64,000 bases of DNA, from assembly GCA_947494695.1 (NCBI GenBank), contig CANLWB010000005.1:62001-126000 (forward strand). The letters run 5' to 3'. Both the position numbers and the translations under genes were made by a program. Source of the DNA: an uncultured Flavobacteriaceae bacterium (GTDB lineage Bacteria; Bacteroidota; Bacteroidia; Flavobacteriales; Flavobacteriaceae). Below, piece by piece: positions 1 to 64,000 of the stretch (the stretch's first letter is position 1; each line of letters opens with the position of its first letter). The notes beneath the pieces are model-generated. The model was not told the origin of the DNA, did no database searches, and saw only the letters and a list, made by a program, of their open reading frames with translations.

Positions 1-647
1 TAACAGGAGTGCATGCCGATAGAGGTGTATCTTGTGCAGACTGCCATATGCCGTATAAGAGTGAAGGTGGTCAAAAGTTTACAGATCACCACATACAATC
101 CCCATTAAATAATGTTGCTAATGCTTGCCAGGTATGTCATAGAGAGGAAGCAGATAAACTCAAGGAGAATGTTTACGAGCGTCAGCGTAAAGCAGCAGAG
201 AACCGCTTAAAATTAGAAGACTTTTTGGTAAAAGCGCACGTCGAAGCCAAGAAAGCATGGGATTTGGGGGCTACCGAGGAACAAATGAAGGATATTTTGA
301 TGGATATTCGTCATGCGCAATGGCGTTGGGATTATGCTGCAGCAGCGCACGGCGCATCGTTCCATTCACCAGTAGAAACAGCCAGGGTGTTGGGTAGTGG
401 GTTCACGATAATTCAGGAAGGACGCTTAAAATTAGCACGTTTATTAGCCGACCTGGGACATAACAAACCTGTTGAAATGCCCGATATCTCTACTAAAGAA
501 AAAGCGCAATCCTATATAGGGTTAGATACTGAAAAATTGAAACAAGATAAAGACGCATTTAAAGAAAATCTGGTTCCAAAATGGCTTGAAGAGGCAAAAG
601 CTCGCGAAGCGAACTATGGTAATGTACAGGCGTCGTCAACTAAATAG
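1..647 (+). CDS. nrfA: Cytochrome c nitrite reductase NrfA, C-terminal part (5' end outside window)
   Basis: NrfA is the periplasmic multiheme enzyme that reduces nitrite to ammonium with six electrons. The reading frame is open from the first bases, so the true start lies upstream; an in-frame GTG at position 9 is internal. Two c-type heme motifs are visible: CADCH in the context GVSCADCHMPY, and CQVCH about 30 residues later. The rest closely follows the E. coli NrfA C-terminus as I recall it, including DIRHAQWRWD, the HGASFHSP stretch carrying a heme-ligand His, and DISTKEKAQ. The remaining heme motifs, including the catalytic CXXCK heme, should be upstream. The next gene encodes a cytochrome c maturation factor, the nrf arrangement known from epsilonproteobacteria and Bacteroidota. 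The family assignment is secure; only the missing 5' end is unseen. Confidence 0.96.
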   Translation, partial: TGVHADRGVSCADCHMPYKSEGGQKFTDHHIQSPLNNVANACQVCHREEADKLKENVYERQRKAAENRLKLEDFLVKAHVEAKKAWDLGATEEQMKDILMDIRHAQWRWDYAAAAHGASFHSPVETARVLGSGFTIIQEGRLKLARLLADLGHNKPVEMPDISTKEKAQSYIGLDTEKLKQDKDAFKENLVPKWLEEAKAREANYGNVQASSTK

Positions 648-671
648 ACTTTATACTAGCTTATTACTTGT

Positions 672-720
672 GAAAGATGACATTTAACGGCGTAGCCTTA
701 AATGTTGTCTTTCTTATTTT
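672..720 (+). terminator. Hairpin between nrfA and the cytochrome c maturation gene
   Basis: The arms at 672-687 and 698-713 pair over 16 bases with two imperfect positions, one of them G-U, around a 10-base loop, and a T-rich run follows. This looks like an intrinsic terminator or attenuator. Because the next gene starts at 733 on the same strand, it may lower rather than stop its expression relative to nrfA. Confidence 0.6.
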
Positions 721-732
721 TAAAAGAACATC

Positions 733-3700
733 ATGCAAAACATATATAAATTCTTGTCATCGTCAAGTCTGGCTTTACTTCTTTTATTAGTGTTTGCGAT
801 AGCTATGGCAACCGCAACATTTATAGAAAATGACTTTGGAACGGCAACCGCATGGGTAGCAATTTATGATGCCTGGTGGTTCGAGGCTGTTTTATTAGGA
901 CTAACATTAACGTTTGTGGCCAATATTTTTAAATACAAGCTTCTACGAAAAGAAAAGTGGGCTATACTCTTGTTCCATGTTGCTTTTATAGTCATTGTTT
1001 TAGGAGCGGCCATAACCAGATACGCATCCTATGGTGGAATTATGAGAATTCGGGAAGGTGCATCCTCAAATATTGTGATTTCCGATACTAATTTCCTGTC
1101 CGCAACCATAAGTGATGGAAACCGGACCAAAACTATAAAACAAAAACTATCATTCTCTCCAATTGGGAGTAATGACTTTTCATTGGAAACAAATTTTAAT
1201 AATAAGAATGTTATTATATCGTATAATGAATTTATAACCGATGCTGTTCCTGAGGTTCTTCATGATGAGGAAAACGGAGAGCCACTTTTGGAAATGGTTG
1301 TCACTGTTGGGAATGGTAGACATACAGTATACCTTAAAAAAGGAGAAATTGAGAAAATTGGTGAACATCAGCACGAAATTGGATTTAATTCCAATAAAAA
1401 AGGGATCATTAATATTATGGAAAAGGAAGGCGCGTTTAGCATTAGGGCGCCACATGAGCTAGACTTCTTTATAATGTCTTCCCAACAGGCCGGAAAAGTC
1501 GTAAAAGACAGTTTACAAGCCATTACATTAAGAACATTGTACAGGCATGGTGATATGTCTTTTGTACCCCTTGTCTATCACGAAAAAGGGCGGTTTCATT
1601 TAAAAAGTGATCCAGAAAAAACAAAAGACAACGATAAAACGAAAGACGATGCTTTAATTGTAAATATATCGGTGGATGGTGAAGAGCAGCCTGTAAATAT
1701 ATTATATAGACAAGGATTTTTACCAACACATCATGATATAGATATTAAAGGAACAAAGCTTGTACTATCGTATGGAGCAGCTGCAATTACAACACCGTTT
1801 TCACTTCAATTAGATGATTTTCAATTGGAGCGATACCCGGGATCTTCTAGCCCGTCCGCTTATGCCAGCGAAGTAATGATTTTAGATGGTGAAGAAAAAA
1901 CACCTTTCAGAATTTTTATGAATAATGTACTTGATTATAAAGGCTATCGTTTTTTTCAAGCGAGTTACGATACGGATGAAAAGGGAACCGTACTTTCGGT
2001 GAATCATGATCGATTTGGAACCTTGGTAACTTATTTGGGGTATGTATTAATGATGACCGGTATGTTCTTTACACTTTTTGGGAAGACATCGCGTTTTCAG
2101 CTAATCAATAAAAAACTCAAGAAACTTAAAAAGAAACCTATTGCGACGGCCTGTTTGTTGCTTTTTATCATAACTCAAGGGCATGCACAAAGGTCTCAGG
2201 ATTCTTTAGACGCATATATTGAAAAGGCCATTGAACATCAGGAAATAGATAAAAATCACACCGATTTTTTCGGAAGATTGTTGGTTCAGGATTTAGACGG
2301 ACGTATAAAACCTATAAACACACTGGCGTCAGAGTTTTTAAGAAAGATTTCTCGAAAGTCCAGGTTTGTATATTCTTTGGCTGATAAAAAAGTGGTGTTA
2401 GACGCCAATCAAACGTTTCTAGCCATGCACATGCTTCCCCAGGTTTGGCAACGTGTACCGATTATAAAGGTAGACTTTAAGAAAACAGGACTAGTGTTCG
2501 ACAATATTCCAAGGGGAAACAATAATCTTGTGGCATTTACAAGCCTATTAGACAAAAAAGGGGAGTACCTTTTAACGAATCATGTAGAAGATGCTAACAA
2601 GAAGAAACCATCAGAACGTAATGAATTCGATAAAGAGATTCTAAAAATAGATGAGCGTTTTAATATTCTGTATAATGTGTTCATGGGGAACTACTTGAAA
2701 ATTTTTCCTAATAAAAACGATTCAAATAATACCTGGTTTAGTTATACGCATCATTTTAATGATTTCCCTGAAGAAGACGGGCAATTTGCCAAAACCATAT
2801 TGCAAAGCTACTTTAATGATATAAAATCTAGAAATTACCAGGCAGCACATGAAAAACTCATGTATATTAAAAAATATCAAGATGTTTTAGGTGCAGAAGT
2901 TATTCCGACGCCACAACGTATTGAAGCCGAGTTATGGTATAACAAAGCCAATATTAATTTTTGGCTGTTTCAGGTGTTTTTTATGCTTGGTTTTGTGTTG
3001 CTCGTTTTGGCTATTGTTAAGATGCTTTCAAAGAAAAAGTGGATAGATTTGTTAAACAATACCTTCATTGTTATGACATTAGTGTCCTTTTTATGTTTTA
3101 CGGGTAATATCTTGTTACGTTGGTATGTATCACAGCACGCGCCATGGAGTAATGGCTACGAAATGCTCATTTTTGTGGCATGGGTGTTGGTGCTATGTGG
3201 TTTAATTACGTTTAGAAAATCGGACTTTTCACTTCCCTTGGCTACCTTATTTTCGGGAGCCTTATTATTTGTAAGTTATCTCGATTGGTTGAGCCCCGAA
3301 ATAACCAATTTAATGCCTGTATTAAAATCGTATTGGCTAAAAATTCATGTCGCCACTATTGTAAGTAGTTATGCGCCTTTGGCTCTATCTGCAATACTTG
3401 GACTTATGGCATTATTGCTCTTAATCTTTAAAACACCAAAAACAAAGGACATTATTGAAATTAAAATTAAAGAGCTCACCTATATTAACGAAATAGCCAT
3501 GACCATTGGTTTGTTTGTATTGGCGGTAGGAACCTTTTTAGGTGGAATTTGGGCGAATGAATCCTGGGGCCGTTATTGGGCATGGGACCCGAAAGAAACC
3601 TGGGCGCTAATAAGCATTATTGTGTATGCCATCGTTTTACATTTACGATTTATACCGAAGCTAAATAATACCTATGTATTTAATGTGGCCAGTATGTTTG

Positions 3701-3873
3701 CTTTTTGGTCCATTATAATGACTTCTTTTGGCGTTAATTATTACTTATCGGGTTTACATAGCTATGCAGCAGGGGATCCTTTACCTGTCCCTACATTTGT
3801 CTATGTACTTGCGTTTTTTATGGTTGCGGTAGCTATTGTTTCTAATGTTCGAAACAAGAGTAACCAGTCTTAA
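733..3873 (+). CDS. Fused cytochrome c biogenesis protein CcsB-CcsA (ResB/CcsA, NrfI-like)
   Basis: This is a large inner-membrane heme exporter and synthetase of the System II cytochrome c maturation pathway. It attaches heme to CXXCH apocytochromes on the outer face of the membrane. At 1046 residues it has the length of a CcsBA fusion. The N-terminal half is ResB/CcsB-like, with membrane segments near residues 10-30, 50-65 and 75-95, a large periplasmic domain and another helix near 435. The C-terminal half is CcsA-like, with several helices after residue 740 and the tryptophan-rich heme-handling motif WGRYWAWDPKE near residues 945-955. HAPWSNGYE near residue 805 is also typical. Lying directly after nrfA, it resembles NrfI, the maturation factor dedicated to nitrite reductase in Wolinella. 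It would also serve the other c-type cytochromes of this island. Confidence 0.92.
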   Translation: MQNIYKFLSSSSLALLLLLVFAIAMATATFIENDFGTATAWVAIYDAWWFEAVLLGLTLTFVANIFKYKLLRKEKWAILLFHVAFIVIVLGAAITRYASYGGIMRIREGASSNIVISDTNFLSATISDGNRTKTIKQKLSFSPIGSNDFSLETNFNNKNVIISYNEFITDAVPEVLHDEENGEPLLEMVVTVGNGRHTVYLKKGEIEKIGEHQHEIGFNSNKKGIINIMEKEGAFSIRAPHELDFFIMSSQQAGKVVKDSLQAITLRTLYRHGDMSFVPLVYHEKGRFHLKSDPEKTKDNDKTKDDALIVNISVDGEEQPVNILYRQGFLPTHHDIDIKGTKLVLSYGAAAITTPFSLQLDDFQLERYPGSSSPSAYASEVMILDGEEKTPFRIFMNNVLDYKGYRFFQASYDTDEKGTVLSVNHDRFGTLVTYLGYVLMMTGMFFTLFGKTSRFQLINKKLKKLKKKPIATACLLLFIITQGHAQRSQDSLDAYIEKAIEHQEIDKNHTDFFGRLLVQDLDGRIKPINTLASEFLRKISRKSRFVYSLADKKVVLDANQTFLAMHMLPQVWQRVPIIKVDFKKTGLVFDNIPRGNNNLVAFTSLLDKKGEYLLTNHVEDANKKKPSERNEFDKEILKIDERFNILYNVFMGNYLKIFPNKNDSNNTWFSYTHHFNDFPEEDGQFAKTILQSYFNDIKSRNYQAAHEKLMYIKKYQDVLGAEVIPTPQRIEAELWYNKANINFWLFQVFFMLGFVLLVLAIVKMLSKKKWIDLLNNTFIVMTLVSFLCFTGNILLRWYVSQHAPWSNGYEMLIFVAWVLVLCGLITFRKSDFSLPLATLFSGALLFVSYLDWLSPEITNLMPVLKSYWLKIHVATIVSSYAPLALSAILGLMALLLLIFKTPKTKDIIEIKIKELTYINEIAMTIGLFVLAVGTFLGGIWANESWGRYWAWDPKETWALISIIVYAIVLHLRFIPKLNNTYVFNVASMFAFWSIIMTSFGVNYYLSGLHSYAAGDPLPVPTFVYVLAFFMVAVAIVSNVRNKSNQS

Positions 3874-4386
3874 AGACTATCGAGAAGCAAGATGAACTGC
3901 TTAAATGTTCATTTTGTCGAGACCATGCCTTGACTTACTTGTCTTGTAATTAGTGTATTACGATTGTTGTAAGAGACTGTGCTTAATTTTTGTATCTCAT
4001 ATATCACAAAAATATCATTTCATTTTTTATTAAAGTTAGAGCATAATAGTTGGGAAAGATGTAACCAGATAATTTAGGGATTATCAAGGATGCCTTATAT
4101 ATAGCAAGCTATGTAAAGAAAGGGAATGGAGATAAAAACGCTTTTGTTTTGTTCTTTAAATTGATTTATAACAGACTTGTATGTAGTCTTTGATACAGTG
4201 TGTAAGCTTTTTATCGTTAAAAAAATACCTTATAAAGAATTGGTTTTACCTCTATTACCTTTCATCGTAAAAATATTACCTTACAAAGATTTGCTTTTAA
4301 ATTTAGGGGTCTTTTCTCTTTTTTTCTTTTTTGTGTTTTTTCATTATTTGTACTTTAGAATGACTCAAAACGTAAAAAGATAAAAA
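3874..4386. other. Intergenic region before the chorismate-lyase-like gene
   Basis: No convincing gene is seen here. Just after the maturation gene there is an imperfect inverted repeat (about 3890-3930) that could end transcription. A 68-codon reading frame at 4177-4383 has only a TTG start and one hydrophobic stretch. It ends three bases before the next ATG and contains the 51-base tandem repeat listed separately. I could not decide whether it is translated. Confidence 0.4.
4213..4314 (+). repeat. In-frame 51-bp imperfect tandem repeat
   Basis: Two consecutive 51-base units start at 4213 and 4264. In the frame of the 4177-4383 reading frame they encode 17-residue repeats, beginning IVKKIPYKELVL and IVKILPYKDLLL. 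Differences between the copies are mostly conservative (E/D, V/L), which hints at coding constraint, but the frame lacks an ATG start. Confidence 0.6.
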
Positions 4387-4926
4387 ATGAACAACCTACT
4401 TAATGAACATATCCTAAGATATGTTCCCCAGAAAAAAATTGAATATGATTTCAATTTACAAGAACATTTTTCAATTGCCTACAAACTCTCGAAATCCCCG
4501 TCTTTATTGACTCCTAAGCTCATTACGACCTTTGGGGATATTTTTGTTATTGAGGATAAGGATATAGAAAATTTTGAAGCTGCAAGTTTTTATTATCGAG
4601 AATCCTCAATTTTTCAAACTTGTTCAAATACTAAAATTTTAGAGGCTAATTTAAAAATATCCAAAAAGCATTTGCCTAAAGGACTTATTAACGATTTAAG
4701 CCATACTACGATTCCTTTTGGGAAATTATTAACCGAATATAAGATAAACGCAGGAGTAAAAGATCTTAATATATGTATTCATAAAAGTGTGGTTAATTCC
4801 AGTACACGAATTGGAAGAAACTTAAAGATTTACGATAAACAAAGTAATATGGTTATTGCTTTTGTTAGAGAATTATTCGTTTCTGAAAAAGAACTATCAC
4901 TCGCGAAATTATATATTAACCCTTAA
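4387..4926 (+). CDS. Chorismate lyase-like protein (UbiC / Rv2949c fold), putative
   Basis: This 179-residue soluble protein has no signal peptide. Its second half follows the pattern I recall for chorismate pyruvate-lyases of the Rv2949c/DUF98 type. LPKGLINDLSHTTIPFGKLL (residues about 98-117) aligns with the segment around the PLG motif. IGRNLKIYDKQSNMVIAFVR followed by ELF aligns with the strand pair that ends in the conserved catalytic-region Glu. Such enzymes release pyruvate from chorismate to give 4-hydroxybenzoate, a precursor for quinones or aryl pigments. The next gene, ten bases downstream, is a flavin monooxygenase, so the two probably form an operon modifying an aromatic product. 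The similarity is weak in the N-terminal half, so activity is an inference. Confidence 0.5.
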   Translation: MNNLLNEHILRYVPQKKIEYDFNLQEHFSIAYKLSKSPSLLTPKLITTFGDIFVIEDKDIENFEAASFYYRESSIFQTCSNTKILEANLKISKKHLPKGLINDLSHTTIPFGKLLTEYKINAGVKDLNICIHKSVVNSSTRIGRNLKIYDKQSNMVIAFVRELFVSEKELSLAKLYINP

Positions 4927-4935
4927 AAAATAGAC

Positions 4936-6471
4936 ATGTTAGATTGTATTATAATTGGTTCTGGACCTGCTGGAATCGTGGCTCTAAAAGAATTACTTGA
5001 GCAAAATATTAAGAATGTAGTATGTTTAGAAAAAACCGATAAACTTGGAGGTACGTTTTCACAAACTTACGATAATTTGAAATTAACATCATCTACCACG
5101 TTTAGTATGTTTTCGGACTTTTGGATTGGTGATAATGCAAATAATCATTTTTGGTCGAAAGATGAAGCCGTAAACTACTGGAATAATTATTCAGAACATT
5201 TTGGTATTAAAAAGTATATCAATTACAACAGTGAGGTTACTAGTATAGTAGATCATAAAACATATTGGGAATTAGAAACATCATCCGGTGTAGTATTTTC
5301 AGCAAAAAAAATCATTTTAGCTTTAGGTAATAATCGGGTTCCTAAGTTTCCTGATTGGAAAAGTGCGCTAAGTAAAATAAAATATTCTCATTCTTCATCT
5401 TATAAAAATGCCGATAGGTTTAAAGGAAAAAGAGTTCTTGTTGTTGGAGGGGGAGAATCTGGTTCAGATTTGGCATACGAGATTTCTGCCGTAGCGCGTA
5501 CAAGTTGGATAAGCTTAAGGAATTCTACAGGGTGGGTGGTTCCCAGAAAAAGGGGAGATATCGCTTCAGATAACTCTACGCATAGAGGTATATGGAATTT
5601 ACCAAAATCGCATGGTCCTAAATTAAGTGAAAGAATAAATAGGAAAGAATTATCTCGAAAAGATCCCGTTTTTGATACCGTAGTTATGTTAAATAAACTG
5701 GCTCACACCAAATACGGTTTAAGAGGTGTTTATGGAACAAAAACACTGTCACTACCAAAAGCTATTGTAGAACATAATTGTGAACTTGTTAGGGAAATTA
5801 TTGAGATTGATGATTTGAATAGAACGGTTAAAACATCTGATGGTAAGACTTTGGAAAATATCGATGAAATCGTTTTCTGTACGGGGTATAAAAATGAGAT
5901 AAAGATATTGCCTCAACAATATCAAAACATTAATCCGAGAGAATTATACAAGCATATGATTCATCCAGATTTAGGAGACCGTATTTTGTGGTTGGGGTAT
6001 GCAAGGCCTGGCTTTGGAAGTCAATTCCCAATACTTGAAATGCAGTCCAGATTAATGGCTCTAGTCATTTCAAAAAAGCATATGCTTCCTTCTAAAATAG
6101 AGATGAAAAAGACTGCTCTTATGGATACCTATGAAAACATGGATCGCTTTCAGGAAAACGCATACAATGTAAAAAGTCTTGTTGATTATCACACTTATAT
6201 GGACGATTTGTCAAAGGTTATTGGGTGTGAGCCTCCCTTGAGAAAACTTTTTTTTACGAATCCTAAATTATGGGTTAAAGTGTTTTTTGGGCCAACGCAA
6301 GCCACTCAGTTTAGGCTAAAGGGGCCTGGAGAAAAAACAGAACTCGCGAAGCATATTATTTATAAACTACCTAAGGTAAAATTAAATAATATAATAAAAG
6401 AGGGTATTAAAGGCCGAATCCATTATGCTATGCCATGGAACAATTCCAAGTTTAAGAACGCTAGAGTCTAA
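4936..6471 (+). CDS. Flavin-containing monooxygenase-like NAD(P)H/FAD enzyme
   Basis: This 511-residue protein has two dinucleotide-binding sites. The FAD site is at the N-terminus (CIIIGSGPAG, residues 4-13) and the NAD(P)H site is RVLVVGGGESGSDLAYE near residues 164-180. This is the layout of class B flavoprotein monooxygenases (FMO and Baeyer-Villiger types). IVFCTGYKNE near residue 313 is the usual late ATG/CTGY motif that closes the FAD domain. These enzymes put one oxygen atom onto a soft nucleophile or carbonyl using NADPH and O2. The gene follows the chorismate-lyase-like gene by nine bases, so an aromatic metabolite is a reasonable but untested substrate. The C-terminal 100 residues match nothing I recognise. 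Confidence 0.8.
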   Translation: MLDCIIIGSGPAGIVALKELLEQNIKNVVCLEKTDKLGGTFSQTYDNLKLTSSTTFSMFSDFWIGDNANNHFWSKDEAVNYWNNYSEHFGIKKYINYNSEVTSIVDHKTYWELETSSGVVFSAKKIILALGNNRVPKFPDWKSALSKIKYSHSSSYKNADRFKGKRVLVVGGGESGSDLAYEISAVARTSWISLRNSTGWVVPRKRGDIASDNSTHRGIWNLPKSHGPKLSERINRKELSRKDPVFDTVVMLNKLAHTKYGLRGVYGTKTLSLPKAIVEHNCELVREIIEIDDLNRTVKTSDGKTLENIDEIVFCTGYKNEIKILPQQYQNINPRELYKHMIHPDLGDRILWLGYARPGFGSQFPILEMQSRLMALVISKKHMLPSKIEMKKTALMDTYENMDRFQENAYNVKSLVDYHTYMDDLSKVIGCEPPLRKLFFTNPKLWVKVFFGPTQATQFRLKGPGEKTELAKHIIYKLPKVKLNNIIKEGIKGRIHYAMPWNNSKFKNARV

Positions 6472-6927
6472 TTAGGTATCTAAAAACTAGAATCTTATAT
6501 CAATTATATTTAAAAATAAAATATAGAACGTAACATTGCTTTATATGTTAGCCTACATCTCTTTAGTTACATGGTTTTGGCTATGAAAATGACGTATGAA
6601 AGGTGAAAATAGGGGTGATGGATTTGAAAAACTTATTTTAAAATATAATTGGTATACTATGTTTTATTACGATTTAAAATGTATTTGTAGCAAGTTATGT
6701 TAAAGTGTGGAGTGAACATCTTGGTAAAAACAAACTTTTCAGATTTCTTCTAAATTCATTAGAAACTTGATTTACGAATATGCCATAAATTCATAACCAA
6801 AATTACCTAGTTATGAATTTGAGTCCTGTTTTTTCGTTTTCTCTCAAAAGTGCTTAATGATGATTTTTGTATACGTATTAATACTTATATTTGAACTGTT
6901 GCCCTTGTATAAAAGCCCTTTTAAAGT
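6472..6927. other. Intergenic region upstream of the Crp/Fnr regulator
   Basis: No gene is seen. An 11-bp perfect inverted repeat (arms 6787-6797 and 6810-6820, 12-base loop) is followed at about 6828 by a T-rich stretch and may be a terminator. The regulator's promoter and operator-like palindrome lie at 6867-6893. Confidence 0.5.
6873..6893 (+). promoter_or_regulatory. Operator-like palindrome joined to a -7 element, regulator gene
   Basis: The 14-mer ACGTATTAATACTT (6873-6886) differs at one position from the perfect palindrome AAGTATTAATACTT. Its last base begins TATATTTG (6886-6893), which fits the Bacteroidota -7 consensus TAnnTTTG. A TTG lies 16 bases upstream (6867-6869). The same 14-mer pattern occurs before the globin and nitrate transporter genes, so autoregulation by the adjacent Crp/Fnr protein is likely but inferred. 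Confidence 0.6.
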
Positions 6928-7683
6928 ATGCAAACGTTTAACAGAACAAGTGAGATACGGCATAAAACAAGATCATTGTTTGGTAAAGCCTGTAAGCAAT
7001 GCGACAACTTCAACTGCTTGATCAAAAAAAGTATATCCGATCTTGAACAATCAAATTTCATTGATAAGAAGAATGATATCAAATGCAAAAAAGGACAGCA
7101 ATTCATTATAGAAGGAGCGCCGGTAAATGGACTGTTCTTTATTTTAGAGGGAACTGTAAAAGTATTTAGAACTGGAATTAATGGTAGAGAGCAAATTGTA
7201 AGATTTGCTAAAGAAGGTGAAATTATCGGGCACCGTGGTTTCGGTACTGAAGAATATTATTCTATTGGAGCGATCGCTTTACAAGATACCGTACTCTGTT
7301 ATTTTTCCAAAGACGATTTGCAGGAGGCACTGGTTGAAAACCCAAAATTCACTTACGATATGATGTTGTTTTATGCTAATGAGCTAAACAGAAGCGAAAA
7401 CAAGGTGAAATCTATTTCTCAAATGACGGTTCGTGAGCGTGTTATTGATACCTTATTATATATTCATAGAAAATTTGGTCATTTAAGGGGCTACTTAAAT
7501 TTACCGCTTAGCAGACGAGAATATGCCGATTACGCCGGTACTACAGAAGAACAGGTGATTAGAGCTTTTTCTGCACTTAAAAAAGAAAACCTAATCATAG
7601 CCAAAGGTAAGAAGATTGGAATTGTAGATACAGCACTTCTCAAAAAAGAAATTAGCGAACATAACTTCTTCTTAGATAGCTAA
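6928..7683 (+). CDS. Crp/Fnr family regulator with FNR-like cysteines
   Basis: This 251-residue regulator has a cyclic-nucleotide-type beta-roll (about residues 48-150), a long dimerisation helix and a C-terminal winged helix. In LSRREYADYAGTTEEQVIRA the recognition helix reads EEQVIRA where E. coli FNR has VETISRL. The key Glu and Arg are kept but the Ser is Ile, so its DNA site should differ from TTGAT-N4-ATCAA. Cysteines C22, C25 and C30 at the N-terminus and C124 in LCYFSKDDL occupy almost the same places as the four FNR cysteines that bind the oxygen-sensing 4Fe-4S cluster (C20, C23, C29, C122). An oxygen or NO sensor controlling the surrounding nitrogen-oxide genes is the natural reading. 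ATG 6928 lies about 35 bases after its -7 element. Confidence 0.88.
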   Translation: MQTFNRTSEIRHKTRSLFGKACKQCDNFNCLIKKSISDLEQSNFIDKKNDIKCKKGQQFIIEGAPVNGLFFILEGTVKVFRTGINGREQIVRFAKEGEIIGHRGFGTEEYYSIGAIALQDTVLCYFSKDDLQEALVENPKFTYDMMLFYANELNRSENKVKSISQMTVRERVIDTLLYIHRKFGHLRGYLNLPLSRREYADYAGTTEEQVIRAFSALKKENLIIAKGKKIGIVDTALLKKEISEHNFFLDS

Positions 7684-8160
7684 TGTTATGGCCAATAGCA
7701 CCCGATATAAATACGAATGAGACGTTTTAGTCTGTCGAACTTTCGATAGACAGAGAAATTAGTGAGATTTCTTTATTCATGACTCACTCTTTAAACTATA
7801 ATATTATTTATCAATATTTGTAGATACACCTTAACCATCTAGCCAACAGGGAGTCTCATCTTTATGTGATGTCTTGTCACTTTTATTATGTTCCCAACTA
7901 GCCCGGCTGACAGGCATCGATATGAGAGATCACAATACGTAATAGAGAAACTCAAATTAGTTTACTGCCTTTACGAGGGTTACTCATTGAAAACATGCGA
8001 GTTAAAGATTAGACATGCGTTTTGTCAGCTTTTCATGTGTTGTAAAAGATCATTTTATACTGTATTATTTCATAATTAATTAGGAGTGTAGACTTTACTT
8101 TTGTCGTAAATAAGTATTAGTACTTAATTTTTAGAAAAACATAAAAAACAAAAAAGACTT
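7684..8160. other. Intergenic region between the regulator and globin genes
   Basis: A weak hairpin (about 7731-7754) may end the regulator transcript. A 63-codon open frame at 7888-8079 has unusual composition, is rich in Cys, Arg and Tyr, and has no family resemblance; I judge it non-coding. The globin gene's control region is at 8096-8132. Confidence 0.5.
8096..8132 (+). promoter_or_regulatory. Promoter region of the globin gene with operator-like palindrome
   Basis: AAGTATTAGTACTT (8112-8125) is one mismatch from AAGTATTAATACTT. TAATTTTT (8125-8132) sits exactly where TATATTTG sits relative to the palindrome before the regulator gene, with only the final G missing. A canonical -7 element, TACTTTTG, is also present at 8096-8103, which would put the palindrome just downstream of the start of transcription. 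Sequence alone cannot say which is used. Confidence 0.55.
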
Positions 8161-8574
8161 ATGGAATTAAAAACCATCACCTTAGTTCAGGAATCCTTCG
8201 AAAAAGTAAAGCCGATCTCTCAAGCTGCCTCCAAGATTTTTTACGAAAAATTGTTTGAGTTGGATCCAAAACTTAAACCATTATTTCCCAGTGATGAGGA
8301 ATCCATGAGTATTCAGGGCAATAAACTGATGAGTATGTTAGGTGCTGCCGTTGCAGGATTAAGCAATTTGGATGCATTAATTCCAATACTGAAAGATTTA
8401 GGAAAAAGACATGTAGATTATAAAGTCGAGGCTTTCCACTACCAAACGGTTGGAGAAGCTTTATTGGGAACGCTTGAAGTTGGTTTAGGAGATGATTTCA
8501 CGACAGAGGTTAAAGAGGCGTGGACCAGCGTTTACGGAACCATGTCTAATGTCATGATTGATGCCGCATATTAA
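8161..8574 (+). CDS. Single-domain globin (Vitreoscilla-hemoglobin-like)
   Basis: This 137-residue heme protein has the fold and length of bacterial single-domain haemoglobins. Visible landmarks are FYEKLF with the distal B10 Tyr (Y28), PLFPSDE in the C-D region, Q52 at about E7, the proximal F8 His in GKRHVDYKV (H84), and HYQTVGEALL (residues 93-102), the G-helix signature shared with flavohaemoglobin. It lacks the FAD/NAD reductase part of Hmp. A separate FAD/2Fe-2S reductase is encoded 1.6 kb downstream. Such globins bind O2 and NO and can act as NO dioxygenases when reduced. The neighbours (nitrite reductase, FNR-like regulator, nitrate transporter) and the operator-like site upstream point to a role in nitrosative or low-oxygen stress. 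Confidence 0.9.
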   Translation: MELKTITLVQESFEKVKPISQAASKIFYEKLFELDPKLKPLFPSDEESMSIQGNKLMSMLGAAVAGLSNLDALIPILKDLGKRHVDYKVEAFHYQTVGEALLGTLEVGLGDDFTTEVKEAWTSVYGTMSNVMIDAAY

Positions 8575-8597
8575 TAACTAACTAACCAACCAAAACT

Positions 8598-9407
8598 ATG
8601 AAAGCTATATATAAAATAACATTACTATTAACATTTTCCATTTTAACATCATGTGGAGGAGTACCAGAAGAAAAAACTAAAAGTATAGGTGCCGAGAATA
8701 CGTTTTCTGTAGAAGAAGTATTAGAAATGGTGGCCAGAGAAAACGATGTAACCCGAACATTGTATACCAAAGCTATTGTAGGAAAGGGAAAGAAACAAGG
8801 CATGAAATTCGATGAAGACTGGAGGAAAGATGATGTAGAGGCAGGCCCACTTCCCGCCTTATTTCTTAGAGGAGTTGCAACGAGTATAAGAAAGAGTTCG
8901 GTGCCTTTGGGATTATATTTAGGTTCGGACTTTCCTGTGAATGCTGCAAATAAGTTTGAAGGAAAACAAGCCGAGCTATTCGAACATATTAAAAAAGACC
9001 AAAAAGCGCAATTTTTCTATGACGAAGACCAGAAACTTCATACGGCTATGTTTGCAGATTTAGCCAGCGCCGGAGCTTGTGTGACTTGCCATAATGATCA
9101 CCCTCAAACGACAAAGTCCGATTGGAAATTAGGAGACGTTATGGGGGCAACAACCTGGCAATACCCTAAGGACTCATTGTCTTATAAAGAAACTGTGGCT
9201 GTATTGAATTCCTATGCTAAGGGTACTGTGGATATTTACATGGAGTATTTAGATGAAATTAATGCCTTTGAAAAAAGTGAAAAACCCCAAATAGGTGATA
9301 AGTGGCCAGCTGAAGGAAACTATTTACCAACCGCCGAAGTTTTCCTCGACAGTGTCAAAAAACTATCATCCTATGAAACGATGAAGCGTCTTGTAGTTGT
9401 AAAGTAA
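8598..9407 (+). CDS. DUF3365 (Tll0287-like) c-type heme lipoprotein
   Basis: This 269-residue exported protein has a lipoprotein signal peptide (lipobox LTSC, Cys at about residue 19). It should be anchored in a membrane facing the periplasm. The body matches what I recall of DUF3365/Tll0287-like sensor folds: LPALFLRG, a Tyr/Phe-rich middle, and a single heme-binding CVTCHNDHP near residues 161-169. These domains bind one c-type heme and appear as sensor modules or as free periplasmic proteins. Here it is free, follows the globin by 23 bases, and likely shares its transcript. Its role in electron transfer or gas binding is unknown. Confidence 0.82.
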   Translation: MKAIYKITLLLTFSILTSCGGVPEEKTKSIGAENTFSVEEVLEMVARENDVTRTLYTKAIVGKGKKQGMKFDEDWRKDDVEAGPLPALFLRGVATSIRKSSVPLGLYLGSDFPVNAANKFEGKQAELFEHIKKDQKAQFFYDEDQKLHTAMFADLASAGACVTCHNDHPQTTKSDWKLGDVMGATTWQYPKDSLSYKETVAVLNSYAKGTVDIYMEYLDEINAFEKSEKPQIGDKWPAEGNYLPTAEVFLDSVKKLSSYETMKRLVVVK

Positions 9408-9715
9408 AGTGATTTAGTTTTTTGATTTAATAATTAAGGCAATATGCAACCTTGCTCAATATACAGATCTAGACGCTCCAAATCCTGAGCAGGTTGCAAA
9501 TTGCATATGTTTAATTGAACTTATTTTGAGTTTTTGAGTTTGACACAAAATGAAGTAAAATTTATCCAGATAATACACTTTTTAAAGGGCACTCACCTCC
9601 CGGATGGGCAGGTAGCATTGCTAAGCATAAAAAGAGAAACAAAATATGGATGGATTTTGACATGTCTTAGGAAATAGAAAGCGTCAAGATGAGTTCATTA
9701 ATAAAATGTTAGTGT
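9408..9715. other. Intergenic region with long inverted repeat
   Basis: No gene is seen. The region carries the bulged hairpin at 9445-9498 and a short G+C-richer patch at about 9586-9616 that stands out from the A+T-rich surroundings and that I could not explain. Confidence 0.45.
9445..9498. repeat. Long inverted repeat after the DUF3365 gene
   Basis: TGCAACCTTGCTCA (9445-9458) pairs with TGAGCAGGTTGCA (9486-9498) over 13 base pairs with one bulged T, around a 27-base loop. No clear T-run follows, so it is not a textbook terminator; it could be a transcript-processing or regulatory hairpin. Confidence 0.55.
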
Positions 9716-10189
9716 ATGAATAACAAATCCACCATATTGGGATTGGTTTTAATGATCGCTTACTTTTTACAATACATTTTGAAATTGGAGTGGAGCTGGC
9801 TGTTTGAACTTCAGGCACAAGAAATGTATAAACGATGGACAGGCCTGGGGCTTGCACTATTTATAATATTTCAATGGGTTTTAACCATGACACGCACCAT
9901 TAAAAGGTTTAGAAAGTACGCTATGTCGATGTTATCAATCCATAAATGGCTAGGAGCTATAAGTCCGCTCATTTTTTATATACACACAGCGTCTCTGGGG
10001 TATGGGTATTTGCTACTACTTACTTATATATTCTTTTCAAATACGCTTCTGGGGTATTTAAATCTAAATGTATTGAAAAACAATAGTGATTTACTATTTA
10101 AGAGTTGGATGATTGCTCATGTAGCGCTATCTGTAATAGTTCCCATTATGATGGTGTTTCATATAACTATGGTGTTTTATTATAAATAG
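9716..10189 (+). CDS. Bis-heme b membrane protein (ferric reductase / NOX-like core)
   Basis: This 157-residue integral membrane protein has four predicted helices (about 8-26, 42-58, 74-117 as a hairpin, and 132-155). Two helices each carry two histidines exactly 14 positions apart: H76 and H90, and H135 and H149. HX13H in two helices is the arrangement by which NADPH oxidases and ferric reductases stack two b-type hemes across a membrane. The protein has only this core. The FAD/NAD domain normally fused to it is supplied by the next gene, which starts a few bases later. It would take electrons from that reductase on the cytoplasmic side and deliver them outside, probably to the pentaheme cytochrome encoded two genes downstream. 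I know no described name for this short version. Confidence 0.75.
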   Translation: MNNKSTILGLVLMIAYFLQYILKLEWSWLFELQAQEMYKRWTGLGLALFIIFQWVLTMTRTIKRFRKYAMSMLSIHKWLGAISPLIFYIHTASLGYGYLLLLTYIFFSNTLLGYLNLNVLKNNSDLLFKSWMIAHVALSVIVPIMMVFHITMVFYYK

Positions 10190-10196
10190 ATTGCGT

Positions 10197-11225
10197 ATGA
10201 AATTACAGGTGAAAGATATCATTAAAGAAACAAACGATGCGATAAGTGTAAGTTTTAAGAACGGCAATTTTTTTAAAAAGCTGAAATATAAACCAGGACA
10301 ATTCCTAACAATTCACGTTCCAATAGATAAAAAGATACATAAAAGAGCCTATTCCTTTAGCAGTAACCCCTATACAGATAAGGATTTGAAAATTACTATT
10401 AAACGTGTAGAAGGGGGGCTGGTATCTAATTTTGTTCATAATAGCCTTGAAGTGGGAGATAAGCTTGAAGTAAACCCTCCTGCAGGCTCTTTTTGTATCG
10501 AACCTAAAAGTGGAGCCGAGAAACAGTATGTGTTATTTGCTGGGGGTAGTGGTATTACGCCCATGTTTTCTATTGTAAAATCGGTTTTAACGGAAGAAGT
10601 GAATTCAAAAGTATTACTGATTTATGCTAACCAAAATAAAGAGTCTATCATTTTTCACGATGAATTGAAAATGTTAGAAGCGGCTTATCCAGAAGTGCTT
10701 TCTGTAACACATATTATTTCCTCAAATAAGACAGATGATGGCAACTATCATTCCGGTTTGGCGACTAACGAACTTGTGGATAAGATCTTTTATAAAAACG
10801 ACTTGAGTTACGATGATCATGTTTATATGATTTGTGGACCTTTTGGTTATATGGAAAAAATAAAAGAGATCTTAAAAAGTAATGGTGTTCCTAGGGAAAA
10901 GATTAAGATTGAAGTTTTTAAAGCCCCTGCAGTAAAAGTCACAGGAAAAGACCTTATGAGTGACGTCACTTTAAAAATAGATGGAGAAACGCTTAAACTA
11001 AAAGTACCTGGGAACAAATCTATTTTAGAACAGGCCATGTCTGAGAATATTGCCATTCCATATTCCTGTAGAGCCGGAATGTGTGCCAATTGCAAAGCGA
11101 CCTGCATTTCTGGGAATGTAAAGATGACCGAAGGTCATTTATTGACTGATGCCGAAATGGAAAGCGGAAGCATTCTTACATGTATTAGTTATCCAACAAG
11201 TGAACAACTTGTAATTGAAGTATAA
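10197..11225 (+). CDS. NAD(P)H-FAD-[2Fe-2S] reductase (PaaE/Hcr-like)
   Basis: This 342-residue electron-transfer flavoprotein has domains in the order FAD, NAD(P)H, ferredoxin. RAYSFSS near residue 47 is the FAD-binding RxYS motif. GGSGITPM near residue 116 and CGPFGYMEKI near residue 212 are the nucleotide-binding segments. PYSCRAGMCANCKA near residue 288 with the later LTCISYP gives the CX4CX2C...C ligands of a plant-type 2Fe-2S cluster. ATG 10197 is preferred over an in-frame TTG at 10191. The gene is almost fused to the bis-heme b gene, so the two proteins probably form one transmembrane NAD(P)H oxidoreductase. It could also re-reduce the globin. Close relatives reduce hybrid-cluster protein or aromatic oxygenases; neither partner is in the window. 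Confidence 0.87.
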   Translation: MKLQVKDIIKETNDAISVSFKNGNFFKKLKYKPGQFLTIHVPIDKKIHKRAYSFSSNPYTDKDLKITIKRVEGGLVSNFVHNSLEVGDKLEVNPPAGSFCIEPKSGAEKQYVLFAGGSGITPMFSIVKSVLTEEVNSKVLLIYANQNKESIIFHDELKMLEAAYPEVLSVTHIISSNKTDDGNYHSGLATNELVDKIFYKNDLSYDDHVYMICGPFGYMEKIKEILKSNGVPREKIKIEVFKAPAVKVTGKDLMSDVTLKIDGETLKLKVPGNKSILEQAMSENIAIPYSCRAGMCANCKATCISGNVKMTEGHLLTDAEMESGSILTCISYPTSEQLVIEV

Positions 11226-11248
11226 TATTAAATAAGTTTAGATCATAT

Positions 11249-11959
11249 ATGTTCAAGGTAGGGCCATTACGCAAAAGACAAGTTTTAGGAGGTATCATAG
11301 GTAGTATTCTTGGAGGCGCCATGTTTTACATATTTACTTTAGATACTACCGAGGAATATGTCTCAATTGGCCCCATGAATACGGGGCATGAAAGTCTGTC
11401 CTGTTTTGCATGTCATGCAGATGCTAAGGGAAACCTCATGCAGCAGGTACAATCTAATGTATCCCATGCCTTTGGAGCTAGAGACATAGGAGTAGATTTT
11501 GGAACACAAGATGTTACGGTAAATAATTGTCTGGAATGTCATGACCGACCAAACGACAGACATCCAACGCACCGTTTCTCGGAACCAAGATTTAAAGAAG
11601 CCGTATCCCATATTGATGCAACTACTTGTATTACCTGTCATACAGAGCATGAAGAAGAGCGTGTATCGGTGGCTTCAATAGATTATTGTATGAACTGTCA
11701 CCAGGATTTGGACGTTGAAAACGATCCGTTGGATATCTCTCATAAAACCTTAATAGCAAAAGAAGCATGGTTTACCTGTATTCAATGCCATGATTTTCAT
11801 GGAAACCATAAATATGAGGTTCCAGAGAAACTTTCAGATACCATTCCTATGGAGTCCATTCAACGTTATTTTGATGGCGGAGAAGATCCCTATGGATCGG
11901 TTAAAAAATATATCGCGCTTTCTCAAGAAGATTGGTTAAAAGCGCTAGAAAATAAATAG
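11249..11959 (+). CDS. Membrane-anchored pentaheme cytochrome c
   Basis: This 236-residue protein has an N-terminal membrane anchor (about residues 12-30) after a basic start. The periplasmic domain carries five CXXCH sites: CFACH (52), CLECH (94), CITCH (127), CMNCH (147) and CIQCH (177). Several further histidines (H73, H105, H121, H165, H184) could be distal ligands. It is shorter than NrfB and differs in spacing from the NapC/NrfH quinol dehydrogenases. It follows the reductase by 23 bases and ends before a strong terminator at 12061-12090. The likely role is to carry electrons from the bis-heme b protein, or from quinol, to periplasmic acceptors such as NrfA. The partner is inferred. Confidence 0.85.
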   Translation: MFKVGPLRKRQVLGGIIGSILGGAMFYIFTLDTTEEYVSIGPMNTGHESLSCFACHADAKGNLMQQVQSNVSHAFGARDIGVDFGTQDVTVNNCLECHDRPNDRHPTHRFSEPRFKEAVSHIDATTCITCHTEHEEERVSVASIDYCMNCHQDLDVENDPLDISHKTLIAKEAWFTCIQCHDFHGNHKYEVPEKLSDTIPMESIQRYFDGGEDPYGSVKKYIALSQEDWLKALENK

Positions 11960-12060
11960 GAGATATGAACTAAAAAGAAGTGTGTTCCAAGTTTACGTTT
12001 TACTGTTTTTACAAATTTCAGTATAATTTTCTCTTATATTACTTAATTACTTAGATCATT

Positions 12061-12090
12061 AAAAGGCCTTTTTAAAGGCCTTTTTTTGTT
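12061..12090 (+). terminator. Intrinsic terminator after the cytochrome operon
   Basis: AAAAGGCC (12061-12068) and GGCCTTTT (12077-12084) form a perfect stem with an 8-base loop followed by a T-run. It closes the transcript ending with the pentaheme cytochrome gene. Confidence 0.85.
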
Positions 12091-12192
12091 TTTAAAATGC
12101 TTGTTTTTAGTGCATTGCATTGCTTTTATGGCTTTTTGCAGGTTTGTATCTGTGAAAAAAGATGGTTGGACATGGGGATTTACATAATGGAT

Positions 12193-12239
12193 GAGTATTG
12201 ATACTTATATATTTGCTTCAAAATTAAGTATAAATACTT
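12193..12239 (+). promoter_or_regulatory. Nitrate-type transporter promoter flanked by two operator-like palindromes
   Basis: GAGTATTGATACTT (12193-12206) has two mismatches and AAGTATAAATACTT (12226-12239) has one mismatch to the 14-bp palindrome AAGTATTAATACTT. They flank the -7 element TATATTTG (12208-12215), and their centres are 33 bases apart, close to three helical turns. I see no good -33 TTG at the expected distance, which would fit a promoter needing an activator. The ATG is 22 bases after the second site. Confidence 0.65.
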
Positions 12240-12261
12240 AGAATAATTTAAATCAAAACAT

Positions 12262-13662
12262 ATGAAATCTCTAATCAAAAAGTCAACATGGATTTTACCG
12301 CTAGCCGTATTGTTGTTCTCTTGTGGTAACAAGGAGAAGAAACAAACCGAAACGTTAGCCGAAAATACACCCGTAGAAACATCTAAAACAAAAACATTAG
12401 ATATTGAAAAACCACAGTTAACCTTTGGTTTTATAAAATTAACAGATATGGCACCTTTAGCCATTGCCAAAGAAAAAGGATTCTTTGAGGATGAAGGTTT
12501 ATTTGTTTCGGTAGAAGCACAATCAAACTGGAAAAATGTGTTAGACCGTGTTATAGATGGTCAGTTAGACGGCTCTCACATGTTAGCCGGGCAGCCAATT
12601 GCTGCAGGTGCCGGATTTGGAAGACAGGCAGAGTTGGTAACACCATTCTCGATGGATTTAAATGGTAATGGTATTACTGTTTCTAACGATGTTTGGTCTA
12701 AAATGAAACCAAATGTACCAAAAGGAGAAGATGGAAAGCCCGTTCACCCTATAAAAGCAGACGCTTTAAAACCTGTAATTGAAAGCTATAAAAATTCGGG
12801 AAAAGCTTTTAAAATGGGAATGGTTTTTCCAGTTTCAACACATAACTATGAAATTAGATATTGGTTGGCAGCCGCAGGAATTCACCCAGGTATGTATACC
12901 GCAGAAAATGTACAGGGACAAATTGATGCAGAAGTTTTATTATCTGTAACGCCACCACCTCAAATGCCAGCGACGCTAGAATCTGGAACTATTTACGGAT
13001 ACTGTGTAGGAGAACCATGGAATCAACAAGCCGTATTTAAGGGGATTGGAGTGCCTGTTACAACAAACTATGACATTTGGAAAAACAACCCGGAAAAGGT
13101 ATTTGTAATGACCAAAAAGTTTGTTGAAAAATATCCAAATACAGCCGTTGCTGTTACAAAAGCTTTAATAAGAGCAGGAAAGTGGTTAGATGAACCAGGG
13201 AACAGAGCAGAAGCTGTAAAAATATTATCGATGTCTCAGTACGTTGGAGCAGATGAAGCTGTATTAGCAAATTCTATGACTGGAACCTTCGAATTTGAAA
13301 AAGGAGACAAACGTGAGATGCCCGATTTTAATGTGTTTTACAAGTATAATGCAACGTATCCTTTCTACTCAGATGGTATTTGGTTTTTAACTCAAATGAG
13401 ACGTTGGGGGCAAATTCCAGAAGCAAAACCAGCAGATTGGTATTCAGAAACCATCAAAAATATCTACAGACCAGATATCTGGACCAAAGCAGCTAAGCTT
13501 TTAGTGGAAGAAGGCAATATCCCAGCAAGTGATATTCCTGAAACAGATGGATACAAGCCAGCTACAACCGATTTTATAGATGGCAATGCTTACGATGCTA
13601 AAGATCCAATTTCATACATCAATAGTTTTAAAATAGGAAACAAGGACGAAGCAGTACAGTAA
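12262..13662 (+). CDS. nrtA: Nitrate-type ABC transporter substrate-binding lipoprotein (NrtA/CmpA family)
   Basis: This 466-residue binding protein has a lipoprotein signal (LLFSCGN, Cys at about residue 21), so it is tethered at the outer face of the inner membrane. The body has the NrtA/CmpA/SsuA-like pattern: [17 protein letters not shown] (residues about 57-73), a binding-lobe stretch with [28 protein letters not shown], and [12 protein letters not shown] near residue 247. Family members bind nitrate, nitrite, bicarbonate or sulfonates. Co-location with nrfA and a porin supports nitrate or nitrite, but I cannot read the ligand from sequence. It heads an operon of transporter genes with its own promoter. 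Confidence 0.85.
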
Positions 13663-13697
13663 TTATAGGGAGTTAAGTAAGTAAATATATAAGAGTC

Positions 13698-14804
13698 ATG
13701 AAGCAAAGTATAACATTAGGAAAAGTAACCAAGTTTATGGGGTTAGGATTTTTAAGCACATTTAAAGATCTATTTACCGGAAAACTAGAAAAGGAAGATT
13801 TTAAAAATTTCCTTCGTAAAGTAGTCGTACCGATGGCTTCCATTCTATTATTTATCGGATTATGGTTCCTAGGAGCGCGATCGTTGTATAATGTAGAAGC
13901 AGAGTATAAAATTCAAAAAGCATTAACAGATCAAGGACCAGAAGCAGCAGAAGCTTTGCGTGCTTGTATAGCCTCAGGAGATACAAGTTGTCAACCAAAT
14001 ACCTTACCATCTCCAAGTCAGGTTTGGGATTCATATATGTCGCTACTGAAAGACCACCAAATTATTAGTGCAGACAAGGCAGCTTTTGCAGAGAAGACAG
14101 CTGCCTTAAATGAAAAGCGTATAGCAAATGGTGAAAATCCCATAACGTATACGGGAAGACCTTCATTCGTAGATCAGATTTTTAGAAGTTTACAAACCGT
14201 ATTTGCTGGGTTTTTACTAGCACTGTTAATAGCTGTACCTTTAGGAATCTTTATAGGCTTAAGTCCAACCTTGAAGAGTTCGTTTAACTGGTTCATTCAG
14301 ATTTTTAAACCTGTATCACCCGTGGTTTGGTATCTATTGGTTTTTATGATTGTAAAAACACTTTTAATAGATTCTAACGAAGATAGTTCTTTTACGATTT
14401 CATTTATAAGTGTTGGTTTATGTTCTATGTGGGCCACACTGGTTAATACGGCAATGGGAGTGTCTTCTGTAGATAAGGATTACATTAATGTAGCCAAAGT
14501 GTTGAAGTTAGGACCATTTCAAAAGGTATTCAAAGTCGTATTACCATCATCCTTACCTTTAATCTTCACAGGTTTAAAAATTACATTATCTGTAGCATGG
14601 ATGGTACTAATTGCCATTGAATTGTTAGCCCAAAGCCCAGGATTAGGTTTATTTGTTTGGGAAGAATTTCAAAATGGAGCAAATGATTCCAATGCGAAAA
14701 TTATTGTAGCTATGTTTGTCATCGGAGTTATAGGGTTCCTATTAGACCGATTGATGCTAACGATACAAAATGCAGTATCTTTTGATAAAACTGACGCTAT
14801 ATAA
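13698..14804 (+). CDS. nrtB: Nitrate-type ABC transporter permease (NrtB family)
   Basis: This 368-residue inner-membrane permease has one helix near residues 47-64, a loop of about 90 residues, then a core of about five helices (160-350). The cytoplasmic EAA-type loop that contacts the ATPase is INVAKVLKLGPFQKVFKVVL (residues about 264-283). It resembles NrtB/SsuC permeases, with an extra loop between the first two helices. It starts 35 bases after the binding-protein gene and is followed by two ATPase genes, so the complex probably has one permease dimer with two different ATPases, as in cyanobacterial NrtABCD. Confidence 0.87.
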   Translation: MKQSITLGKVTKFMGLGFLSTFKDLFTGKLEKEDFKNFLRKVVVPMASILLFIGLWFLGARSLYNVEAEYKIQKALTDQGPEAAEALRACIASGDTSCQPNTLPSPSQVWDSYMSLLKDHQIISADKAAFAEKTAALNEKRIANGENPITYTGRPSFVDQIFRSLQTVFAGFLLALLIAVPLGIFIGLSPTLKSSFNWFIQIFKPVSPVVWYLLVFMIVKTLLIDSNEDSSFTISFISVGLCSMWATLVNTAMGVSSVDKDYINVAKVLKLGPFQKVFKVVLPSSLPLIFTGLKITLSVAWMVLIAIELLAQSPGLGLFVWEEFQNGANDSNAKIIVAMFVIGVIGFLLDRLMLTIQNAVSFDKTDAI

Positions 14805-14880
14805 CAGGTTAAAGGGCTGAATTGTTTTCGGAATTAAATGAAGAAACAATTCAACGCATAAACGCATAAACAATAATAAA

Positions 14881-15729
14881 ATGGCATACTTAGAATTAAA
14901 TAACGTTTATAAAACTTACGGACAGGGTGATTATGCTACTGAGGTACTTTCAAACATTAATCTGTCTATAGAGGAAGGTGAGTTTGTGGCCATAGTTGGG
15001 TTTACCGGAAGTGGAAAAACGACCTTAGTGAACCTTATAAATGGATTACTTGAACCAACATCTGGAGATGTTTTATTTAAAGGAAAACCCGTTATGGGAA
15101 CCAGTCATGAGCGTGGTGTGATTTTCCAAAACTATTCCCTATTGCCATGGTTAACTGTAGAGCAGAACGTATTTATGGCGGTTAAAGAGGCCTTTCCTAA
15201 AAAAAGTAAATCTGAGTTAAATGATATCGTTGCAGAATATGTTGAAATGGTGAGTTTAACACCAGCCATTAACAAACGTCCAAAGGAACTTTCTGGAGGA
15301 ATGCGTCAGCGCGTATCAGTTGCCAGAGCGTTAGCTATGAAACCGGAAATGATTATTATGGACGAACCTCTGGGCGCTTTAGATGCTTTAACCAGAGGTA
15401 ATCTTCAGGATGAGATTTTAAACATATGGGGAAAAGATAAACGTACAGCATTGCTCATTACTAATGATGTGGATGAGGGGATTTATATGGCCGATAGAAT
15501 TATTCCTTTACGTCCAGGACCTAATGCAACCTTAGGGCCGGAATTTAAAATAGATATCGAGCGTCCTCGCGATAAAACCGAAATGAACGATAATTTAAAT
15601 TTTAAGGAAACCAGAAATGCCATTATTGAGTATTTAATGGACATAGGAAATGAAAGGAAATCTCAGGCAATGGAAGAATTTGTACTTCCCGATTTAACAC
15701 CTAAAGATTTTGTTAATCAATTTAAATAA
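14881..15729 (+). CDS. nrtC: ABC transporter ATPase (NrtC-like, without C-terminal binding domain)
   Basis: This 282-residue ATPase has Walker [10 protein letters not shown] (residues about 40-48), a Q-loop in [11 protein letters not shown], signature LSGGMRQR (about 138-145) and Walker B MIIMDEP (about 157-163). Its switch position reads TNDVDEG where most ABC ATPases, including the partner encoded next, have THDVDEA. The catalytic His is therefore Asn here, which suggests this subunit is the weaker half of a heterodimeric ATPase. Cyanobacterial NrtC carries an extra C-terminal nitrate-sensing domain; that domain is absent here. Confidence 0.85.
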
Positions 15730-15738
15730 GCAAGTCAC

Positions 15739-16569
15739 ATGAATACCGTATTAGAAAAAAATAGAGTAAATGGTTATGCAGATAATGGGGTGTTCCCTTC
15801 ATCTCAGGTCATGCTGGATTTAAAAAAGCTTAAAAAGGTATACCCAACGCCAAAAGGTGATTATGTTGTACTTGAAGATTTAAATCTACAAATAAAAAAA
15901 GAAGAGTTTGTCACGATTATAGGACATTCAGGTTGTGGAAAAACGACTATGCTTTCTATGATTGCCGGACTTAATGAAATCTCAGGAGGACATATTTCTG
16001 TCCTGGGGAAACATATAAAAGGTCCGGGGCCAGATCGAGGGGTTATATTTCAGGCGCCTAGTTTAATGCCTTGGATGACATCCCTTCAAAATGTATTATT
16101 GGGTGTGAATCAAGTATTCCCACATGCCAGCAAATCGCAAAGAAAGGATATTGCCAAGTACTATCTTCAAAAAGTTGGATTAGAAGATGCGTTTCATAAA
16201 AAAGCTTCCGACTTATCTCAAGGGATGCAGCAACGTGTTGGAATAGCCAGAGCTTTTGCCATAAAACCAAAAGTTTTATTACTAGATGAACCTTTTGGAA
16301 TGTTAGATTCTTTAACCAGAGGGGAGCTTCAGGATATTCTTATAGAAATTTGGAACAAGGAAAAAATTACAGCTGTTATGATTACTCATGATGTGGATGA
16401 AGCTATTTTTCTTGCAGATAGAGTGGTTATGATGACTAGTGGTCCAAGAGCCAAAATAGGAGACATTCTTGAAATCGATTTTGAAAGACCCAGAACCCGT
16501 AAAGCCATTTTAGAACACAACGATTATTATAAATACAGAAAGCATCTCATAGATTTTTTAGAGCATTAA
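15739..16569 (+). CDS. nrtD: ABC transporter ATPase (NrtD-like)
   Basis: This 276-residue ATPase has Walker A GHSGCGKTT (about residues 61-69), signature LSQGMQQR, Walker B VLLLDEP, and a complete switch THDVDEA. It follows the preceding ATPase gene by nine bases and ends the four-gene transporter operon. With its intact catalytic His it is probably the main ATP-hydrolysing half of the pair. An N-terminal extension of about 25 residues precedes the ATPase core. Confidence 0.87.
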   Translation: MNTVLEKNRVNGYADNGVFPSSQVMLDLKKLKKVYPTPKGDYVVLEDLNLQIKKEEFVTIIGHSGCGKTTMLSMIAGLNEISGGHISVLGKHIKGPGPDRGVIFQAPSLMPWMTSLQNVLLGVNQVFPHASKSQRKDIAKYYLQKVGLEDAFHKKASDLSQGMQQRVGIARAFAIKPKVLLLDEPFGMLDSLTRGELQDILIEIWNKEKITAVMITHDVDEAIFLADRVVMMTSGPRAKIGDILEIDFERPRTRKAILEHNDYYKYRKHLIDFLEH

Positions 16570-16650
16570 AAATGAAAAAAGCAGCCTTTTTTTCCAGCGC
16601 GAATTAGTCAAAACATGAGATTTATCATAAAGTAAAAAACCTACGACTTA

Positions 16651-16658
16651 TATATTTG
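16651..16658 (+). promoter_or_regulatory. -7 promoter element of the porin gene
   Basis: TATATTTG fits TAnnTTTG and lies 70 bases before the porin start. The bases before it (CTACGACTTA) resemble only half of the 14-bp palindrome found at other promoters in the island, so shared control is possible but weak. A small hairpin (CGCTT/AAGCG) follows in the leader at about 16664-16679. Confidence 0.5.
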
Positions 16659-16728
16659 TGATACGCTTTTGTAGAAGCGCATCAAAGCTAAATTCAATCA
16701 AATTAAAGCAAACATAAAAAACAAAAAA

Positions 16729-18015
16729 ATGAAAAAACAATATCTATTACTAATCACCCTGGCATTAACTATTCAACTCGTGCAAGCACAATTTACACTA
16801 GATGGTGAATTTCGCCCACGTACAGAATACCGAAATGGTTTTGGAACCTTGATTGCAGATGACGCCGATGCAGGTTTTGGTATTTCCACCAGAGTACGTT
16901 TAAATACTGGATACAAAACAGAGGCTTATAAGGTATTTGTAAGCTTACAAGATATCATGGTTTGGGGTGAAAACAGACAAATTTTACCTTTTGATCAAAA
17001 TAACTCTTTTGCAGTTTTCCAAGCCTGGGCAGAGATTAATTTAGGTGAAGGGTTTTCAACTAAATTAGGACGTCAGGTGCTTTCATACGACGACCAAAGA
17101 ATTCTAGGAGGTTTAGATTGGGCACAACAAGGGCGTAATCATGATGCGGCATTACTTAAGTATAAAAAAGATAAATTTTTATTAGACTTTGCCGTAGCTT
17201 TCAATCAGGACTATTCCAATCCAACAGGTTTTGTTTCAACAGGAACTGGTTATAATACGTCAGGTTTCTTTTCATATAAGACCATGCAAATGTTATACGT
17301 AAAGCAGGCCTGGGAAAACTTTACAGGAAGTTTATTATTAATGAATAATGGTTTTCAAGATTTCGTCGATAATGACCCGAATAATGCCCCAGATGGTGTA
17401 AGTAACCTTCAAACATTGGGAACGCACTTGAAGTATAAGAATGGTAAGTTTGGAGCAGCAGCCAATGCATTCATCCAAACGGGATCAAGACAAGGTGAAG
17501 TTGATGTAAAGGGAGCATACCTTTTTGGTTTAGATTTGTCTTATAAAGCATCAGATAAAGTTGGTTTTGGAGCCGGTGTCGAAATTATTAGCGGAAATGA
17601 TGCCGATCCAGGAGAAACAGGAGCCTTCTTCCCATTATATGGAACAAACCATAAGTTTAATGGGTTTATGGATTACTTCTATGTAGGGAATCATGGGAAT
17701 TCTGTTGGTTTGTTCGATATCCATGCAAGCGCCAACTTTAAGCTAGGAGATTCTTCAAGTCTTATGATTAAAGCTTTAAACTTTAGTGGAGAGCAAGACT
17801 TACCAAGTGGAGAGAATGCTTTAGGAACTGAAATAGATTTAGTATTCAAAAAGAAGTTTAAAGGGTACACGTTAGTTGCAGGATATTCACATTTATTTCC
17901 TTCAGACGGGATGTATGAGTTAAAGAATATTACAGAAGATGCTGCTGCCAGTACTCAAAACTGGGCTTGGGCTATGCTCGTGATTAAACCAAAGTTTTTA
18001 AACACAGGTAATTAA
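16729..18015 (+). CDS. Outer-membrane porin, alginate-export-like family
   Basis: This 428-residue protein has a clear signal peptide ending near residue 20 (VQAQ). The mature part is a beta-barrel pattern of alternating short strands, beginning FTLDGEFRPRTEYRNGF, with the LGRQVLSYDDQRILGG segment typical of the alginate-export/AlgE-like porin family in Bacteroidota. It ends in VIKPKFLNTGN. Despite the family name, such porins sit beside nitrate and nitrite genes in many Bacteroidota and probably admit small anions through the outer membrane. It lies 160 bases after the ABC transporter operon with its own promoter and is closed by a strong terminator. Confidence 0.82.
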   Translation: MKKQYLLLITLALTIQLVQAQFTLDGEFRPRTEYRNGFGTLIADDADAGFGISTRVRLNTGYKTEAYKVFVSLQDIMVWGENRQILPFDQNNSFAVFQAWAEINLGEGFSTKLGRQVLSYDDQRILGGLDWAQQGRNHDAALLKYKKDKFLLDFAVAFNQDYSNPTGFVSTGTGYNTSGFFSYKTMQMLYVKQAWENFTGSLLLMNNGFQDFVDNDPNNAPDGVSNLQTLGTHLKYKNGKFGAAANAFIQTGSRQGEVDVKGAYLFGLDLSYKASDKVGFGAGVEIISGNDADPGETGAFFPLYGTNHKFNGFMDYFYVGNHGNSVGLFDIHASANFKLGDSSSLMIKALNFSGEQDLPSGENALGTEIDLVFKKKFKGYTLVAGYSHLFPSDGMYELKNITEDAAASTQNWAWAMLVIKPKFLNTGN

Positions 18016-18062
18016 CGACAACACAATTAATTTGTTTTTCAAGTTAATATTATTGAGTGATG

Positions 18063-18095
18063 AAGACCCGCTTAAAAGGCGGGTCTTTTGTTTTA
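18063..18095 (+). terminator. Intrinsic terminator after the porin gene
   Basis: AAGACCCGC (18063-18071) and GCGGGTCTT (18079-18087) form a perfect 9-bp G+C-rich stem with a 7-base loop, followed by a T-rich run. Confidence 0.9.
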
Positions 18096-18137
18096 TCTTG
18101 ATCTGTTTGCTGGACTAGCCGCCATAAAAAGAAATTA

Positions 18138-19130
18138 CTACCAACTAATATACTTATTCCATTTGTTAATATTGGCATCCCGATTAACATGTTGAGAAAT
18201 TGTACCTTGTAAATTGATATACCAGGCTGGAGCAGGAAGATTTTGTGCAAATTGGGCATCCGCTAGTAGTAGATGCTGATGTTGATTGACACAAGATATA
18301 GTGCCACTAGCTGTACCAGACCATGGTCCAATATATACTGGGTCAGCATTAACTCCGTTGCTATACCTTGCTATAGCCGATCCTGTTAAATTATAGGTGA
18401 TATTTCTATATTCACCAGCAGCTCTCCATCTATTTCTACTTCTATACTCTAGCTTAATATCTACATAAAGCTCCGTTAATACATTGGGATAGCCTAAATC
18501 AAAACCTCTCGACCTTAGCTCATAGACATGTTTCAATTTACAACATGTGGTACCTTGCAAAGGGCCGCCAACACAATCTTGATAAGAAATTCTATCAAAC
18601 TCCTTTTGATTGCTGCCAGCAATACTATTTGTTCCCATAACAAGAGATCTTTGATTCTCGTCAGGTATGCTATCATCGCTAACTAATTTTGAATGTGTTC
18701 CTCCTATAACTTCTAAACCATTTAAATCACTTTTCCAATTAGACTTTTGTTTAGAATGTTTTGAGCCGACTTTATAGAATACGTTATCTGTGAAATAGAT
18801 AATATCTTCTCCAATCTGAAACTCTTGATTTTGGTTTAATATTGCTAGTAGACCATTGGTAAGACTGTTTATATCGTCTTCCTGATTTTCACTGGTATCT
18901 TTAATGTTATACAAAGCATGGTGTCCTTTGTTTTCAATCCAGGTTTGCAATGCTTCAGGACCTAAATGGAAAATTGATTTGTAGACTTTATTAAAGTGTT
19001 CCCAATCCTTAAATGTTGTAATTTCAGACTTAGTGGTTAAATGTTCTTGTTTTGGATCACTTTCAATGCTCGATTGATCAGAACAGGAAATGATTACCAA
19101 TGTAAGAAAAAGGGCAAATAAGTTTCTCAT
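18138..19130 (-). CDS. Unknown secreted lipoprotein (DUF4848-like N-terminus)
   Basis: This 330-residue protein has a lipoprotein signal (VIISCSD, Cys at about 16). The first half (FKDWEHFNKVYKSI onward, then LLAILNQNQEFQIGEDIIYF) is reminiscent of DUF4848 lipoproteins of Bacteroidota. These have a scattered pattern of a short helical motif followed by a default-state sentence-like strand region. The second half contains four or more cysteines (DCVGGPL, TTCCKL, SCVNQ) that could form disulphides, and no known domain. It stands alone on the minus strand, convergent with the porin gene. No function can be given. Confidence 0.65.
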   Translation of the reverse strand: MRNLFALFLTLVIISCSDQSSIESDPKQEHLTTKSEITTFKDWEHFNKVYKSIFHLGPEALQTWIENKGHHALYNIKDTSENQEDDINSLTNGLLAILNQNQEFQIGEDIIYFTDNVFYKVGSKHSKQKSNWKSDLNGLEVIGGTHSKLVSDDSIPDENQRSLVMGTNSIAGSNQKEFDRISYQDCVGGPLQGTTCCKLKHVYELRSRGFDLGYPNVLTELYVDIKLEYRSRNRWRAAGEYRNITYNLTGSAIARYSNGVNADPVYIGPWSGTASGTISCVNQHQHLLLADAQFAQNLPAPAWYINLQGTISQHVNRDANINKWNKYISW

Positions 19131-19401
19131 AATATTTGAATTTTAGTTATAATTAACTCAAATATGAGAAATACGATTTAGTTATTAAGGAAGAATATTT
19201 GTATCTGCAGGATTCTTTAAATAAGTTAGAGTAATTGGAAGAGTTTTTTATTAACATTTTTTTTAACTATTAAAACAAGAATGTTCTCTTCTAAATTTTT
19301 AAGAGGTATTTAGATATTCCAGCCTGGTGTGTTTTAATGAGAACTGTACAATATTTTATACCTGTGAGATTATAATTGTACTAAACCCAAACTTAGGTTA
19401 T

Positions 19402-20043
19402 CTATAGTTTATAAATCCCATTTTTAATCGCATATAAAACAAGCCCGATTCTATTTTTAACATGAAGTTTTTGAAACAGGCTATCCCTATAACCATCAAT
19501 AGTTTTAGGACTTAAAAACATTTTTTCCGCGATTTCCTTATAGGTCATTTCGGAGCAGGAATGTTTTATAAATTCAATTTCTCGTTCTTTAAGATGAATT
19601 TCCTGAGAACCGTTGTCGTTTAAAGAGTTAATTAAAATATTGGAAACGTCTCTGGTATGATAATACCCATGTTTTATGGTTTCTTTTAGCCCGAGTTCTA
19701 GTACATCTTTTTCAACGTCTTTTAGAAGGTACCCCTTAGCTCCTGCTTTAAGCATTTTTATAATAGTACTATCATCTTCTTCAACCGATAGTGCGATAAC
19801 TTTAACCTGCGGATAATCAATTTTAACAATTTCGGTGGTCTCAATACCATTTAATATGGGCATATTTACGTCCATAAGAATAATGTCGGGGATATTCTCT
19901 GGTGTTTTAAGTTTGGTGAGGAGTTCTTTACCATTTTTGCAGGTAAAAAGAACTTTAAAATCTTCGAAAGAATCTACCAGGCCTGCTATAGCTTGTGACA
20001 GCAATATATGATCTTCGACAATTATGACCTTATGTACTCCCAT
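19402..20043 (-). CDS. LuxR/NarL-type response regulator
   Basis: This 213-residue protein has an N-terminal receiver domain (IIVEDHILLSQA at the start; phospho-acceptor Asp in DIILMDVNMP near residue 56; KGYLLKD near residue 108). A GerE/LuxR helix-turn-helix follows (LKEREIEFIKHSCSEMTYKE, then MFLSPKTIDGYR, about residues 147-190). It is the last gene of a four-gene minus-strand operon and starts seven bases after its kinase gene. Targets are unknown. Confidence 0.93.
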   Translation of the reverse strand: MGVHKVIIVEDHILLSQAIAGLVDSFEDFKVLFTCKNGKELLTKLKTPENIPDIILMDVNMPILNGIETTEIVKIDYPQVKVIALSVEEDDSTIIKMLKAGAKGYLLKDVEKDVLELGLKETIKHGYYHTRDVSNILINSLNDNGSQEIHLKEREIEFIKHSCSEMTYKEIAEKMFLSPKTIDGYRDSLFQKLHVKNRIGLVLYAIKNGIYKL

Positions 20044-20050
20044 AATGTGC

Positions 20051-20800
20051 TTAAAGTTTATATGTGATGATTAGTTTTGTTCCTTTATTTAATTCAGAGG
20101 CTATAGTAGCTTCTGCATTAATCAGTTTTGCCCTGCTTTTAATGTTTGTTAGACCTATTCCTGAATGGTTCTGTTTATTAATATCAAAACCAAGTCCGTT
20201 GTCCTGGGCAGTAATTACCAGGGTGTTGTTTGATTGATAATTTAAAATAATATCCAAATGTGTTGCTTTAGCGTGCTTAATAGTATTTGAAAAGAATTCT
20301 TGTAAAATTCTAAAGAACATGATCTCAATTTTGCTCTCTATGTTTACCTGTTCTCCTTTAATTGTAAATGTGGATTTTATAAAATTAAGGCGATTAAATC
20401 GATCAATTTCGTCGGTGATAGCCTGTTCTAAAGACATATTCTTTAAAACATCGGGGTTAATTAATTTTGATAAAACCCGTAATTCTTTTAAACTTTTGTT
20501 TAAGGTTTCTTTGATGTCATCTGTAGGCGAATTATTTTGTACCTGAATTTTAGCAAGTGTCAACAATTGGCCAATATTGTCATGCAATTCCCAACTAATA
20601 TTTCTAAAGGTTTCTTCCCTAATTTCTATTTTGGCCTTAGAAATCTCCTGCTCGAAATGTTTCTTGGCAAACTCATTTTTTAAAAGCAATGCGTTCTTTC
20701 TTTTCTTAAAAAGAAGAAAAAGAGAAATCATAGTGATCAATACAAGGAATATGACCACAGATGATATTACTAAAAATGATTGTATTTCTTTTTCGTCCAT
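20051..20800 (-). CDS. Sensor histidine kinase, NarX/DesK-type (HisKA_3)
   Basis: This protein of about 249 residues has one N-terminal membrane helix and no periplasmic or PAS sensor. The phospho-acceptor His is in SWELHDNIGQLL, the HisKA_3 box that pairs with LuxR-type regulators. The ATPase domain shows NTIKHAKA (N-box), DNGLGFD (G1) and GIGLTNIKSRA (G2). ATG at 20800 is preferred: an upstream Met at 20833 would overlap the preceding gene by 64 bases, whereas 20800 gives a 31-base overlap and a normal start. Sensing may be done by the membrane protein and lipoprotein encoded upstream in the operon. Confidence 0.9.
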   Translation of the reverse strand: MDEKEIQSFLVISSVVIFLVLITMISLFLLFKKRKNALLLKNEFAKKHFEQEISKAKIEIREETFRNISWELHDNIGQLLTLAKIQVQNNSPTDDIKETLNKSLKELRVLSKLINPDVLKNMSLEQAITDEIDRFNRLNFIKSTFTIKGEQVNIESKIEIMFFRILQEFFSNTIKHAKATHLDIILNYQSNNTLVITAQDNGLGFDINKQNHSGIGLTNIKSRAKLINAEATIASELNKGTKLIITYKL

Positions 20801-21414
20801 ATGAAACCTATTATATAACAGCCGTATAAGCACAAGTTTAGGAAAAATAGGATAATGAAAAACGTGTAATTACCAGCCCATAAGTTAAAATGTTTTGATA
20901 ATAGCATGAACGGAATCATCCCAATATAAAATAACAACAGAGCGGTGGCTATCCAGAAACTTAATTTATATTTTAAATTTAAAATATAGTCAGAAATAAA
21001 TAATTCATGTAAATGAAATCCAGCCATAATAAGCATAAAGGAAGCCCCAATAACAAAACTGTACTGCTTCAATCCGTCATTAAAACTATTAATTATATAT
21101 AAAATTATAAATATAGCACTTAGGGTTATTACAATGGTCTTGTAAAGTTTCTTTTTTAAAATAGTATAGTACCACCAATTATAGAATAAGAAACTTAAAC
21201 CTGTGTAGCCATAAAAAACCCATGCCTTGTTTATTCTAAGAAAATCAAATAATGTACCTAATATGGTGTCTATGAAAAAAGTTCCCCATAAAAAATGTAA
21301 AAAATAGCGTTCTGTTGAATCCGTATATTTTTTAAAGTGAATCAAAGCAACAATAGCCGCAATAAGTTCAAGTAAATTGATTGAATGCGATATATTTAGG
21401 TAGGATTCTGTCAT
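20770..21414 (-). CDS. Multi-pass membrane protein, probable sensory partner
   Basis: This 214-residue protein is strongly hydrophobic, with about seven membrane helices. I recognise no enzyme motif. Its size and helix count resemble small seven-helix sensory or 7TM-type modules that Bacteroidota place beside kinases lacking their own sensor. The gene overlaps the kinase start by 31 bases, implying translational coupling and matched amounts of the two proteins. A role as ligand-sensing input is inferred from position only. Confidence 0.7.
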   Translation of the reverse strand: MTESYLNISHSINLLELIAAIVALIHFKKYTDSTERYFLHFLWGTFFIDTILGTLFDFLRINKAWVFYGYTGLSFLFYNWWYYTILKKKLYKTIVITLSAIFIILYIINSFNDGLKQYSFVIGASFMLIMAGFHLHELFISDYILNLKYKLSFWIATALLLFYIGMIPFMLLSKHFNLWAGNYTFFIILFFLNLCLYGCYIIGFIWTKKKYNHF

Positions 21415-21438
21415 TTTTTAAGGGGATTGTATTATTAT

Positions 21439-21942
21439 TTAATGTTCTGTAGGTGGGTCTCCAGCTTGTCCGTAATTATAAGCTGGAATTTCACTAATAT
21501 TAGCACCTCCGTTAACAAGAGTGCTTATTGGTAAAAAACTGGCTTTCGATGTTCGTTTAATTCCCGTAGGAACCAAAAACACCGTTGAAATCCCTGGATC
21601 TGCGAACTTCTTATTCTTTGGGTAAACTCCATTATATATACGAATTCCCAATTTTTTATACCCTAAAGAATCAGCTTCCTGTTCTACGTAAGCGATGTAT
21701 TTCTTTAATTCTTTAAGGTCAAACCAGAAATCACGAGCGTCTTTTTTTATTTTAAGGTATTTTAAGATCGTATCGTATCGGGTTCTTTTATACTCTTCTT
21801 CCAGAGCATCGGCATATTCATAATCAATAACTTGTTTAGGGGGCTTAATTTTTACTGGTTTTGGTTTATCCTCACAAGATTGAAGGACCAAAGCCATGAT
21901 CATTAGAAAAAGTGTTAGTTTCTTAATTGATTTCGCTTTCAT
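21439..21942 (-). CDS. Unknown lipoprotein, first gene of the two-component operon
   Basis: This 167-residue protein has a signal peptide and lipobox (VLQSCED, Cys near residue 23). A Lys/Pro-rich linker (KPKPVKIKPPK) is followed by a helical charged region and a mixed C-terminal part (GIRIYNGVYPKNKK, STVFLVPTG). It precedes the membrane protein by 24 bases. A periplasmic or surface input to the kinase complex is possible. No known family is recognised. Confidence 0.65.
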   Translation of the reverse strand: MKAKSIKKLTLFLMIMALVLQSCEDKPKPVKIKPPKQVIDYEYADALEEEYKRTRYDTILKYLKIKKDARDFWFDLKELKKYIAYVEQEADSLGYKKLGIRIYNGVYPKNKKFADPGISTVFLVPTGIKRTSKASFLPISTLVNGGANISEIPAYNYGQAGDPPTEH

Positions 21943-22247
21943 TTGAAATGATTTAGTTAATTATTCGGTGAGTTTCAAAAATACATATTAATATTAAAAC
22001 TTTAGAAATTACCTTAATACCGTATGCTATGATGAGTTCTGTAATTTACTTTAATTCAGTATTTTAAAAAAGGACTTCTTAGTATTTACGGTGTTTTTCC
22101 TGAAAAAAAGGGGAAAAACACCCTACTAAAAAAAATAATTCACCTACTAAATTTTGGAATAATCTCCTTAGTGTATTTCAGGCTTTTTACTCTTGAGTCA
22201 TTTCGACTTTCAAAATACCTTTGACCCGACATTTAAAACCCTACATA
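21943..22247. other. Divergent intergenic region
   Basis: This A+T-rich region separates the two-component operon (minus) from the unknown secreted gene (plus). It holds the plus-strand promoter at 22193-22223; nothing else is recognised. Confidence 0.5.
22193..22223 (+). promoter_or_regulatory. Bacteroidota-type promoter
   Basis: TTG (22193-22195) and TACCTTTG (22216-22223) match the -33 TTG and -7 TAnnTTTG elements with a 20-base spacer. The next gene starts at 22248. Confidence 0.6.
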
Positions 22248-23264
22248 ATGAAAGCAACACCTCTTAATTCCTTTTTTGGAAAAACGATGTTCTATAGTTT
22301 ATGTTCAGTCATTCTCTCAACTGTAGATATGTCCGCACAAAATTTTAGTAGATCAGAAAACCGACAACTTAATAGAATAAACGATATTGGGTCTGTTGGC
22401 GTAAGTCTATTCGCAGAACGCATAAAGGGACAAATAAAATCTGTAACTGTAGTCTATGAAAGTGAGCGAAAGCTTAAGTTGTCGGTGGCATTTACAGAGT
22501 TCGATTTGCATAACTATACCCTCGTAGCGGAATTAAAAAACGTTCAAAAATTAAGACAGTCACAATTTAAACAAGTAAAGAAAAACCTAAAAGGAGTGCA
22601 AAGTCCCTTGGAGTTGGAATTTAACTTGGATAAAAACACTCCTAAAGACACTGAATTAACCTCAAAATTTCTTGAAATTAGAATTGGTTCCAGAAGTTTA
22701 AAACCTGTCTTTCTATATAAGTTAAACAAGGAGTGGAAAACTGGGGCTGGCTACGAGAATTTTGCTATTCCTTCAAATTTAGAACCTGTTAACAAAGCAG
22801 CAAACTTGGAGAAATCACCACAAAAAATCATGGTGCCCGAGCGCACGTCCAATTTTAAATGTAGTAGCGCTAAAACAGAGCTAATACATTTAAAACAATC
22901 TTATTTGCTAGGTGATAATAGAGGTGTGTTTTTAGATGGTACTTGGGTTAATAATAAGAAGAATGCTCGAAGCGCCTCAAAAATAAAGATTTCGAACCAT
23001 GGGAAAAATATACAAGTCTTTGGGACATATAATACTAAAGATTATGAGAGGGGTATTCGACCTTTAACGGCCGAAACGAATAGTACCAATGAGTATTGGG
23101 CAGTTTTTAATTCCAGAATAGCCAAGTCTACATTTATGCTGACGGTTAACGGTAATGACATGGAGGTAAGACTTGAACGAGATTATAAATCTGCAAATCG
23201 ACCTACTAAGAGCTATGTAGAAAAATTTACCAGGCTTAACCTACATATTAATAATACAGCTTAA
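22248..23264 (+). CDS. Unknown secreted protein
   Basis: This protein has about 338 residues from ATG 22248; a TTG nine codons earlier lies within the promoter and is not used here. A signal peptide ends near SAQ (residue 31). The N-terminal half is charged and strand-rich without recognised motifs. The C-terminal half (from about FLDGTWVNN, through GTYNTKDYERGIR and MLTVNGNDMEVRLERDYKSA) looks like a small antiparallel beta domain, with a Trp-rich strand pattern seen in lipocalin-like or inhibitor-like folds. It has no T9SS tail. Its link to the polysaccharide genes 1.2 kb downstream is unclear. Confidence 0.7.
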   Translation: MKATPLNSFFGKTMFYSLCSVILSTVDMSAQNFSRSENRQLNRINDIGSVGVSLFAERIKGQIKSVTVVYESERKLKLSVAFTEFDLHNYTLVAELKNVQKLRQSQFKQVKKNLKGVQSPLELEFNLDKNTPKDTELTSKFLEIRIGSRSLKPVFLYKLNKEWKTGAGYENFAIPSNLEPVNKAANLEKSPQKIMVPERTSNFKCSSAKTELIHLKQSYLLGDNRGVFLDGTWVNNKKNARSASKIKISNHGKNIQVFGTYNTKDYERGIRPLTAETNSTNEYWAVFNSRIAKSTFMLTVNGNDMEVRLERDYKSANRPTKSYVEKFTRLNLHINNTA

Positions 23265-24468
23265 GTCTATTATGGCACAGTATATGGGGGAGTACGCTAA
23301 TGAAGATGGAAGTAATGCATTAAAAAGTAGATCTAGGCTGGCGGTGTGAAGCAGAAATATCTATCAACATAAATTTAGATTCTGTTACGGGTTCTTTACA
23401 AAAAAAGGGATTTATGGTAAAGTCGCTACGCCCCATACCAATTATCAAATTTGGTATATGTGGCAGATGCAACCGTAACAGGTTCTTTAAGGCGCACATT
23501 TTTAGGTGGTTATTTGAAAATTAAATGAGCGCTTAATAAGGTGTTCATTGGAAAAACCGGTAAGACATGACTTGTCTGGTTAAGACATGTGACCTTAGTA
23601 TAAGTTGCCTTTCCATAACAAATGGAAGACGATATAAAGAAAATTGAAAGTACTTAGCATATTCTATTAGAACGGTTGTAGCTTTTATGCTAAGATTAAT
23701 TGAGGCCTCGAAATCTTATCGAGGCCTTATTTTTACCAATTTCCCGTAAAAATCAAAATGTGGAAAAACACCATTTTCGATGTAATGTGTGTTGATTTTT
23801 AGGAAATTACATTCCTTTTTTTTACTTTTAAACTCTCTTATCAAAATTATTGCTATTATAGCCATTCAATAATAGCGAATTAATAACTCTTTCTTAATTA
23901 GAAGTAGAAAAAAGTAAATAGCATTTTCTTTTTTCTCAATCGGTTCTATGTTGTTATAACATGTTCTTTATAGAACATTTATGGCAAAAACCGTAAATAA
24001 TCAAGATTGATAGTTTTTAAATGTATAAACATATGAACATATAGATAACGAATTGATTGATGTAAGTCTTGCTTAAGAACTTAAGATGTCGCCTGGATTA
24101 TTTAAAAGATAATTCTGTTAGCTATATATGAGAAGACATAAACTTAGAAAGCATCAAACCCCTTTATAAAGCGGTAAATAGGAGGAATGCGAGTCTGTAT
24201 TATGCAAGTTAGGTTTCGCCTAAAAAACGGTAACTCCAACTCGCTTTTTTAGACAAAAAATTATTTATCAGCCTTGTTTGCGGACAAGGTGCTAATACTA
24301 TTATTTCGAAAAAATTACTAAATCCAACATAAATTTTCTCATAGAAGATTCGTGTTAAATTAAAAAATACAATGGTATGGTTGAATGACAAAGAATACTA
24401 ACCGATTCTATGTTTACCTATACAAAGCGTATAGGAGCGATTACTAAATTAAACTAAAATTTTATCAA
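23265..24468. other. Gene-free 1.2 kb region with eroded coding traces
   Basis: No intact gene is seen. Between about 23360 and 23530 short open stretches in different frames read as related peptides (LDSVTGSLQKKGF and ATVTGSLRRTFLGGY), suggesting a decayed coding sequence. A 9-bp inverted repeat (23653-23661 and 23686-23694) is followed by a strong terminator (23703-23732). Near the next gene there are small hairpins at 24272-24289 and 24417-24435 that may lie in its leader. Confidence 0.45.
23703..23732 (+). terminator. Intrinsic terminator
   Basis: AGGCCTCGA (23703-23711) and TCGAGGCCT (23719-23727) form a perfect 9-bp stem with a 7-base loop, followed by TATTTTT. Confidence 0.85.
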
Positions 24469-26133
24469 ATGAAAAGTAAAGCTTTACCAATTTGTACAAT
24501 GATCTTTTTGATCGCATGGACCCAGGCGTTTGCACAACGCCCGTTCTTTAATAAGAACAAAGACATCCTCATAGCCCAGTTTGATAGTAAACCGGATCCG
24601 GATGATATTCATGCTCAAGCAGCCTTAGGATGTATGCTAGCACATCCTGATCTCTCAGGTGTTAATTATTATGCTGTAGCCGGAGCGATTGGCCATCAAG
24701 GAGGCCAATTTATTGACTCAGATAACTTATTTAATATGGCATTTGGAAATTCCAATTGGACAGATGCCGACGCGAACTGGAATGCCTCGGTCAACAGAGT
24801 AAAAAACAAAGTCATACCCATTCTTCAAAACGGTGGAAAGGTTTGGGTTCAAGAGGCTGGTCAGTCCAATTTTACTGCCGACTGGGTAGCAAAGGTGTTA
24901 CAGACTGTGTCACAAAATACCGTTAAGAACAATGTCGTCGTGGTTCAACATAGCAATTGGAACGAAAACAAAACGACTACATCAGACCTAAACTATGTTA
25001 AAAACAGAACCCGTTATTTCGCTATTGATGATGGTAATGCTCCCTTTAATGCAAGTTGGGGAGATCGTGGCCCCTGGCAAACACCAGAATACAGGTCTAA
25101 AAATAGTAGTTGGATTGCTCGTGCCAAAAACTCTGGAAATTCAATAGCGAGGCGGCTTTGGAGAGAAGCCGATAATATTATCGATACACTATGGCCAAAT
25201 GGCTATCCTCACGACTGGTCCCATATTCATTTTGATGGTGTAGATTATTCCGATTGTGCAGAAAACTGGTGGATTTTTAACATTGGTGGTAATGCAGACA
25301 GTGTCACAAAATTCTGGAACAGATATGTAACCAATACACCAAGTGGTGGTGGTTCTACAACCGTTTCACTATCTCCTGTTCAAGATGCGTATCTACAGGG
25401 GTCTTCAAGGTTTAACAATAACCTTATTAGAATAGAATCTGGAAATAGAGTTGGGTATCTTAAATTTAATCTAAGTGGTATTTCTGGTAATATAACTAGC
25501 GCAGAACTAAAAATGCGATGCACTGGTGATGCTGGAAACGGAAACATCAAAGTTAATTTAGGAGCGTCGAATAACTGGACAGAGAATAATTTGAGTAATT
25601 CTAATAAGCCAGGTTCTGGAGCTTTATTAGGAAACCTTAACTCGAACTATAGTATTGGAAATACCTATACATGGTCATTAAACACAAATTTCTTAAATGG
25701 AGGAGGGCAGGTAAGTTTAATTGTTTCTGCAACTGGTGGTAATGATGTGGCATTTGCTTCTAAGGAAAATAGTGCAACCGAGGCACAATTGGTCATTACT
25801 TATAGCTCTAATACAAGTAGAAGTAATTCAGATAAAGTAGCTAATTCCAGAAATGTTGTAAGCCAAAGTCCAAATGAGTTAGACTCAAATCTTGATGACA
25901 TCAGGTTGTTTCCAAATCCAATATCGGTTGGAACATTCAAAATCGATCTTCCAGTACATAACGGTTCTAAGAATGTAAGCATTTTTGATAGTTCAGGAAG
26001 ACGTATTTATAACATGGAAACACTTGAGAATAAGTTGATTCTTAACTCAAACATGTTTAAGTCTAAAGGGTTCTATTTCATTAATGTCTCAAGTAAACTC
26101 GGTAACCAAGAAATAAAAGCAATTGTTAAATAA
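24469..26133 (+). CDS. Secreted nucleoside-hydrolase-like protein with CBM96/DNRLRE module and T9SS tail
   Basis: This 554-residue protein has a signal peptide ending AFAQ (residue 23). Residues about 24-290 form a domain starting ILIAQFDSKPDPDDIHAQAA, with D39, D43, D45 and D46. The Asp cluster right after the first strand resembles the metal site of inosine-uridine nucleoside hydrolases (DxDxxxDD), and the late WWIFNIGGNADS stretch also fits that fold. Residues about 298-447 are a jelly-roll module of the DNRLRE/CBM96 type found in alginate- and agar-degrading enzymes. The last 80 residues are a T9SS sorting domain (LFPNPIS... ending IKAIVK). The same first domain begins the next protein. 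The neighbouring GH16 enzyme suggests a role in algal galactan use. The reaction is unknown. Confidence 0.72.
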   Translation: MKSKALPICTMIFLIAWTQAFAQRPFFNKNKDILIAQFDSKPDPDDIHAQAALGCMLAHPDLSGVNYYAVAGAIGHQGGQFIDSDNLFNMAFGNSNWTDADANWNASVNRVKNKVIPILQNGGKVWVQEAGQSNFTADWVAKVLQTVSQNTVKNNVVVVQHSNWNENKTTTSDLNYVKNRTRYFAIDDGNAPFNASWGDRGPWQTPEYRSKNSSWIARAKNSGNSIARRLWREADNIIDTLWPNGYPHDWSHIHFDGVDYSDCAENWWIFNIGGNADSVTKFWNRYVTNTPSGGGSTTVSLSPVQDAYLQGSSRFNNNLIRIESGNRVGYLKFNLSGISGNITSAELKMRCTGDAGNGNIKVNLGASNNWTENNLSNSNKPGSGALLGNLNSNYSIGNTYTWSLNTNFLNGGGQVSLIVSATGGNDVAFASKENSATEAQLVITYSSNTSRSNSDKVANSRNVVSQSPNELDSNLDDIRLFPNPISVGTFKIDLPVHNGSKNVSIFDSSGRRIYNMETLENKLILNSNMFKSKGFYFINVSSKLGNQEIKAIVK

Positions 26134-26172
26134 TATCAAAAAAATTAAAAACCCCTATTAAATTAAAAAAAA

Positions 26173-29100
26173 ATGAGAAAAACGAAATACATACTCATTG
26201 TATGTGCCATTTTAGTTGGAGGGTTTGTGTTCGCACAACGCCCATCCTTTAACAAAAACAAAGATATTTTAATAGCCCAGTTTGACAGTAAACCGGATCC
26301 GGATGATATTCATGCTCAGGCAGCTCTGGGTTGTATGCTAGCACATCCAGACCTTGCCGGTGTTGAGTACTATGCTGTTGCCGGAGCTGTTGGCCACCAA
26401 GGTGGGCAATTTATTGATTCTGATAACTTATTTGACATGGCATTTGGCAGTAGTAACTGGACAGATGCCGATGCGAATTGGAACGCATCAGTCACCAGAG
26501 TAAAAAATAAAGTAATTCCCATTCTACAAAATGGTGGAAAGGTATGGGTTCAGGAGGCTGGACAGTCGGATTTTACGGCCGACTGGGTAGCACAAGTGCT
26601 TCAAACTGTGTCGCAAACTACCGTTAAGAACAATGTCGTGGTGGTTCAGCATAGCGAATGGAATGAAGATAAGACAACATCTTCAGATTTGAGCTATATC
26701 AAAAATAAAACCAGCTATTTTGCTATCGATGATGGCAATGCTCCATTTAATGCAAGCTGGGGAGATCGTGGTCCATGGAGTACTCCAGAATACAGAAAAA
26801 AGCAACGTACCTGGATGGCTCAGGCTAAAAACTCTGTAAACCCGGTGGCAAGACAACTTTGGACAGAAGCAGATAATGTAATTGATACCTTATGGCCTAA
26901 TGGTTACCCTCATGACTGGTCTTTTATTCATGATGGTGGTGTAGATTATTCAGATTGTGCCGAGAACTGGTGGATTTTTAATATTGGAGCGAATGCAGAT
27001 AGTACTGCCAAATTCTGGAGCAGATATGTAACAAATACACCAGAACCTTCAGGTTGTAATATGGTTTTTGAAGAAATAAATGGCGTTGCAGCAGTTGAGG
27101 CCGAAGACTTCATTGATCAAACCTTAGTTAATGACAGAGAATGGTTTGTTATTGGAACAGGAGCGACGACTCCAACGCCAGATCCAGATCCTAGTCATGC
27201 GGGATCTGCAAGTGATGGAAAATATATTGAGCTACTTCCAGATACTCGTGTAACACATGGTGATCCATTAGTAACAGGAGTGAATTTTTCTAATACCCCT
27301 GGTGTTGCGGGGGTTATAAATTATAAAGTTAAGTTTAACTCACCCGGTAAATACTATGTTTGGGTTAGAGCGTATTCCACTGGATCGGAGGATAACGGCG
27401 TTCATGTTGGTATAGATGGAACCTGGCCTGAATCCGGAAAAAGAATGCAATGGTGTAGTGGTAAAAATGCCTGGACGTGGGAGAGTAAACAACGTACTAA
27501 TGCTAACCACTGTGGAGAAGCTCAGAAGATTTTCTTAGATGTACCTTCTGCAGGGGTCCATACCATTTCATTTTCAATGCGAGAAGATGGTTTTGAAATG
27601 GATAAATTCATTTTATCAAAAGCATATACAAAACCTACTGGTGCCGGTGCAGATCCCGTAGCTGCTTCCTGTGACGGTTCAGTAACTGGTGTTTCGGTGT
27701 CACCTGCTTCATTGTTAATTAATATAACCCAGACGGCAAGCTTAACCGAAACTGTATCACCTGCCAACGCAACAGATAAATCGGTAACATGGTCTTCTAG
27801 CGATACATCAATAGCCACTGTTAGCTCTACAGGTGTAGTTACTGGAGTTGCGGTAGGTACGGCGACTATTACTGTAACTACAAATGACGGTGATTTTACC
27901 GATACGTCTATTATTACAGTATCCTCAGATGGCGGTATTTCAATAGGAAACCCCGCGAATACCAATGCACTAGCCGACGGTTGGAAGTCTAACCTTGTGA
28001 TTATCGAATCAGATACCTACACGAATACTAGTGGAGCTAGTCAAACACTTAATGTGGATCAATTTATATTCTATGCCAATAGAAAAGCGGATCCAATTAC
28101 GCCGTTTGTGGTAAAAGTCAATGGAAATGACGATTTTACAGTATTAGCAGTAGGGACACCGCAGGTGTCTTCAGCTTATAATGTTGGAGAGAATGTGGTC
28201 GATTTTAACACAGGAACCACGATGCAAATTACTTTAGCCGATGGAGAGACTATAGCTCCAGGTTTTCTGGATGCTAATGCAGATGGTTCAGGAGGAAGTA
28301 CGGGATCGGTTATTCCATACGATTCTAATAATCCAGCAGATGAAATATGGTATAGTGGTGGTCCCGCAAGCGATGATTCGGGAAGTATATCTGAAGGCGA
28401 TGCGCCAACTGGAGGGTTAAATACTCTTACAAATCTTACAAGAAATTATAGGTTTAGAATTAACCTGTCTGAAGCCACGCCAGGAGGAAGCGAGGAAACT
28501 GTAACGCTTTCGCCTATTCAAGATGCCTATTTACAGGGATCAACCGGACATAATAATAGTCTTATCCGAATAGAAAATGGAAATCGAGTTGGGTATCTTA
28601 AATTCGATCTAAGTGGTATTTCTGGTAACATTACCAAAGCAGAGCTGAAAATGACATGTACTGGTGATTCTGGAAACGGTAACATGAATGTTAATTTAGG
28701 AACTTCAAATAACTGGAATGAGAGTAATTTGAGCAATTCCAACGCCCCAGGTTCTGGTGTATTACTTGGTAACCTTAATGGTAATTATAGCATAGGAACC
28801 ACTTATACCTGGTCTCTTGATGAAAGTTCTTTGAGTGGTGGCGGAGATGTAAGTTTAGTTGTTTCTGCAACCGGTGGTAATGATGCTGCATTTGCCTCTA
28901 AAGAGAATAGTGTAATCGAGCCTCAACTAATAATAACGTATAACTCTAGCTCCATTTTAAGCAGACTTCCGAATAGTTTAGGTTCAAGTCTTAAAGATGT
29001 TAAATTGATTCCGAATCCAATAGCGTCTGGAACGTTTAAGATTCAACTTCCTAAAGATAAAAGTTCTAAGAAGGTGACCATATTTGAAAGTACGGGAAGA

Positions 29101-29232
29101 CTTATCTATAAAGCAGAAACAATTGAAAAGCAGTTAATTCTTAATTCAAACATGTTTTCGTCTAAAGGCTTCTATTTTATTAACATCTCAGGAGAATCGG
29201 GTAATCGAAAAATAAAAGCGATTGTTAAATAA
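26173..29232 (+). CDS. Large modular secreted protein, paralogue of the preceding gene
   Basis: This 1019-residue protein has a signal peptide ending FAQ (residue 22). Modules in order: nucleoside-hydrolase-like domain (about 23-290; D38, D42, D44, D45); a malectin/CBM6-like or GH115-C-like module (about 297-487, starting VAAVEAEDF); a bacterial Ig-like BIG2 domain (about 505-583); an unnamed module of about 170 residues beginning ISIGNPANTNA; a CBM96/DNRLRE jelly roll (about 770-915); and a T9SS tail (about 940-1019). The first domain, CBM96 and T9SS tail closely match the protein encoded 40 bases upstream, pointing to gene duplication followed by module insertion. It is probably a cell-surface or released enzyme on a branched algal polysaccharide. 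Confidence 0.75.
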   Translation: MRKTKYILIVCAILVGGFVFAQRPSFNKNKDILIAQFDSKPDPDDIHAQAALGCMLAHPDLAGVEYYAVAGAVGHQGGQFIDSDNLFDMAFGSSNWTDADANWNASVTRVKNKVIPILQNGGKVWVQEAGQSDFTADWVAQVLQTVSQTTVKNNVVVVQHSEWNEDKTTSSDLSYIKNKTSYFAIDDGNAPFNASWGDRGPWSTPEYRKKQRTWMAQAKNSVNPVARQLWTEADNVIDTLWPNGYPHDWSFIHDGGVDYSDCAENWWIFNIGANADSTAKFWSRYVTNTPEPSGCNMVFEEINGVAAVEAEDFIDQTLVNDREWFVIGTGATTPTPDPDPSHAGSASDGKYIELLPDTRVTHGDPLVTGVNFSNTPGVAGVINYKVKFNSPGKYYVWVRAYSTGSEDNGVHVGIDGTWPESGKRMQWCSGKNAWTWESKQRTNANHCGEAQKIFLDVPSAGVHTISFSMREDGFEMDKFILSKAYTKPTGAGADPVAASCDGSVTGVSVSPASLLINITQTASLTETVSPANATDKSVTWSSSDTSIATVSSTGVVTGVAVGTATITVTTNDGDFTDTSIITVSSDGGISIGNPANTNALADGWKSNLVIIESDTYTNTSGASQTLNVDQFIFYANRKADPITPFVVKVNGNDDFTVLAVGTPQVSSAYNVGENVVDFNTGTTMQITLADGETIAPGFLDANADGSGGSTGSVIPYDSNNPADEIWYSGGPASDDSGSISEGDAPTGGLNTLTNLTRNYRFRINLSEATPGGSEETVTLSPIQDAYLQGSTGHNNSLIRIENGNRVGYLKFDLSGISGNITKAELKMTCTGDSGNGNMNVNLGTSNNWNESNLSNSNAPGSGVLLGNLNGNYSIGTTYTWSLDESSLSGGGDVSLVVSATGGNDAAFASKENSVIEPQLIITYNSSSILSRLPNSLGSSLKDVKLIPNPIASGTFKIQLPKDKSSKKVTIFESTGRLIYKAETIEKQLILNSNMFSSKGFYFINISGESGNRKIKAIVK

Positions 29233-29273
29233 TGGTATTAAAATTTTTATTCAACAAAGTAATATTAGATCAT

Positions 29274-31730
29274 ATGAAACATATAAAATTTATACTAATT
29301 ATATCTGCAATTTTAATTGGAGGATCGGCATTTGCCGATCCTCCAACTGCTCCTCCTGGTTATAAATGGGAGTTGTCTGCTCAATATTCTGATGAATTTG
29401 ATGGCAACAGCCTTGATCTTGATAAATGGAGAAAAAAACATCCGTTCTGGAACGGGAGAAAGCCTGCCTGGTTTAATCCCGCTTCCATTTCTGTGGGTGA
29501 CGGCTATATGAAGATAACCAATGGTATCCTTGATACCCCTTTTAATGGTTACGAAATCTATGGAGGTGCCGTAACTTCTAAGAATGAAAATACCAAATTT
29601 GCGTATTACGAATGTCGACTAAAGGCATCTTCTACAAGAATGTCTACAACGTTCTGGTTAGAAAATAGGAAGGCTCCGTTACCAGGAGGATGCGGTGGCG
29701 ACAGTTATAGTCAGGAACTGGATATTGTAGAAACCATAGGGGATGCCACGAGGCATCCTAATTATGCAACACATATGAAATCGAATACGCATTTTAGATG
29801 GAAAAACTGCAATGGAGGTAATAATGAACAATTTTTTTCAAAAGGCACAACAACGGGACCCATAAAAGCACCAGAAGGTTCTAACCAGGAGAGTGATGAA
29901 GGTTTTCATACCTATGGTGCCTGGTGGAAAGATGCTAATGAGGTAACCTTCTATCTGGATAATGAACAAGGAGAAACTGTGCAATTTAGAACCGATAAAA
30001 CGGCTACACCTTTTAACAGAGGCATGTTTATTTGTATGGTAACTGAAACTTACGACTGGGAACAAAGACCTACAGATGCATCGCTTACAGATCCTAATAG
30101 AAATACATCGTATTACGATTGGGTAAGAGTTTGGGTATTGGTTCCGGACGATGGGAATCCGGTGGCTGTTACTGGTGTTTCAATGACACCATCTACAATT
30201 TCGATTGATGAAAATCAAACAGCAAGTTTAACCGCGACGGTATCGCCTTCAAATGCCACAGATAAATCGGTGTCATGGAGTTCAGATAACACATTAGTCG
30301 CTACAGTGAATTCTAGCGGAGTGGTCACAGGTGTTTCTCCGGGAAGAGCAATCATTACAGTGACTACAAATGACGGGAGTTTTACCGATACATCAGGAGT
30401 TACGGTATCTCCAGACGGAAGTATTTCAATAGGAAACCCTACGAATACCAATGCGGAAATGGACAATTGGAATTCAAATCTGGTTATAAATGAATCGGAT
30501 ACGTATACAAACAATACCGGAGCCAGTCAAACATTTAACGTAGATCAATTTATATTCTATGCCAGTAGACAAGCAGATCCAGTTACACCGTTTGTGGTTA
30601 AAGTTAATGGCGACGATGACTTTACAGTGTTAGCGATTGGGACATCCAGGACGTCTTCTGCTTATAATATTGGAGAAAACACACTCTCCTTTAATACAGG
30701 AGCTGCCAAACAGGTTAGTTTAGCTCCTGGCGAGACTATAGCCGCAGGTTTTCTTGATGCCAACGCCAATGGTTCAGGAGGTAGCGTAGGCTCTGTGATT
30801 CCATACGATTCTAACAGTTCTGCAGATGAGATATGGTATAGTGGAGGCTCGACAAGTGATGACTCGGGAAGTATAGCGGAGGGAGCAGCACCTTCTGAAG
30901 GCCTAAATACACTCACAAACCTTACCAGAAATTATAGGTTTAAGATTAAACTGTCTGGAGCTTCACCTGGAGGAAGCGAACAAACTGTAACGCTTTCACC
31001 TATTCAAGATGCTTATCTACAGGGATCGGCAGGATTTAATAATAATCTTATACGAATAGAGTCGGGAAATCGAGTAGGGTATCTTAAATTTGATCTGAGT
31101 GGCATATCGGGAACGATAACCCATGCAGAACTAAAAATGACCTGTACCAGCGACCCTGGAAATGGGAACATAAAGGTTAATCTTGGAACCTCAAATACTT
31201 GGACAGAGAATAATTTGAGCAATTCTAATAAACCAGGTTCTGGAACATTATTGGGTAATCTAAACACGAGTTATACTATTGGAAGTACGTATTCCTGGTC
31301 ACTAGATGAAAATGCTTTAAGTGGAGGTGGTGATACGAGCTTAATTGTTTCTGCAACCGGAGGGAATGATGCAGCATTTGCTTCGAAAGAACATAGTGTG
31401 ACCGAACCCAGGTTGGTGATTACTTATGACGGCACTTCGATAAACGCAAGACTAAAAGTGAAACCAGATCTTAAAGCTTTAGATACAGCTATAGGAGTTT
31501 ATCCTAATCCGATTAACGGAACTGGTTTTATGGTTAACTTACAGGGATACAAAAGTGATGTGCAAATTAATATTTTTGATATGCATGGAAGACTTTTGTA
31601 CACTAAAGAAACCAGTCCTAAAAAACTGAGATTAAAATCGAATATATTTCGATCTAAAGGGCTCTACATGCTTAATGTAAAAAGCCTGAAATCGGGTGAG
31701 GTTAAAACCTTACGAATAGCGGTTCGATAA
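29274..31730 (+). CDS. Secreted GH16 glycoside hydrolase (agarase/porphyranase-like), modular
   Basis: This 818-residue protein counts from ATG 29274, which gives a normal signal peptide ending AFA; a Met 14 codons earlier lies against the previous stop. Residues about 30-297 are a GH16 domain starting WELSAQYSDEFDGNSLD. The catalytic ELDIVE has nucleophile E148, D150 and acid/base E153, in the form seen in beta-agarases and beta-porphyranases. A BIG2 domain (about 300-385), the unnamed ISIGNP module (about 388-555), a CBM96/DNRLRE jelly roll (about 565-715) and a T9SS tail (YPNPING... ending IAVR) follow. The last four modules are shared with the preceding protein. Substrate among agar, porphyran and related galactans cannot be fixed from sequence. 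Confidence 0.87.
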   Translation: MKHIKFILIISAILIGGSAFADPPTAPPGYKWELSAQYSDEFDGNSLDLDKWRKKHPFWNGRKPAWFNPASISVGDGYMKITNGILDTPFNGYEIYGGAVTSKNENTKFAYYECRLKASSTRMSTTFWLENRKAPLPGGCGGDSYSQELDIVETIGDATRHPNYATHMKSNTHFRWKNCNGGNNEQFFSKGTTTGPIKAPEGSNQESDEGFHTYGAWWKDANEVTFYLDNEQGETVQFRTDKTATPFNRGMFICMVTETYDWEQRPTDASLTDPNRNTSYYDWVRVWVLVPDDGNPVAVTGVSMTPSTISIDENQTASLTATVSPSNATDKSVSWSSDNTLVATVNSSGVVTGVSPGRAIITVTTNDGSFTDTSGVTVSPDGSISIGNPTNTNAEMDNWNSNLVINESDTYTNNTGASQTFNVDQFIFYASRQADPVTPFVVKVNGDDDFTVLAIGTSRTSSAYNIGENTLSFNTGAAKQVSLAPGETIAAGFLDANANGSGGSVGSVIPYDSNSSADEIWYSGGSTSDDSGSIAEGAAPSEGLNTLTNLTRNYRFKIKLSGASPGGSEQTVTLSPIQDAYLQGSAGFNNNLIRIESGNRVGYLKFDLSGISGTITHAELKMTCTSDPGNGNIKVNLGTSNTWTENNLSNSNKPGSGTLLGNLNTSYTIGSTYSWSLDENALSGGGDTSLIVSATGGNDAAFASKEHSVTEPRLVITYDGTSINARLKVKPDLKALDTAIGVYPNPINGTGFMVNLQGYKSDVQINIFDMHGRLLYTKETSPKKLRLKSNIFRSKGLYMLNVKSLKSGEVKTLRIAVR

Positions 31731-32106
31731 ATACCCGGCATTTGAGGTTGTCGTAAAAGTGAGTAGCATGTTATATCTATTTATGAAAACTTTTTTGGCA
31801 ACCTCTTTTGTTCAAACGTAAAAAGCATTTTATTTTTAAAAATTCAGGGAAAAACATCCATGTTAACGGGTGTTTTACCTCACTCACTCAAGCCATTCTA
31901 TTTATAAATTTGTGATATTCCTCCATATCAAGTTTTAATATGAGGGAGATAATGAGATTCGTATGTATTGCTATGATGACATCATATGTCATTTGTAAGT
32001 GCTGTAAATTTCGAGATTTATCAATTTACAAATGACATGAGAAAGTGCTTATTCCTGCTGTGCTATGTTGCTGAAGTTAAAGCAGGAATGCACTTTTATA
32101 TCCACG
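31731..32106. other. Intergenic region with a perfect inverted repeat
   Basis: No gene is seen. ATGTCATTTGTAA (31986-31998) and TTACAAATGACAT (32026-32038) are perfect 13-bp inverted arms with a 27-base loop. No T-run follows. It could be a hairpin ending the GH16 transcript or the remnant of a small mobile element. Confidence 0.45.
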
Positions 32107-33040
32107 TTACGTAATCAATTCAGAGAACGATTCAGAATACAAATTGGATGTATCATGAAGCACCTGTTTGTCTTTATTATAAGAGAAGGAGAGATTTTGA
32201 AGCAAAATATGATGGATATCGTCAACCTTCACCTTGTGGTCTTCTTTATCGGTATCGTATTCTTTTTCCAGCGTAACTATTTCATACATGCGGTCGAAGG
32301 CTACTTTAGCCCCCAATAATTGCAAGTGCGAAAATGCCAAGGCTCCCACAGCGGGGAGCATACCGGATGCGATAGTTATAATAGCTGCAAAAGTTCCTAT
32401 TGATATTTCTTTGTTTATCGTCATGAAGGATGATAGAACCAATAACAAAACGAAAAATACGGTTCCGGCGAATTCTGAAATGTTTCTCACATCAATATCA
32501 ACCTTACCTAATTTAAAAATGGCTTGTTGATAGTTACCATATTAGGTATTCATTTATTTTTGGGAAATAGAACTCTTTATTGACACCTTTAATAAGTTTA
32601 ATATTTTGTATGGTTGTGATGTAATTACTTTCTTTTATAGCATTAACTTTCATGACTTCGAGCTGACCACGGATTATTTTTTTATGAAAAATAATTGCTA
32701 TAAGTACAAACACAGGAAAGGATAACAGTAAAAGTATTCCAATTTTTACCGAGAAAAAGAATAAAACGATAGAAGAAACAATGATCGTTAGGATGTTTAA
32801 AACCTGCACGTTTACAACATGACCAATAGCTTTTTGAATAGATGAGGTATCATTCATTCTAGCGATGAATTCACCTGTGTTATTTTTGTCGAAAAAGTGT
32901 TTAGGTAACTTTAGCAGGTCTTCATAAAATCGGGTAATTAATCTAAGATTAAAATTTTTTCCATGTAATATCCCAAAATACTGCTGTGCATAGGATTGTA
33001 TAAATTTATCAATAAAAAGTTTTATTTTCTTACATTTAGA
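32107..33040 (-). pseudogene. Decayed peptidase-type ABC exporter (membrane domain only)
   Basis: On the minus strand two overlapping frames together read as the transmembrane domain of a peptidase-containing bacteriocin-type ABC exporter: FYEDLLKLPKHFFDKNNTGE, ARMNDTSSIQKAI, then after a frame change near 32540 YQQAIFKLGKVDIDV and LGAKVAFDRMYEIV. The first frame is open from about 33040 to 32534 and the second from about 32545 to 32107. The sequence breaks off at LQNLSFSYNKDKQVLHD, just before the Walker A motif. The peptidase domain is also missing. It is therefore frameshifted once and truncated at both ends, an inactive relic of peptide secretion. Confidence 0.8.
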
Positions 33041-33056
33041 CGCTTAAAAAATAACG

Positions 33057-34592
33057 ATGCTTAAAAAAGTTTTTGGAAGTGCAGTTTTTGGAGTGGAGGC
33101 CACCACCATTACGGTTGAAGTTAATGTCGATTCTGGGATAGGATATCACTTGGTGGGACTACCCGATAATGCTATAAAAGAAAGTAATTATCGCATTGCG
33201 GCGGCACTTCAAAATAATGGTTATAAGATTCCTGGAAAAAAGATAACGATTAATATGGCGCCTGCCGATCTTCGGAAGGAGGGGAGTGCATACGATTTAA
33301 CATTGGCCGTGGGAATTCTTACAGCGTCCAAACAAATTCAAGCGGAACACTTAGAGGACTATTTAATTATGGGTGAACTGTCGCTTGATGGCAGTTTACA
33401 GCCTATTAAAGGGGCTTTACCCATTGCCGTAAAAGCCAGGGAAGAAGGTTTTAAAGGCTTTATTTTACCAGAGGCCAATGCTAAAGAAGCAGCCATTGTT
33501 GATGGTTTAGAAGTGTATGGCGTAGACAATATTAAACAGGTTATTAATTATTTTAATAAGGGAGAACCTTTAGAACGAACGATTATTAATACCAGAGAAG
33601 AGTTCTATAAAAACCTAGAGTTTCCCGAGTTTGATTTCTCTGATGTTAAAGGTCAGGAAGGGATTAAACGTTGTATGGAAATTGCAGCAGCCGGTGGACA
33701 TAATATTATCTTAATTGGTCCCCCAGGCGCCGGTAAAACCATGCTGGCAAAACGTCTACCGAGTATTTTACCGCCTATGACTTTGCATGAGGCCTTGGAA
33801 ACTACTAAGATTCATTCTGTTGTTGGTAGAATCAAGAATGATGGGCTCATGGCGGAACGTCCGTTTCGAAGTCCACACCATACGATTTCCAATGTTGCAC
33901 TCGTAGGTGGTGGTAGCTACCCGCAGCCGGGAGAAATCTCTTTATCCCATAACGGTGTGCTGTTTTTAGATGAACTGCCAGAGTTTAAACGTGAAGTTTT
34001 GGAAGTGATGCGTCAACCATTAGAAGATCGGGAAGTGACTATTTCCAGAGCAAAATTTACGGTGACCTATCCGTCATCATTTATGCTGGTGGCTAGTATG
34101 AATCCCAGTCCGGGGGGGTATTTTAATGATCCTAATGCGCCTGTAACGTCTAGTCCGGCAGAAATGCAACGGTATTTGGGTAAAATTTCAGGTCCCTTAT
34201 TGGATCGTATCGATATACACATCGAAGTCACACCAGTCCCTTTTGATAAGCTTTCTGAAGATCGGAAAAGTGAGGCCTCGGTGGATATTAGAAAACGGGT
34301 TACCAAAGCCAGAGAGGTTCAGTCTATTCGCTTTAATGACTCTGAGTCTGTGCATTACAATGCGCAAATGAATACGAAACAGATACGAAAATATTGTGTG
34401 TTGGATGAAGATTCTAAACACTTATTAAAAATGGCTATGGAGCGTTTGAATTTGTCTGCTCGTGCTTACGATCGTATTTTAAAGGTTTCCAGAACGATTG
34501 CAGATTTGGAGGGTGCAGATGATGTTAATGGGGCACATATTAGTGAAGCGATTCAGTATCGGAGTTTGGATCGTGAGGGGTGGTTGGGATAG
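33057..34592 (+). CDS. comM: YifB/ComM family Mg-chelatase-like AAA+ ATPase
   Basis: This 511-residue protein has the standard ComM layout. An N-terminal ChlI-like fold (VFGSAVFGVEATTITVEV at the start, MAPADLRKEG near 66) is followed by an AAA+ core with Walker A GPPGAGKTM (about 222-230), Walker B VLFLDELPEF (about 301-310) and the FRSPHHT motif (about 268-274). A C-terminal Mg_chelatase_C helical domain includes LSARAYDRILKVSRT. ComM is a hexameric helicase that promotes branch migration during natural transformation. It stands alone on the plus strand. Length and motifs are complete. Confidence 0.92.
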   Translation: MLKKVFGSAVFGVEATTITVEVNVDSGIGYHLVGLPDNAIKESNYRIAAALQNNGYKIPGKKITINMAPADLRKEGSAYDLTLAVGILTASKQIQAEHLEDYLIMGELSLDGSLQPIKGALPIAVKAREEGFKGFILPEANAKEAAIVDGLEVYGVDNIKQVINYFNKGEPLERTIINTREEFYKNLEFPEFDFSDVKGQEGIKRCMEIAAAGGHNIILIGPPGAGKTMLAKRLPSILPPMTLHEALETTKIHSVVGRIKNDGLMAERPFRSPHHTISNVALVGGGSYPQPGEISLSHNGVLFLDELPEFKREVLEVMRQPLEDREVTISRAKFTVTYPSSFMLVASMNPSPGGYFNDPNAPVTSSPAEMQRYLGKISGPLLDRIDIHIEVTPVPFDKLSEDRKSEASVDIRKRVTKAREVQSIRFNDSESVHYNAQMNTKQIRKYCVLDEDSKHLLKMAMERLNLSARAYDRILKVSRTIADLEGADDVNGAHISEAIQYRSLDREGWLG

Positions 34593-34717
34593 CGAATCCC
34601 TCCTGCATGTACTGAATTTATTATAGTAAGGTAGGAATCTTTTAATATTAGTGTTTATAAGGATGAATAGTCAGTTCGAATGTCGAACTCTTAATGATTA
34701 TAAAGAGATATAATCGA

Positions 34718-35260
34718 ATGAGTAGAAAATATAAATTCCATAACAAACAAGGGGCATACTTTATAAGTTTTGCAACGGTTTACTGGTTAGATGTTTTTAC
34801 TCGTCAAATTTATTTTAATGTTTTAGAAGAAAGTATAAATTATTGTAGAGCAGAAAAAGGAATGGAAGTGTTTGCCTATTGTTTTATGCCAAATCATGTT
34901 CATTTAATATTTCGATCTAAAAATGAAGATCCGTCAGGGTTGATTAGAGATTTTAAAGGTTTTACTGCCCGGAAACTAATAAAAGCTATAGAAGCAAACT
35001 CGCAAGAAAGCAGAAAAATATGGTTATTATGGATGATGGAACGTGTTGGAAAGAAAAAAAGCAACGTAAAACGACGTCAATTTTGGCAACAGCATAATAA
35101 ACCAATTGAATTATGGAGTGATAAAGTAATCCAGCAAAAGATTAATTATATTCATAATAACCCAGTTGTAGCAGGTTTTGTTACGAATCCAATTGATTGG
35201 AAATATAGCAGTGCAAGAAATTATCAAGACGACCAAACTATTTTGGAAATTGATATATGA
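34718..35260 (+). CDS. RAYT-type (REP-associated tyrosine) transposase, Y1_Tnp family
   Basis: This protein has about 180 residues. ATG 34718 (MSRKYKF) is chosen over ATG 34694 because family members usually start there. It has the HUH motif in FMPNHVHLIF, an N-terminal QGAYFISFATVYWLDVFTR, and the family C-terminus IHNNPVVAGFV. These single-strand transposases are domesticated or semi-mobile and act on REP hairpins. Immediately downstream are two inverted REP pairs, so enzyme and substrate lie together. The last 30 codons are duplicated further downstream. Confidence 0.88.
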   Translation: MSRKYKFHNKQGAYFISFATVYWLDVFTRQIYFNVLEESINYCRAEKGMEVFAYCFMPNHVHLIFRSKNEDPSGLIRDFKGFTARKLIKAIEANSQESRKIWLLWMMERVGKKKSNVKRRQFWQQHNKPIELWSDKVIQQKINYIHNNPVVAGFVTNPIDWKYSSARNYQDDQTILEIDI

Positions 35261-35290
35261 TCTTAAACTAGCATAATTATATTGTTTTGG

Positions 35291-35381
35291 CTAGCGCGAG
35301 CGTCACGCTCATGAAGGCATGAGTAAGAAATAGTATAGATAATACAAATCTTTAACGGCACGAGCAAGATGCTCGCGCTAG
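35291..35381. repeat. REPIN-like element A (two inverted REPs)
   Basis: CTAGCGCGAGCGTCACGCTC (35291-35310) faces GAGCAAGATGCTCGCGCTAG (35362-35381); the arms match at most positions when inverted. Each arm contains its own small hairpin (GAGCG-tca-CGCTC and CGAGCA-aga-TGCTCG). The spacer is 51 bases. This is the typical target structure of RAYT enzymes. Confidence 0.8.
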
Positions 35382-35513
35382 TTGGAGAAGCAGGTTTTGT
35401 TACGAATCAATCCAATTGATTGGAAATATAGCAGTGCAAGAAATTATTAAGAAGACCAAACTATTTTGGAAATTGATATATGATCTTAAACTAGCATAAT
35501 TATATTGTTTTGG

Positions 35514-35602
35514 CTAGCTAGCGTCACGCTCGTGAAGGCATGAGTAAGAAATAGTATAGATAATACAAATCTTTAACGGCACGAGCAAGATGCTCGCGCT
35601 AG
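35514..35602. repeat. REPIN-like element B
   Basis: This is the second copy of the element, arms 35514-35531 and 35583-35602. The left arm has lost two bases (CTAGCTAGCGTCACGCTC), so its outer stem is imperfect. Confidence 0.75.
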
Positions 35603-35660
35603 CTGGGATACATTGTTGATATTGAAAAGAATATAAACACTATCAGTACTTCAATAAAAA

Positions 35661-35693
35661 AAAGCTTCCGAAAGATAAATCTTCCGGAAGCTT
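35661..35693 (-). terminator. Terminator of the carboxypeptidase gene
   Basis: Arms 35662-35674 and 35681-35693 pair over 13 bases with one mismatch and a 6-base loop. Read on the minus strand the hairpin is followed by a run of seven T. It lies 19 bases after the stop codon of the minus-strand carboxypeptidase gene. Confidence 0.9.
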
Positions 35694-35711
35694 CTATTTT
35701 ACATATAAAAA

Positions 35712-38252
35712 TTACTTAGTTATAATAAACTTTTTGGTAATAGTCTTGTTGCTTGTATTTACTTCTAAAAAATACATCCCATTAGATAAGCGCGCTACGT
35801 TTATTTTATCTCCCGATAATTGATTTTTCATAACCGTTTGCCCCATATAATTAACAATTCTGAAGGATACATTTTTTTGATTCATGTTTTTTATAAATAA
35901 CACGCCTTCTTTTATCGGATTTGGATACAATATAAAATCATTTATCAAAGAGGGTTCATTTCCGTTAGAAAGTAAGGCGGTACTAATATTTACACTATAA
36001 TCCTCTGCTTCTTTTATCGGATTTAGATGCACTATAAAGTCATTTGCCAAAGAAGCTTCGTTTCCCTTAGAAAGTAAGGAGGTACTAATATTTACAGTAT
36101 AATCCTCTACTTCTCCATAGGTAAAAGTTTCACATGGTGTCGATGCTGTATTATATTTCATAGACACACGCATTCTTGTATTACCCGGTAAAGCTGTAGC
36201 AGGAACATCAAAATTAAAAGATCGATTAGCACTACTATTGGATAAATTTGATACAATCTGCTCTTCAGTATCAAAGATGCCATTCTGATTATAATCAATC
36301 CAAACACTCCAATATTCGTTGTATGCTATATTTGTAAAACCGGCACTTACTACAATTGTATTTGTTCCGGTTCCGATATTCGCTATTAAATTGGTGAAAT
36401 CTCCATATCCTGCATTTGCACCTGTCGTATTAGTAATACCACCTAACCCCACGTAATCTATAAACTCATCAGATACATTAGTTCCTTTAGAAGCACAGTA
36501 TGTAGTCGGGGTATTCGACGTAGTTGTAAAGTTTAATAAGGGACCATAAGGAGAACTTGCTCCCCCACCACAATTGCTTCTTACCTGAGCTTCATATTGA
36601 GTTGTAGCAATTAACCCAGTTATGTTAATCGTATTTGTATTTGAAGATAAGGTTGTCCAATTCGAACTTCCTATTACGCGATACCTTACATTATATGTGG
36701 CTCCAGAATTACCACTCCAGTTTAACGTTGCCGTAGTAGACTGTACATTTGATGCTGTTAATCCTGTAGGTGCTACTCCGTCCATAGGTGTTAATTGAAC
36801 GTTTTTAATCACCGCAGCATAGTCTGCTACTGTTACGCCTGTTAAAGTAAGAGGTTCGTAACATTCTGCTTCATACAAAACATTGTAAGTTCCTGCCTTT
36901 ATAGGTCTGTAATAATCTCCTTCTGGTAATTCTGTTGGTGTCCAGGAATCATAACTCTCACGACCAACAACTGTTACTTTAGCTTGTATCGGTTGGTTGG
37001 TTACTGCATCAGTTACTACGCCGCGGATACCGTAATTTACTTGTTTCAAAAATGCAAGAAGAGCCTCTCTATTATAGTTCCAAAAATTCACTAATTGATT
37101 GGAAGCAGGTGTTTTATTATTTGACAATTCAACAGTGACCTCCCTACCTTTCTGATTATATATCTGGTAATCCTGTCTTCCTCCTTGTACTTCATACCAG
37201 GCATAACCATTCGTAATTCCGTTATTTAATGCATCAAAATACCCGGAAGGGCTATTCGCCTGACAGTGATCTCTATATTCTTTAGAAATGTGTAAAAAAT
37301 AATCCTCATCAGGATGTGCTCCGGCATATGTATCCCATGGGTAATTGATTAATTCTATTCCTCCATGAAAATTAGCAGATAATACAAAATGTTTAGTATC
37401 AGCAAAATTCATAAAAGCAATGGTCTCTGTCTGATATGTATTTCCATCAGGATGAGCACCATCATCAGGATCAGGATAATTTCTGTTTAAATCTACATTA
37501 TTAGCATTTCCTCGGGTAGCATTAGCGACAGATGTATTATTGGCACTATTGCGATACGTACCATCAGGGTTTGCCAGTGGATTAATCCAAACCTCACTAT
37601 TATCCAAAAGGTTTTTGATCTCGATATGTTTTGGATGACTTGTATTCTTGTATGCTCCAAGTAAATAGTCAATAAGATTAAGCATCATAGGATACCCTGC
37701 TATTTCATCACCGTGCATAGAGGACGTATACATTACCCGAGGTTCTTGCTCGTTTTGGTTTACATTATCTGATAATTTCACAAATAGTATTGATTTATCT
37801 CCTTCACCTGTAGCTCCAATATTTTCTACTTTACATAAGGACGGATTACTGGTGGCAAAATCATTCATCATGGCTACATAATCAGCATATGTTGGGTATG
37901 CCGTAAGTGGAAACGTTGCAGCTTTAACAGGTAAATCAGAAGTCATAGTTCTATACCCTATAATGTTATCTTCTGAAATGACTGTAAAAGGAACGTTTTT
38001 TTGTAAAAAAGATGAAAACTGATTTTTATTTGCCATTACTTTAACGCTATTGGTCTTTTCATCAAAGTGAACAATAGCTAATTCCTTAGTAATAGTGCTT
38101 AGTTCTGCTTTGTTGTTGATGGTGAAGCTAAAAATCACTTCTCCTTTTAGGTTCAGGTATTCATTGGCGAGCTCTTTATTACTTTTTTGTGCAAAAAGAG
38201 AAATGCTCATGGTGCAATACACCAACAGCATTAACATAATGTTATTTTTCAT
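35712..38252 (-). CDS. Secreted M14 zinc carboxypeptidase with FN3, GEVED and T9SS domains
   Basis: This 846-residue protein has a signal peptide ending LFAQ (residue 22) and an N-terminal pro-like region to about 115. The M14 domain (about 118-405) shows zinc ligands HGDE (H180, E183) and HGG (H296), the substrate-binding NVDLNRNYPD (R257), and catalytic E375 in VTVELSNNK. A carboxypeptidase regulatory-like beta domain (about 408-490), a fibronectin type III domain (about 495-575), a GEVED domain ending YGEVEDYTV (about 580-730) and a T9SS sorting domain follow. Just before the T9SS domain a 34-residue segment is repeated in tandem (see the repeat feature). It probably trims peptides outside the cell. 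The start overlaps the stop of an upstream small reading frame by the ATGA pattern. Confidence 0.9.
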   Translation of the reverse strand: MKNNIMLMLLVYCTMSISLFAQKSNKELANEYLNLKGEVIFSFTINNKAELSTITKELAIVHFDEKTNSVKVMANKNQFSSFLQKNVPFTVISEDNIIGYRTMTSDLPVKAATFPLTAYPTYADYVAMMNDFATSNPSLCKVENIGATGEGDKSILFVKLSDNVNQNEQEPRVMYTSSMHGDEIAGYPMMLNLIDYLLGAYKNTSHPKHIEIKNLLDNSEVWINPLANPDGTYRNSANNTSVANATRGNANNVDLNRNYPDPDDGAHPDGNTYQTETIAFMNFADTKHFVLSANFHGGIELINYPWDTYAGAHPDEDYFLHISKEYRDHCQANSPSGYFDALNNGITNGYAWYEVQGGRQDYQIYNQKGREVTVELSNNKTPASNQLVNFWNYNREALLAFLKQVNYGIRGVVTDAVTNQPIQAKVTVVGRESYDSWTPTELPEGDYYRPIKAGTYNVLYEAECYEPLTLTGVTVADYAAVIKNVQLTPMDGVAPTGLTASNVQSTTATLNWSGNSGATYNVRYRVIGSSNWTTLSSNTNTINITGLIATTQYEAQVRSNCGGGASSPYGPLLNFTTTSNTPTTYCASKGTNVSDEFIDYVGLGGITNTTGANAGYGDFTNLIANIGTGTNTIVVSAGFTNIAYNEYWSVWIDYNQNGIFDTEEQIVSNLSNSSANRSFNFDVPATALPGNTRMRVSMKYNTASTPCETFTYGEVEDYTVNISTSLLSKGNEASLANDFIVHLNPIKEAEDYSVNISTALLSNGNEPSLINDFILYPNPIKEGVLFIKNMNQKNVSFRIVNYMGQTVMKNQLSGDKINVARLSNGMYFLEVNTSNKTITKKFIITK
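35907..36110 (-). repeat. 102-bp in-frame tandem duplication inside the carboxypeptidase gene
   Basis: Two 102-base units (35907-36008 and 36009-36110) encode EDYTVNISTSLLSKGNEASL... and EDYSVNISTALLSNGNEPSL.... Each includes the start of a sorting domain, but the first copy reads HLNPIKE where the second keeps the T9SS-type YPNPIKE. The first is thus a degenerate partial T9SS start, and the reading frame is preserved. Confidence 0.9.
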
Positions 38253-38480
38253 TGGTTATAAGGGGTATTTGAATTGAGTTGGTATTTAGGTTTTAATAAT
38301 ATCCATGTGTGTGTACATGGGAAAAGAGATAGAATCTCAGAATAGTCAACAGTCTCTTGATGAATAGTACCCGACGAATCTTTATAATAAGCATTCATCG
38401 AAGCGCCCTCTACATCTTTAGCTGCAAAAGAAAATGTAATAGCAATTAAGGCTAATGAATTTAAAAACTTTAGTTTTCAT
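38249..38480 (-). pseudogene. Small secreted protein with disrupted start (DUF6520-like?)
   Basis: On the minus strand a 75-codon frame encodes a signal-peptide-like start (FLNSLALIAITFSFAAKDVE) and a short tail ending ...TPYNQ. Its stop codon TGA overlaps the ATG of the carboxypeptidase gene. The frame has no usable start codon. An ATG (38478-38480) sits in front in another frame, reading into a stop after 19 codons, so a one- or two-base indel near the start seems to have broken it. Small proteins of this shape next to MauE/DoxX genes recall DUF6520 in flavobacteria, but the similarity is too thin to be sure. Confidence 0.4.
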
Positions 38481-38581
38481 AATTATATATTTTAAAGATT
38501 AATGATTTGTGACCTACTCTTTTACAGGTTTTCAGTCTTACTCCTGATTATAGTATTTTAAAGGTAATTTTATGTCATACG
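38253..38581. other. Region between the carboxypeptidase and MauE/DoxX genes
   Basis: Apart from the broken small gene (38249-38480) I see only A+T-rich spacer. Confidence 0.5.
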
Positions 38582-39043
38582 TTATAAAATAGTTTGCTTG
38601 GTATTTTTGTAGTTACATAGTCTTACTTGTTTATTTATTGTCATTACCCCTATAGGTACAAGACCTATTAAATTCATATTAAAAACCAAATGGTCTTTCC
38701 TGTCTAGAGGTAAAATACCTGTACAAAAGCAGAGAACATCATCACTAAAATTAAGAACCAAAATAATAGAGGTGATAAATAAGATCATTAAAGAGAAGCT
38801 GGTATAAAAGGCAAGCAACATTAATTTGGGGAGCATAAATAAGGTCGCAATAACGAGCTGCACTATTGGCATGCCCCAAGTACCCCGCGTTGCGTAGTCG
38901 CCTATTATGAGGAATCCCTCCAATTGTGTGTTAAAATGGGTAAAACCTATGAATTTACTGGTAGCATCACACACAAATAAAAGAGTAAATAAAATACTGT
39001 TTGTTTTTGACACATCTACATGGACTATTTTAGAGCGTATCAT
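38582..39043 (-). CDS. MauE/DoxX family redox-associated membrane protein
   Basis: This protein of about 153 residues has four membrane helices. DATSKFIGFTHFNTQLEGFL, then WGMPIVQLVIATLFMLPK and ILVLNFSDDVLCFCTGIL match the MauE/DoxX family of Bacteroidota, in which a CxC(x)G motif after the third helix is expected. Here it reads CFCTG. These proteins assist disulphide formation or maturation of secreted proteins. The start is uncertain. It lies upstream of the broken small secreted gene and the carboxypeptidase on the same strand, possibly one transcript. Confidence 0.72.
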   Translation of the reverse strand: MIRSKIVHVDVSKTNSILFTLLFVCDATSKFIGFTHFNTQLEGFLIIGDYATRGTWGMPIVQLVIATLFMLPKLMLLAFYTSFSLMILFITSIILVLNFSDDVLCFCTGILPLDRKDHLVFNMNLIGLVPIGVMTINKQVRLCNYKNTKQTIL

Positions 39044-39698
39044 ATCATATTTTTTTGATATACTAAAGGAATAGATAATATTTGTCCTCTGTATATCTCT
39101 AAGGGATAAAAACTTAACTCTAACGGATTTTTTACTTTAATCCACTTGTAGATAGGATTACATATGGTTTTGTGGTCTTGAGAAATAATAGTTATATAAT
39201 ATACTCTTTAATTAATACAAACTTCGCCAAGCGGATGCCGCTATTTATAACACTAATAACATTATGAAGCTGTTGGGATTGGACTTGAAAACCAAGAAAA
39301 TCGAGTGCCATTTTTGTCTTCTTTAAATATTCAAGAAGATAAGGATAGTAGTATTGATAGATCCATCGAACTACTCCAGAATTAAACCAATACCCAGTTA
39401 TAAATAAAAGGCGTATGATCTATTCATATGCCTTTTATTTATATTTTAATCTATGAAGTAATTACACTCCTTTCCATCATTTTTTCTTCAAAAATATTAT
39501 CTATAAATCATAAGTAGAATCGATTAGAGATCATTATTTAACGAAGTGTATTTTTCCAGTTTCGTTTTATGGCCATTCTCAGGATTCTCACAAAATATAA
39601 ACAAATCATCTTTTTGTTTTTTCACGGAAAACAGGGTGCTATACTTTTTATTTTCACAATAGATTTGTCGAATATCAAATATGTTTTATCTAAATATT
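39044..39698. other. Spacer with coding remnants and a terminator-like hairpin
   Basis: No intact gene is seen. On the plus strand around 39220-39386 two frames give fragments RQADAAIYNTNNIMKLLG and VPFLSSLNIQEDKDSSIDRS, consistent with a decayed gene ending before the hairpin at 39406-39436. On the minus strand 39524-39685 is an open frame of about 54 codons (including FSVKKQKDDLFIFCENPENG) that looks protein-like but has no start codon. Confidence 0.35.
39406..39440 (+). terminator. Terminator-like hairpin
   Basis: AAAAGGCGTATGA (39406-39418) and TCATATGCCTTTT (39424-39436) pair with one G-U, followed by ATTT. It may work in both directions. No intact gene precedes it. Confidence 0.65.
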
Positions 39699-41483
39699 AT
39701 GAAAAAAAAAATACACAAATATTATAGTTTAGTAAAAAGTAAATTACCAATACTTATTATTTTTTTGCACGGATGTCTTAGTGCACAAGTACAATTAGGA
39801 CAGGATATTACTGGGTTTGATTCGGATGTTTCTATAGGTTTAAGTTCAGACGGAAGCGTCTTAGCTATTGGATCGAAAAGAACAGGAAGTTCTGGTTTTG
39901 TCCAAATATATGAAAGAACGGACGGAGATTGGACACAAATAGGAGCTAATATTGATGCAGAAGCTTTAAGAGATGAGTCAGGTGGATCGATAAGTCTTAG
40001 TGCTGACGGTACAATTGTAGCTATCGGTGCTCAAAAGAATAGTGGAGGAGGTCTGTCAAGAGGACATGTGCGAGTATATCAACGATTAGGAGATAATTGG
40101 GTGCAACTGGGGCAAGATATCGATGGAGAGGCAGATGGGGATGAATCAAGTAGAAATGTGAGCCTCAGTGCCGATGGGCATACAGTAGCAATAAGCGCTT
40201 CCAATAACGATGGCAATGGAGACAATGCTGGTCACGTCAGAATATTTAGGCTTGATAATACTAATAATTGGGTGCAATTGGGACAGGATTTAGAAGGAGA
40301 GAACCCTGGGGATTATTTAGGAACTGTAAGTATAAATGCTAATGGTAGTATTGTAGCCATTGGATCACAGAATAATAGTAACAATGGTTTGTTTTCTGGA
40401 CAGGTAAGAATATATCAATGGGACGGAAGTAATAGTTGGATCCAGTTAGGCCAGGAGATTACGGGAAAAAGCGAACGAGAGAATTTTGGAGTTAAATTAA
40501 CGATGACACCAGATGGAACTAGAATCGTTGTTGGTTCAGAATTTGCAAATGACTTTAGAGGAAATGTACGAGTGTATCAATGGGATAACAATGATAGTTG
40601 GATCCAATTGGGATCAGATATTAATGGAAGAAGCATGTATAGTAATTTTGGTCACTCGATTAGTATTAATGATACGGGGTCTGTTTTAGCGATTGGGATA
40701 CCCTCTAAAAATACGATCAATGGTGATGGTTCTGGTCAAGCAAGAATATACACATTAAATGAAAGTACAGAAGAATGGATACAAACTGGAAATACTATTA
40801 ATGGCGATGGTCAGCTTGATGGAATGGGAGAGTCTATAAGCTTAAGTGCAAATGGCGATATGGTATCTATAGCTATGAGAGACACTTCTAGTGATGAGGG
40901 CGGGAGTGTGCGTACGTATGCTTTAGATATAGTATCTCCATCTGGGTATACTGCTTTATTTGATCAAGATTATATTGATGCAAGTAATGAAACTGAAGTT
41001 AGTTTTACTTTAGCAAATGGAGAAGTAGGTGCCTCATATACATTTACGATGAGTAGTTCTGGGGACGGTGATATGCAAAAAATAACTGGAAGAGGTACAG
41101 TTACCAGTGTAAATCAAAATGTAACAGGAATAGATGTTAGTAGCTTATCTAATGGAACAATTAAGATTAGTATAAAATTAAGAGATCAATCTGGAAATGT
41201 AGGCGAAGAGGTTATAGATTTTGCAGAAAAACGGGATGTATTAAGTGTTCAAGATTTTGATAAAGAATCGGTCAAGATATTTCCTAATCCAATAAAAAAC
41301 ACCGTTTTTATAACAAAACCAATGAAAGAAATTGTGATTTATAATGCTCTTGGTAAAAAGGTTTTTCAGAGTATTAATGTAGATACAAGTTTTGACATAC
41401 CGTCTTTGGCTCCAGGAGTGTATTATGCAATATTAATATCGAAAGAAAATATAAGTGTACTAAAAAAACTGATAAAACAATAG
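39699..41483 (+). CDS. Secreted beta-propeller-like protein with T9SS tail
   Basis: This protein has about 594 residues from ATG 39699 (MKKKIHKYY), which gives a signal peptide ending LSAQ; a Met six codons earlier is less likely. From about residue 30 to 410 there are about six repeats of some 55-60 residues. Each has a pattern like VSLSADGHTVAISASNNDG followed by GHVRIFRLDN and WVQLGQDLEGE, a blade-like repeat of secreted FG-GAP or WD-type propellers. A beta-sandwich-like region follows, and a T9SS tail starts IFPNPIKNTVF. Propellers of this kind usually bind other molecules; no enzymatic motif is visible. Confidence 0.75.
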   Translation: MKKKIHKYYSLVKSKLPILIIFLHGCLSAQVQLGQDITGFDSDVSIGLSSDGSVLAIGSKRTGSSGFVQIYERTDGDWTQIGANIDAEALRDESGGSISLSADGTIVAIGAQKNSGGGLSRGHVRVYQRLGDNWVQLGQDIDGEADGDESSRNVSLSADGHTVAISASNNDGNGDNAGHVRIFRLDNTNNWVQLGQDLEGENPGDYLGTVSINANGSIVAIGSQNNSNNGLFSGQVRIYQWDGSNSWIQLGQEITGKSERENFGVKLTMTPDGTRIVVGSEFANDFRGNVRVYQWDNNDSWIQLGSDINGRSMYSNFGHSISINDTGSVLAIGIPSKNTINGDGSGQARIYTLNESTEEWIQTGNTINGDGQLDGMGESISLSANGDMVSIAMRDTSSDEGGSVRTYALDIVSPSGYTALFDQDYIDASNETEVSFTLANGEVGASYTFTMSSSGDGDMQKITGRGTVTSVNQNVTGIDVSSLSNGTIKISIKLRDQSGNVGEEVIDFAEKRDVLSVQDFDKESVKIFPNPIKNTVFITKPMKEIVIYNALGKKVFQSINVDTSFDIPSLAPGVYYAILISKENISVLKKLIKQ

Positions 41484-41527
41484 CTTTACACTATGAAGTT
41501 ATGAATAGCATGTATAATCTAAAAAAG

Positions 41528-41557
41528 AAAAGCCACCGTTTCTAACGATGGCTTTTT
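41528..41557. terminator. Bidirectional terminator
   Basis: Arms 41528-41540 and 41544-41556 pair over 13 bases with one mismatch and a 3-base loop. There is a T-run on one side and an A-run on the other, so it can end both the plus-strand propeller gene and the minus-strand fragment. Confidence 0.85.
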
Positions 41558-41584
41558 GCTTAATAATTTATGTTATATGTGGTT

Positions 41585-41806
41585 TTAATCACAAACCACA
41601 ATTTTCTTTGATTTTAGAACCCCTTTAGTTGTATAATGATACACATGGTAAGTGCTTGAATTTAAACGAGATAAAATTATAGTTGTTTTTTTAGAATCCC
41701 TGATGTTATTTTGATAATGACAGTTAGAAATATATTGATTTTCCAATACCCTTTTATCAAAAAAAGTAACCGATAGTTTTTTAAATACATAATTGTATTT
41801 AATTTA
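41585..41806 (-). pseudogene. Orphan T9SS C-terminal sorting domain fragment
   Basis: The minus-strand frame closed by TAA at 41585-41587 is open for about 70 codons and reads like the end of a sorting domain: KKLSVTFFDKRVLE, then IILSRLNSSTYHVYHY and TTKGVLKSKKIVVCD before the stop. The pattern of a basic strand, a linker, L-SxLxSxTY and KGVLxSKKI is the usual one. No protein body precedes it, and no start codon is suitable. It is best read as the tail of a deleted secreted-protein gene. Confidence 0.5.
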
Positions 41807-41905
41807 GCACAAATTAATTAGACGTGATTTAGAATCTTAATCTATTAATCAAGATTCACGTTAATTAGACTAAATTGCAACCTCAATGACTACTTATATT
41901 AGCGG

Positions 41906-44176
41906 ATGAATAATACAAAATTACTATGTTTTTTATTCGTTTTTTTATGCTTAAATGTTACGATTTTAGCTCAAAATTTAATGACATCAACCGTCTTAGA
42001 TATTGAAAAGAATGCGCCCATATCAGATGTTACTGTTCAAATAGCTCATACAGATAGAGGAACGTATACCAACTTGAACGGTGTTTTTACTTTAGAGAAC
42101 ATCCCCAATGATGCGGTTTTGATTCTTTCAAAAATAGGTTATGAAACTTTAACGATAAACGCTGGCGATGTAGATAAATTTGTTTATTTAAGCCCAGAGA
42201 TTAGCACCTTAAATGAAGTTGTTATCCGGAGCTTTTCTAGCAGTCAGGTAAAACGCGTTATTCCAGATCAAATTTATTATTCTCAGAAGGATATAGAGAA
42301 GCTGCCTTTTATTTTAGGGGAAAAAGATGTTATAAAATTAATTCAATACACTCCAGGTGTGCAGCAAGCCACCGAAGGACAATCTGGACTCCTGGTAAGA
42401 GGCGGGAATGGGAGTATGAATTTAACATTTTTAGATCATATTTATTTACATAATACAGCGCATTTGGGAGGTTTGTTTTCGGCAATAAATTCAGATTTCG
42501 TTGAGTCTTTGGAGTTTTCTAAGGCCGGTTTTGATGCGGGTTATGGCGGACGTTTATCCTCTGTAACAGATATAAAAACCTCAAAGCATACAGATTCTAC
42601 CTATTTTAATGGTAGTTTAGGCTTGTTATCTTCAAAACTAACAGGGCATGTTAATATCAATAAAAAAAGTAGTGTATTACTATCTGGGAGAAGAACATAT
42701 CTAGAGGTTTTTAAACCTTTTTTTGGGAACGACGAGTCGGTTTTAGGGAAAAATAAAAATTATTTCTTGTATGATTTTTTGACTAAATACAGTTTAAAAC
42801 TATCAGATAAAAATAAAATAGAAACAACATTATATTTGACAAAAGATAATTTTAGAGATCAAACAAAAGGTAGAAATAGAAAGCTAGAATGGGGAAATTT
42901 TTTGTTAGGTGCGACCTATACACATAAATTTTCTTCTAATCTAAGCTCTCAAACGACATTATCTAATAGCGCATATAAATTTTCTTTTGGAGATAACGAC
43001 TTCCCTTTTGATTATAGTGCTAAAAGTGAGTTTGAAGTACTGAGTTTAAATCATTATTTTTTATATGATAGCCCAGAATACGTATTAAAAATAGGCGGGA
43101 CATATAATATGAACACCTTACTGCCCAAACGTGTAAATGCCAGTATAGATAATACCCCTTTGGAAATTTTAAACCAAGACATTTACAAGTATGATGATAT
43201 AAGTCTGTATGGTGATTTAGAATTTTCAATAGCACCAAAGCTAAAGGCAAAAACAGGTTTAAGATTGACCACATATTTAACCAAGAGCAATAGCTTAATA
43301 AATAGAGAAACCCTGTTTAGTGTTGAGCCAAGAGTTAGTATTCGATATAAGAGCAAAGACAATGAGGCCTTTAAATTTAGTTATCAGCGGTTAAGTCAAT
43401 ATTTGCATCAAGCATCGGTAAGCTCCTTTAGTTTACCGGCAGATTTCTTTGTTGTAAGTACAGAACATATTAAACCACAAGTGGTCAATCAATTTAGTTT
43501 GGGGTATTCCTACGAGGAAAATGGTTTGCAGTTAAATAGTGCTGTTTACTATAAAAATGTGGACAATTATACCGAATTTGAAAATGGGTCTGTAAATAAC
43601 TTATTTGCAAATGATATCTATGAAGATATGTTGGTGGGACAATTTGATTCCTATGGTTTTGAAGCCAGTATTAATAAGAAAATAAATAAGTTTACGGCTC
43701 AGGGGGCCCTTACGCTGTCTAAAACCTTAGCCAAGTTTGATGAAATTAACAATGGCGACTATTTCCCTACAACTTTTGATAGACCATTAAATATTAATAC
43801 AATTGTGCATTACAGACTAAATAAAAAAATAGAGTTTGGCGCGTTGTTTTTATTTACCAGTGGCCAAAACTATACAAGACCTAGAGATATTCGAATTATT
43901 AATGAAAGACCCATACTTAATTTTGAATCTAAAAACGCTTCTAGATTTCCTAATTACCACAGGTTAGACTTATCTTGTACCTATACCTTTGAGAAAAAGG
44001 GAAAATGGCAATCGAAGTTAAATTTAACATTGTATAATGTTTATAATAATGGTAATCCGTTTCAAATTTATTTTACCACAGAAGGGCATACAGACGATGC
44101 GTTTATAGAAATTACAGAAAATAGAGATAAATTATTTCCATTTTTACCAACCGTTAATTGGTTATTTTCTTTTTAA
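41906..44176 (+). CDS. TonB-dependent outer-membrane receptor
   Basis: This 756-residue protein has a signal peptide ending ILAQ (residue 23). A carboxypeptidase-regulatory-like beta domain (about 25-105) is followed by a plug domain (about 115-225) with VIKLIQYTPGVQQATEGQSG, LLVRGGNGSMN and GFDAGYGGRLSSVTDIKT. The rest is a 22-strand barrel pattern ending in FLPTVNWLFSF with a terminal Phe. It is not of the SusC size class (about 1000 residues). The next gene, 13 bases on, encodes a DUF4249 lipoprotein. This pair is common in Bacteroidota and is thought to take up an unidentified substrate, often metal- or peptide-related. Confidence 0.9.
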   Translation: MNNTKLLCFLFVFLCLNVTILAQNLMTSTVLDIEKNAPISDVTVQIAHTDRGTYTNLNGVFTLENIPNDAVLILSKIGYETLTINAGDVDKFVYLSPEISTLNEVVIRSFSSSQVKRVIPDQIYYSQKDIEKLPFILGEKDVIKLIQYTPGVQQATEGQSGLLVRGGNGSMNLTFLDHIYLHNTAHLGGLFSAINSDFVESLEFSKAGFDAGYGGRLSSVTDIKTSKHTDSTYFNGSLGLLSSKLTGHVNINKKSSVLLSGRRTYLEVFKPFFGNDESVLGKNKNYFLYDFLTKYSLKLSDKNKIETTLYLTKDNFRDQTKGRNRKLEWGNFLLGATYTHKFSSNLSSQTTLSNSAYKFSFGDNDFPFDYSAKSEFEVLSLNHYFLYDSPEYVLKIGGTYNMNTLLPKRVNASIDNTPLEILNQDIYKYDDISLYGDLEFSIAPKLKAKTGLRLTTYLTKSNSLINRETLFSVEPRVSIRYKSKDNEAFKFSYQRLSQYLHQASVSSFSLPADFFVVSTEHIKPQVVNQFSLGYSYEENGLQLNSAVYYKNVDNYTEFENGSVNNLFANDIYEDMLVGQFDSYGFEASINKKINKFTAQGALTLSKTLAKFDEINNGDYFPTTFDRPLNINTIVHYRLNKKIEFGALFLFTSGQNYTRPRDIRIINERPILNFESKNASRFPNYHRLDLSCTYTFEKKGKWQSKLNLTLYNVYNNGNPFQIYFTTEGHTDDAFIEITENRDKLFPFLPTVNWLFSF

Positions 44177-44189
44177 TATAGAGGATGTT

Positions 44190-45032
44190 ATGAGAAAGCT
44201 ACTTTTTTTAAGTATAATATTATTTAGCTGCGCAGATACAGAAACCAACGATTCATCTGTAGATACACTTACTGTTGAAGGTCAGATCAGGGAAGGTAGG
44301 TTTGCCGAAATTCGTTTAACGAATAGTTTGCCTTTTAGAGGGGTTATTGATTCTATTGAAGTCGCGAAGTCAATCGAGTCTAAAGCTAAAGTTGTTTTGT
44401 CTAATGGTCAGGATTCTGAAATTTTGACTCTAAAAAGAGATGATTCTAGCTTTCCATTCCTGTATTACAGGAGTAATTCGATTAAGGGGGAAATAGATAA
44501 AACATATAACCTATCTGTCTCTATTAGAGGAAAAGAATTTATTTCTGAAACCACAATTCCGGAAGCGTCAAAAGTTTTAAATGTAGAGTTTTTAGAATGG
44601 ATAGAAGATGGTGTTATAAACCCAGATTTTAGGGATATAAAGCTAACAATTGATAATAAAACTTTTGAAGATAGATATTTTAAGATTCTTGTTAAAAAAG
44701 AAAGCGAAGAAAATTTTGAATTAGCAAGACCTTTTATATTTTCTACAGAAAATATTATAACAGAAACATTTCCTGTTGTTGTGAGTTATATTAGACTTAG
44801 TGATGTAGATGGAAAAAAAGAGAACCAAATCATGGTAGGAGATGTTGTAGAGTTAAAACTTGTAGCTATTACAAAAGAACAGTTTGATTTTTGGAAGTCT
44901 GTTAATGGTGATGAAACCACACCCTTAGAGAATTCTTCTTTCACGAATAAAATTATAACCAATATAAGTAATGGTGCGTTTGGGTATTGGTCTGGGGAAA
45001 GCCTTAACCATTTAAAGTTTGATGTCGATTAA
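44190..45032 (+). CDS. DUF4249 lipoprotein, partner of the TonB receptor
   Basis: This 280-residue protein has a lipoprotein signal (IILFSCADT, Cys near residue 14). It begins TLTVEGQIREGRFAEIRLTN and contains LYYRSNSIKGEIDKTYNLSV and ISETTIPEAS, the pattern of DUF4249 proteins, which sit on the outer membrane beside TonB receptors. The gene is separated from the receptor by 13 bases and must share its transcript. By analogy with SusD it may help deliver the substrate, but no ligand is known. Confidence 0.85.
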   Translation: MRKLLFLSIILFSCADTETNDSSVDTLTVEGQIREGRFAEIRLTNSLPFRGVIDSIEVAKSIESKAKVVLSNGQDSEILTLKRDDSSFPFLYYRSNSIKGEIDKTYNLSVSIRGKEFISETTIPEASKVLNVEFLEWIEDGVINPDFRDIKLTIDNKTFEDRYFKILVKKESEENFELARPFIFSTENIITETFPVVVSYIRLSDVDGKKENQIMVGDVVELKLVAITKEQFDFWKSVNGDETTPLENSSFTNKIITNISNGAFGYWSGESLNHLKFDVD

Positions 45033-45172
45033 AATTCTTTGTGCAGTCTATCCGAATTACTCAGTTGAGCATAGGATAGGTTTCACGGACTGTAAGGTTT
45101 AATTCGTATTCATGTCGAGTACTATACATGATATGCTCTTACCAGTTCAGATTTTATGATCCAACATTTACG

Positions 45173-45973
45173 CTATTTTAAGATGGTTCTAAGTCCTTTT
45201 TTAATAATATAGGAAGTCGCTTTGCTTGTAGATTCTTTTTCCCATCTTTCACAAAGGGATTTTACCCATTCTGGTTGAGATTTACTCGCATCGTTTAACC
45301 AGTTTCCCACAGAATCACGTACATATTTTGAAGGATCTGATTTTAAAGGTTCTAATATAGAAGTTCCTAGCTCAGGGTTTTCTTGAAAGGCAGAAATCTT
45401 TTTCGTCCATACGCCAATGGGGCGTAAGGCTTCTACAGCGAAACGTCTCAGGTTTTCGTCACTATAACCTGTCCACGTTGAAAGTATGCTAATGGATGTT
45501 TCTAAATCTTGAGCAAGGCGTTCCTTGCTTGCAAAAATAACGACTTCGCGAACTCCAAAATGGGTATCGGCTGCGTAGGGTTTCATGACGTCTAGTAAAT
45601 CTCCAGTGTTATCATGGTGTATACTTTCTGCCCAGCAAGACCAACAACGCACTAAATCTGATGTGTGTGTTTTCAAAGATCCATATAGATTAACGTTCGA
45701 AGTTAATACTCCAAAAGTCTCACCAATAACCTTAGTATTACTATTAGCAGTGGGCCTTTTCTGAGCGTTTACAGCAATTTCAAAATCCGAATACCAGGCG
45801 TCTTTTCCCAGTTCAGTCAATACGTGCTTTAATAGAGCTAATTGATCTGTGGCTAACCATTCCATTAAATTTCGGGTTTCTATTAATCCCTTATTAAGAT
45901 AAGTGACGACTTCAGGATCAATGTCTTTTAAACTTCTCGCACCTTTTCTGTTAATTATATGTTCTGGTATCAT
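45173..45973 (-). CDS. DNA alkylation repair protein (AlkD/AlkC-like HEAT-repeat)
   Basis: This 266-residue all-helical protein has HEAT-like repeats. RCWSCWAESIHHDNTGDLLD (about 109-128), VREVVIFASKERLAQ, NLRRFAVEALRPIGVW and YVRDSVGNWLNDASKSQPEW match the pattern of AlkC/AlkD DNA glycosylases, which remove N3- and N7-alkylated bases without base flipping. It is the last gene of a minus-strand run that includes the methyltransferase gene upstream, 45 bases away. Confidence 0.85.
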   Translation of the reverse strand: MIPEHIINRKGARSLKDIDPEVVTYLNKGLIETRNLMEWLATDQLALLKHVLTELGKDAWYSDFEIAVNAQKRPTANSNTKVIGETFGVLTSNVNLYGSLKTHTSDLVRCWSCWAESIHHDNTGDLLDVMKPYAADTHFGVREVVIFASKERLAQDLETSISILSTWTGYSDENLRRFAVEALRPIGVWTKKISAFQENPELGTSILEPLKSDPSKYVRDSVGNWLNDASKSQPEWVKSLCERWEKESTSKATSYIIKKGLRTILK

Positions 45974-46018
45974 AGGTCTTATTTTTTCTTGGTTTAAGAG
46001 GACGCTCTCTCAAAACAC

Positions 46019-47200
46019 TCATGTTATTTTAGAGGTTACTAGTACAATTTTACGACCGTCTACATCAGTTGTGAAAAATAGAAAAATGTCTCCACCATCT
46101 TTAATACTAAACTTTTTTCGTAAGTGTTGAACAGGTTCTGGAAAGTTTCTGGTTGCAATATTGGCCTTGGATATCCCTGCTCGTTTTAATTCTTTTTTAT
46201 TGTATGGTAGAATCCTTTCAATTTTAAAAGACCTTCCAGGGAAATCAATTAAAGCGTCGCTGGTATATAGATGAGAGTGCTTCTGTAGTTTATCAACCTT
46301 GAGTTGATCATGTATAGCGTCGAAACCTCCAGCTTTTAAAATAGCACTATTGGGTTCATACAAATAGGTGAGTGGTTTATGGTATTGAGATTCCAGGCGT
46401 TTTTCATGTGCTATGGAAAAATTAAAATACGCCTTATCATCCTTTTTGATATTTACAGTATTCATATGAGTATCACCCTCAAAACCGTTTTCCAAGATCC
46501 ATAGTAATTCCTTAACCTCATTATTAACAGCAACAACATGAATGGTTCTTACATGTTTTAATTCATTTAAGCCAACAGATATATCTAGTAAAGGTGAGGT
46601 TTTAATCATGATGTTTTTGGAATGATTAAAAAGTAAGTCCATATGCTCTGGAACATTGGGAAGACAATCATTTAAAAAGAAAACCTTTCCTTTACTGTCA
46701 TGTCTTCTGGAAGGATCTATGTAAATCCAATCGTATTGTTTTTTTGTAGTGTTTAAATAATTAATACCGTCTTGGGCCTCAAGGGTTATATGGGCAATTC
46801 CTAACTGTTCATAATTATGGGCTACAATATTTGATAGGTTTTCATTGATTTCACAATGCTTCACCGTTTTAAAAACTTTTGAAAAATAATAGCAATCCAC
46901 TCCAAAACCACCCGTTAGATCTATAATTGATTCACCGTTAATTAAACTGGCTTTGTATTTGGCCGTTATCTCTGAAGAGGTTTGTTCAATATTTAATTTA
47001 TTGGGATAATAGATGTCTTTATTATGAAACCAGGTTGGTAATTTCTTTTCACAGCGTTTTTTGGCTTCAATTTGCTCAATAAGGACTTTGGTTTCAACGG
47101 AAGGAAATGAGGTACCCTTTAACAATAGTGCTGTTATATCAGAATTTAAATGAACATTTATAAATTCTTGTATTTCAGTATTTAAAATGGCTGTATTCAA
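46019..47200 (-). CDS. SAM-dependent methyltransferase with THUMP-like domain
   Basis: This 393-residue protein has a Rossmann methyltransferase core. DLTGGFGVDCYYFSK (about 93-107) is motif I and DWIYIDPSRRHD (about 155-166) is the motif IV region with DPSRR. The C-terminal third (SFKIERILPYNKKELKRAGI, then ATRNFPEPVQHLRKKF) is the THUMP-like domain of this conserved Bacteroidota family. The substrate is probably RNA but is not established. The gene lies 9 bases after the permease gene on the same strand. Confidence 0.85.
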   Translation of the reverse strand: MNTAILNTEIQEFINVHLNSDITALLLKGTSFPSVETKVLIEQIEAKKRCEKKLPTWFHNKDIYYPNKLNIEQTSSEITAKYKASLINGESIIDLTGGFGVDCYYFSKVFKTVKHCEINENLSNIVAHNYEQLGIAHITLEAQDGINYLNTTKKQYDWIYIDPSRRHDSKGKVFFLNDCLPNVPEHMDLLFNHSKNIMIKTSPLLDISVGLNELKHVRTIHVVAVNNEVKELLWILENGFEGDTHMNTVNIKKDDKAYFNFSIAHEKRLESQYHKPLTYLYEPNSAILKAGGFDAIHDQLKVDKLQKHSHLYTSDALIDFPGRSFKIERILPYNKKELKRAGISKANIATRNFPEPVQHLRKKFSIKDGGDIFLFFTTDVDGRKIVLVTSKIT

Positions 47201-47209
47201 GAAATGAAA

Positions 47210-48298
47210 TTATAAGTCTTTAGTAAGCTTTTTTACAATCTTATTTTCAGATAAAAACTCTTTTAAAATTACTTTTATAGCCGTATATGCTGGAACGGCT
47301 ATAATTAAGCCAATAACTCCGAATAATATACCAGTAATTAAGATCACCAGAAATATTTCTAATGGATGCGATTTCACACTTTTGGAGAATATGACGGGCT
47401 GACTCCCAAAATTGTCCACCAATTGACCAATAAGGATTACAATAAGCACCTGAGATGTTTTTGGTAAAATAACATCACTAAAGCTTTCTCCAAGGTTACT
47501 AGTCATAGTTAACGTGATCATTAAAACAGCACCTAGCAATGGGCCAACGTAAGGAATTAGGTTTAACAAAGCACATAAAAATGCTATAACTACAGCATTA
47601 TCTACTCCGATAATGAGTAAGCCTACCATGTAAATAATAAACAAAATTAGTATTTGAAAAATAAGTCCGACGAAATACCTCGACAGCAAATCCTTGATCT
47701 TATTTGAGGATTTTTTCCACCTGGATTCCTTGTTGTCTGGGATAAGCGTCATAATACCATTTTCAAACAATCTACTGTCCTTTAAAAAGAAAAAGGAGAT
47801 AAACAATACAGAGAATAAACCAATGCTAAAGCTCCCAAGACTACTAACCACAGAATTTAAGAAGTCAGGAATAAGAGAATAGTCTATTTTGGAGAGTAGG
47901 TCGGATTCTTTAATGGATTCCTCAATATCAATTTGATGCAGATTAAAATAATTAATGATTTCTCCGTATAAATTTTCAATATTTACCTGTAACTCATCAA
48001 TATTTAGCAACGATAAGTTCTGACCCTGTTTTACAACAAGTGGAATAAACAGCCCAACCAATCCAAGAAATAGTCCCAATAGAACGATCATGGTGACAAT
48101 AACGGCAATGGTGCTTTTAAACTTTAGTTTATTTTCTAAAAACAAAACGATAGGCCTTCCTATTAATGAAATAACAGCTGCTATAGCAATATAACCAATA
48201 ACAGATTGCACTTGATATAAGAAGTACAAAATTATGGCTATACCCAAAATTACGGCCACAGCCCTTAGTATACCGTTAGAAATAGTTTTGGAATTCAT
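47210..48298 (-). CDS. AI-2E family (PerM-like) permease
   Basis: This 362-residue membrane protein has about seven to eight helices and the family order: two helices, a central soluble stretch (about 95-150), then helices with LNLIPYVGPLLGAVLM (about 242-257), GILFGVIGLIIAVPAYTAIKV near the end. Members export autoinducer-2 or, in some species, act in ion exchange; the substrate is not predictable. The gene is part of a conserved housekeeping run. Confidence 0.87.
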   Translation of the reverse strand: MNSKTISNGILRAVAVILGIAIILYFLYQVQSVIGYIAIAAVISLIGRPIVLFLENKLKFKSTIAVIVTMIVLLGLFLGLVGLFIPLVVKQGQNLSLLNIDELQVNIENLYGEIINYFNLHQIDIEESIKESDLLSKIDYSLIPDFLNSVVSSLGSFSIGLFSVLFISFFFLKDSRLFENGIMTLIPDNKESRWKKSSNKIKDLLSRYFVGLIFQILILFIIYMVGLLIIGVDNAVVIAFLCALLNLIPYVGPLLGAVLMITLTMTSNLGESFSDVILPKTSQVLIVILIGQLVDNFGSQPVIFSKSVKSHPLEIFLVILITGILFGVIGLIIAVPAYTAIKVILKEFLSENKIVKKLTKDL

Positions 48299-48388
48299 TG
48301 AAATATATTCTAGTAGTAAATATAATATTATTTGCTATTGTAGTCACAAAGTGATGTCATAATCTCTCGAAATGAGTTCATTTTCGGT

Positions 48389-48892
48389 TTATTTAAGACG
48401 CTGTTTTGTCATTTCATAGAGTACAATATTAGTGGCCTGTACCACGTTCATACTACTATTTTGTCCAAACATATCAATATGAATAACGGCATCAGAGATC
48501 TCTAGAATGTCTTCTGATACTCCAAAATTTTCGTCCCCTATAACCAGAACTATAGGCTTTTCTGAAGAAAATTCGACGTTATGAATGGCCTCACTACGAT
48601 CTGTAATTTCAAGAGCAATAATTTGGTAGTTATCTTGTTTAAAGTTTTTAACAACCTCCTTCGCTGATTCAGAAACCTCAAAATCAACAACTTTTTCTGT
48701 TGCTCTGGAGGTCCTGGTCATTTTTCTGCCTAGCGGAATATGTTTTCCGCAAAGCACAAGCTTTTCCACCCCGAAAGCATCCGAAATTCTAAACAAACTT
48801 CCAATATTAGGAGCATTCGTAACGTTGTCACAGACCAGAATAATTGGGAATGTACGTTTTTCGAAGTTTGTATTGTAGTGGTTTAGTTGCAT
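48389..48892 (-). CDS. TrmH/SpoU family RNA 2'-O-methyltransferase
   Basis: This 167-residue protein is a single SPOUT knot domain. NAPNIGSLFRISDAFGV (about 27-43) is motif 1, PIVLVIGDENFGVS (about 114-127) is motif 2, and MFGQNSSMNVVQATNIVLYE (about 143-162) is motif 3, which holds the SAM-binding knot. The length matches small TrmH/TrmL-type enzymes acting on tRNA. The exact target nucleotide is unknown. Confidence 0.9.
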   Translation of the reverse strand: MQLNHYNTNFEKRTFPIILVCDNVTNAPNIGSLFRISDAFGVEKLVLCGKHIPLGRKMTRTSRATEKVVDFEVSESAKEVVKNFKQDNYQIIALEITDRSEAIHNVEFSSEKPIVLVIGDENFGVSEDILEISDAVIHIDMFGQNSSMNVVQATNIVLYEMTKQRLK

Positions 48893-49023
48893 GTTGTTAG
48901 GTGTTCGGTAATCAGTATTTAGTCGCAGTACTCGGTTTGTTTGGAGTTTAGATTTTGATTTTTGTATTTGGTGTTCGGGCTATATAAGGTGAATAACACG
49001 ACTATTGAAAGTGCTATGGATAT

Positions 49024-49695
49024 TTAGTTTTCAAAAGCATACTTCACAATATTCGCTCCCATTTTAAGTGCTTTTTCTCGAACCTCGACAGGATCATTAT
49101 GCACTTCGGCGTCTTCCCAACCATCACCCAGATCACTTTCAAATGTAAATAATAATATAAGTCTGTCGTCATGAAAAATCCCAAATGCCTGTGGACGTTT
49201 ACCATCATGCTCATGAATTTTCGGTAAACCTTTAGGAAATCGATAAGGTTCATTAAATATTTTATGGTTTGAAGCCAGTTCCACGAGGTCCTTATCGGGA
49301 AAAACCTTTTTTAACTCTTTGGTAATAAAAGGTTGCATACCATAATTATCATCAATATGTAAAAAACCACCGGATAACAGATAATTTCTCAGGTTTTCGG
49401 CGTCTGTTTCACTAAAGAATACATGGCCATGCCCCGTCATATGGAGCAAGGGAAATTGAAAAATATCTGTACTTCCAACTTCAACGGTCTGTGGTTTGAC
49501 GTCTATTCTGGTTTTTATATTTTGATTACAAAAGGTAATTAAATTGGGTAGTGCTGTTGGATTACTATACCAGTCACCACCACCTTTATACTTTAAAATA
49601 GCCAATTCTTGGGTAAAGCAGTTTCCGGTTGTTAAAAACAGACCAAAACACAGCATTATTGTAAGATTTTTGATTTTTACACAACTAAATATCAT
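49024..49695 (-). CDS. DUF4159 secreted protein
   Basis: This protein of about 223 residues has an N-terminal signal peptide; ATG 49656 is an alternative start giving a shorter one. The body (LAILKYKGGGDWYSNPTALP, MTGHGHVFFSETDAENLRNY, GGFLHIDDNYG, EVHNDPVEVREKAL) is the DUF4159 pattern, thought to have a class I glutamine-amidotransferase-like fold without known activity. It is usually found near rsmE and SPOUT enzymes in flavobacteria, as here. Its 5' end is close to the divergent DUF1223 gene. Confidence 0.85.
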   Translation of the reverse strand: MIFSCVKIKNLTIMLCFGLFLTTGNCFTQELAILKYKGGGDWYSNPTALPNLITFCNQNIKTRIDVKPQTVEVGSTDIFQFPLLHMTGHGHVFFSETDAENLRNYLLSGGFLHIDDNYGMQPFITKELKKVFPDKDLVELASNHKIFNEPYRFPKGLPKIHEHDGKRPQAFGIFHDDRLILLFTFESDLGDGWEDAEVHNDPVEVREKALKMGANIVKYAFEN

Positions 49696-49720
49696 AATTC
49701 CAAAAATAAAAAGAATTGCT

Positions 49721-50449
49721 ATGCAAAAGGTACTTTTCGCTATAATTATATCATCATTTTTATTTCAACCAATAGAAGAGAATGTGTCTAAACCTGTTAT
49801 TGTATTAGAATTATTCACATCTCAGGGGTGTTCCAGTTGTCCTCCTGCAGATGCTTTATTGAGTGAGATAGAGTCTAAATATACAAATAAAGACGTTATC
49901 GCTTTGTCTTATCATGTCGATTACTGGAATTATATAGGTTGGAAAGATCCGTTTAGTAAAAAAGCATTTAGTGATAAACAACGTGCTTATGGACGTAAAT
50001 TTAACAGCAGCACCATTTACACCCCTCAAGTTGTTTTTAATGGCAAGGAACATGTTGTAGGATCTAAGAAAACCATCGTAAACTCAAGACTACAACACTA
50101 TTTAAAAAAGACCTCAGAAAATACCTTAACCATAAGCAATATTGAAAAAAAAGAGGATCTAATTTCTTTAAATTATACTGTGGAAGGTACTGTAAACCAT
50201 AAAATACTGCGTGTTATTTTGACGATTAACGAAAGAGAAACTGCTGTTAAACGTGGGGAAAACAGGAACAGAATACTTAAAAACACCAATATTGTAGTTA
50301 AAGAGGAGCTTTTGAATTTAGAGGATTCGGAGGGAAGTGTTAAGCTTTCCATTCCAGATCTTGTTAATAAAGATGATAACCTATCCGTAGCGGTATTGGT
50401 TCAAACCAAAGATTTAGATATAACCGGCGGACGTCAGATAAGTTTATAA
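49721..50449 (+). CDS. DUF1223 thioredoxin-like secreted protein
   Basis: This protein of about 242 residues counts from ATG 49721. The open frame extends 59 codons upstream, but that part is antisense to the DUF4159 gene and gives no signal peptide. An N-terminal signal segment is followed by VLELFTSQGCSSCPPADALL, the DUF1223 signature with a CXXC pair, then YHVDYWNYIGWKDPFS and TPQVVFNGKEHVVGS. The fold is thioredoxin-like. The redox role is likely but not shown. It ends by overlapping the stop of rsmE by six bases on the opposite strand. Confidence 0.88.
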   Translation: MQKVLFAIIISSFLFQPIEENVSKPVIVLELFTSQGCSSCPPADALLSEIESKYTNKDVIALSYHVDYWNYIGWKDPFSKKAFSDKQRAYGRKFNSSTIYTPQVVFNGKEHVVGSKKTIVNSRLQHYLKKTSENTLTISNIEKKEDLISLNYTVEGTVNHKILRVILTINERETAVKRGENRNRILKNTNIVVKEELLNLEDSEGSVKLSIPDLVNKDDNLSVAVLVQTKDLDITGGRQISL

Positions 50450-51151
50450 TTCGTTTATAAAAGCTACCGAATGACAGGCCACAATAGCAGCTGTTTCTGT
50501 ACGAAGTCTGGTTTCACCAAGGGTTACCGGTATAAAACCTTTTTGTAAAGCTTGTTCTATTTCATTGGTCGAAAAATCACCTTCTGGACCTATTAAAATC
50601 GTAATATCGCGGTTTGGTTTTAATTCTTGTTTTAGCGATTTTCTATCGGTGTCTTCACAATGTGCAATGAATAAATCACCTTTAAAGTCTTGTTTTAAAA
50701 AATCTTTAAACGATAGAGCAGCATTCAATTTAGGGAGGTAGCAACTTAATGACTGTTTCATAGCCGATTGCAAGATGCGTTCTAAGCGTTCTAACTTGAT
50801 AACCTTACGTTCGCTGTGATCGCAAAAAATAGGGGAGACGCTATCAATACCAATTTCGGTGGCTTTCTCTAAAAACCATTCATAGCGATCGTTCATTTTG
50901 GTGGGGGCCACGGCTAAATGTACAGTGTAGTCTCTTTTGGCTTGCAACGATTTTGAGGTTATCGTTGCGATGCATTTATTAAGATTTGGTATGGTAATTT
51001 CGGCAGTAAACAAGCCACCTTTACCATTGGTAATATGAAGTACATCTCCAACACCTTTGCGTAAAACCTTTAGAATATGCTTGCTTTCGTCTTTAGGAAA
51101 CGAGAACTGTTTAGTGTCATCTGTAATATCGGGATTGTAAAAGAGTTGCAT
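50444..51151 (-). CDS. rsmE: 16S rRNA (uracil-1498-N3)-methyltransferase RsmE
   Basis: This 235-residue SPOUT enzyme has an N-terminal PUA-like domain (FSFPKDESKHILKVLRKGVG) and a C-terminal knot domain. KATEIGIDSVSPIFCDHSER (about 91-110), ILIGPEGDFSTNEIEQA (about 185-201) and TLGETRLRTETAAIVA are the family signatures. It methylates U1498 of 16S rRNA. The gene is convergent with the DUF1223 gene. Confidence 0.95.
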   Translation of the reverse strand: MQLFYNPDITDDTKQFSFPKDESKHILKVLRKGVGDVLHITNGKGGLFTAEITIPNLNKCIATITSKSLQAKRDYTVHLAVAPTKMNDRYEWFLEKATEIGIDSVSPIFCDHSERKVIKLERLERILQSAMKQSLSCYLPKLNAALSFKDFLKQDFKGDLFIAHCEDTDRKSLKQELKPNRDITILIGPEGDFSTNEIEQALQKGFIPVTLGETRLRTETAAIVACHSVAFINEL

Positions 51152-51190
51152 GATATGCGTTCTGAAAAACTTTAGCGACGAAGGTATTAA

Positions 51191-51212
51191 AATTCAAAAT
51201 GAATTTTGAATT
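51191..51212. repeat. Perfect 10-bp palindrome upstream of rsmE
   Basis: AATTCAAAAT and ATTTTGAATT are perfect inverted arms around GA. The repeat lies 40 bases upstream of the rsmE start and could be an operator, or part of the terminator region between the two minus-strand genes. Confidence 0.5.
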
Positions 51213-51230
51213 CAAACCACCATAAAATTC

Positions 51231-51270
51231 AAAAAAGGTTGAATTTATATATTTAAACTCAACCTTTTTT
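51231..51270. terminator. Terminator after the phoD gene
   Basis: Arms 51231-51242 and 51259-51270 (AAAAAAGGTTGA and TCAACCTTTTTT) pair perfectly over 12 bases around a 16-base loop. The T-run lies within the arms on either strand. It sits 29 bases after the phoD stop codon. Confidence 0.8.
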
Positions 51271-51298
51271 AATGCTCTTGTATCTTCTAAGGATACTT

Positions 51299-52987
51299 TT
51301 ATGAGTATGTTATAGTGTGTCCTATTTCGGTAGTGTAACTTTGAGATAAAATCGTATCAATGAATACCCATTCAGATTTTACCTCAGTATCTGTAAAGGT
51401 AGCCATTAAAAACCCACGTTTTGAGGCATCGAAATAATTCAAATCATCAATTAATGTGGTAAGTGCCCGTTGAAAACCACTTATAGCTAATGGATCCTTG
51501 TCAATAAAATTTTCAAATCCGGGAGAACTAACACTGGAAGTAGCCAGTTCTATACCTACTTCTGTTTGATCTTGAGCTATCAACCTATTATTCCAGGCAT
51601 TGTGGGTGTCTCCAGCCAAAGTCACTATTTTTTTACCGTTTAGCGCACCGTAAATCATTTCGCGCTCTGCAGGATAACCATCCCAGGCATCGTGATTATA
51701 TGGTAATGCATTTAAAACACGTGCTTTTTCTTCAGAAGTAAGCGTCGGGTCATTATTCTGTAGTCTTAGTTTAATGGTTACAAGTTCTGTAAGTATGTCT
51801 TTGAAATTTGGTGTCCCAAAAGCGGTAAGCAACTCTGAAGGTATATACATTTTACCCATAAGAACTTGCTGTCCCAGGACTTGCCATTTTGAAGCACTGG
51901 AATTCAATTGACCAATTAACCAATCGCGTTGCGTGGTACCCAAAATCGTTCTTGATGAATCACCAATAGCGGCTTGGTAACTGGTAGCATCAAAGTTAGA
52001 ACCCTTAAAATAGTCATTAATATTTAGCTGTTTATCTCGTCCAATAACTCTGGTATCCAGCATAATTAAGTTTACTAGGTTGCCTATATTAATAGATCGG
52101 TAAATTAGGCTATTATCGGCTTTATTTAATTTTGAAAAGGGCAAGAATTCACTATAAGCTTGAAATGCATGTTGCTTTCTTATTTCGTAACTCCCTTCAG
52201 TAGCTTCATCATGGTTTTCGGCCCCATCTTTGTAGGCATCATTTGCAATTTCGTGATCATCCCATACACAAATAAAAGGCTTCTTTTGATGTGCCAGTTG
52301 AAGAGATGCATCCGACCTGTATTGCTTGTAACGTATTCTGTAATCCTCTAAAGATAAAATTTCGGTAGCAGGTTTATGTAATCGATTTAATGATGCATTT
52401 TCGGAAGTAGAACCGTAGCCTCCAGCAGGATATTCATAAAGATAATCGCCCAGATGTACTATAATATCTGCATCAGAATTCGCCATAGCATCATAGGCAT
52501 TAAACAATCCAGCCTGATAGTTCGAGCAAGAACAAACTGCAAGTTTTAAACGGGATGCATTTTGGGGGAGTGTCATCGTTTCTCCAACTACAGAAACCAT
52601 TTCATCTTCAATGTTCGCGAAACGATAGTATAATTTCAGATTTTCATCAAGTTCCGTAACCTCAATGGCAATGGTATTATCTCTAGAAGCCTCAGTGATT
52701 ATTTCTCCACTTCGTAGTTTGTTTTTAAAATTAGAATCGGTAGCAATTTCCCAAAAAACCTTTTTATTCGCAGTAGCATAACGTGTCCAGATAATGACTT
52801 TTGAATGCCCAGGGTCAAAACTAGCAACTCCTTCTTCAAAATTTGTGTTGGTGTAATCGGTTGGATCAAAATTAAAACCCAGGTTATCATCACTTTTACA
52901 ACTAATAAAGTTTGGAGCTATAATAATACCGCCAGTAGCAAGTATGGCTTTTTGAATAAAGTTTCTTCTGCTGTTTTGTGTTTTCAT
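51299..52987 (-). CDS. phoD: PhoD-type alkaline phosphatase/phosphodiesterase, Tat-exported
   Basis: This 562-residue protein has a twin-arginine signal (NSRRNFIQKAI) followed by a lipobox-like ISC, so it is probably a Tat-exported lipoprotein. An N-terminal beta-sandwich (about 40-150) is followed by the PhoD metallophosphatase core with VHLGDYLYEY (about 185-194), CVWDDHEIAND (about 244-254) and TLAGDTHNAWNN (about 458-469), the metal ligands of the Fe/Ca-dependent family. It releases phosphate from organic phosphoesters. The gene stands alone. Confidence 0.93.
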   Translation of the reverse strand: MKTQNSRRNFIQKAILATGGIIIAPNFISCKSDDNLGFNFDPTDYTNTNFEEGVASFDPGHSKVIIWTRYATANKKVFWEIATDSNFKNKLRSGEIITEASRDNTIAIEVTELDENLKLYYRFANIEDEMVSVVGETMTLPQNASRLKLAVCSCSNYQAGLFNAYDAMANSDADIIVHLGDYLYEYPAGGYGSTSENASLNRLHKPATEILSLEDYRIRYKQYRSDASLQLAHQKKPFICVWDDHEIANDAYKDGAENHDEATEGSYEIRKQHAFQAYSEFLPFSKLNKADNSLIYRSINIGNLVNLIMLDTRVIGRDKQLNINDYFKGSNFDATSYQAAIGDSSRTILGTTQRDWLIGQLNSSASKWQVLGQQVLMGKMYIPSELLTAFGTPNFKDILTELVTIKLRLQNNDPTLTSEEKARVLNALPYNHDAWDGYPAEREMIYGALNGKKIVTLAGDTHNAWNNRLIAQDQTEVGIELATSSVSSPGFENFIDKDPLAISGFQRALTTLIDDLNYFDASKRGFLMATFTDTEVKSEWVFIDTILSQSYTTEIGHTITYS

Positions 52988-53265
52988 AGTATGAATTTCT
53001 TTTGCGATAAAATTGATACTATTACAGGTATTATTTGTTAGAAGAGCTTTATGTTTATATTATAATTAATGCAGACTTGTTAAATAATTATTATACTTTT
53101 TTAAACGTGCGGAAGCCAAATAAAGGGTGCGTTCTCGCGAAGGTGTTAAAACACAAAGAAATAAGCTAAGCATAGGAGTCGTCATCATCAAACATCGATT
53201 AACAGCATACTCAACACTTAATACAACATACACAATACTTGGTACTAAATACAGTATACCAAACA

Positions 53266-54288
53266 CTAAATCTTCAATCTGGCAGAAGCCGTCACACTTT
53301 GTTCGACAGAATACCCTTCCAGATATTTTAAGTACCCCACAATAGCTATCATGCCAGCATTATCGGTCGTGAACTCGAATTTAGGAACATAAGTGGTCCA
53401 TCCAAATTTTTGTTCTCCGTCTTTTAGGGCTTTACGTATACCTGAATTTGCAGATACACCCCCACCAATAGCAATTTGTTTAATACCTGTTTGCTTTGAG
53501 GCTTGCTTTAGTTTGTCAATTAAAATACCAATGATCGTATACTGAATAGAGGCACAAACATCATTGAGATTTTCTTCAATAAAATTAGGGTTTGCCTTAA
53601 CCTCGCGCTGAATAAAATAAAGGATTGCCGTTTTTAATCCTGAAAAACTAAAATTTAGGCCATCTACCTTTGGCTTTGAGAATTTGAACGCCTTCGGATT
53701 TCCCTCTTGCGCTCGCTTATCAATTTCTGGCCCCGCAGGATAACCAAGCCCAAGGATTTTCCCGCTTTTATCGTAAGCTTCGCCAACGGCATCATCGATA
53801 GTCTCACCAATAACGGTCATGTCAAAATAGTTTTTTACCTCGACAATTTGTGTATGACCACCAGAAATAGTCATGGCTAAAAATGGAAAAGTAGGTTTAT
53901 TAAAACCTTCTTCATCAATAAAATGAGCTAAAATATGTGCCTGCATGTGGTTAACATCAATTAATGGAACATTCAAACCGTAAGCCAAAGATTTGGCAAA
54001 AGACGTTCCTACTAAAAGCGAACCCATTAATCCAGGACCACGTGTAAAAGCAATGGCATGTAATTGATCTTTTGTAATACCCGCTTTTTTCAAGGCTTGA
54101 TCCACTACAGGAACTATGTTTTGTTGATGTGCTCTAGACGCTAATTCTGGTACAACACCGCCGTATTCTTCATGTATCTTTTGGCTAGCTATAACATTGC
54201 TTAAAATTTTACCGTTGTGTATTATAGCGGCAGCTGTATCGTCACAGGAGGACTCAATTCCCAGAATGTAAATATTTTGTGAAGACAT
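53266..54288 (-). CDS. tsaD: tRNA N6-threonylcarbamoyladenosine synthase subunit TsaD
   Basis: This 340-residue protein has the full TsaD/Kae1 motif set: ILGIESSCDDTAAAI at the start, VVPELASRAHQQN (about 46-58), the metal-binding VNHMQAHILAHF (about 107-118), SGGHTQIV (about 138-145) and IGGGVSANSGIRKAL near residue 270. With TsaB, TsaC and TsaE it makes t6A37 in ANN-decoding tRNAs. It is divergent from tamB. Confidence 0.97.
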   Translation of the reverse strand: MSSQNIYILGIESSCDDTAAAIIHNGKILSNVIASQKIHEEYGGVVPELASRAHQQNIVPVVDQALKKAGITKDQLHAIAFTRGPGLMGSLLVGTSFAKSLAYGLNVPLIDVNHMQAHILAHFIDEEGFNKPTFPFLAMTISGGHTQIVEVKNYFDMTVIGETIDDAVGEAYDKSGKILGLGYPAGPEIDKRAQEGNPKAFKFSKPKVDGLNFSFSGLKTAILYFIQREVKANPNFIEENLNDVCASIQYTIIGILIDKLKQASKQTGIKQIAIGGGVSANSGIRKALKDGEQKFGWTTYVPKFEFTTDNAGMIAIVGYLKYLEGYSVEQSVTASARLKI

Positions 54289-54454
54289 TAGTAAATATTA
54301 GGCACAATAATTGTTAATTTTGAAACAAATTAATAATCTATTGTTAATTTTTGTTCGTAAGTACAAAAGTAGGGTATTCTAAATTTAAATTATAATTTAA
54401 AAGCACATCAAAAAGATCTTAAAAATAGTATCTAAGATTATAGGCATCATCCTG

Positions 54455-57400
54455 TTGCTTTTCGTCATTTTAGTGCTTATACTTTCTTTCCCTCCTGTAC
54501 AAACAGGCTTGGGTAATTATGCAGCAAGAAAGATTAATGAAGATTTTGGTACCAGTATAAGCATAGAAAAAATTGGCCTACAGTTCAATGGAGATGTCGA
54601 GCTTAAAAATATTTATATTGAAGACTACAAGAAAGACACTTTAATAAGCATTGCCGAGTTAAACACGTCTATCATTAATTTTAGTAATCTATCTAAAGGT
54701 AAATTAGAGTTTGGAGATATAGACATCATGGACTTGGTGTTTAATATAAAAACTTATAAAGACACTCAAGATACCAATCTTGATGTTTTTGTGGAAAAAC
54801 TAGAAGGCGATAATCCTAAAAAGGGAGATGGAAGCTTTTTGTTGTCCTCAAGTGATATTTCTGTGTACAACGGTATTTTTAAACTCACCGATGAAAACAA
54901 GAAACACCCCGAAGTGCTTCGTTTTGAGGACTTAAATATAAATGCAACCAACTTTTTAATTAAGGGCAGTGATGTAAAAGCCAGAATAAATAAGCTATCT
55001 CTAATAGACGGACATCATGGTTTGGTATTAAAAAATCTCATGACAGATTTTATTTATACACTAACTGATATGACCTTTGATAACCTTCAAATAAAGACGC
55101 CTAACTCGGTTTTAAATGGAGATTTGAGGTTTGACTATGATCGGAAGGATTTACAATACTTCACAGATAAAGTTCAGGTAACGGCAAGTTTTGAAGATTC
55201 TACAATTTTATTAGATGAGCTTAACAGATTTTATAATGAGTTTGGAGTTAATCAGGTAGCAAAGCTTAATGTAGATGTGTCTGGTACATTAAATAGCTTA
55301 CAAACAACCAATTTAAGATTAAATACAAGTAGAAATACCAGGATTTACGGTGATGTTTATTTTAGAAATTTGTTTAACAAAGAAGAAGATAATTTCTATA
55401 TGAATGGAAACTTTAGAAACCTGTCTTCAACATATAAAGATTTAAAATCATTATTGCCTAATGTTTTGGGGGAAGCTATTCCATCGACATTTGACCGATT
55501 AGGAATGTTTATTATTGTTGGAAATTCGCAGGTGACAAGTTCTAAAGTTATTGCAGATATTGAAATAATTACCGAATTAGGATTTGTTGATTCTAACCTG
55601 GAAATATCGAAAATTAACGATATTGATAACGCTTCGTATAAAGGAAATATCGTTTTCGATAAATTTGATTTTGGAGTGTTTCTAAACGATCCCGCTGTTG
55701 GAAATGCCTCTTTAAATTTTGATGTAAACGGACGCGGGTTTATTGCCGAAAATATTAATACCCAGGTGAAAGGAGATGTTTTCGAAATTGAATACAACGA
55801 TTACAACTATGAGAAAGTAAAGGTTGCCGGAAATGTTAGAAATAAAATATTTGATGGAAACTTAGCGGTGAATGACAGAAATTTAAGAATGAATTTTGCC
55901 GGACTTGTAGATTTTTCTGAAACTATTAAGAAGTATGATTTTGAAACGAATATTGCCTATGCCAACCTAAAGGTATTGAATTTTGTAAAGAAAGATAGCA
56001 CCTCAATCTTTCGAAGTCAGGTTAAAATGAACATGAACGCTAGTAATTATGATGATGCTTACGGAAGAATTTCCTTTAGAAATACCTCGTATAGAAATCA
56101 AAATGATAATTACTATTTCGATAAGTTCGATGTGTCATCCAGGTTTGAAGGGCGAACACGGTTTATCGAATTTAATTCACCCGATATTGTAGAAGGAGAT
56201 TTAAAAGGCCGTTTTGTTTTTAAAGATTTAAGAAAACTATTCGAAAATTCTTTAGGGCATATTTATACCAATTATGAGCCCCATGATGTTGCAGAGAATC
56301 AAAGTATAGATTTTAATTTTAAAATTTATAATAAAATCGTAGAGGTCGTATATCCCGAGGTAGAACTTGGAAAAAATACATTTATTAGAGGGCGTGTAGA
56401 AAGTGATGAACGGAACTTTAAACTCACCTTTAAATCGCCTAATATTAAACTTTTAGATAATTTTGCTAATAACTTAGAGCTTCAAGTCGATAATAGTAAT
56501 CCACTTTTTAATACCTATGTTGAATTCGATAGTTTAAAAACACAATATTACAATATATCTAAGTTTAATTTAATTAATGTAACGGTAAACGATACATTAT
56601 TTATGCGCTCGGAGTTTAAAGGAGGTAAACGTAATAACGACAGTTATAATTTAAGTTTTTATCATACCATCAATGAAGAAAACGAATCCGTTATTGGTTT
56701 TAAAAAATCAGATGTAACCATTAAAGATACTAAGTGGTTCATTAATCAAAATAAAGACCGATTTAATAAGATCTCCTTTAATAAAAGTTTAACGAAGTTC
56801 AATATCGATAGGCTTAAGATTAATCATAAAGATGAAGAAATTAGACTTACGGGCTTTTTAAGAGATTCAACCGAGAAAGATTTAAAACTAAATTTTAAGA
56901 ATGTAGATTTAGCCAAAATAACCCCCGATATTGATAGTTTAGCCTTGGCGGGTAATGTAAATGGTAAGCTGGATATCCTTCAGAAAAAAGGAAATTATTT
57001 ACCAAGTTCGGCTATTGTTATTGACAATTTTAAAGTCAATAACTTTTTATTGGGGTCTTTTGATGCTAATATAGCGGGCAACAAGACACTTACAAATTAT
57101 ACAATAAAAGCGTCTATTAAGAATGATAGGTCGAAATCATTTGGTGCCAATGGAAACATTAGAGTTGTTGATGATAATTCCAGAATAGATTTAAATCTCG
57201 ATTTCAACGATTTTAATTTATATCCTTTAAATCCTTTGTTAGAAGATGTACTATCTAATATTCGAGGAGAGGTTACAGGAAGGGTAAGCGTGGAGGGACG
57301 ACTTAATAAGCCAGATATAAATGGTAATCTTACTTTAAACAGGTCAGGATTGGGGATTCCCTATCTTAATGTAGACTATGCTTTTAATGATAGAGCGTCT

Positions 57401-58852
57401 GTAACATTAAAGCAGCAGAGTTTTATTTTTAATCAGGTGCAACTAAGAGATACCAAATTTAATTCCAGAGGTGAACTAAATGGTGCTTTAAGCCATGTGA
57501 ACTTTTCTAATTGGAGTTTAGATTTAGATATATCAACGCCTCGTTTGGTCGTTTTGGACACAAAAGAAACCGAGGATGCCCTCTATTACGGAACCGGTTT
57601 CATTGGTGGTAGAGCTAGTCTTAAAGGACCTACCGATGAATTGGTAATTAATGTTATAGGTGAAACAAAACGAGGAACCGTATTTAAAATTCCACTCAGC
57701 GATGCCGAATCCTTTGGGGATAATACCTATATTCATTTTATTACTAAAGACGAAAAGGAGGCTAGACGAAAGGGAGAAGAAATCGTTTTTAACGAAATAA
57801 AAGGGTTAGAACTGGACTTCGATCTGGATGTTACAGAAGATGCCGAAGTTGAAATTATAATAGATAAAAATACAGGACATTCGCTAAAAGGACGTGGACG
57901 TGGCGGTTTACTCGTAGAAATAAACACCAACGGAAAGTTTGATATGTGGGGGGATTTTTCTGTGTTCGAAGGTGTTTATAATTTTGCTTATGGTGGTTTA
58001 ATTCAGAAAGAATTCATTGTACAACCAGGTGGAACTATAGCCTGGGAAGGAGATCCATTAAAAGCTAAAATTGATATGTTGGCTATTTATAAAACGCAGG
58101 CCAACCCATCACCATTACTAGATAACCCTATTAACAGAAGTATTCCTGTGGAGTTAAACATTAGTTTAAAAGGAGATTTAGAACAACCAGACCCTGATTT
58201 TAATTTTGAGTTCCCTAATGTGAATTCAACCATAAAATCGGAGCTTCGGTATCGATTAGAATCTGCGGATGACCGACAAAACCAGGCCTTATACTTAATT
58301 TCAACAGGATCATTTTCCAGAGGCTTAAACGAGTTAAATTTTTCTGGTACAATTGCCGAGCGACTTAATGGTATTATTAGTAGCATTTTCACTAACGGGG
58401 ATGGGAAACTTAATTTAGGAGTTAATTACGAAGCTGGGCAAAATAGGCCCGATTACCAAACCGATGACCGGGTGGTTGCCACCATACAAACTCAGATTAG
58501 CGACAGGGTACTTATAAACGGTAAAGTTGGAGTACCAGTAAGTGGGGCAGGAGCTACTGAAACTGTTATTGCAGGGGATGTGGAAATAGATTTCCTTTTA
58601 AATGAAGAAGGAACGTTAACAGCCAAAGTATTTAACAGGGAAAATAGTATTAGAAACTTTGGTGAAGCTATTGGGTATACTCAAGGCATTGGTTTATCCT
58701 ACAGTGTTGATTTCGATACCTTCAGAGAACTCATTCAAAACTTCTTCAAAAAATCTAAAAAAGCGGACAAGACTCCGCAAGAAAAAACTACAGAAGAAAG
58801 CGAAAATGCATTACCCGATTTTATCTCAATAAAACCTTCTACAGAGAGATAA
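54455..58852 (+). CDS. tamB: Translocation and assembly module protein TamB (DUF490)
   Basis: This protein has about 1465 residues or slightly more. It has an N-terminal membrane helix, a very long beta-helical body of repeating strands that spans the periplasm, and the C-terminal TamB/DUF490 domain (about 1060-1460, including GRGRGGLLVEINTNGKFDMW and GVPVSGAGATETV). TamB moves lipids, and assists outer-membrane protein assembly, between the two membranes. The listed start is TTG 54455, the only standard start codon in the frame, but it lies inside the helix. The frame is open from 54401 and encodes KHIKKILKIVSKIIGIILLL before that point, which is the expected basic lead-in. The real start may be a rare codon such as ATC 54407 or ATA 54425, or the sequence may hold an error. 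Confidence 0.9.
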   Translation: MLFVILVLILSFPPVQTGLGNYAARKINEDFGTSISIEKIGLQFNGDVELKNIYIEDYKKDTLISIAELNTSIINFSNLSKGKLEFGDIDIMDLVFNIKTYKDTQDTNLDVFVEKLEGDNPKKGDGSFLLSSSDISVYNGIFKLTDENKKHPEVLRFEDLNINATNFLIKGSDVKARINKLSLIDGHHGLVLKNLMTDFIYTLTDMTFDNLQIKTPNSVLNGDLRFDYDRKDLQYFTDKVQVTASFEDSTILLDELNRFYNEFGVNQVAKLNVDVSGTLNSLQTTNLRLNTSRNTRIYGDVYFRNLFNKEEDNFYMNGNFRNLSSTYKDLKSLLPNVLGEAIPSTFDRLGMFIIVGNSQVTSSKVIADIEIITELGFVDSNLEISKINDIDNASYKGNIVFDKFDFGVFLNDPAVGNASLNFDVNGRGFIAENINTQVKGDVFEIEYNDYNYEKVKVAGNVRNKIFDGNLAVNDRNLRMNFAGLVDFSETIKKYDFETNIAYANLKVLNFVKKDSTSIFRSQVKMNMNASNYDDAYGRISFRNTSYRNQNDNYYFDKFDVSSRFEGRTRFIEFNSPDIVEGDLKGRFVFKDLRKLFENSLGHIYTNYEPHDVAENQSIDFNFKIYNKIVEVVYPEVELGKNTFIRGRVESDERNFKLTFKSPNIKLLDNFANNLELQVDNSNPLFNTYVEFDSLKTQYYNISKFNLINVTVNDTLFMRSEFKGGKRNNDSYNLSFYHTINEENESVIGFKKSDVTIKDTKWFINQNKDRFNKISFNKSLTKFNIDRLKINHKDEEIRLTGFLRDSTEKDLKLNFKNVDLAKITPDIDSLALAGNVNGKLDILQKKGNYLPSSAIVIDNFKVNNFLLGSFDANIAGNKTLTNYTIKASIKNDRSKSFGANGNIRVVDDNSRIDLNLDFNDFNLYPLNPLLEDVLSNIRGEVTGRVSVEGRLNKPDINGNLTLNRSGLGIPYLNVDYAFNDRASVTLKQQSFIFNQVQLRDTKFNSRGELNGALSHVNFSNWSLDLDISTPRLVVLDTKETEDALYYGTGFIGGRASLKGPTDELVINVIGETKRGTVFKIPLSDAESFGDNTYIHFITKDEKEARRKGEEIVFNEIKGLELDFDLDVTEDAEVEIIIDKNTGHSLKGRGRGGLLVEINTNGKFDMWGDFSVFEGVYNFAYGGLIQKEFIVQPGGTIAWEGDPLKAKIDMLAIYKTQANPSPLLDNPINRSIPVELNISLKGDLEQPDPDFNFEFPNVNSTIKSELRYRLESADDRQNQALYLISTGSFSRGLNELNFSGTIAERLNGIISSIFTNGDGKLNLGVNYEAGQNRPDYQTDDRVVATIQTQISDRVLINGKVGVPVSGAGATETVIAGDVEIDFLLNEEGTLTAKVFNRENSIRNFGEAIGYTQGIGLSYSVDFDTFRELIQNFFKKSKKADKTPQEKTTEESENALPDFISIKPSTER

Positions 58853-59012
58853 ATACCCGATTTTTTGTCCAAATCGTAGTCCATTTCGAGAAAAAAGAAG
58901 ATTATTTATTAACTAAAACGTTATAGTTTAACACCTATAGTTAAAATAAGGTAAATGCTTGTAGTTATGTGCTTTTTGTTTATTAATTTTACTTGTAAAT
59001 AATAGAAATTTA

Positions 59013-59999
59013 ATGCCAAATGCAATGAAAAAAATAGCCGTTTTAACTTCTGGCGGAGACTCCCCAGGAATGAATGCGGCCATTCGTTCGGTCGTTAGAA
59101 CATGTGCTTATCATGGGATAGAATGTTTAGGTGTTTATCAAGGATATGAAGGATTAATAGAAGGAGATTTTAAACCCATGGATGCCCGTAGTGTAAAAGG
59201 GATTATTAATAAGGGAGGAACCATATTAAAATCTGCACGATCTAAAGGGTTTAGAACAGAAGAAGGCCGAAAGAAAGCACATAAACAATTAATTGATGCC
59301 GGAGTGGAAGGCTTAGTTGTAATTGGAGGTGACGGTTCCTTTACCGGAGCACTTATATTCAATCAGGAATTTAATTTTCCGGTTATGGGAATTCCAGGAA
59401 CTATAGATAATGATATTTATGGAACTTCGCATACCTTAGGATTCGATACCGCTTTAAATACGGTTGTAGATGCTATTGATAAAATTAGAGATACAGCCAG
59501 TTCGCATAACAGATTATTCTTTGTAGAAGTTATGGGACGTGATGTTGGACATATAGCCTTAAATGCAGGAATAGCCGGTGGAGCAGAAGAGATCCTAATT
59601 CCAGAGGAGGATTTGGGATTAGATAGGTTAGTAGAGTCGTTAAACCGAAGTAGGAAATCGGGCAAAACATCAAGTATTGTAATTGTAGCCGAAGGAGATA
59701 AAATAGGTAAAAACATATTCGAACTAAAAGATTATGTCGATGAAAATATGGAAGGTTACGATGTGCGTGTATCTGTTTTAGGACATATGCAGCGTGGCGG
59801 AGCACCATCATGTTTCGATCGTGTTTTAGCAAGTAGAATGGGAGTAAAAGCCGTAGAGTCTTTATTAGAGGGAGAAACCAATTATATGGTAGGTTTGCTT
59901 GATAATAGTATTGGAGTAACTCCACTGGAAAAGGCTATAAAAGGAAAGTCAAAAATAAATTTAGAATTATTGCGTGTCTCTGACATCATGAGCACTTAA
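59013..59999 (+). CDS. pfkA: ATP-dependent 6-phosphofructokinase
   Basis: This 328-residue glycolytic enzyme phosphorylates fructose 6-phosphate to the 1,6-bisphosphate. Family motifs are complete: VLTSGGDSPGMNAAIR (about 9-24), VVIGGDGSFTGA (about 103-114), MGIPGTIDNDIYGT (about 127-140, with the catalytic TIDND) and VSVLGHMQRGGAPS (about 251-264). ATG 59013 is followed by another possible start at 59025. It precedes the gap gene by 18 bases, so the two glycolytic genes probably form an operon. Confidence 0.96.
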   Translation: MPNAMKKIAVLTSGGDSPGMNAAIRSVVRTCAYHGIECLGVYQGYEGLIEGDFKPMDARSVKGIINKGGTILKSARSKGFRTEEGRKKAHKQLIDAGVEGLVVIGGDGSFTGALIFNQEFNFPVMGIPGTIDNDIYGTSHTLGFDTALNTVVDAIDKIRDTASSHNRLFFVEVMGRDVGHIALNAGIAGGAEEILIPEEDLGLDRLVESLNRSRKSGKTSSIVIVAEGDKIGKNIFELKDYVDENMEGYDVRVSVLGHMQRGGAPSCFDRVLASRMGVKAVESLLEGETNYMVGLLDNSIGVTPLEKAIKGKSKINLELLRVSDIMST

Positions 60000-61019
<1,020 letters not shown>

Positions 61020-61031
61020 ATTATTAATTTA

Positions 61032-61079
61032 GTCCACAGAATTACTTCACTATTTGAAGCAATTCTGTGGACTTTTTTT
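61032..61079 (+). terminator. Intrinsic terminator after gap
   Basis: GTCCACAGAATT (61032-61043) and AATTCTGTGGAC (61061-61072) form a perfect 12-bp stem, extended by CTTC/GAAG inside the loop, followed by seven T. Confidence 0.95.
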
Positions 61080-61092
61080 ATACCATAAACTT

Positions 61093-61953
61093 ATGATTTT
61101 AATTGTCGATAGTGGTTCAACGAAATCGGATTGGATAGCCGTAGATAGTCATGGCAATCAATTGCTAGAAAAGATACGTACAAAAGGGCTTAACCCCGCT
61201 ATTTTATCTGAGAAAAAGCTTAAAAAAATAATTAAGAATAGCGCCGAACTAAAAGAACATAAAAAAAGCGTTACCCATATCTTCTTTTATGGAGCTGGTT
61301 GTGGTACAGAAAAGCCTGTGGCGCTTTTAAAAAGTGCTTTGCAGGATATTTTTGTTAACGCTAAAATAGAAGTTAATGAAGATACAATGGCTGCTGTATA
61401 TGCCACAATTAATCAAGATGATGAAGCTGCTGTAGTTTGTATTTTAGGAACGGGGTCTAACTGTAGCTACTATAATGGTAAGGAACTAGAGCAGCGTGTA
61501 GTGTCTTTAGGGTATTCTGTTATGGATGATGCTTCTGGAAATTATTTTGGTCGTCAATTAATAAGAGATTATTACTTTAACCATATGCCAGAAGATGTTA
61601 AGGTCGCTTTTGGTAGTAAATTCAATATGGAGTCCGATTATATAAAGTACAACTTGTATAAACAGGCCAACCCAAATGCTTATTTAGCAAATTTTGCTGA
61701 ATTTATGTTTTTGCATAAAGATTCTCAATATACCATAAACCTTATTAAAAAAGGAATTAGATTGTTTGCAGAAAACATGATCTTGCAATACAAAGAGGAA
61801 CTTAAAACAGTTCCAGTACATTTTGCAGGATCGATTGCCTATTTTTCACAAGATGAAATTAAGGAAGTTGCAGACGAAATGGGCTTTAAAGTTGGTAACT
61901 TTGAGCGCCGACCTATTGAAGGTTTAGTGTCCTTCCACACTAAGAGTTTGTAG
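61093..61953 (+). CDS. N-acetylglucosamine kinase-like ATPase (BadF/BadG/BcrA/BcrD family)
   Basis: This protein has about 286 residues from ATG 61093; an upstream TTG at 61054 would lie in the gap terminator. It has the ASKHA fold: LIVDSGSTKSDWIAVD (phosphate 1) at the start, FYGAGCGTEKP (about 66-76), VVCILGTGSNCSYY (about 115-128, phosphate 2) and PVHFAGSIAYF (about 249-259). Similar proteins phosphorylate N-acetylglucosamine or related amino sugars. It is a likely sugar kinase of cell-wall recycling or sugar use. Confidence 0.87.
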   Translation: MILIVDSGSTKSDWIAVDSHGNQLLEKIRTKGLNPAILSEKKLKKIIKNSAELKEHKKSVTHIFFYGAGCGTEKPVALLKSALQDIFVNAKIEVNEDTMAAVYATINQDDEAAVVCILGTGSNCSYYNGKELEQRVVSLGYSVMDDASGNYFGRQLIRDYYFNHMPEDVKVAFGSKFNMESDYIKYNLYKQANPNAYLANFAEFMFLHKDSQYTINLIKKGIRLFAENMILQYKEELKTVPVHFAGSIAYFSQDEIKEVADEMGFKVGNFERRPIEGLVSFHTKSL

Positions 61954-62045
61954 TTTTTTTATATTTTCCGCATAATATAAGGTTATTTTTCATGACCAGT
62001 TTAAGCGAGTAATTCAGTATATTAGTAGCACTAATCGTTTCACTA

Positions 62046-62846
62046 ATGTATAAATTACGTCATATATCAGTATTGATACTCATACTGATACCCTGTTTTT
62101 GGAGTTGTAAACCCACGAACCAGGTTAATTCTGGTGAGGTTCACAAGTGGCAATCCCTTTTTAATGGTAAAAACTTAGAGGGGTGGATACCAAAGTTTTA
62201 TCATCATGATCTGGGACAAAATTATGCCAATACCTTTCGGGTAGAACATGGAGCTATTCAGATTAACTACGATGGGTATAAGGAGTTTGGTGAGCGTTAT
62301 GGCCATCTGTTTTATAATAAAACATTTTCATCATATCATCTCAAGTTTCAATATAGGTTTACCGAGCAATGGATGAAAGATGCCCCATCGTTTACATTTA
62401 GGAACAGTGGTGTCATGTTTCATTCTCAAGCACCTGAAACAATACTTAAAGAACAGAATTGGCCTATTTCTGTTGAATATCAAATACTAGCAGAAGAAAA
62501 AAGAGAAGAATCAAGACCTACCGGTAATATGTGTTCACCTGGGACAGAGGTCTTTATAAATAATGAGATGACACCTCGACATTGTGTTCCGTCTTCATCT
62601 AAAACGTATAAATGGGACGAGTGGGTTAAAGGAGAGCTCGTTGTATATAAGGATTCATTAATTATACATATTGTAAATAACAAAGAAGTTCTTAGATACT
62701 CAAGTCCACAGATAGGGGGAGGTACATCTAAAGGTTATGATGTCGCAATAAAAACCGATGGGAAACGTTTAACGGAAGGATATATAGGTCTTCAAGCTGA
62801 AGGACAAGGTATTGAGTTCAAGGAAATAAAGATTATGGAATTATAA
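62046..62846 (+). CDS. DUF1080 (3-keto-disaccharide hydrolase-like) lipoprotein
   Basis: This 266-residue protein has a lipoprotein signal (CFWSCKP, Cys near residue 20). WQSLFNGKNLEGWIPKFY (about 35-52) and the following strands, with SGVMFHSQAP and GYIGLQAEGQGIEFKEIKIM at the end, are the DUF1080 pattern, a LamG/GH16-like jelly roll. Members include 3-keto-glycoside hydrolases and sugar-binding proteins. It may act on a glucoside at the cell surface. Confidence 0.85.
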   Translation: MYKLRHISVLILILIPCFWSCKPTNQVNSGEVHKWQSLFNGKNLEGWIPKFYHHDLGQNYANTFRVEHGAIQINYDGYKEFGERYGHLFYNKTFSSYHLKFQYRFTEQWMKDAPSFTFRNSGVMFHSQAPETILKEQNWPISVEYQILAEEKREESRPTGNMCSPGTEVFINNEMTPRHCVPSSSKTYKWDEWVKGELVVYKDSLIIHIVNNKEVLRYSSPQIGGGTSKGYDVAIKTDGKRLTEGYIGLQAEGQGIEFKEIKIMEL

Positions 62847-62888
62847 TCTCTAATATAATTTAAATAAGTTTGCTAAAAGATATTAAAA

Positions 62889-64000
62889 ATGAGTTTTTTC
62901 TCACAACAGACTAACCCTGTGAAAAAAAGAAGACTTCTGTCTTTCTTTATTTTTATATCAATTGTCTGCATTTTATTGGGAGGTTATTTCTATCTCGAAA
63001 AGGAGATAGGACTAGAAGTTGTTGCTCTTTTTTTCTTTATTCAGTCTGTTATTCAGGTTTTTATATTACAATACTTTTTTAAAAATCAATTGAAAAATGT
63101 TGCCAGACAGGCCAATTTAAGAAAGCAAATAAAAGAATTAAAATTAAGCCTGGAAGGATCAGATCAAATAGCCGAGCACAAGTCCATTTATCTTGCAAAT
63201 ATGAGTTATGAGGTACGAACACCGCTAAGCACTGTTTTAGGAATGCTCAATATGTTGAAACGTACCAATCTTAATGACGATCAAAGAGCTCAGGTCGAGA
63301 TTGCCGAATATTCTTCAAAACACCTTCTACAACTGGTTAATATGGTGACAGATAATGCGAATGTAGAATTGGGTGACATTACGTTGAAATATGTGACTAT
63401 AGATTTAGTGGCAGATTTACGACATCTGTTCAAGGTATTTGAATATCAAGCCTGGGAAAAAGGTCTGGAGTTTGAGTTTGAGTTTTTGTACGAAGAAAAA
63501 GATAAATTTTCGGTTCTTGGCGATTCTGTGAGAATTCAACAGGTCTTGATTAACTTAATTAACAATGCCATTAAGTTTACAAATTCAGGAAAAATATCCA
63601 TTATAGTAGATCAAACTGTTGGTATCGATGATGACCAGATTGTTACGTTTTATATAAAAGATACAGGAATTGGGATGCGCCAGGAAGAGATTAAGCGTTT
63701 GTTTAATAATACGTCTACATTTTACGACGTACCAATGATGCGCGATTATAGAGGCGGTGGGATTGGACTTCATATATCTCGTGAACTTGTAAAGCTTATG
63801 GGAGGCGAACTAAAATTAGAAAGTAAGGAAAATGAAGGGTCTACCTTTTATTTTAGTTTACAACTAAAAAGAACTCTGGATGTGGAGGCTGAAGTTGTTG
63901 AATTAAAACCAATACTAAGAGAAAAGTTTAATGTGCTTATTGCAGAAGATAATCGTATGAATCAAAAAGCAATTAAGTTCCAATTGGAACGACAGGGCGC
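62889..64000 (+). CDS. Hybrid histidine kinase with Tyr in place of the phospho-acceptor His (3' end outside window)
   Basis: The frame opens at ATG 62889 and runs off the window, giving 370 residues here. Two N-terminal membrane helices (about 15-36 and 41-62) enclose a very short outside loop. A coiled coil (about 66-95) leads to the H-box, which reads LANMSYEVRTPLS, so Tyr107 replaces the phosphorylated His. The ATPase domain is intact (NLINNAIKF, DTGIGMRQEE, GGGIGLHISREL), and a receiver domain starts VLIAEDNRMNQKA. With ATP binding kept but the acceptor lost, it is either a pseudokinase-like partner of another kinase or uses a different site. The remainder of the receiver, and any HPt or helix-turn-helix domain, lie outside the window. 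Confidence 0.88.
   Translation, partial: MSFFSQQTNPVKKRRLLSFFIFISIVCILLGGYFYLEKEIGLEVVALFFFIQSVIQVFILQYFFKNQLKNVARQANLRKQIKELKLSLEGSDQIAEHKSIYLANMSYEVRTPLSTVLGMLNMLKRTNLNDDQRAQVEIAEYSSKHLLQLVNMVTDNANVELGDITLKYVTIDLVADLRHLFKVFEYQAWEKGLEFEFEFLYEEKDKFSVLGDSVRIQQVLINLINNAIKFTNSGKISIIVDQTVGIDDDQIVTFYIKDTGIGMRQEEIKRLFNNTSTFYDVPMMRDYRGGGIGLHISRELVKLMGGELKLESKENEGSTFYFSLQLKRTLDVEAEVVELKPILREKFNVLIAEDNRMNQKAIKFQLERQG

Follow-up and report, generated by a model that had tools for sequence, protein, structure and literature searches.

Closest described systems

Electron chains resembling an NADPH oxidase (NOX) divided between two polypeptides are already known, MsrQ and Fre, for example, having been presented as a split form of NOX (PMC5676040). 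Likewise, a globin-flavoprotein pair is encoded within a nitrate-assimilation operon of B. japonicum, narK-bjgb-flp-nasC (PMC4724949). According to a 2012 review, hardly any native electron donor was then known for bacterial single-domain globins (PMC3820574). Stand-alone members of the Tll0287 family of heme proteins have been proposed as redox proteins, with no assignment beyond 'redox-related roles' in the consulted part of that report; in the one case assayed such a protein bound NO weakly, a signalling family member that lacks a distal Cys bound it tightly, and the assayed proteins of the family yielded superoxide with O2 (PMC12889525). The original prediction for the locus considered here, that no described system has its arrangement, was therefore too strong in view of the first two examples, as far as the excerpted accounts describe them. 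Among the matches listed for the open-access literature, seen in excerpt, we found no description of the five-gene set reported below, nor of a split NOX-like chain extended by a multiheme cytochrome.

A conserved five-gene unit

The locus lies in a 64,000-nucleotide stretch of an uncultured Flavobacteriaceae genome (the window; contig CANLWB010000005.1), with the following features, numbered by window position.

6872-6887, unstranded: palindrome TACGTATTAATACTTA, differing from TAAGTA-N4-TACTTA at one position, 40 bp 5' of the CRP/Fnr gene
6928-7683, plus strand: CRP/Fnr-family regulator, 251 aa, with a CX2CX4C motif
8111-8126, unstranded: palindrome TAAGTATTAGTACTTA, perfect, 34 bp 5' of the globin gene, where it presumably serves the five-gene unit as operator
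8161-8574, plus strand: single-domain globin, 137 aa; best NCBIfam match, flavohemoprotein Hmp
8598-9407, plus strand: Tll0287-like (PF11845, sCache_heme) lipoprotein, 269 aa; lipobox-like Cys19, CXXCH at 161-165
9716-10189, plus strand: b-heme membrane protein (bH), 157 aa; five predicted transmembrane (TM) helices
10197-11225, plus strand: FAD/NAD(P)H/[2Fe-2S] reductase, 342 aa counted from ATG 10197 (the open reading frame list begins at TTG 10191)
11249-11959, plus strand: membrane-anchored pentaheme c-type cytochrome (C5), 236 aa; five CXXCH
12192-12207, unstranded: first NrtA palindrome TGAGTATTGATACTTA, one mismatch, 54 bp 5' of NrtA
12225-12240, unstranded: second NrtA palindrome TAAGTATAAATACTTA, perfect, 21 bp 5' of NrtA
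12262-16569, plus strand: nitrate-type ABC transporter, called NrtA-B-C-D (12262-13662, 13698-14804, 14881-15729, 15739-16569)
16729-18015, plus strand: alginate-export-type outer-membrane protein (PF13372), a context gene adjoining NrtD

The genes for bH, the reductase and C5, which the original prediction had singled out, indeed lie head to tail, and its expectation that they are kept together across genomes was borne out on a larger scale, since the conserved block comprises five genes: the globin (from 8161) and the Tll0287-type heme lipoprotein (from 8598) are also members, in the order globin, lipoprotein, bH, reductase, C5. Using C5 as query, 56 named loci were found, all of which carry bH, reductase and C5, with the reductase gene between the other two (median gaps of 8 bp from bH to reductase and 10 bp from reductase to C5). 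The Tll0287-type gene was detected in 56/56 of these loci by tblastn and in 55 by clustering, and the globin occupies its canonical place in 50; two of the six loci that lack it there end at a contig edge. In the reverse direction, a search for bH in 149 relatives gave strong hits in 16 genomes, with the complete five-gene set present at every one of these hits, and the C5 and Tll0287 queries strongly matched the same 16. A Flammeovirga replicon bears the same five genes. An alginate-export-type (PF13372) homologue is found near the unit in 40/56 loci. The 308-bp gap 5' of bH in the window gave one short weak match, and otherwise none, when the fetched sequence was compared. As part of the best overall explanation, held at somewhat under even odds, the five genes would form a single transcription unit.

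Components of the unit

As originally proposed, bH carries two HX13H pairs, H76/H90 and H135/H149, which are its only four His (spacings of 14, 45 and 14 residues) and are invariant in 57/57 sequences, the window's included. If four His were placed randomly, two pairs, each spaced by exactly 14 residues, would arise in bH with a chance of about 3e-4. The pairs are predicted to lie on TM3 and TM5, respectively, and in a structure model of moderate quality (pLDDT 77.8) they fall on helices 63-90 and 125-155, making a two-heme topology plausible. Structure prediction of bH as a single chain yielded a five-helix model with the pairs on two helices; no fold was matched by Foldseek at E <= 0.001. 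Membership of bH in the NOX/ferric reductase family is not established either by sequence comparison. Against Pfam Ferric_reduct (PF01794) the protein scores 17.3 bits, below the cut-off of 28, over TM4-TM5 only, and has five predicted helices instead of the six of that family; of 36 bH members, 34 match the family model weakly at E <= 1, the lowest value being 8.5e-5. Taken together, these 36 hit 12 Pfam families at that threshold, and bc1-type cytochrome b is not one of them. For the bH of Flammeovirga no Pfam family was matched at 0.001, alignment by hhalign to E. coli MsrQ and five further Ferric_reduct-type proteins found nothing, both profiles being shallow, and a PDB sequence search gave no match. 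Nor does the single-chain NOX arrangement apply, bH and the FAD/NAD reductase being separate genes in 56/56 loci.

The separate reductase predicted just 3' of bH was confirmed, its FAD_binding_6, NAD_binding_1 and Fer2 domains all exceeding the Pfam cut-offs and its [2Fe-2S] ligands (C293, C298, C301, C331) being invariant in 57/57 sequences. It is similar to Hmp reductase domains, and the likely start is ATG 10197, which keeps register with homologues, and not TTG 10191. C5, anticipated as a membrane-anchored cytochrome, has its five CXXCH motifs at 52, 94, 127, 147 and 177 and one predicted hydrophobic N-terminal helix (residues 6-30). All five motifs are invariant (57/57), as are six additional His (H47, H105, H134, H165, H184, H187), and the hemes are probably all bis-His. 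The C5 structure model is poor (pLDDT 47.7) and was used for the first helix only. C5 does not qualify as NrfB, given that model TIGR03146 was matched by 1/36 members (E 0.0011) and the window's protein had no match to it at 0.1. The division into a b-heme protein and a separate reductase, extended by a multiheme cytochrome, is supported.

In the globin, H84 and H93 are invariant in 51/51 sequences. The window's Tll0287-type lipoprotein matches PF11845 with 32.7 bits (cut-off 24.1); 28/28 family members match at E <= 0.1, and the CXXCH is invariant in 56/56. The distal-ligand Cys of redox-type Tll0287/sCache_heme proteins is absent, the only Cys of the window's protein being the lipobox Cys19 and those of CXXCH; the Flammeovirga protein likewise lacks it. 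The profile matches examined revealed no signalling domain, marking it as a stand-alone lipoprotein. PDB sequence searches with this protein and with C5 returned nothing meaningful.

Association with nitrate assimilation

Bearers of the unit include marine bacteria that apparently feed on nitrate. A NasA-type reductase is encoded in 49/50 unit-bearing genomes, although the name is soft and rests on domains and neighbours: the protein carries its own FAD/NADH-type domains, passes no nitrate-reductase cut-off and scores slightly higher as formate dehydrogenase alpha. Among the transporter genes, the fourth (NrtD) is the only one above a nitrate-specific threshold (ntrCD, 319.6 vs 291.8 bits), with the third at 274.4 bits (cut-off 291.8) and the permease at 140.5 (cut-off 209.05).

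A palindrome, TAAGTA-N4-TACTTA, was picked by eye from the window before being counted in other loci and in the rest of the contig. At one mismatch or fewer it occurs upstream of the globin in 40/49 cases, of NrtA in 45/49 and of the CRP/Fnr gene in 28/46; within the unit the counts are 3/54 (Tll0287), 0/55 (bH), 0/56 (reductase) and 0/56 (C5), and before porin genes 4/40. Of the 13 NasA-type genes with a fetched upstream stretch, 4 have it at one mismatch or fewer and 10 at two or fewer, with none in 3. The 457-kb home contig contains three perfect copies, located 5' of NarK-NasA-NirA, the globin and NrtA. At one mismatch the palindrome is not rare (10 real sites vs 4, 7 and 11 in contig shuffles), and the weight therefore rests on the three perfect sites and their positions. 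Classical Fnr boxes (TTGAT-N4-ATCAA) were absent upstream of seven gene families, and TTGA-N6-TCAA occurred there once, before one NrtA. The CRP/Fnr protein has C22, C25 and C30 of its CX2CX4C motif in 47/47 sequences, with C53 (46/47) or C124 (41/47) as candidate fourth Cys, and scores under the Fnr model cut-off. It probably regulates the nitrate-assimilation genes and may do so through the palindrome; NrtA-B-C-D would presumably belong to the same regulon as the five-gene unit.

The unit is dispensable, because 8/24 NrtA-bearing relatives do without it. In all five of these eight genomes that were taken, the CRP/Fnr gene adjoins NrtA, which points to the unit as an accessory cassette in what is probably the nitrate-assimilation regulon of Flavobacteriaceae. 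The link is not universal, since annotated nitrate genes are missing within 14 kb of the Flammeovirga unit, and the stretch fetched there lacks the palindrome at one mismatch or fewer.

Proposed mechanism and alternatives

We propose that the unit performs NAD(P)H-driven electron export serving the globin and periplasmic hemes and limiting NO toxicity, as a cassette of this regulon; we assign this reading a probability of roughly 0.45. NAD(P)H would be oxidized by the cytoplasmic reductase through FAD and [2Fe-2S], and the electrons, provided that bH receives its hemes as its ligands suggest, would pass first to the inner of two b hemes (H76/H135), then to the outer one (H90/H149), on to the five periplasm-facing c hemes of C5 and, most likely, to the heme lipoprotein. 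The reductase would probably also re-reduce the globin on the cytoplasmic side. The purpose would most likely be to guard both sides of the membrane against NO and related species arising from side reactions of nitrate and nitrite assimilation. A bolder version is doubtful: a two-sided NO defence of nitrate-assimilating Bacteroidota in which one NAD(P)H reductase recharges the globin inside, and a novel, minimal five-helix diheme b family with a pentaheme wire keeps the outer heme lipoprotein reduced, removing NO or nitrite-derived species at the envelope.

HX13H pairs on alternate helices are also the pattern of bc1-complex cytochrome b, which handles quinol, and menaquinol is oxidized by CbcL- or NrfH/NapC-type enzymes that feed multiheme cytochromes. 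The claim that the chain operates without quinones is consequently unsupported, and bH could be a diheme cytochrome b that oxidizes menaquinol for C5, leaving the reductase to serve the globin alone as a split flavohemoglobin. The Hmp-like character of the reductase and the unproven place of bH in the ferric reductase family agree with such a division, as does the designation of MsrQ as a quinone-binding subunit in part of one report (PMC8238504). However, the invariable position of the reductase gene between bH and C5 and the short gaps around it argue against two separate functions, and the Pfam matches of bH lean weakly to Ferric_reduct and never to bc1-type cytochrome b, so that we regard quinol-linked export as rather unlikely. 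The weak Ferric_reduct similarity and the general anatomy could instead indicate a NOX- or ferric-reductase-like enzyme delivering electrons to extracellular O2 or Fe(III), and the superoxide formation by Tll0287-family proteins mentioned above would fit; but no iron-uptake gene was recognized by eye among the 45 neighbour clusters that recur most often, and the presumed regulon is one of nitrate assimilation, which renders this improbable.

Whether the lipoprotein is an end point or a detector was also considered. As a periplasmic redox or NO sensor, whose redox state the chain merely sets or reads, it would resemble the NO-tight signalling member in lacking the distal Cys, and regulator and globin genes adjoin; yet it stands alone, like members proposed to be redox proteins, and NAD(P)H plus five c hemes would be an odd expense for a sensor, leaving little likelihood for this role. 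Least probable of all, and barely credible, is that the chain feeds the periplasmic nitrate and nitrite reductases NapA and NrfA, the latter having been named as an acceptor in the original prediction. The home unit does follow a NapA-NrfHA-CcsBA cluster, and full-length NrfA and full-length NapA each occur in 15/16 unit-bearing genomes among the 149 relatives, where Fisher tests were set aside because one genus supplies 10 of the 16. In the wider set, however, full-length NrfA is present in only 24/50 unit-bearing genomes and 25/50 have neither enzyme in full length, which also breaks the rule, drawn from the 149 relatives, that the unit occurs only where NrtA plus Nap or Nrf is present. Moreover, genome G297 lacks the unit but retains Nap, Nrf and CcsBA, the cluster has an NrfH and an NrfD/DsrP-type protein of its own, and the palindrome is absent from the home Nap/Nrf cluster, from the 20-kb home stretch preceding the window (at two mismatches or fewer) and from upstream of NrfH (0/4) and NrfA (0/8).

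If the proposed NAD(P)H-driven export is correct, the unit would constitute a cytoplasm-to-periplasm electron route linked to nitrogen assimilation and not to respiration. It provides a bacterial globin of the single-domain kind with a candidate reductase, and it places a stand-alone Tll0287-type heme protein in a genetic context that includes a candidate source of its electrons. With the cassette and a presumed operator defined, and with genomes that naturally carry or lack the unit, the idea is open to direct testing.

Comparison with known systems

The unit's lipoprotein shares with the stand-alone Tll0287/sCache_heme proteins (PMC12889525) a PF11845 match above the cut-off and an invariant CXXCH, but differs in lacking the distal Cys, in being a lipoprotein and in its fixed partnership with a b-heme/reductase/pentaheme chain. 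Like NrfB and MtrA/DmsE-type cytochromes, C5 has five hemes and shows weak similarity to DmsE-type models; unlike them, it has an N-terminal membrane anchor, and every match of the window's protein lies far under the NCBIfam cut-offs.

The gene set resembles the Bjgb-Flp type in combining a single-domain Hmp-type globin and an NAD(P)H flavoprotein with nitrate-assimilation genes, given the soft NasA naming, and shares with narK-bjgb-flp-nasC the ABC nitrate transporter, NarK and the assimilatory nitrate reductase. In B. japonicum, Flp was proposed to donate to NasC as well, whereas the NasA-type protein here has flavin and NADH domains of its own; the consulted part of that account mentions no b-heme membrane protein, pentaheme cytochrome or Tll0287 lipoprotein (PMC4724949).

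With E. coli MsrQ-Fre the unit shares a heme-b membrane protein, a separate flavin reductase and, if the proposal holds, electron flow towards a periplasmic partner (PMC5676040, in excerpt). The differences are that MsrQ, with 211 aa, exceeds bH in size and has a molybdenum enzyme, MsrP, as its recipient, whereas bH has 157 aa, five helices and a pentaheme partner. With the MsrQ-containing alignment, bH has no profile similarity detectable by hhalign from shallow profiles. Finally, the MsrQ-like flavinylated conduits, which have been proposed to export electrons, are similar in that a membrane protein of the PF01794 type is joined to, or partnered by, an NAD-binding domain; in the portion of that report considered, their partners are FMN-bound proteins made by ApbE (PMC8238504), whereas that of the five-gene unit is a multiheme cytochrome.

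A five-gene unit conserved as a block

The original prediction had combined three genes, encoding a 157-aa b-heme membrane protein (bH), a reductase and a pentaheme c-type cytochrome, into a split NOX-like chain. ORFs and domain matches confirm these genes as the last three of a larger unit:

6928-7683, + strand: CRP/Fnr gene, upstream neighbour
8161-11959, + strand: five-gene unit of single-domain globin, Tll0287-type heme lipoprotein, bH, FAD/NAD(P)H/2Fe-2S reductase and pentaheme cytochrome
12262-16569, + strand: NrtA-B-C-D, downstream neighbours

Searching one genome per species with the pentaheme cytochrome gave 56 named loci, some of them cut by contig ends, which by record title are nearly all from Flavobacteriaceae (including Hyunsoonleella, Flavivirga, Algibacter, Tamlana, Maribacter, Zobellia and Aquimarina), one being a Cytophagales MAG. 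bH, reductase and cytochrome adjoin in 56/56 loci; the lipoprotein is present in all 56 by tblastn (55 by clustering predicted ORFs), the globin is in place in 50 and the CRP/Fnr gene in 46, and NrtA lies inside the fetched flanks in 49/56, some loci ending at contig ends. The reverse search, with bH against 149 relatives, strongly returned 16 genomes, all with the five genes, and gave weak matches without unit neighbours in three more genomes and at a second place in one. The same 16 genomes were strongly returned by the cytochrome, which had two additional weak matches, and by the lipoprotein. Among 295 genomes drawn across the class, bH had no match besides the window's own (home) genome. 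A plasmid-collection search yielded one further unit, on replicon p1 of Flammeovirga kamogawensis, annotated in the order hemA, globin, DUF3365 protein, hypothetical protein (bH), ferredoxin-NADP reductase and cytochrome c3 family protein. Its proteins share 61% (globin), 53% (lipoprotein), 42-43% (bH) and 47% (cytochrome) identity with those of the window and retain the heme-ligand residues; no nitrate genes are annotated within 14 kb. This block conservation, including the Flammeovirga copy, defines the five genes as the unit.

Several local features of the window were also observed. The lipoprotein-bH gap (9408-9715) measures 308 bp vs. a median of 59 bp in the other loci, and its extra sequence has no good match among the fetched sequence. 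At 4387-6471, an FMO-like monooxygenase and a 179-aa protein with no match in Pfam separate a cytochrome assembly gene from the CRP/Fnr gene; neither was found in the 56 loci. Two adjoining large proteins with a near-identical N-terminal stretch (24469-29232) look like a tandem duplication. The minus-strand genes beside the porin (19402-21942), for two unknown proteins, a histidine-kinase-like protein and a response regulator, recur as a group in 5/56 loci.

Probable association with nitrate assimilation

Directly before the unit, the home genome carries a dissimilatory cluster (window 1-3873 and 12024-19139 of the fetched stretch L077; G000:C5:54024-65873 on the home contig) encoding NapA, two tetraheme proteins (one of them NapB-like), a 4Fe-4S protein, an NrfD/DsrP-type protein, NrfH, NrfA and a protein for cytochrome c assembly. 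This NapA has a Tat-like signal and scores above the NF010055 cut-off and slightly under that of TIGR01706. The Nap-NrfHA-assembly cluster corresponds to nitrate ammonification, and a second NrfHA-assembly set is found on contig C12 of the same genome (stretch L080); the NrfD-type membrane protein (L077 17112-18335) exceeds the NCBIfam cut-off for the sulfate-reduction-complex protein DsrP (422.6 vs. 350 bits). This cluster, together with the sample of 149 relatives, in which NrfA and NapA each occur in 15/16 unit-bearing genomes, suggested Nap/Nrf as partners of the unit. In a wider set of 50 unit-bearing genomes (from the 56 named ones, six loci that were short or from MAGs being excluded; full length judged by score), full-length NapA is found in 19/50 and either protein in 25/50, and this candidate was dropped. 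NrfA, originally proposed among the acceptors, is disfavored by its full-length occurrence in only 24/50. A congener, G297, retains Nap, Nrf, the assembly gene and the porin and has neither NrtA nor the unit.

A NasA-type cytoplasmic reductase of about 1173-1206 aa is present in 49/50 unit-bearing genomes, and NrtA in 16/16 unit-bearing relatives, plus eight others without the unit. In the home NasA-type protein (stretch L078), Pyr_redox_2, Rubredoxin_C and Fer2_BFD domains come after the molybdopterin domains; its naming is not certain, as it passes no cut-off (Fdh-alpha 602/666 bits, NasC 560/1100, NirB N-terminal part 300/578). Its neighbours, a NarK-type protein (310.7 vs. a cut-off of 311.7 bits) and a protein with a nitrite/sulfite-reductase half domain and C-terminal rubredoxin, speak for nitrate assimilation, as does the transporter gene at 15739, which scores above a nitrate-specific cut-off. 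The NasA-type fusion and the half-domain/rubredoxin protein (L078 6801-11755, home contig) form an unusual-looking pair.

An optional cassette with a common presumed operator

A TAAGTA-N4-TACTTA palindrome lies upstream of the globin and of NrtA; with up to one mismatch, the window has only four copies of it: one ahead of the CRP/Fnr gene (6872), one ahead of the globin (8111) and two ahead of NrtA (12192 and 12225). In the other loci, counting sites up to 300 bp upstream with at most one mismatch, it precedes the globin in 40/49 (36 perfect; shuffled mean 0.55), NrtA in 45/49 (29 perfect; 0.3) and the CRP gene in 28/46 (14 perfect; 0.4). Inside the unit it precedes the lipoprotein in 3/54, bH in 0/55, and the reductase and the cytochrome in 0/56 each; it is absent before NrfH (0/4) and NrfA (0/8), and precedes the porin in 4/40. 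Counts for NarK (4/11), NirB (3/12) and NasA-type genes (4/13) rise to 11/11, 11/12 and 10/13 at two mismatches. The 457-kb home contig has three perfect palindromes, upstream of NarK-NasA-NirA, globin and NrtA, and seven one-mismatch sites: one before the CRP/Fnr gene, one before NrtA, one 170 bp upstream of a response regulator, and four in or overlapping other genes. Single-mismatch sites alone mean little, since shuffling the home contig produced 4, 7 and 11 sites with at most one mismatch.

Of the eight relatives that have NrtA and lack the unit, five were sampled. In 5/5 the CRP/Fnr gene adjoins NrtA, and in 4/5 the palindrome lies shortly before NrtA (three perfect, one mismatched), three of these four having a perfect copy before NarK too; the fifth has it only elsewhere. 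Since the usual unit-bearing arrangement places the five genes between these same two neighbours, the unit is an optional cassette in a probable nitrate-assimilation island, with which it shares a presumed operator.

A putative transmembrane electron relay

bH contains four histidines in total, H76/H90 and H135/H149, invariant in 57/57 sequences, and an AlphaFold2 model (pLDDT 77.8) shows five long helices, the third and the fifth each carrying one pair. The TM2-TM3 loop is the most positive (five K/R; loop limits set by hand); by the positive-inside rule, TM3 and TM5 would thus start at the cytoplasmic side, placing H76 and H135 near the inner face and their partners H90 and H149 near the outer face, which would match the arrangement expected of a two-heme transmembrane relay. 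The pentaheme cytochrome has five CXXCH motifs and six additional invariant histidines, which would suffice for bis-His ligation of all hemes, so that it resembles an electron wire more than an enzyme. The reductase retains all four [2Fe-2S] cysteines; among NCBIfam models it scores best against PaaE, Hcr-type NADH oxidoreductase and other oxygenase reductases, Hmp also ranking in the top five, and every one of these scores is under its cut-off.

The proposed reading is that the unit works like a split NOX/MsrQ-Fre chain; membership of bH in the NOX/ferric-reductase family is not established. bH scores under the Pfam Ferric_reduct cut-off, with the window match confined to residues 103-156 and a weak match in 34/36 members, and has five helices, whereas NOX/ferric reductases have six. 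Foldseek with the bH model found no match at E <= 0.001, and hhalign comparison of shallow profiles with six Ferric_reduct-type proteins found none. The HX13H pattern is also known from bc1 cytochrome b, so a quinol-linked reading may apply instead. In the relative G307, a 209-aa Ferric_reduct protein above the Pfam cut-off adjoins a 242-aa FAD/siderophore-interacting-type reductase (stretch L083, 1267-2627); thus, split pairs do occur in the group.

Under the NOX-like reading, electrons would pass from the reductase through bH and the pentaheme cytochrome to the lipoprotein, forming an export arm. The NasA-type protein, having its own FAD/NADH-type domains, should not need the unit's reductase. 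Inside, the unit's heme neighbour is the globin; outside, it is the lipoprotein, a member of the Tll0287/sCache_heme family (PF11845 above cut-off in the window protein; 28/28 members match).

Comparison with known systems

For this family, a redox-protein role has been proposed for stand-alone members, and tight NO binding is described for a signalling member (PMC12889525). The unit's lipoprotein is stand-alone, yet without a distal Cys, as in the NO-binding signalling member; electron sink, NO-handling enzyme and sensor are candidate roles. Both split NOX-like chains and globin-flavoprotein pairs of nitrate assimilation have been described before; among the entries listed by searches of an open-access library, none showed them combined with a minimal diheme protein, a pentaheme cytochrome and a Tll0287 lipoprotein. 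In Bradyrhizobium japonicum, the globin Bjgb and the flavoprotein Flp, whose grouping also includes NarK, NasC and an ABC transporter, are reported to protect from NO arising in nitrate assimilation (PMC4724949). In the proposed reading, the unit would embody the same idea as Bjgb-Flp, extended by the export arm.
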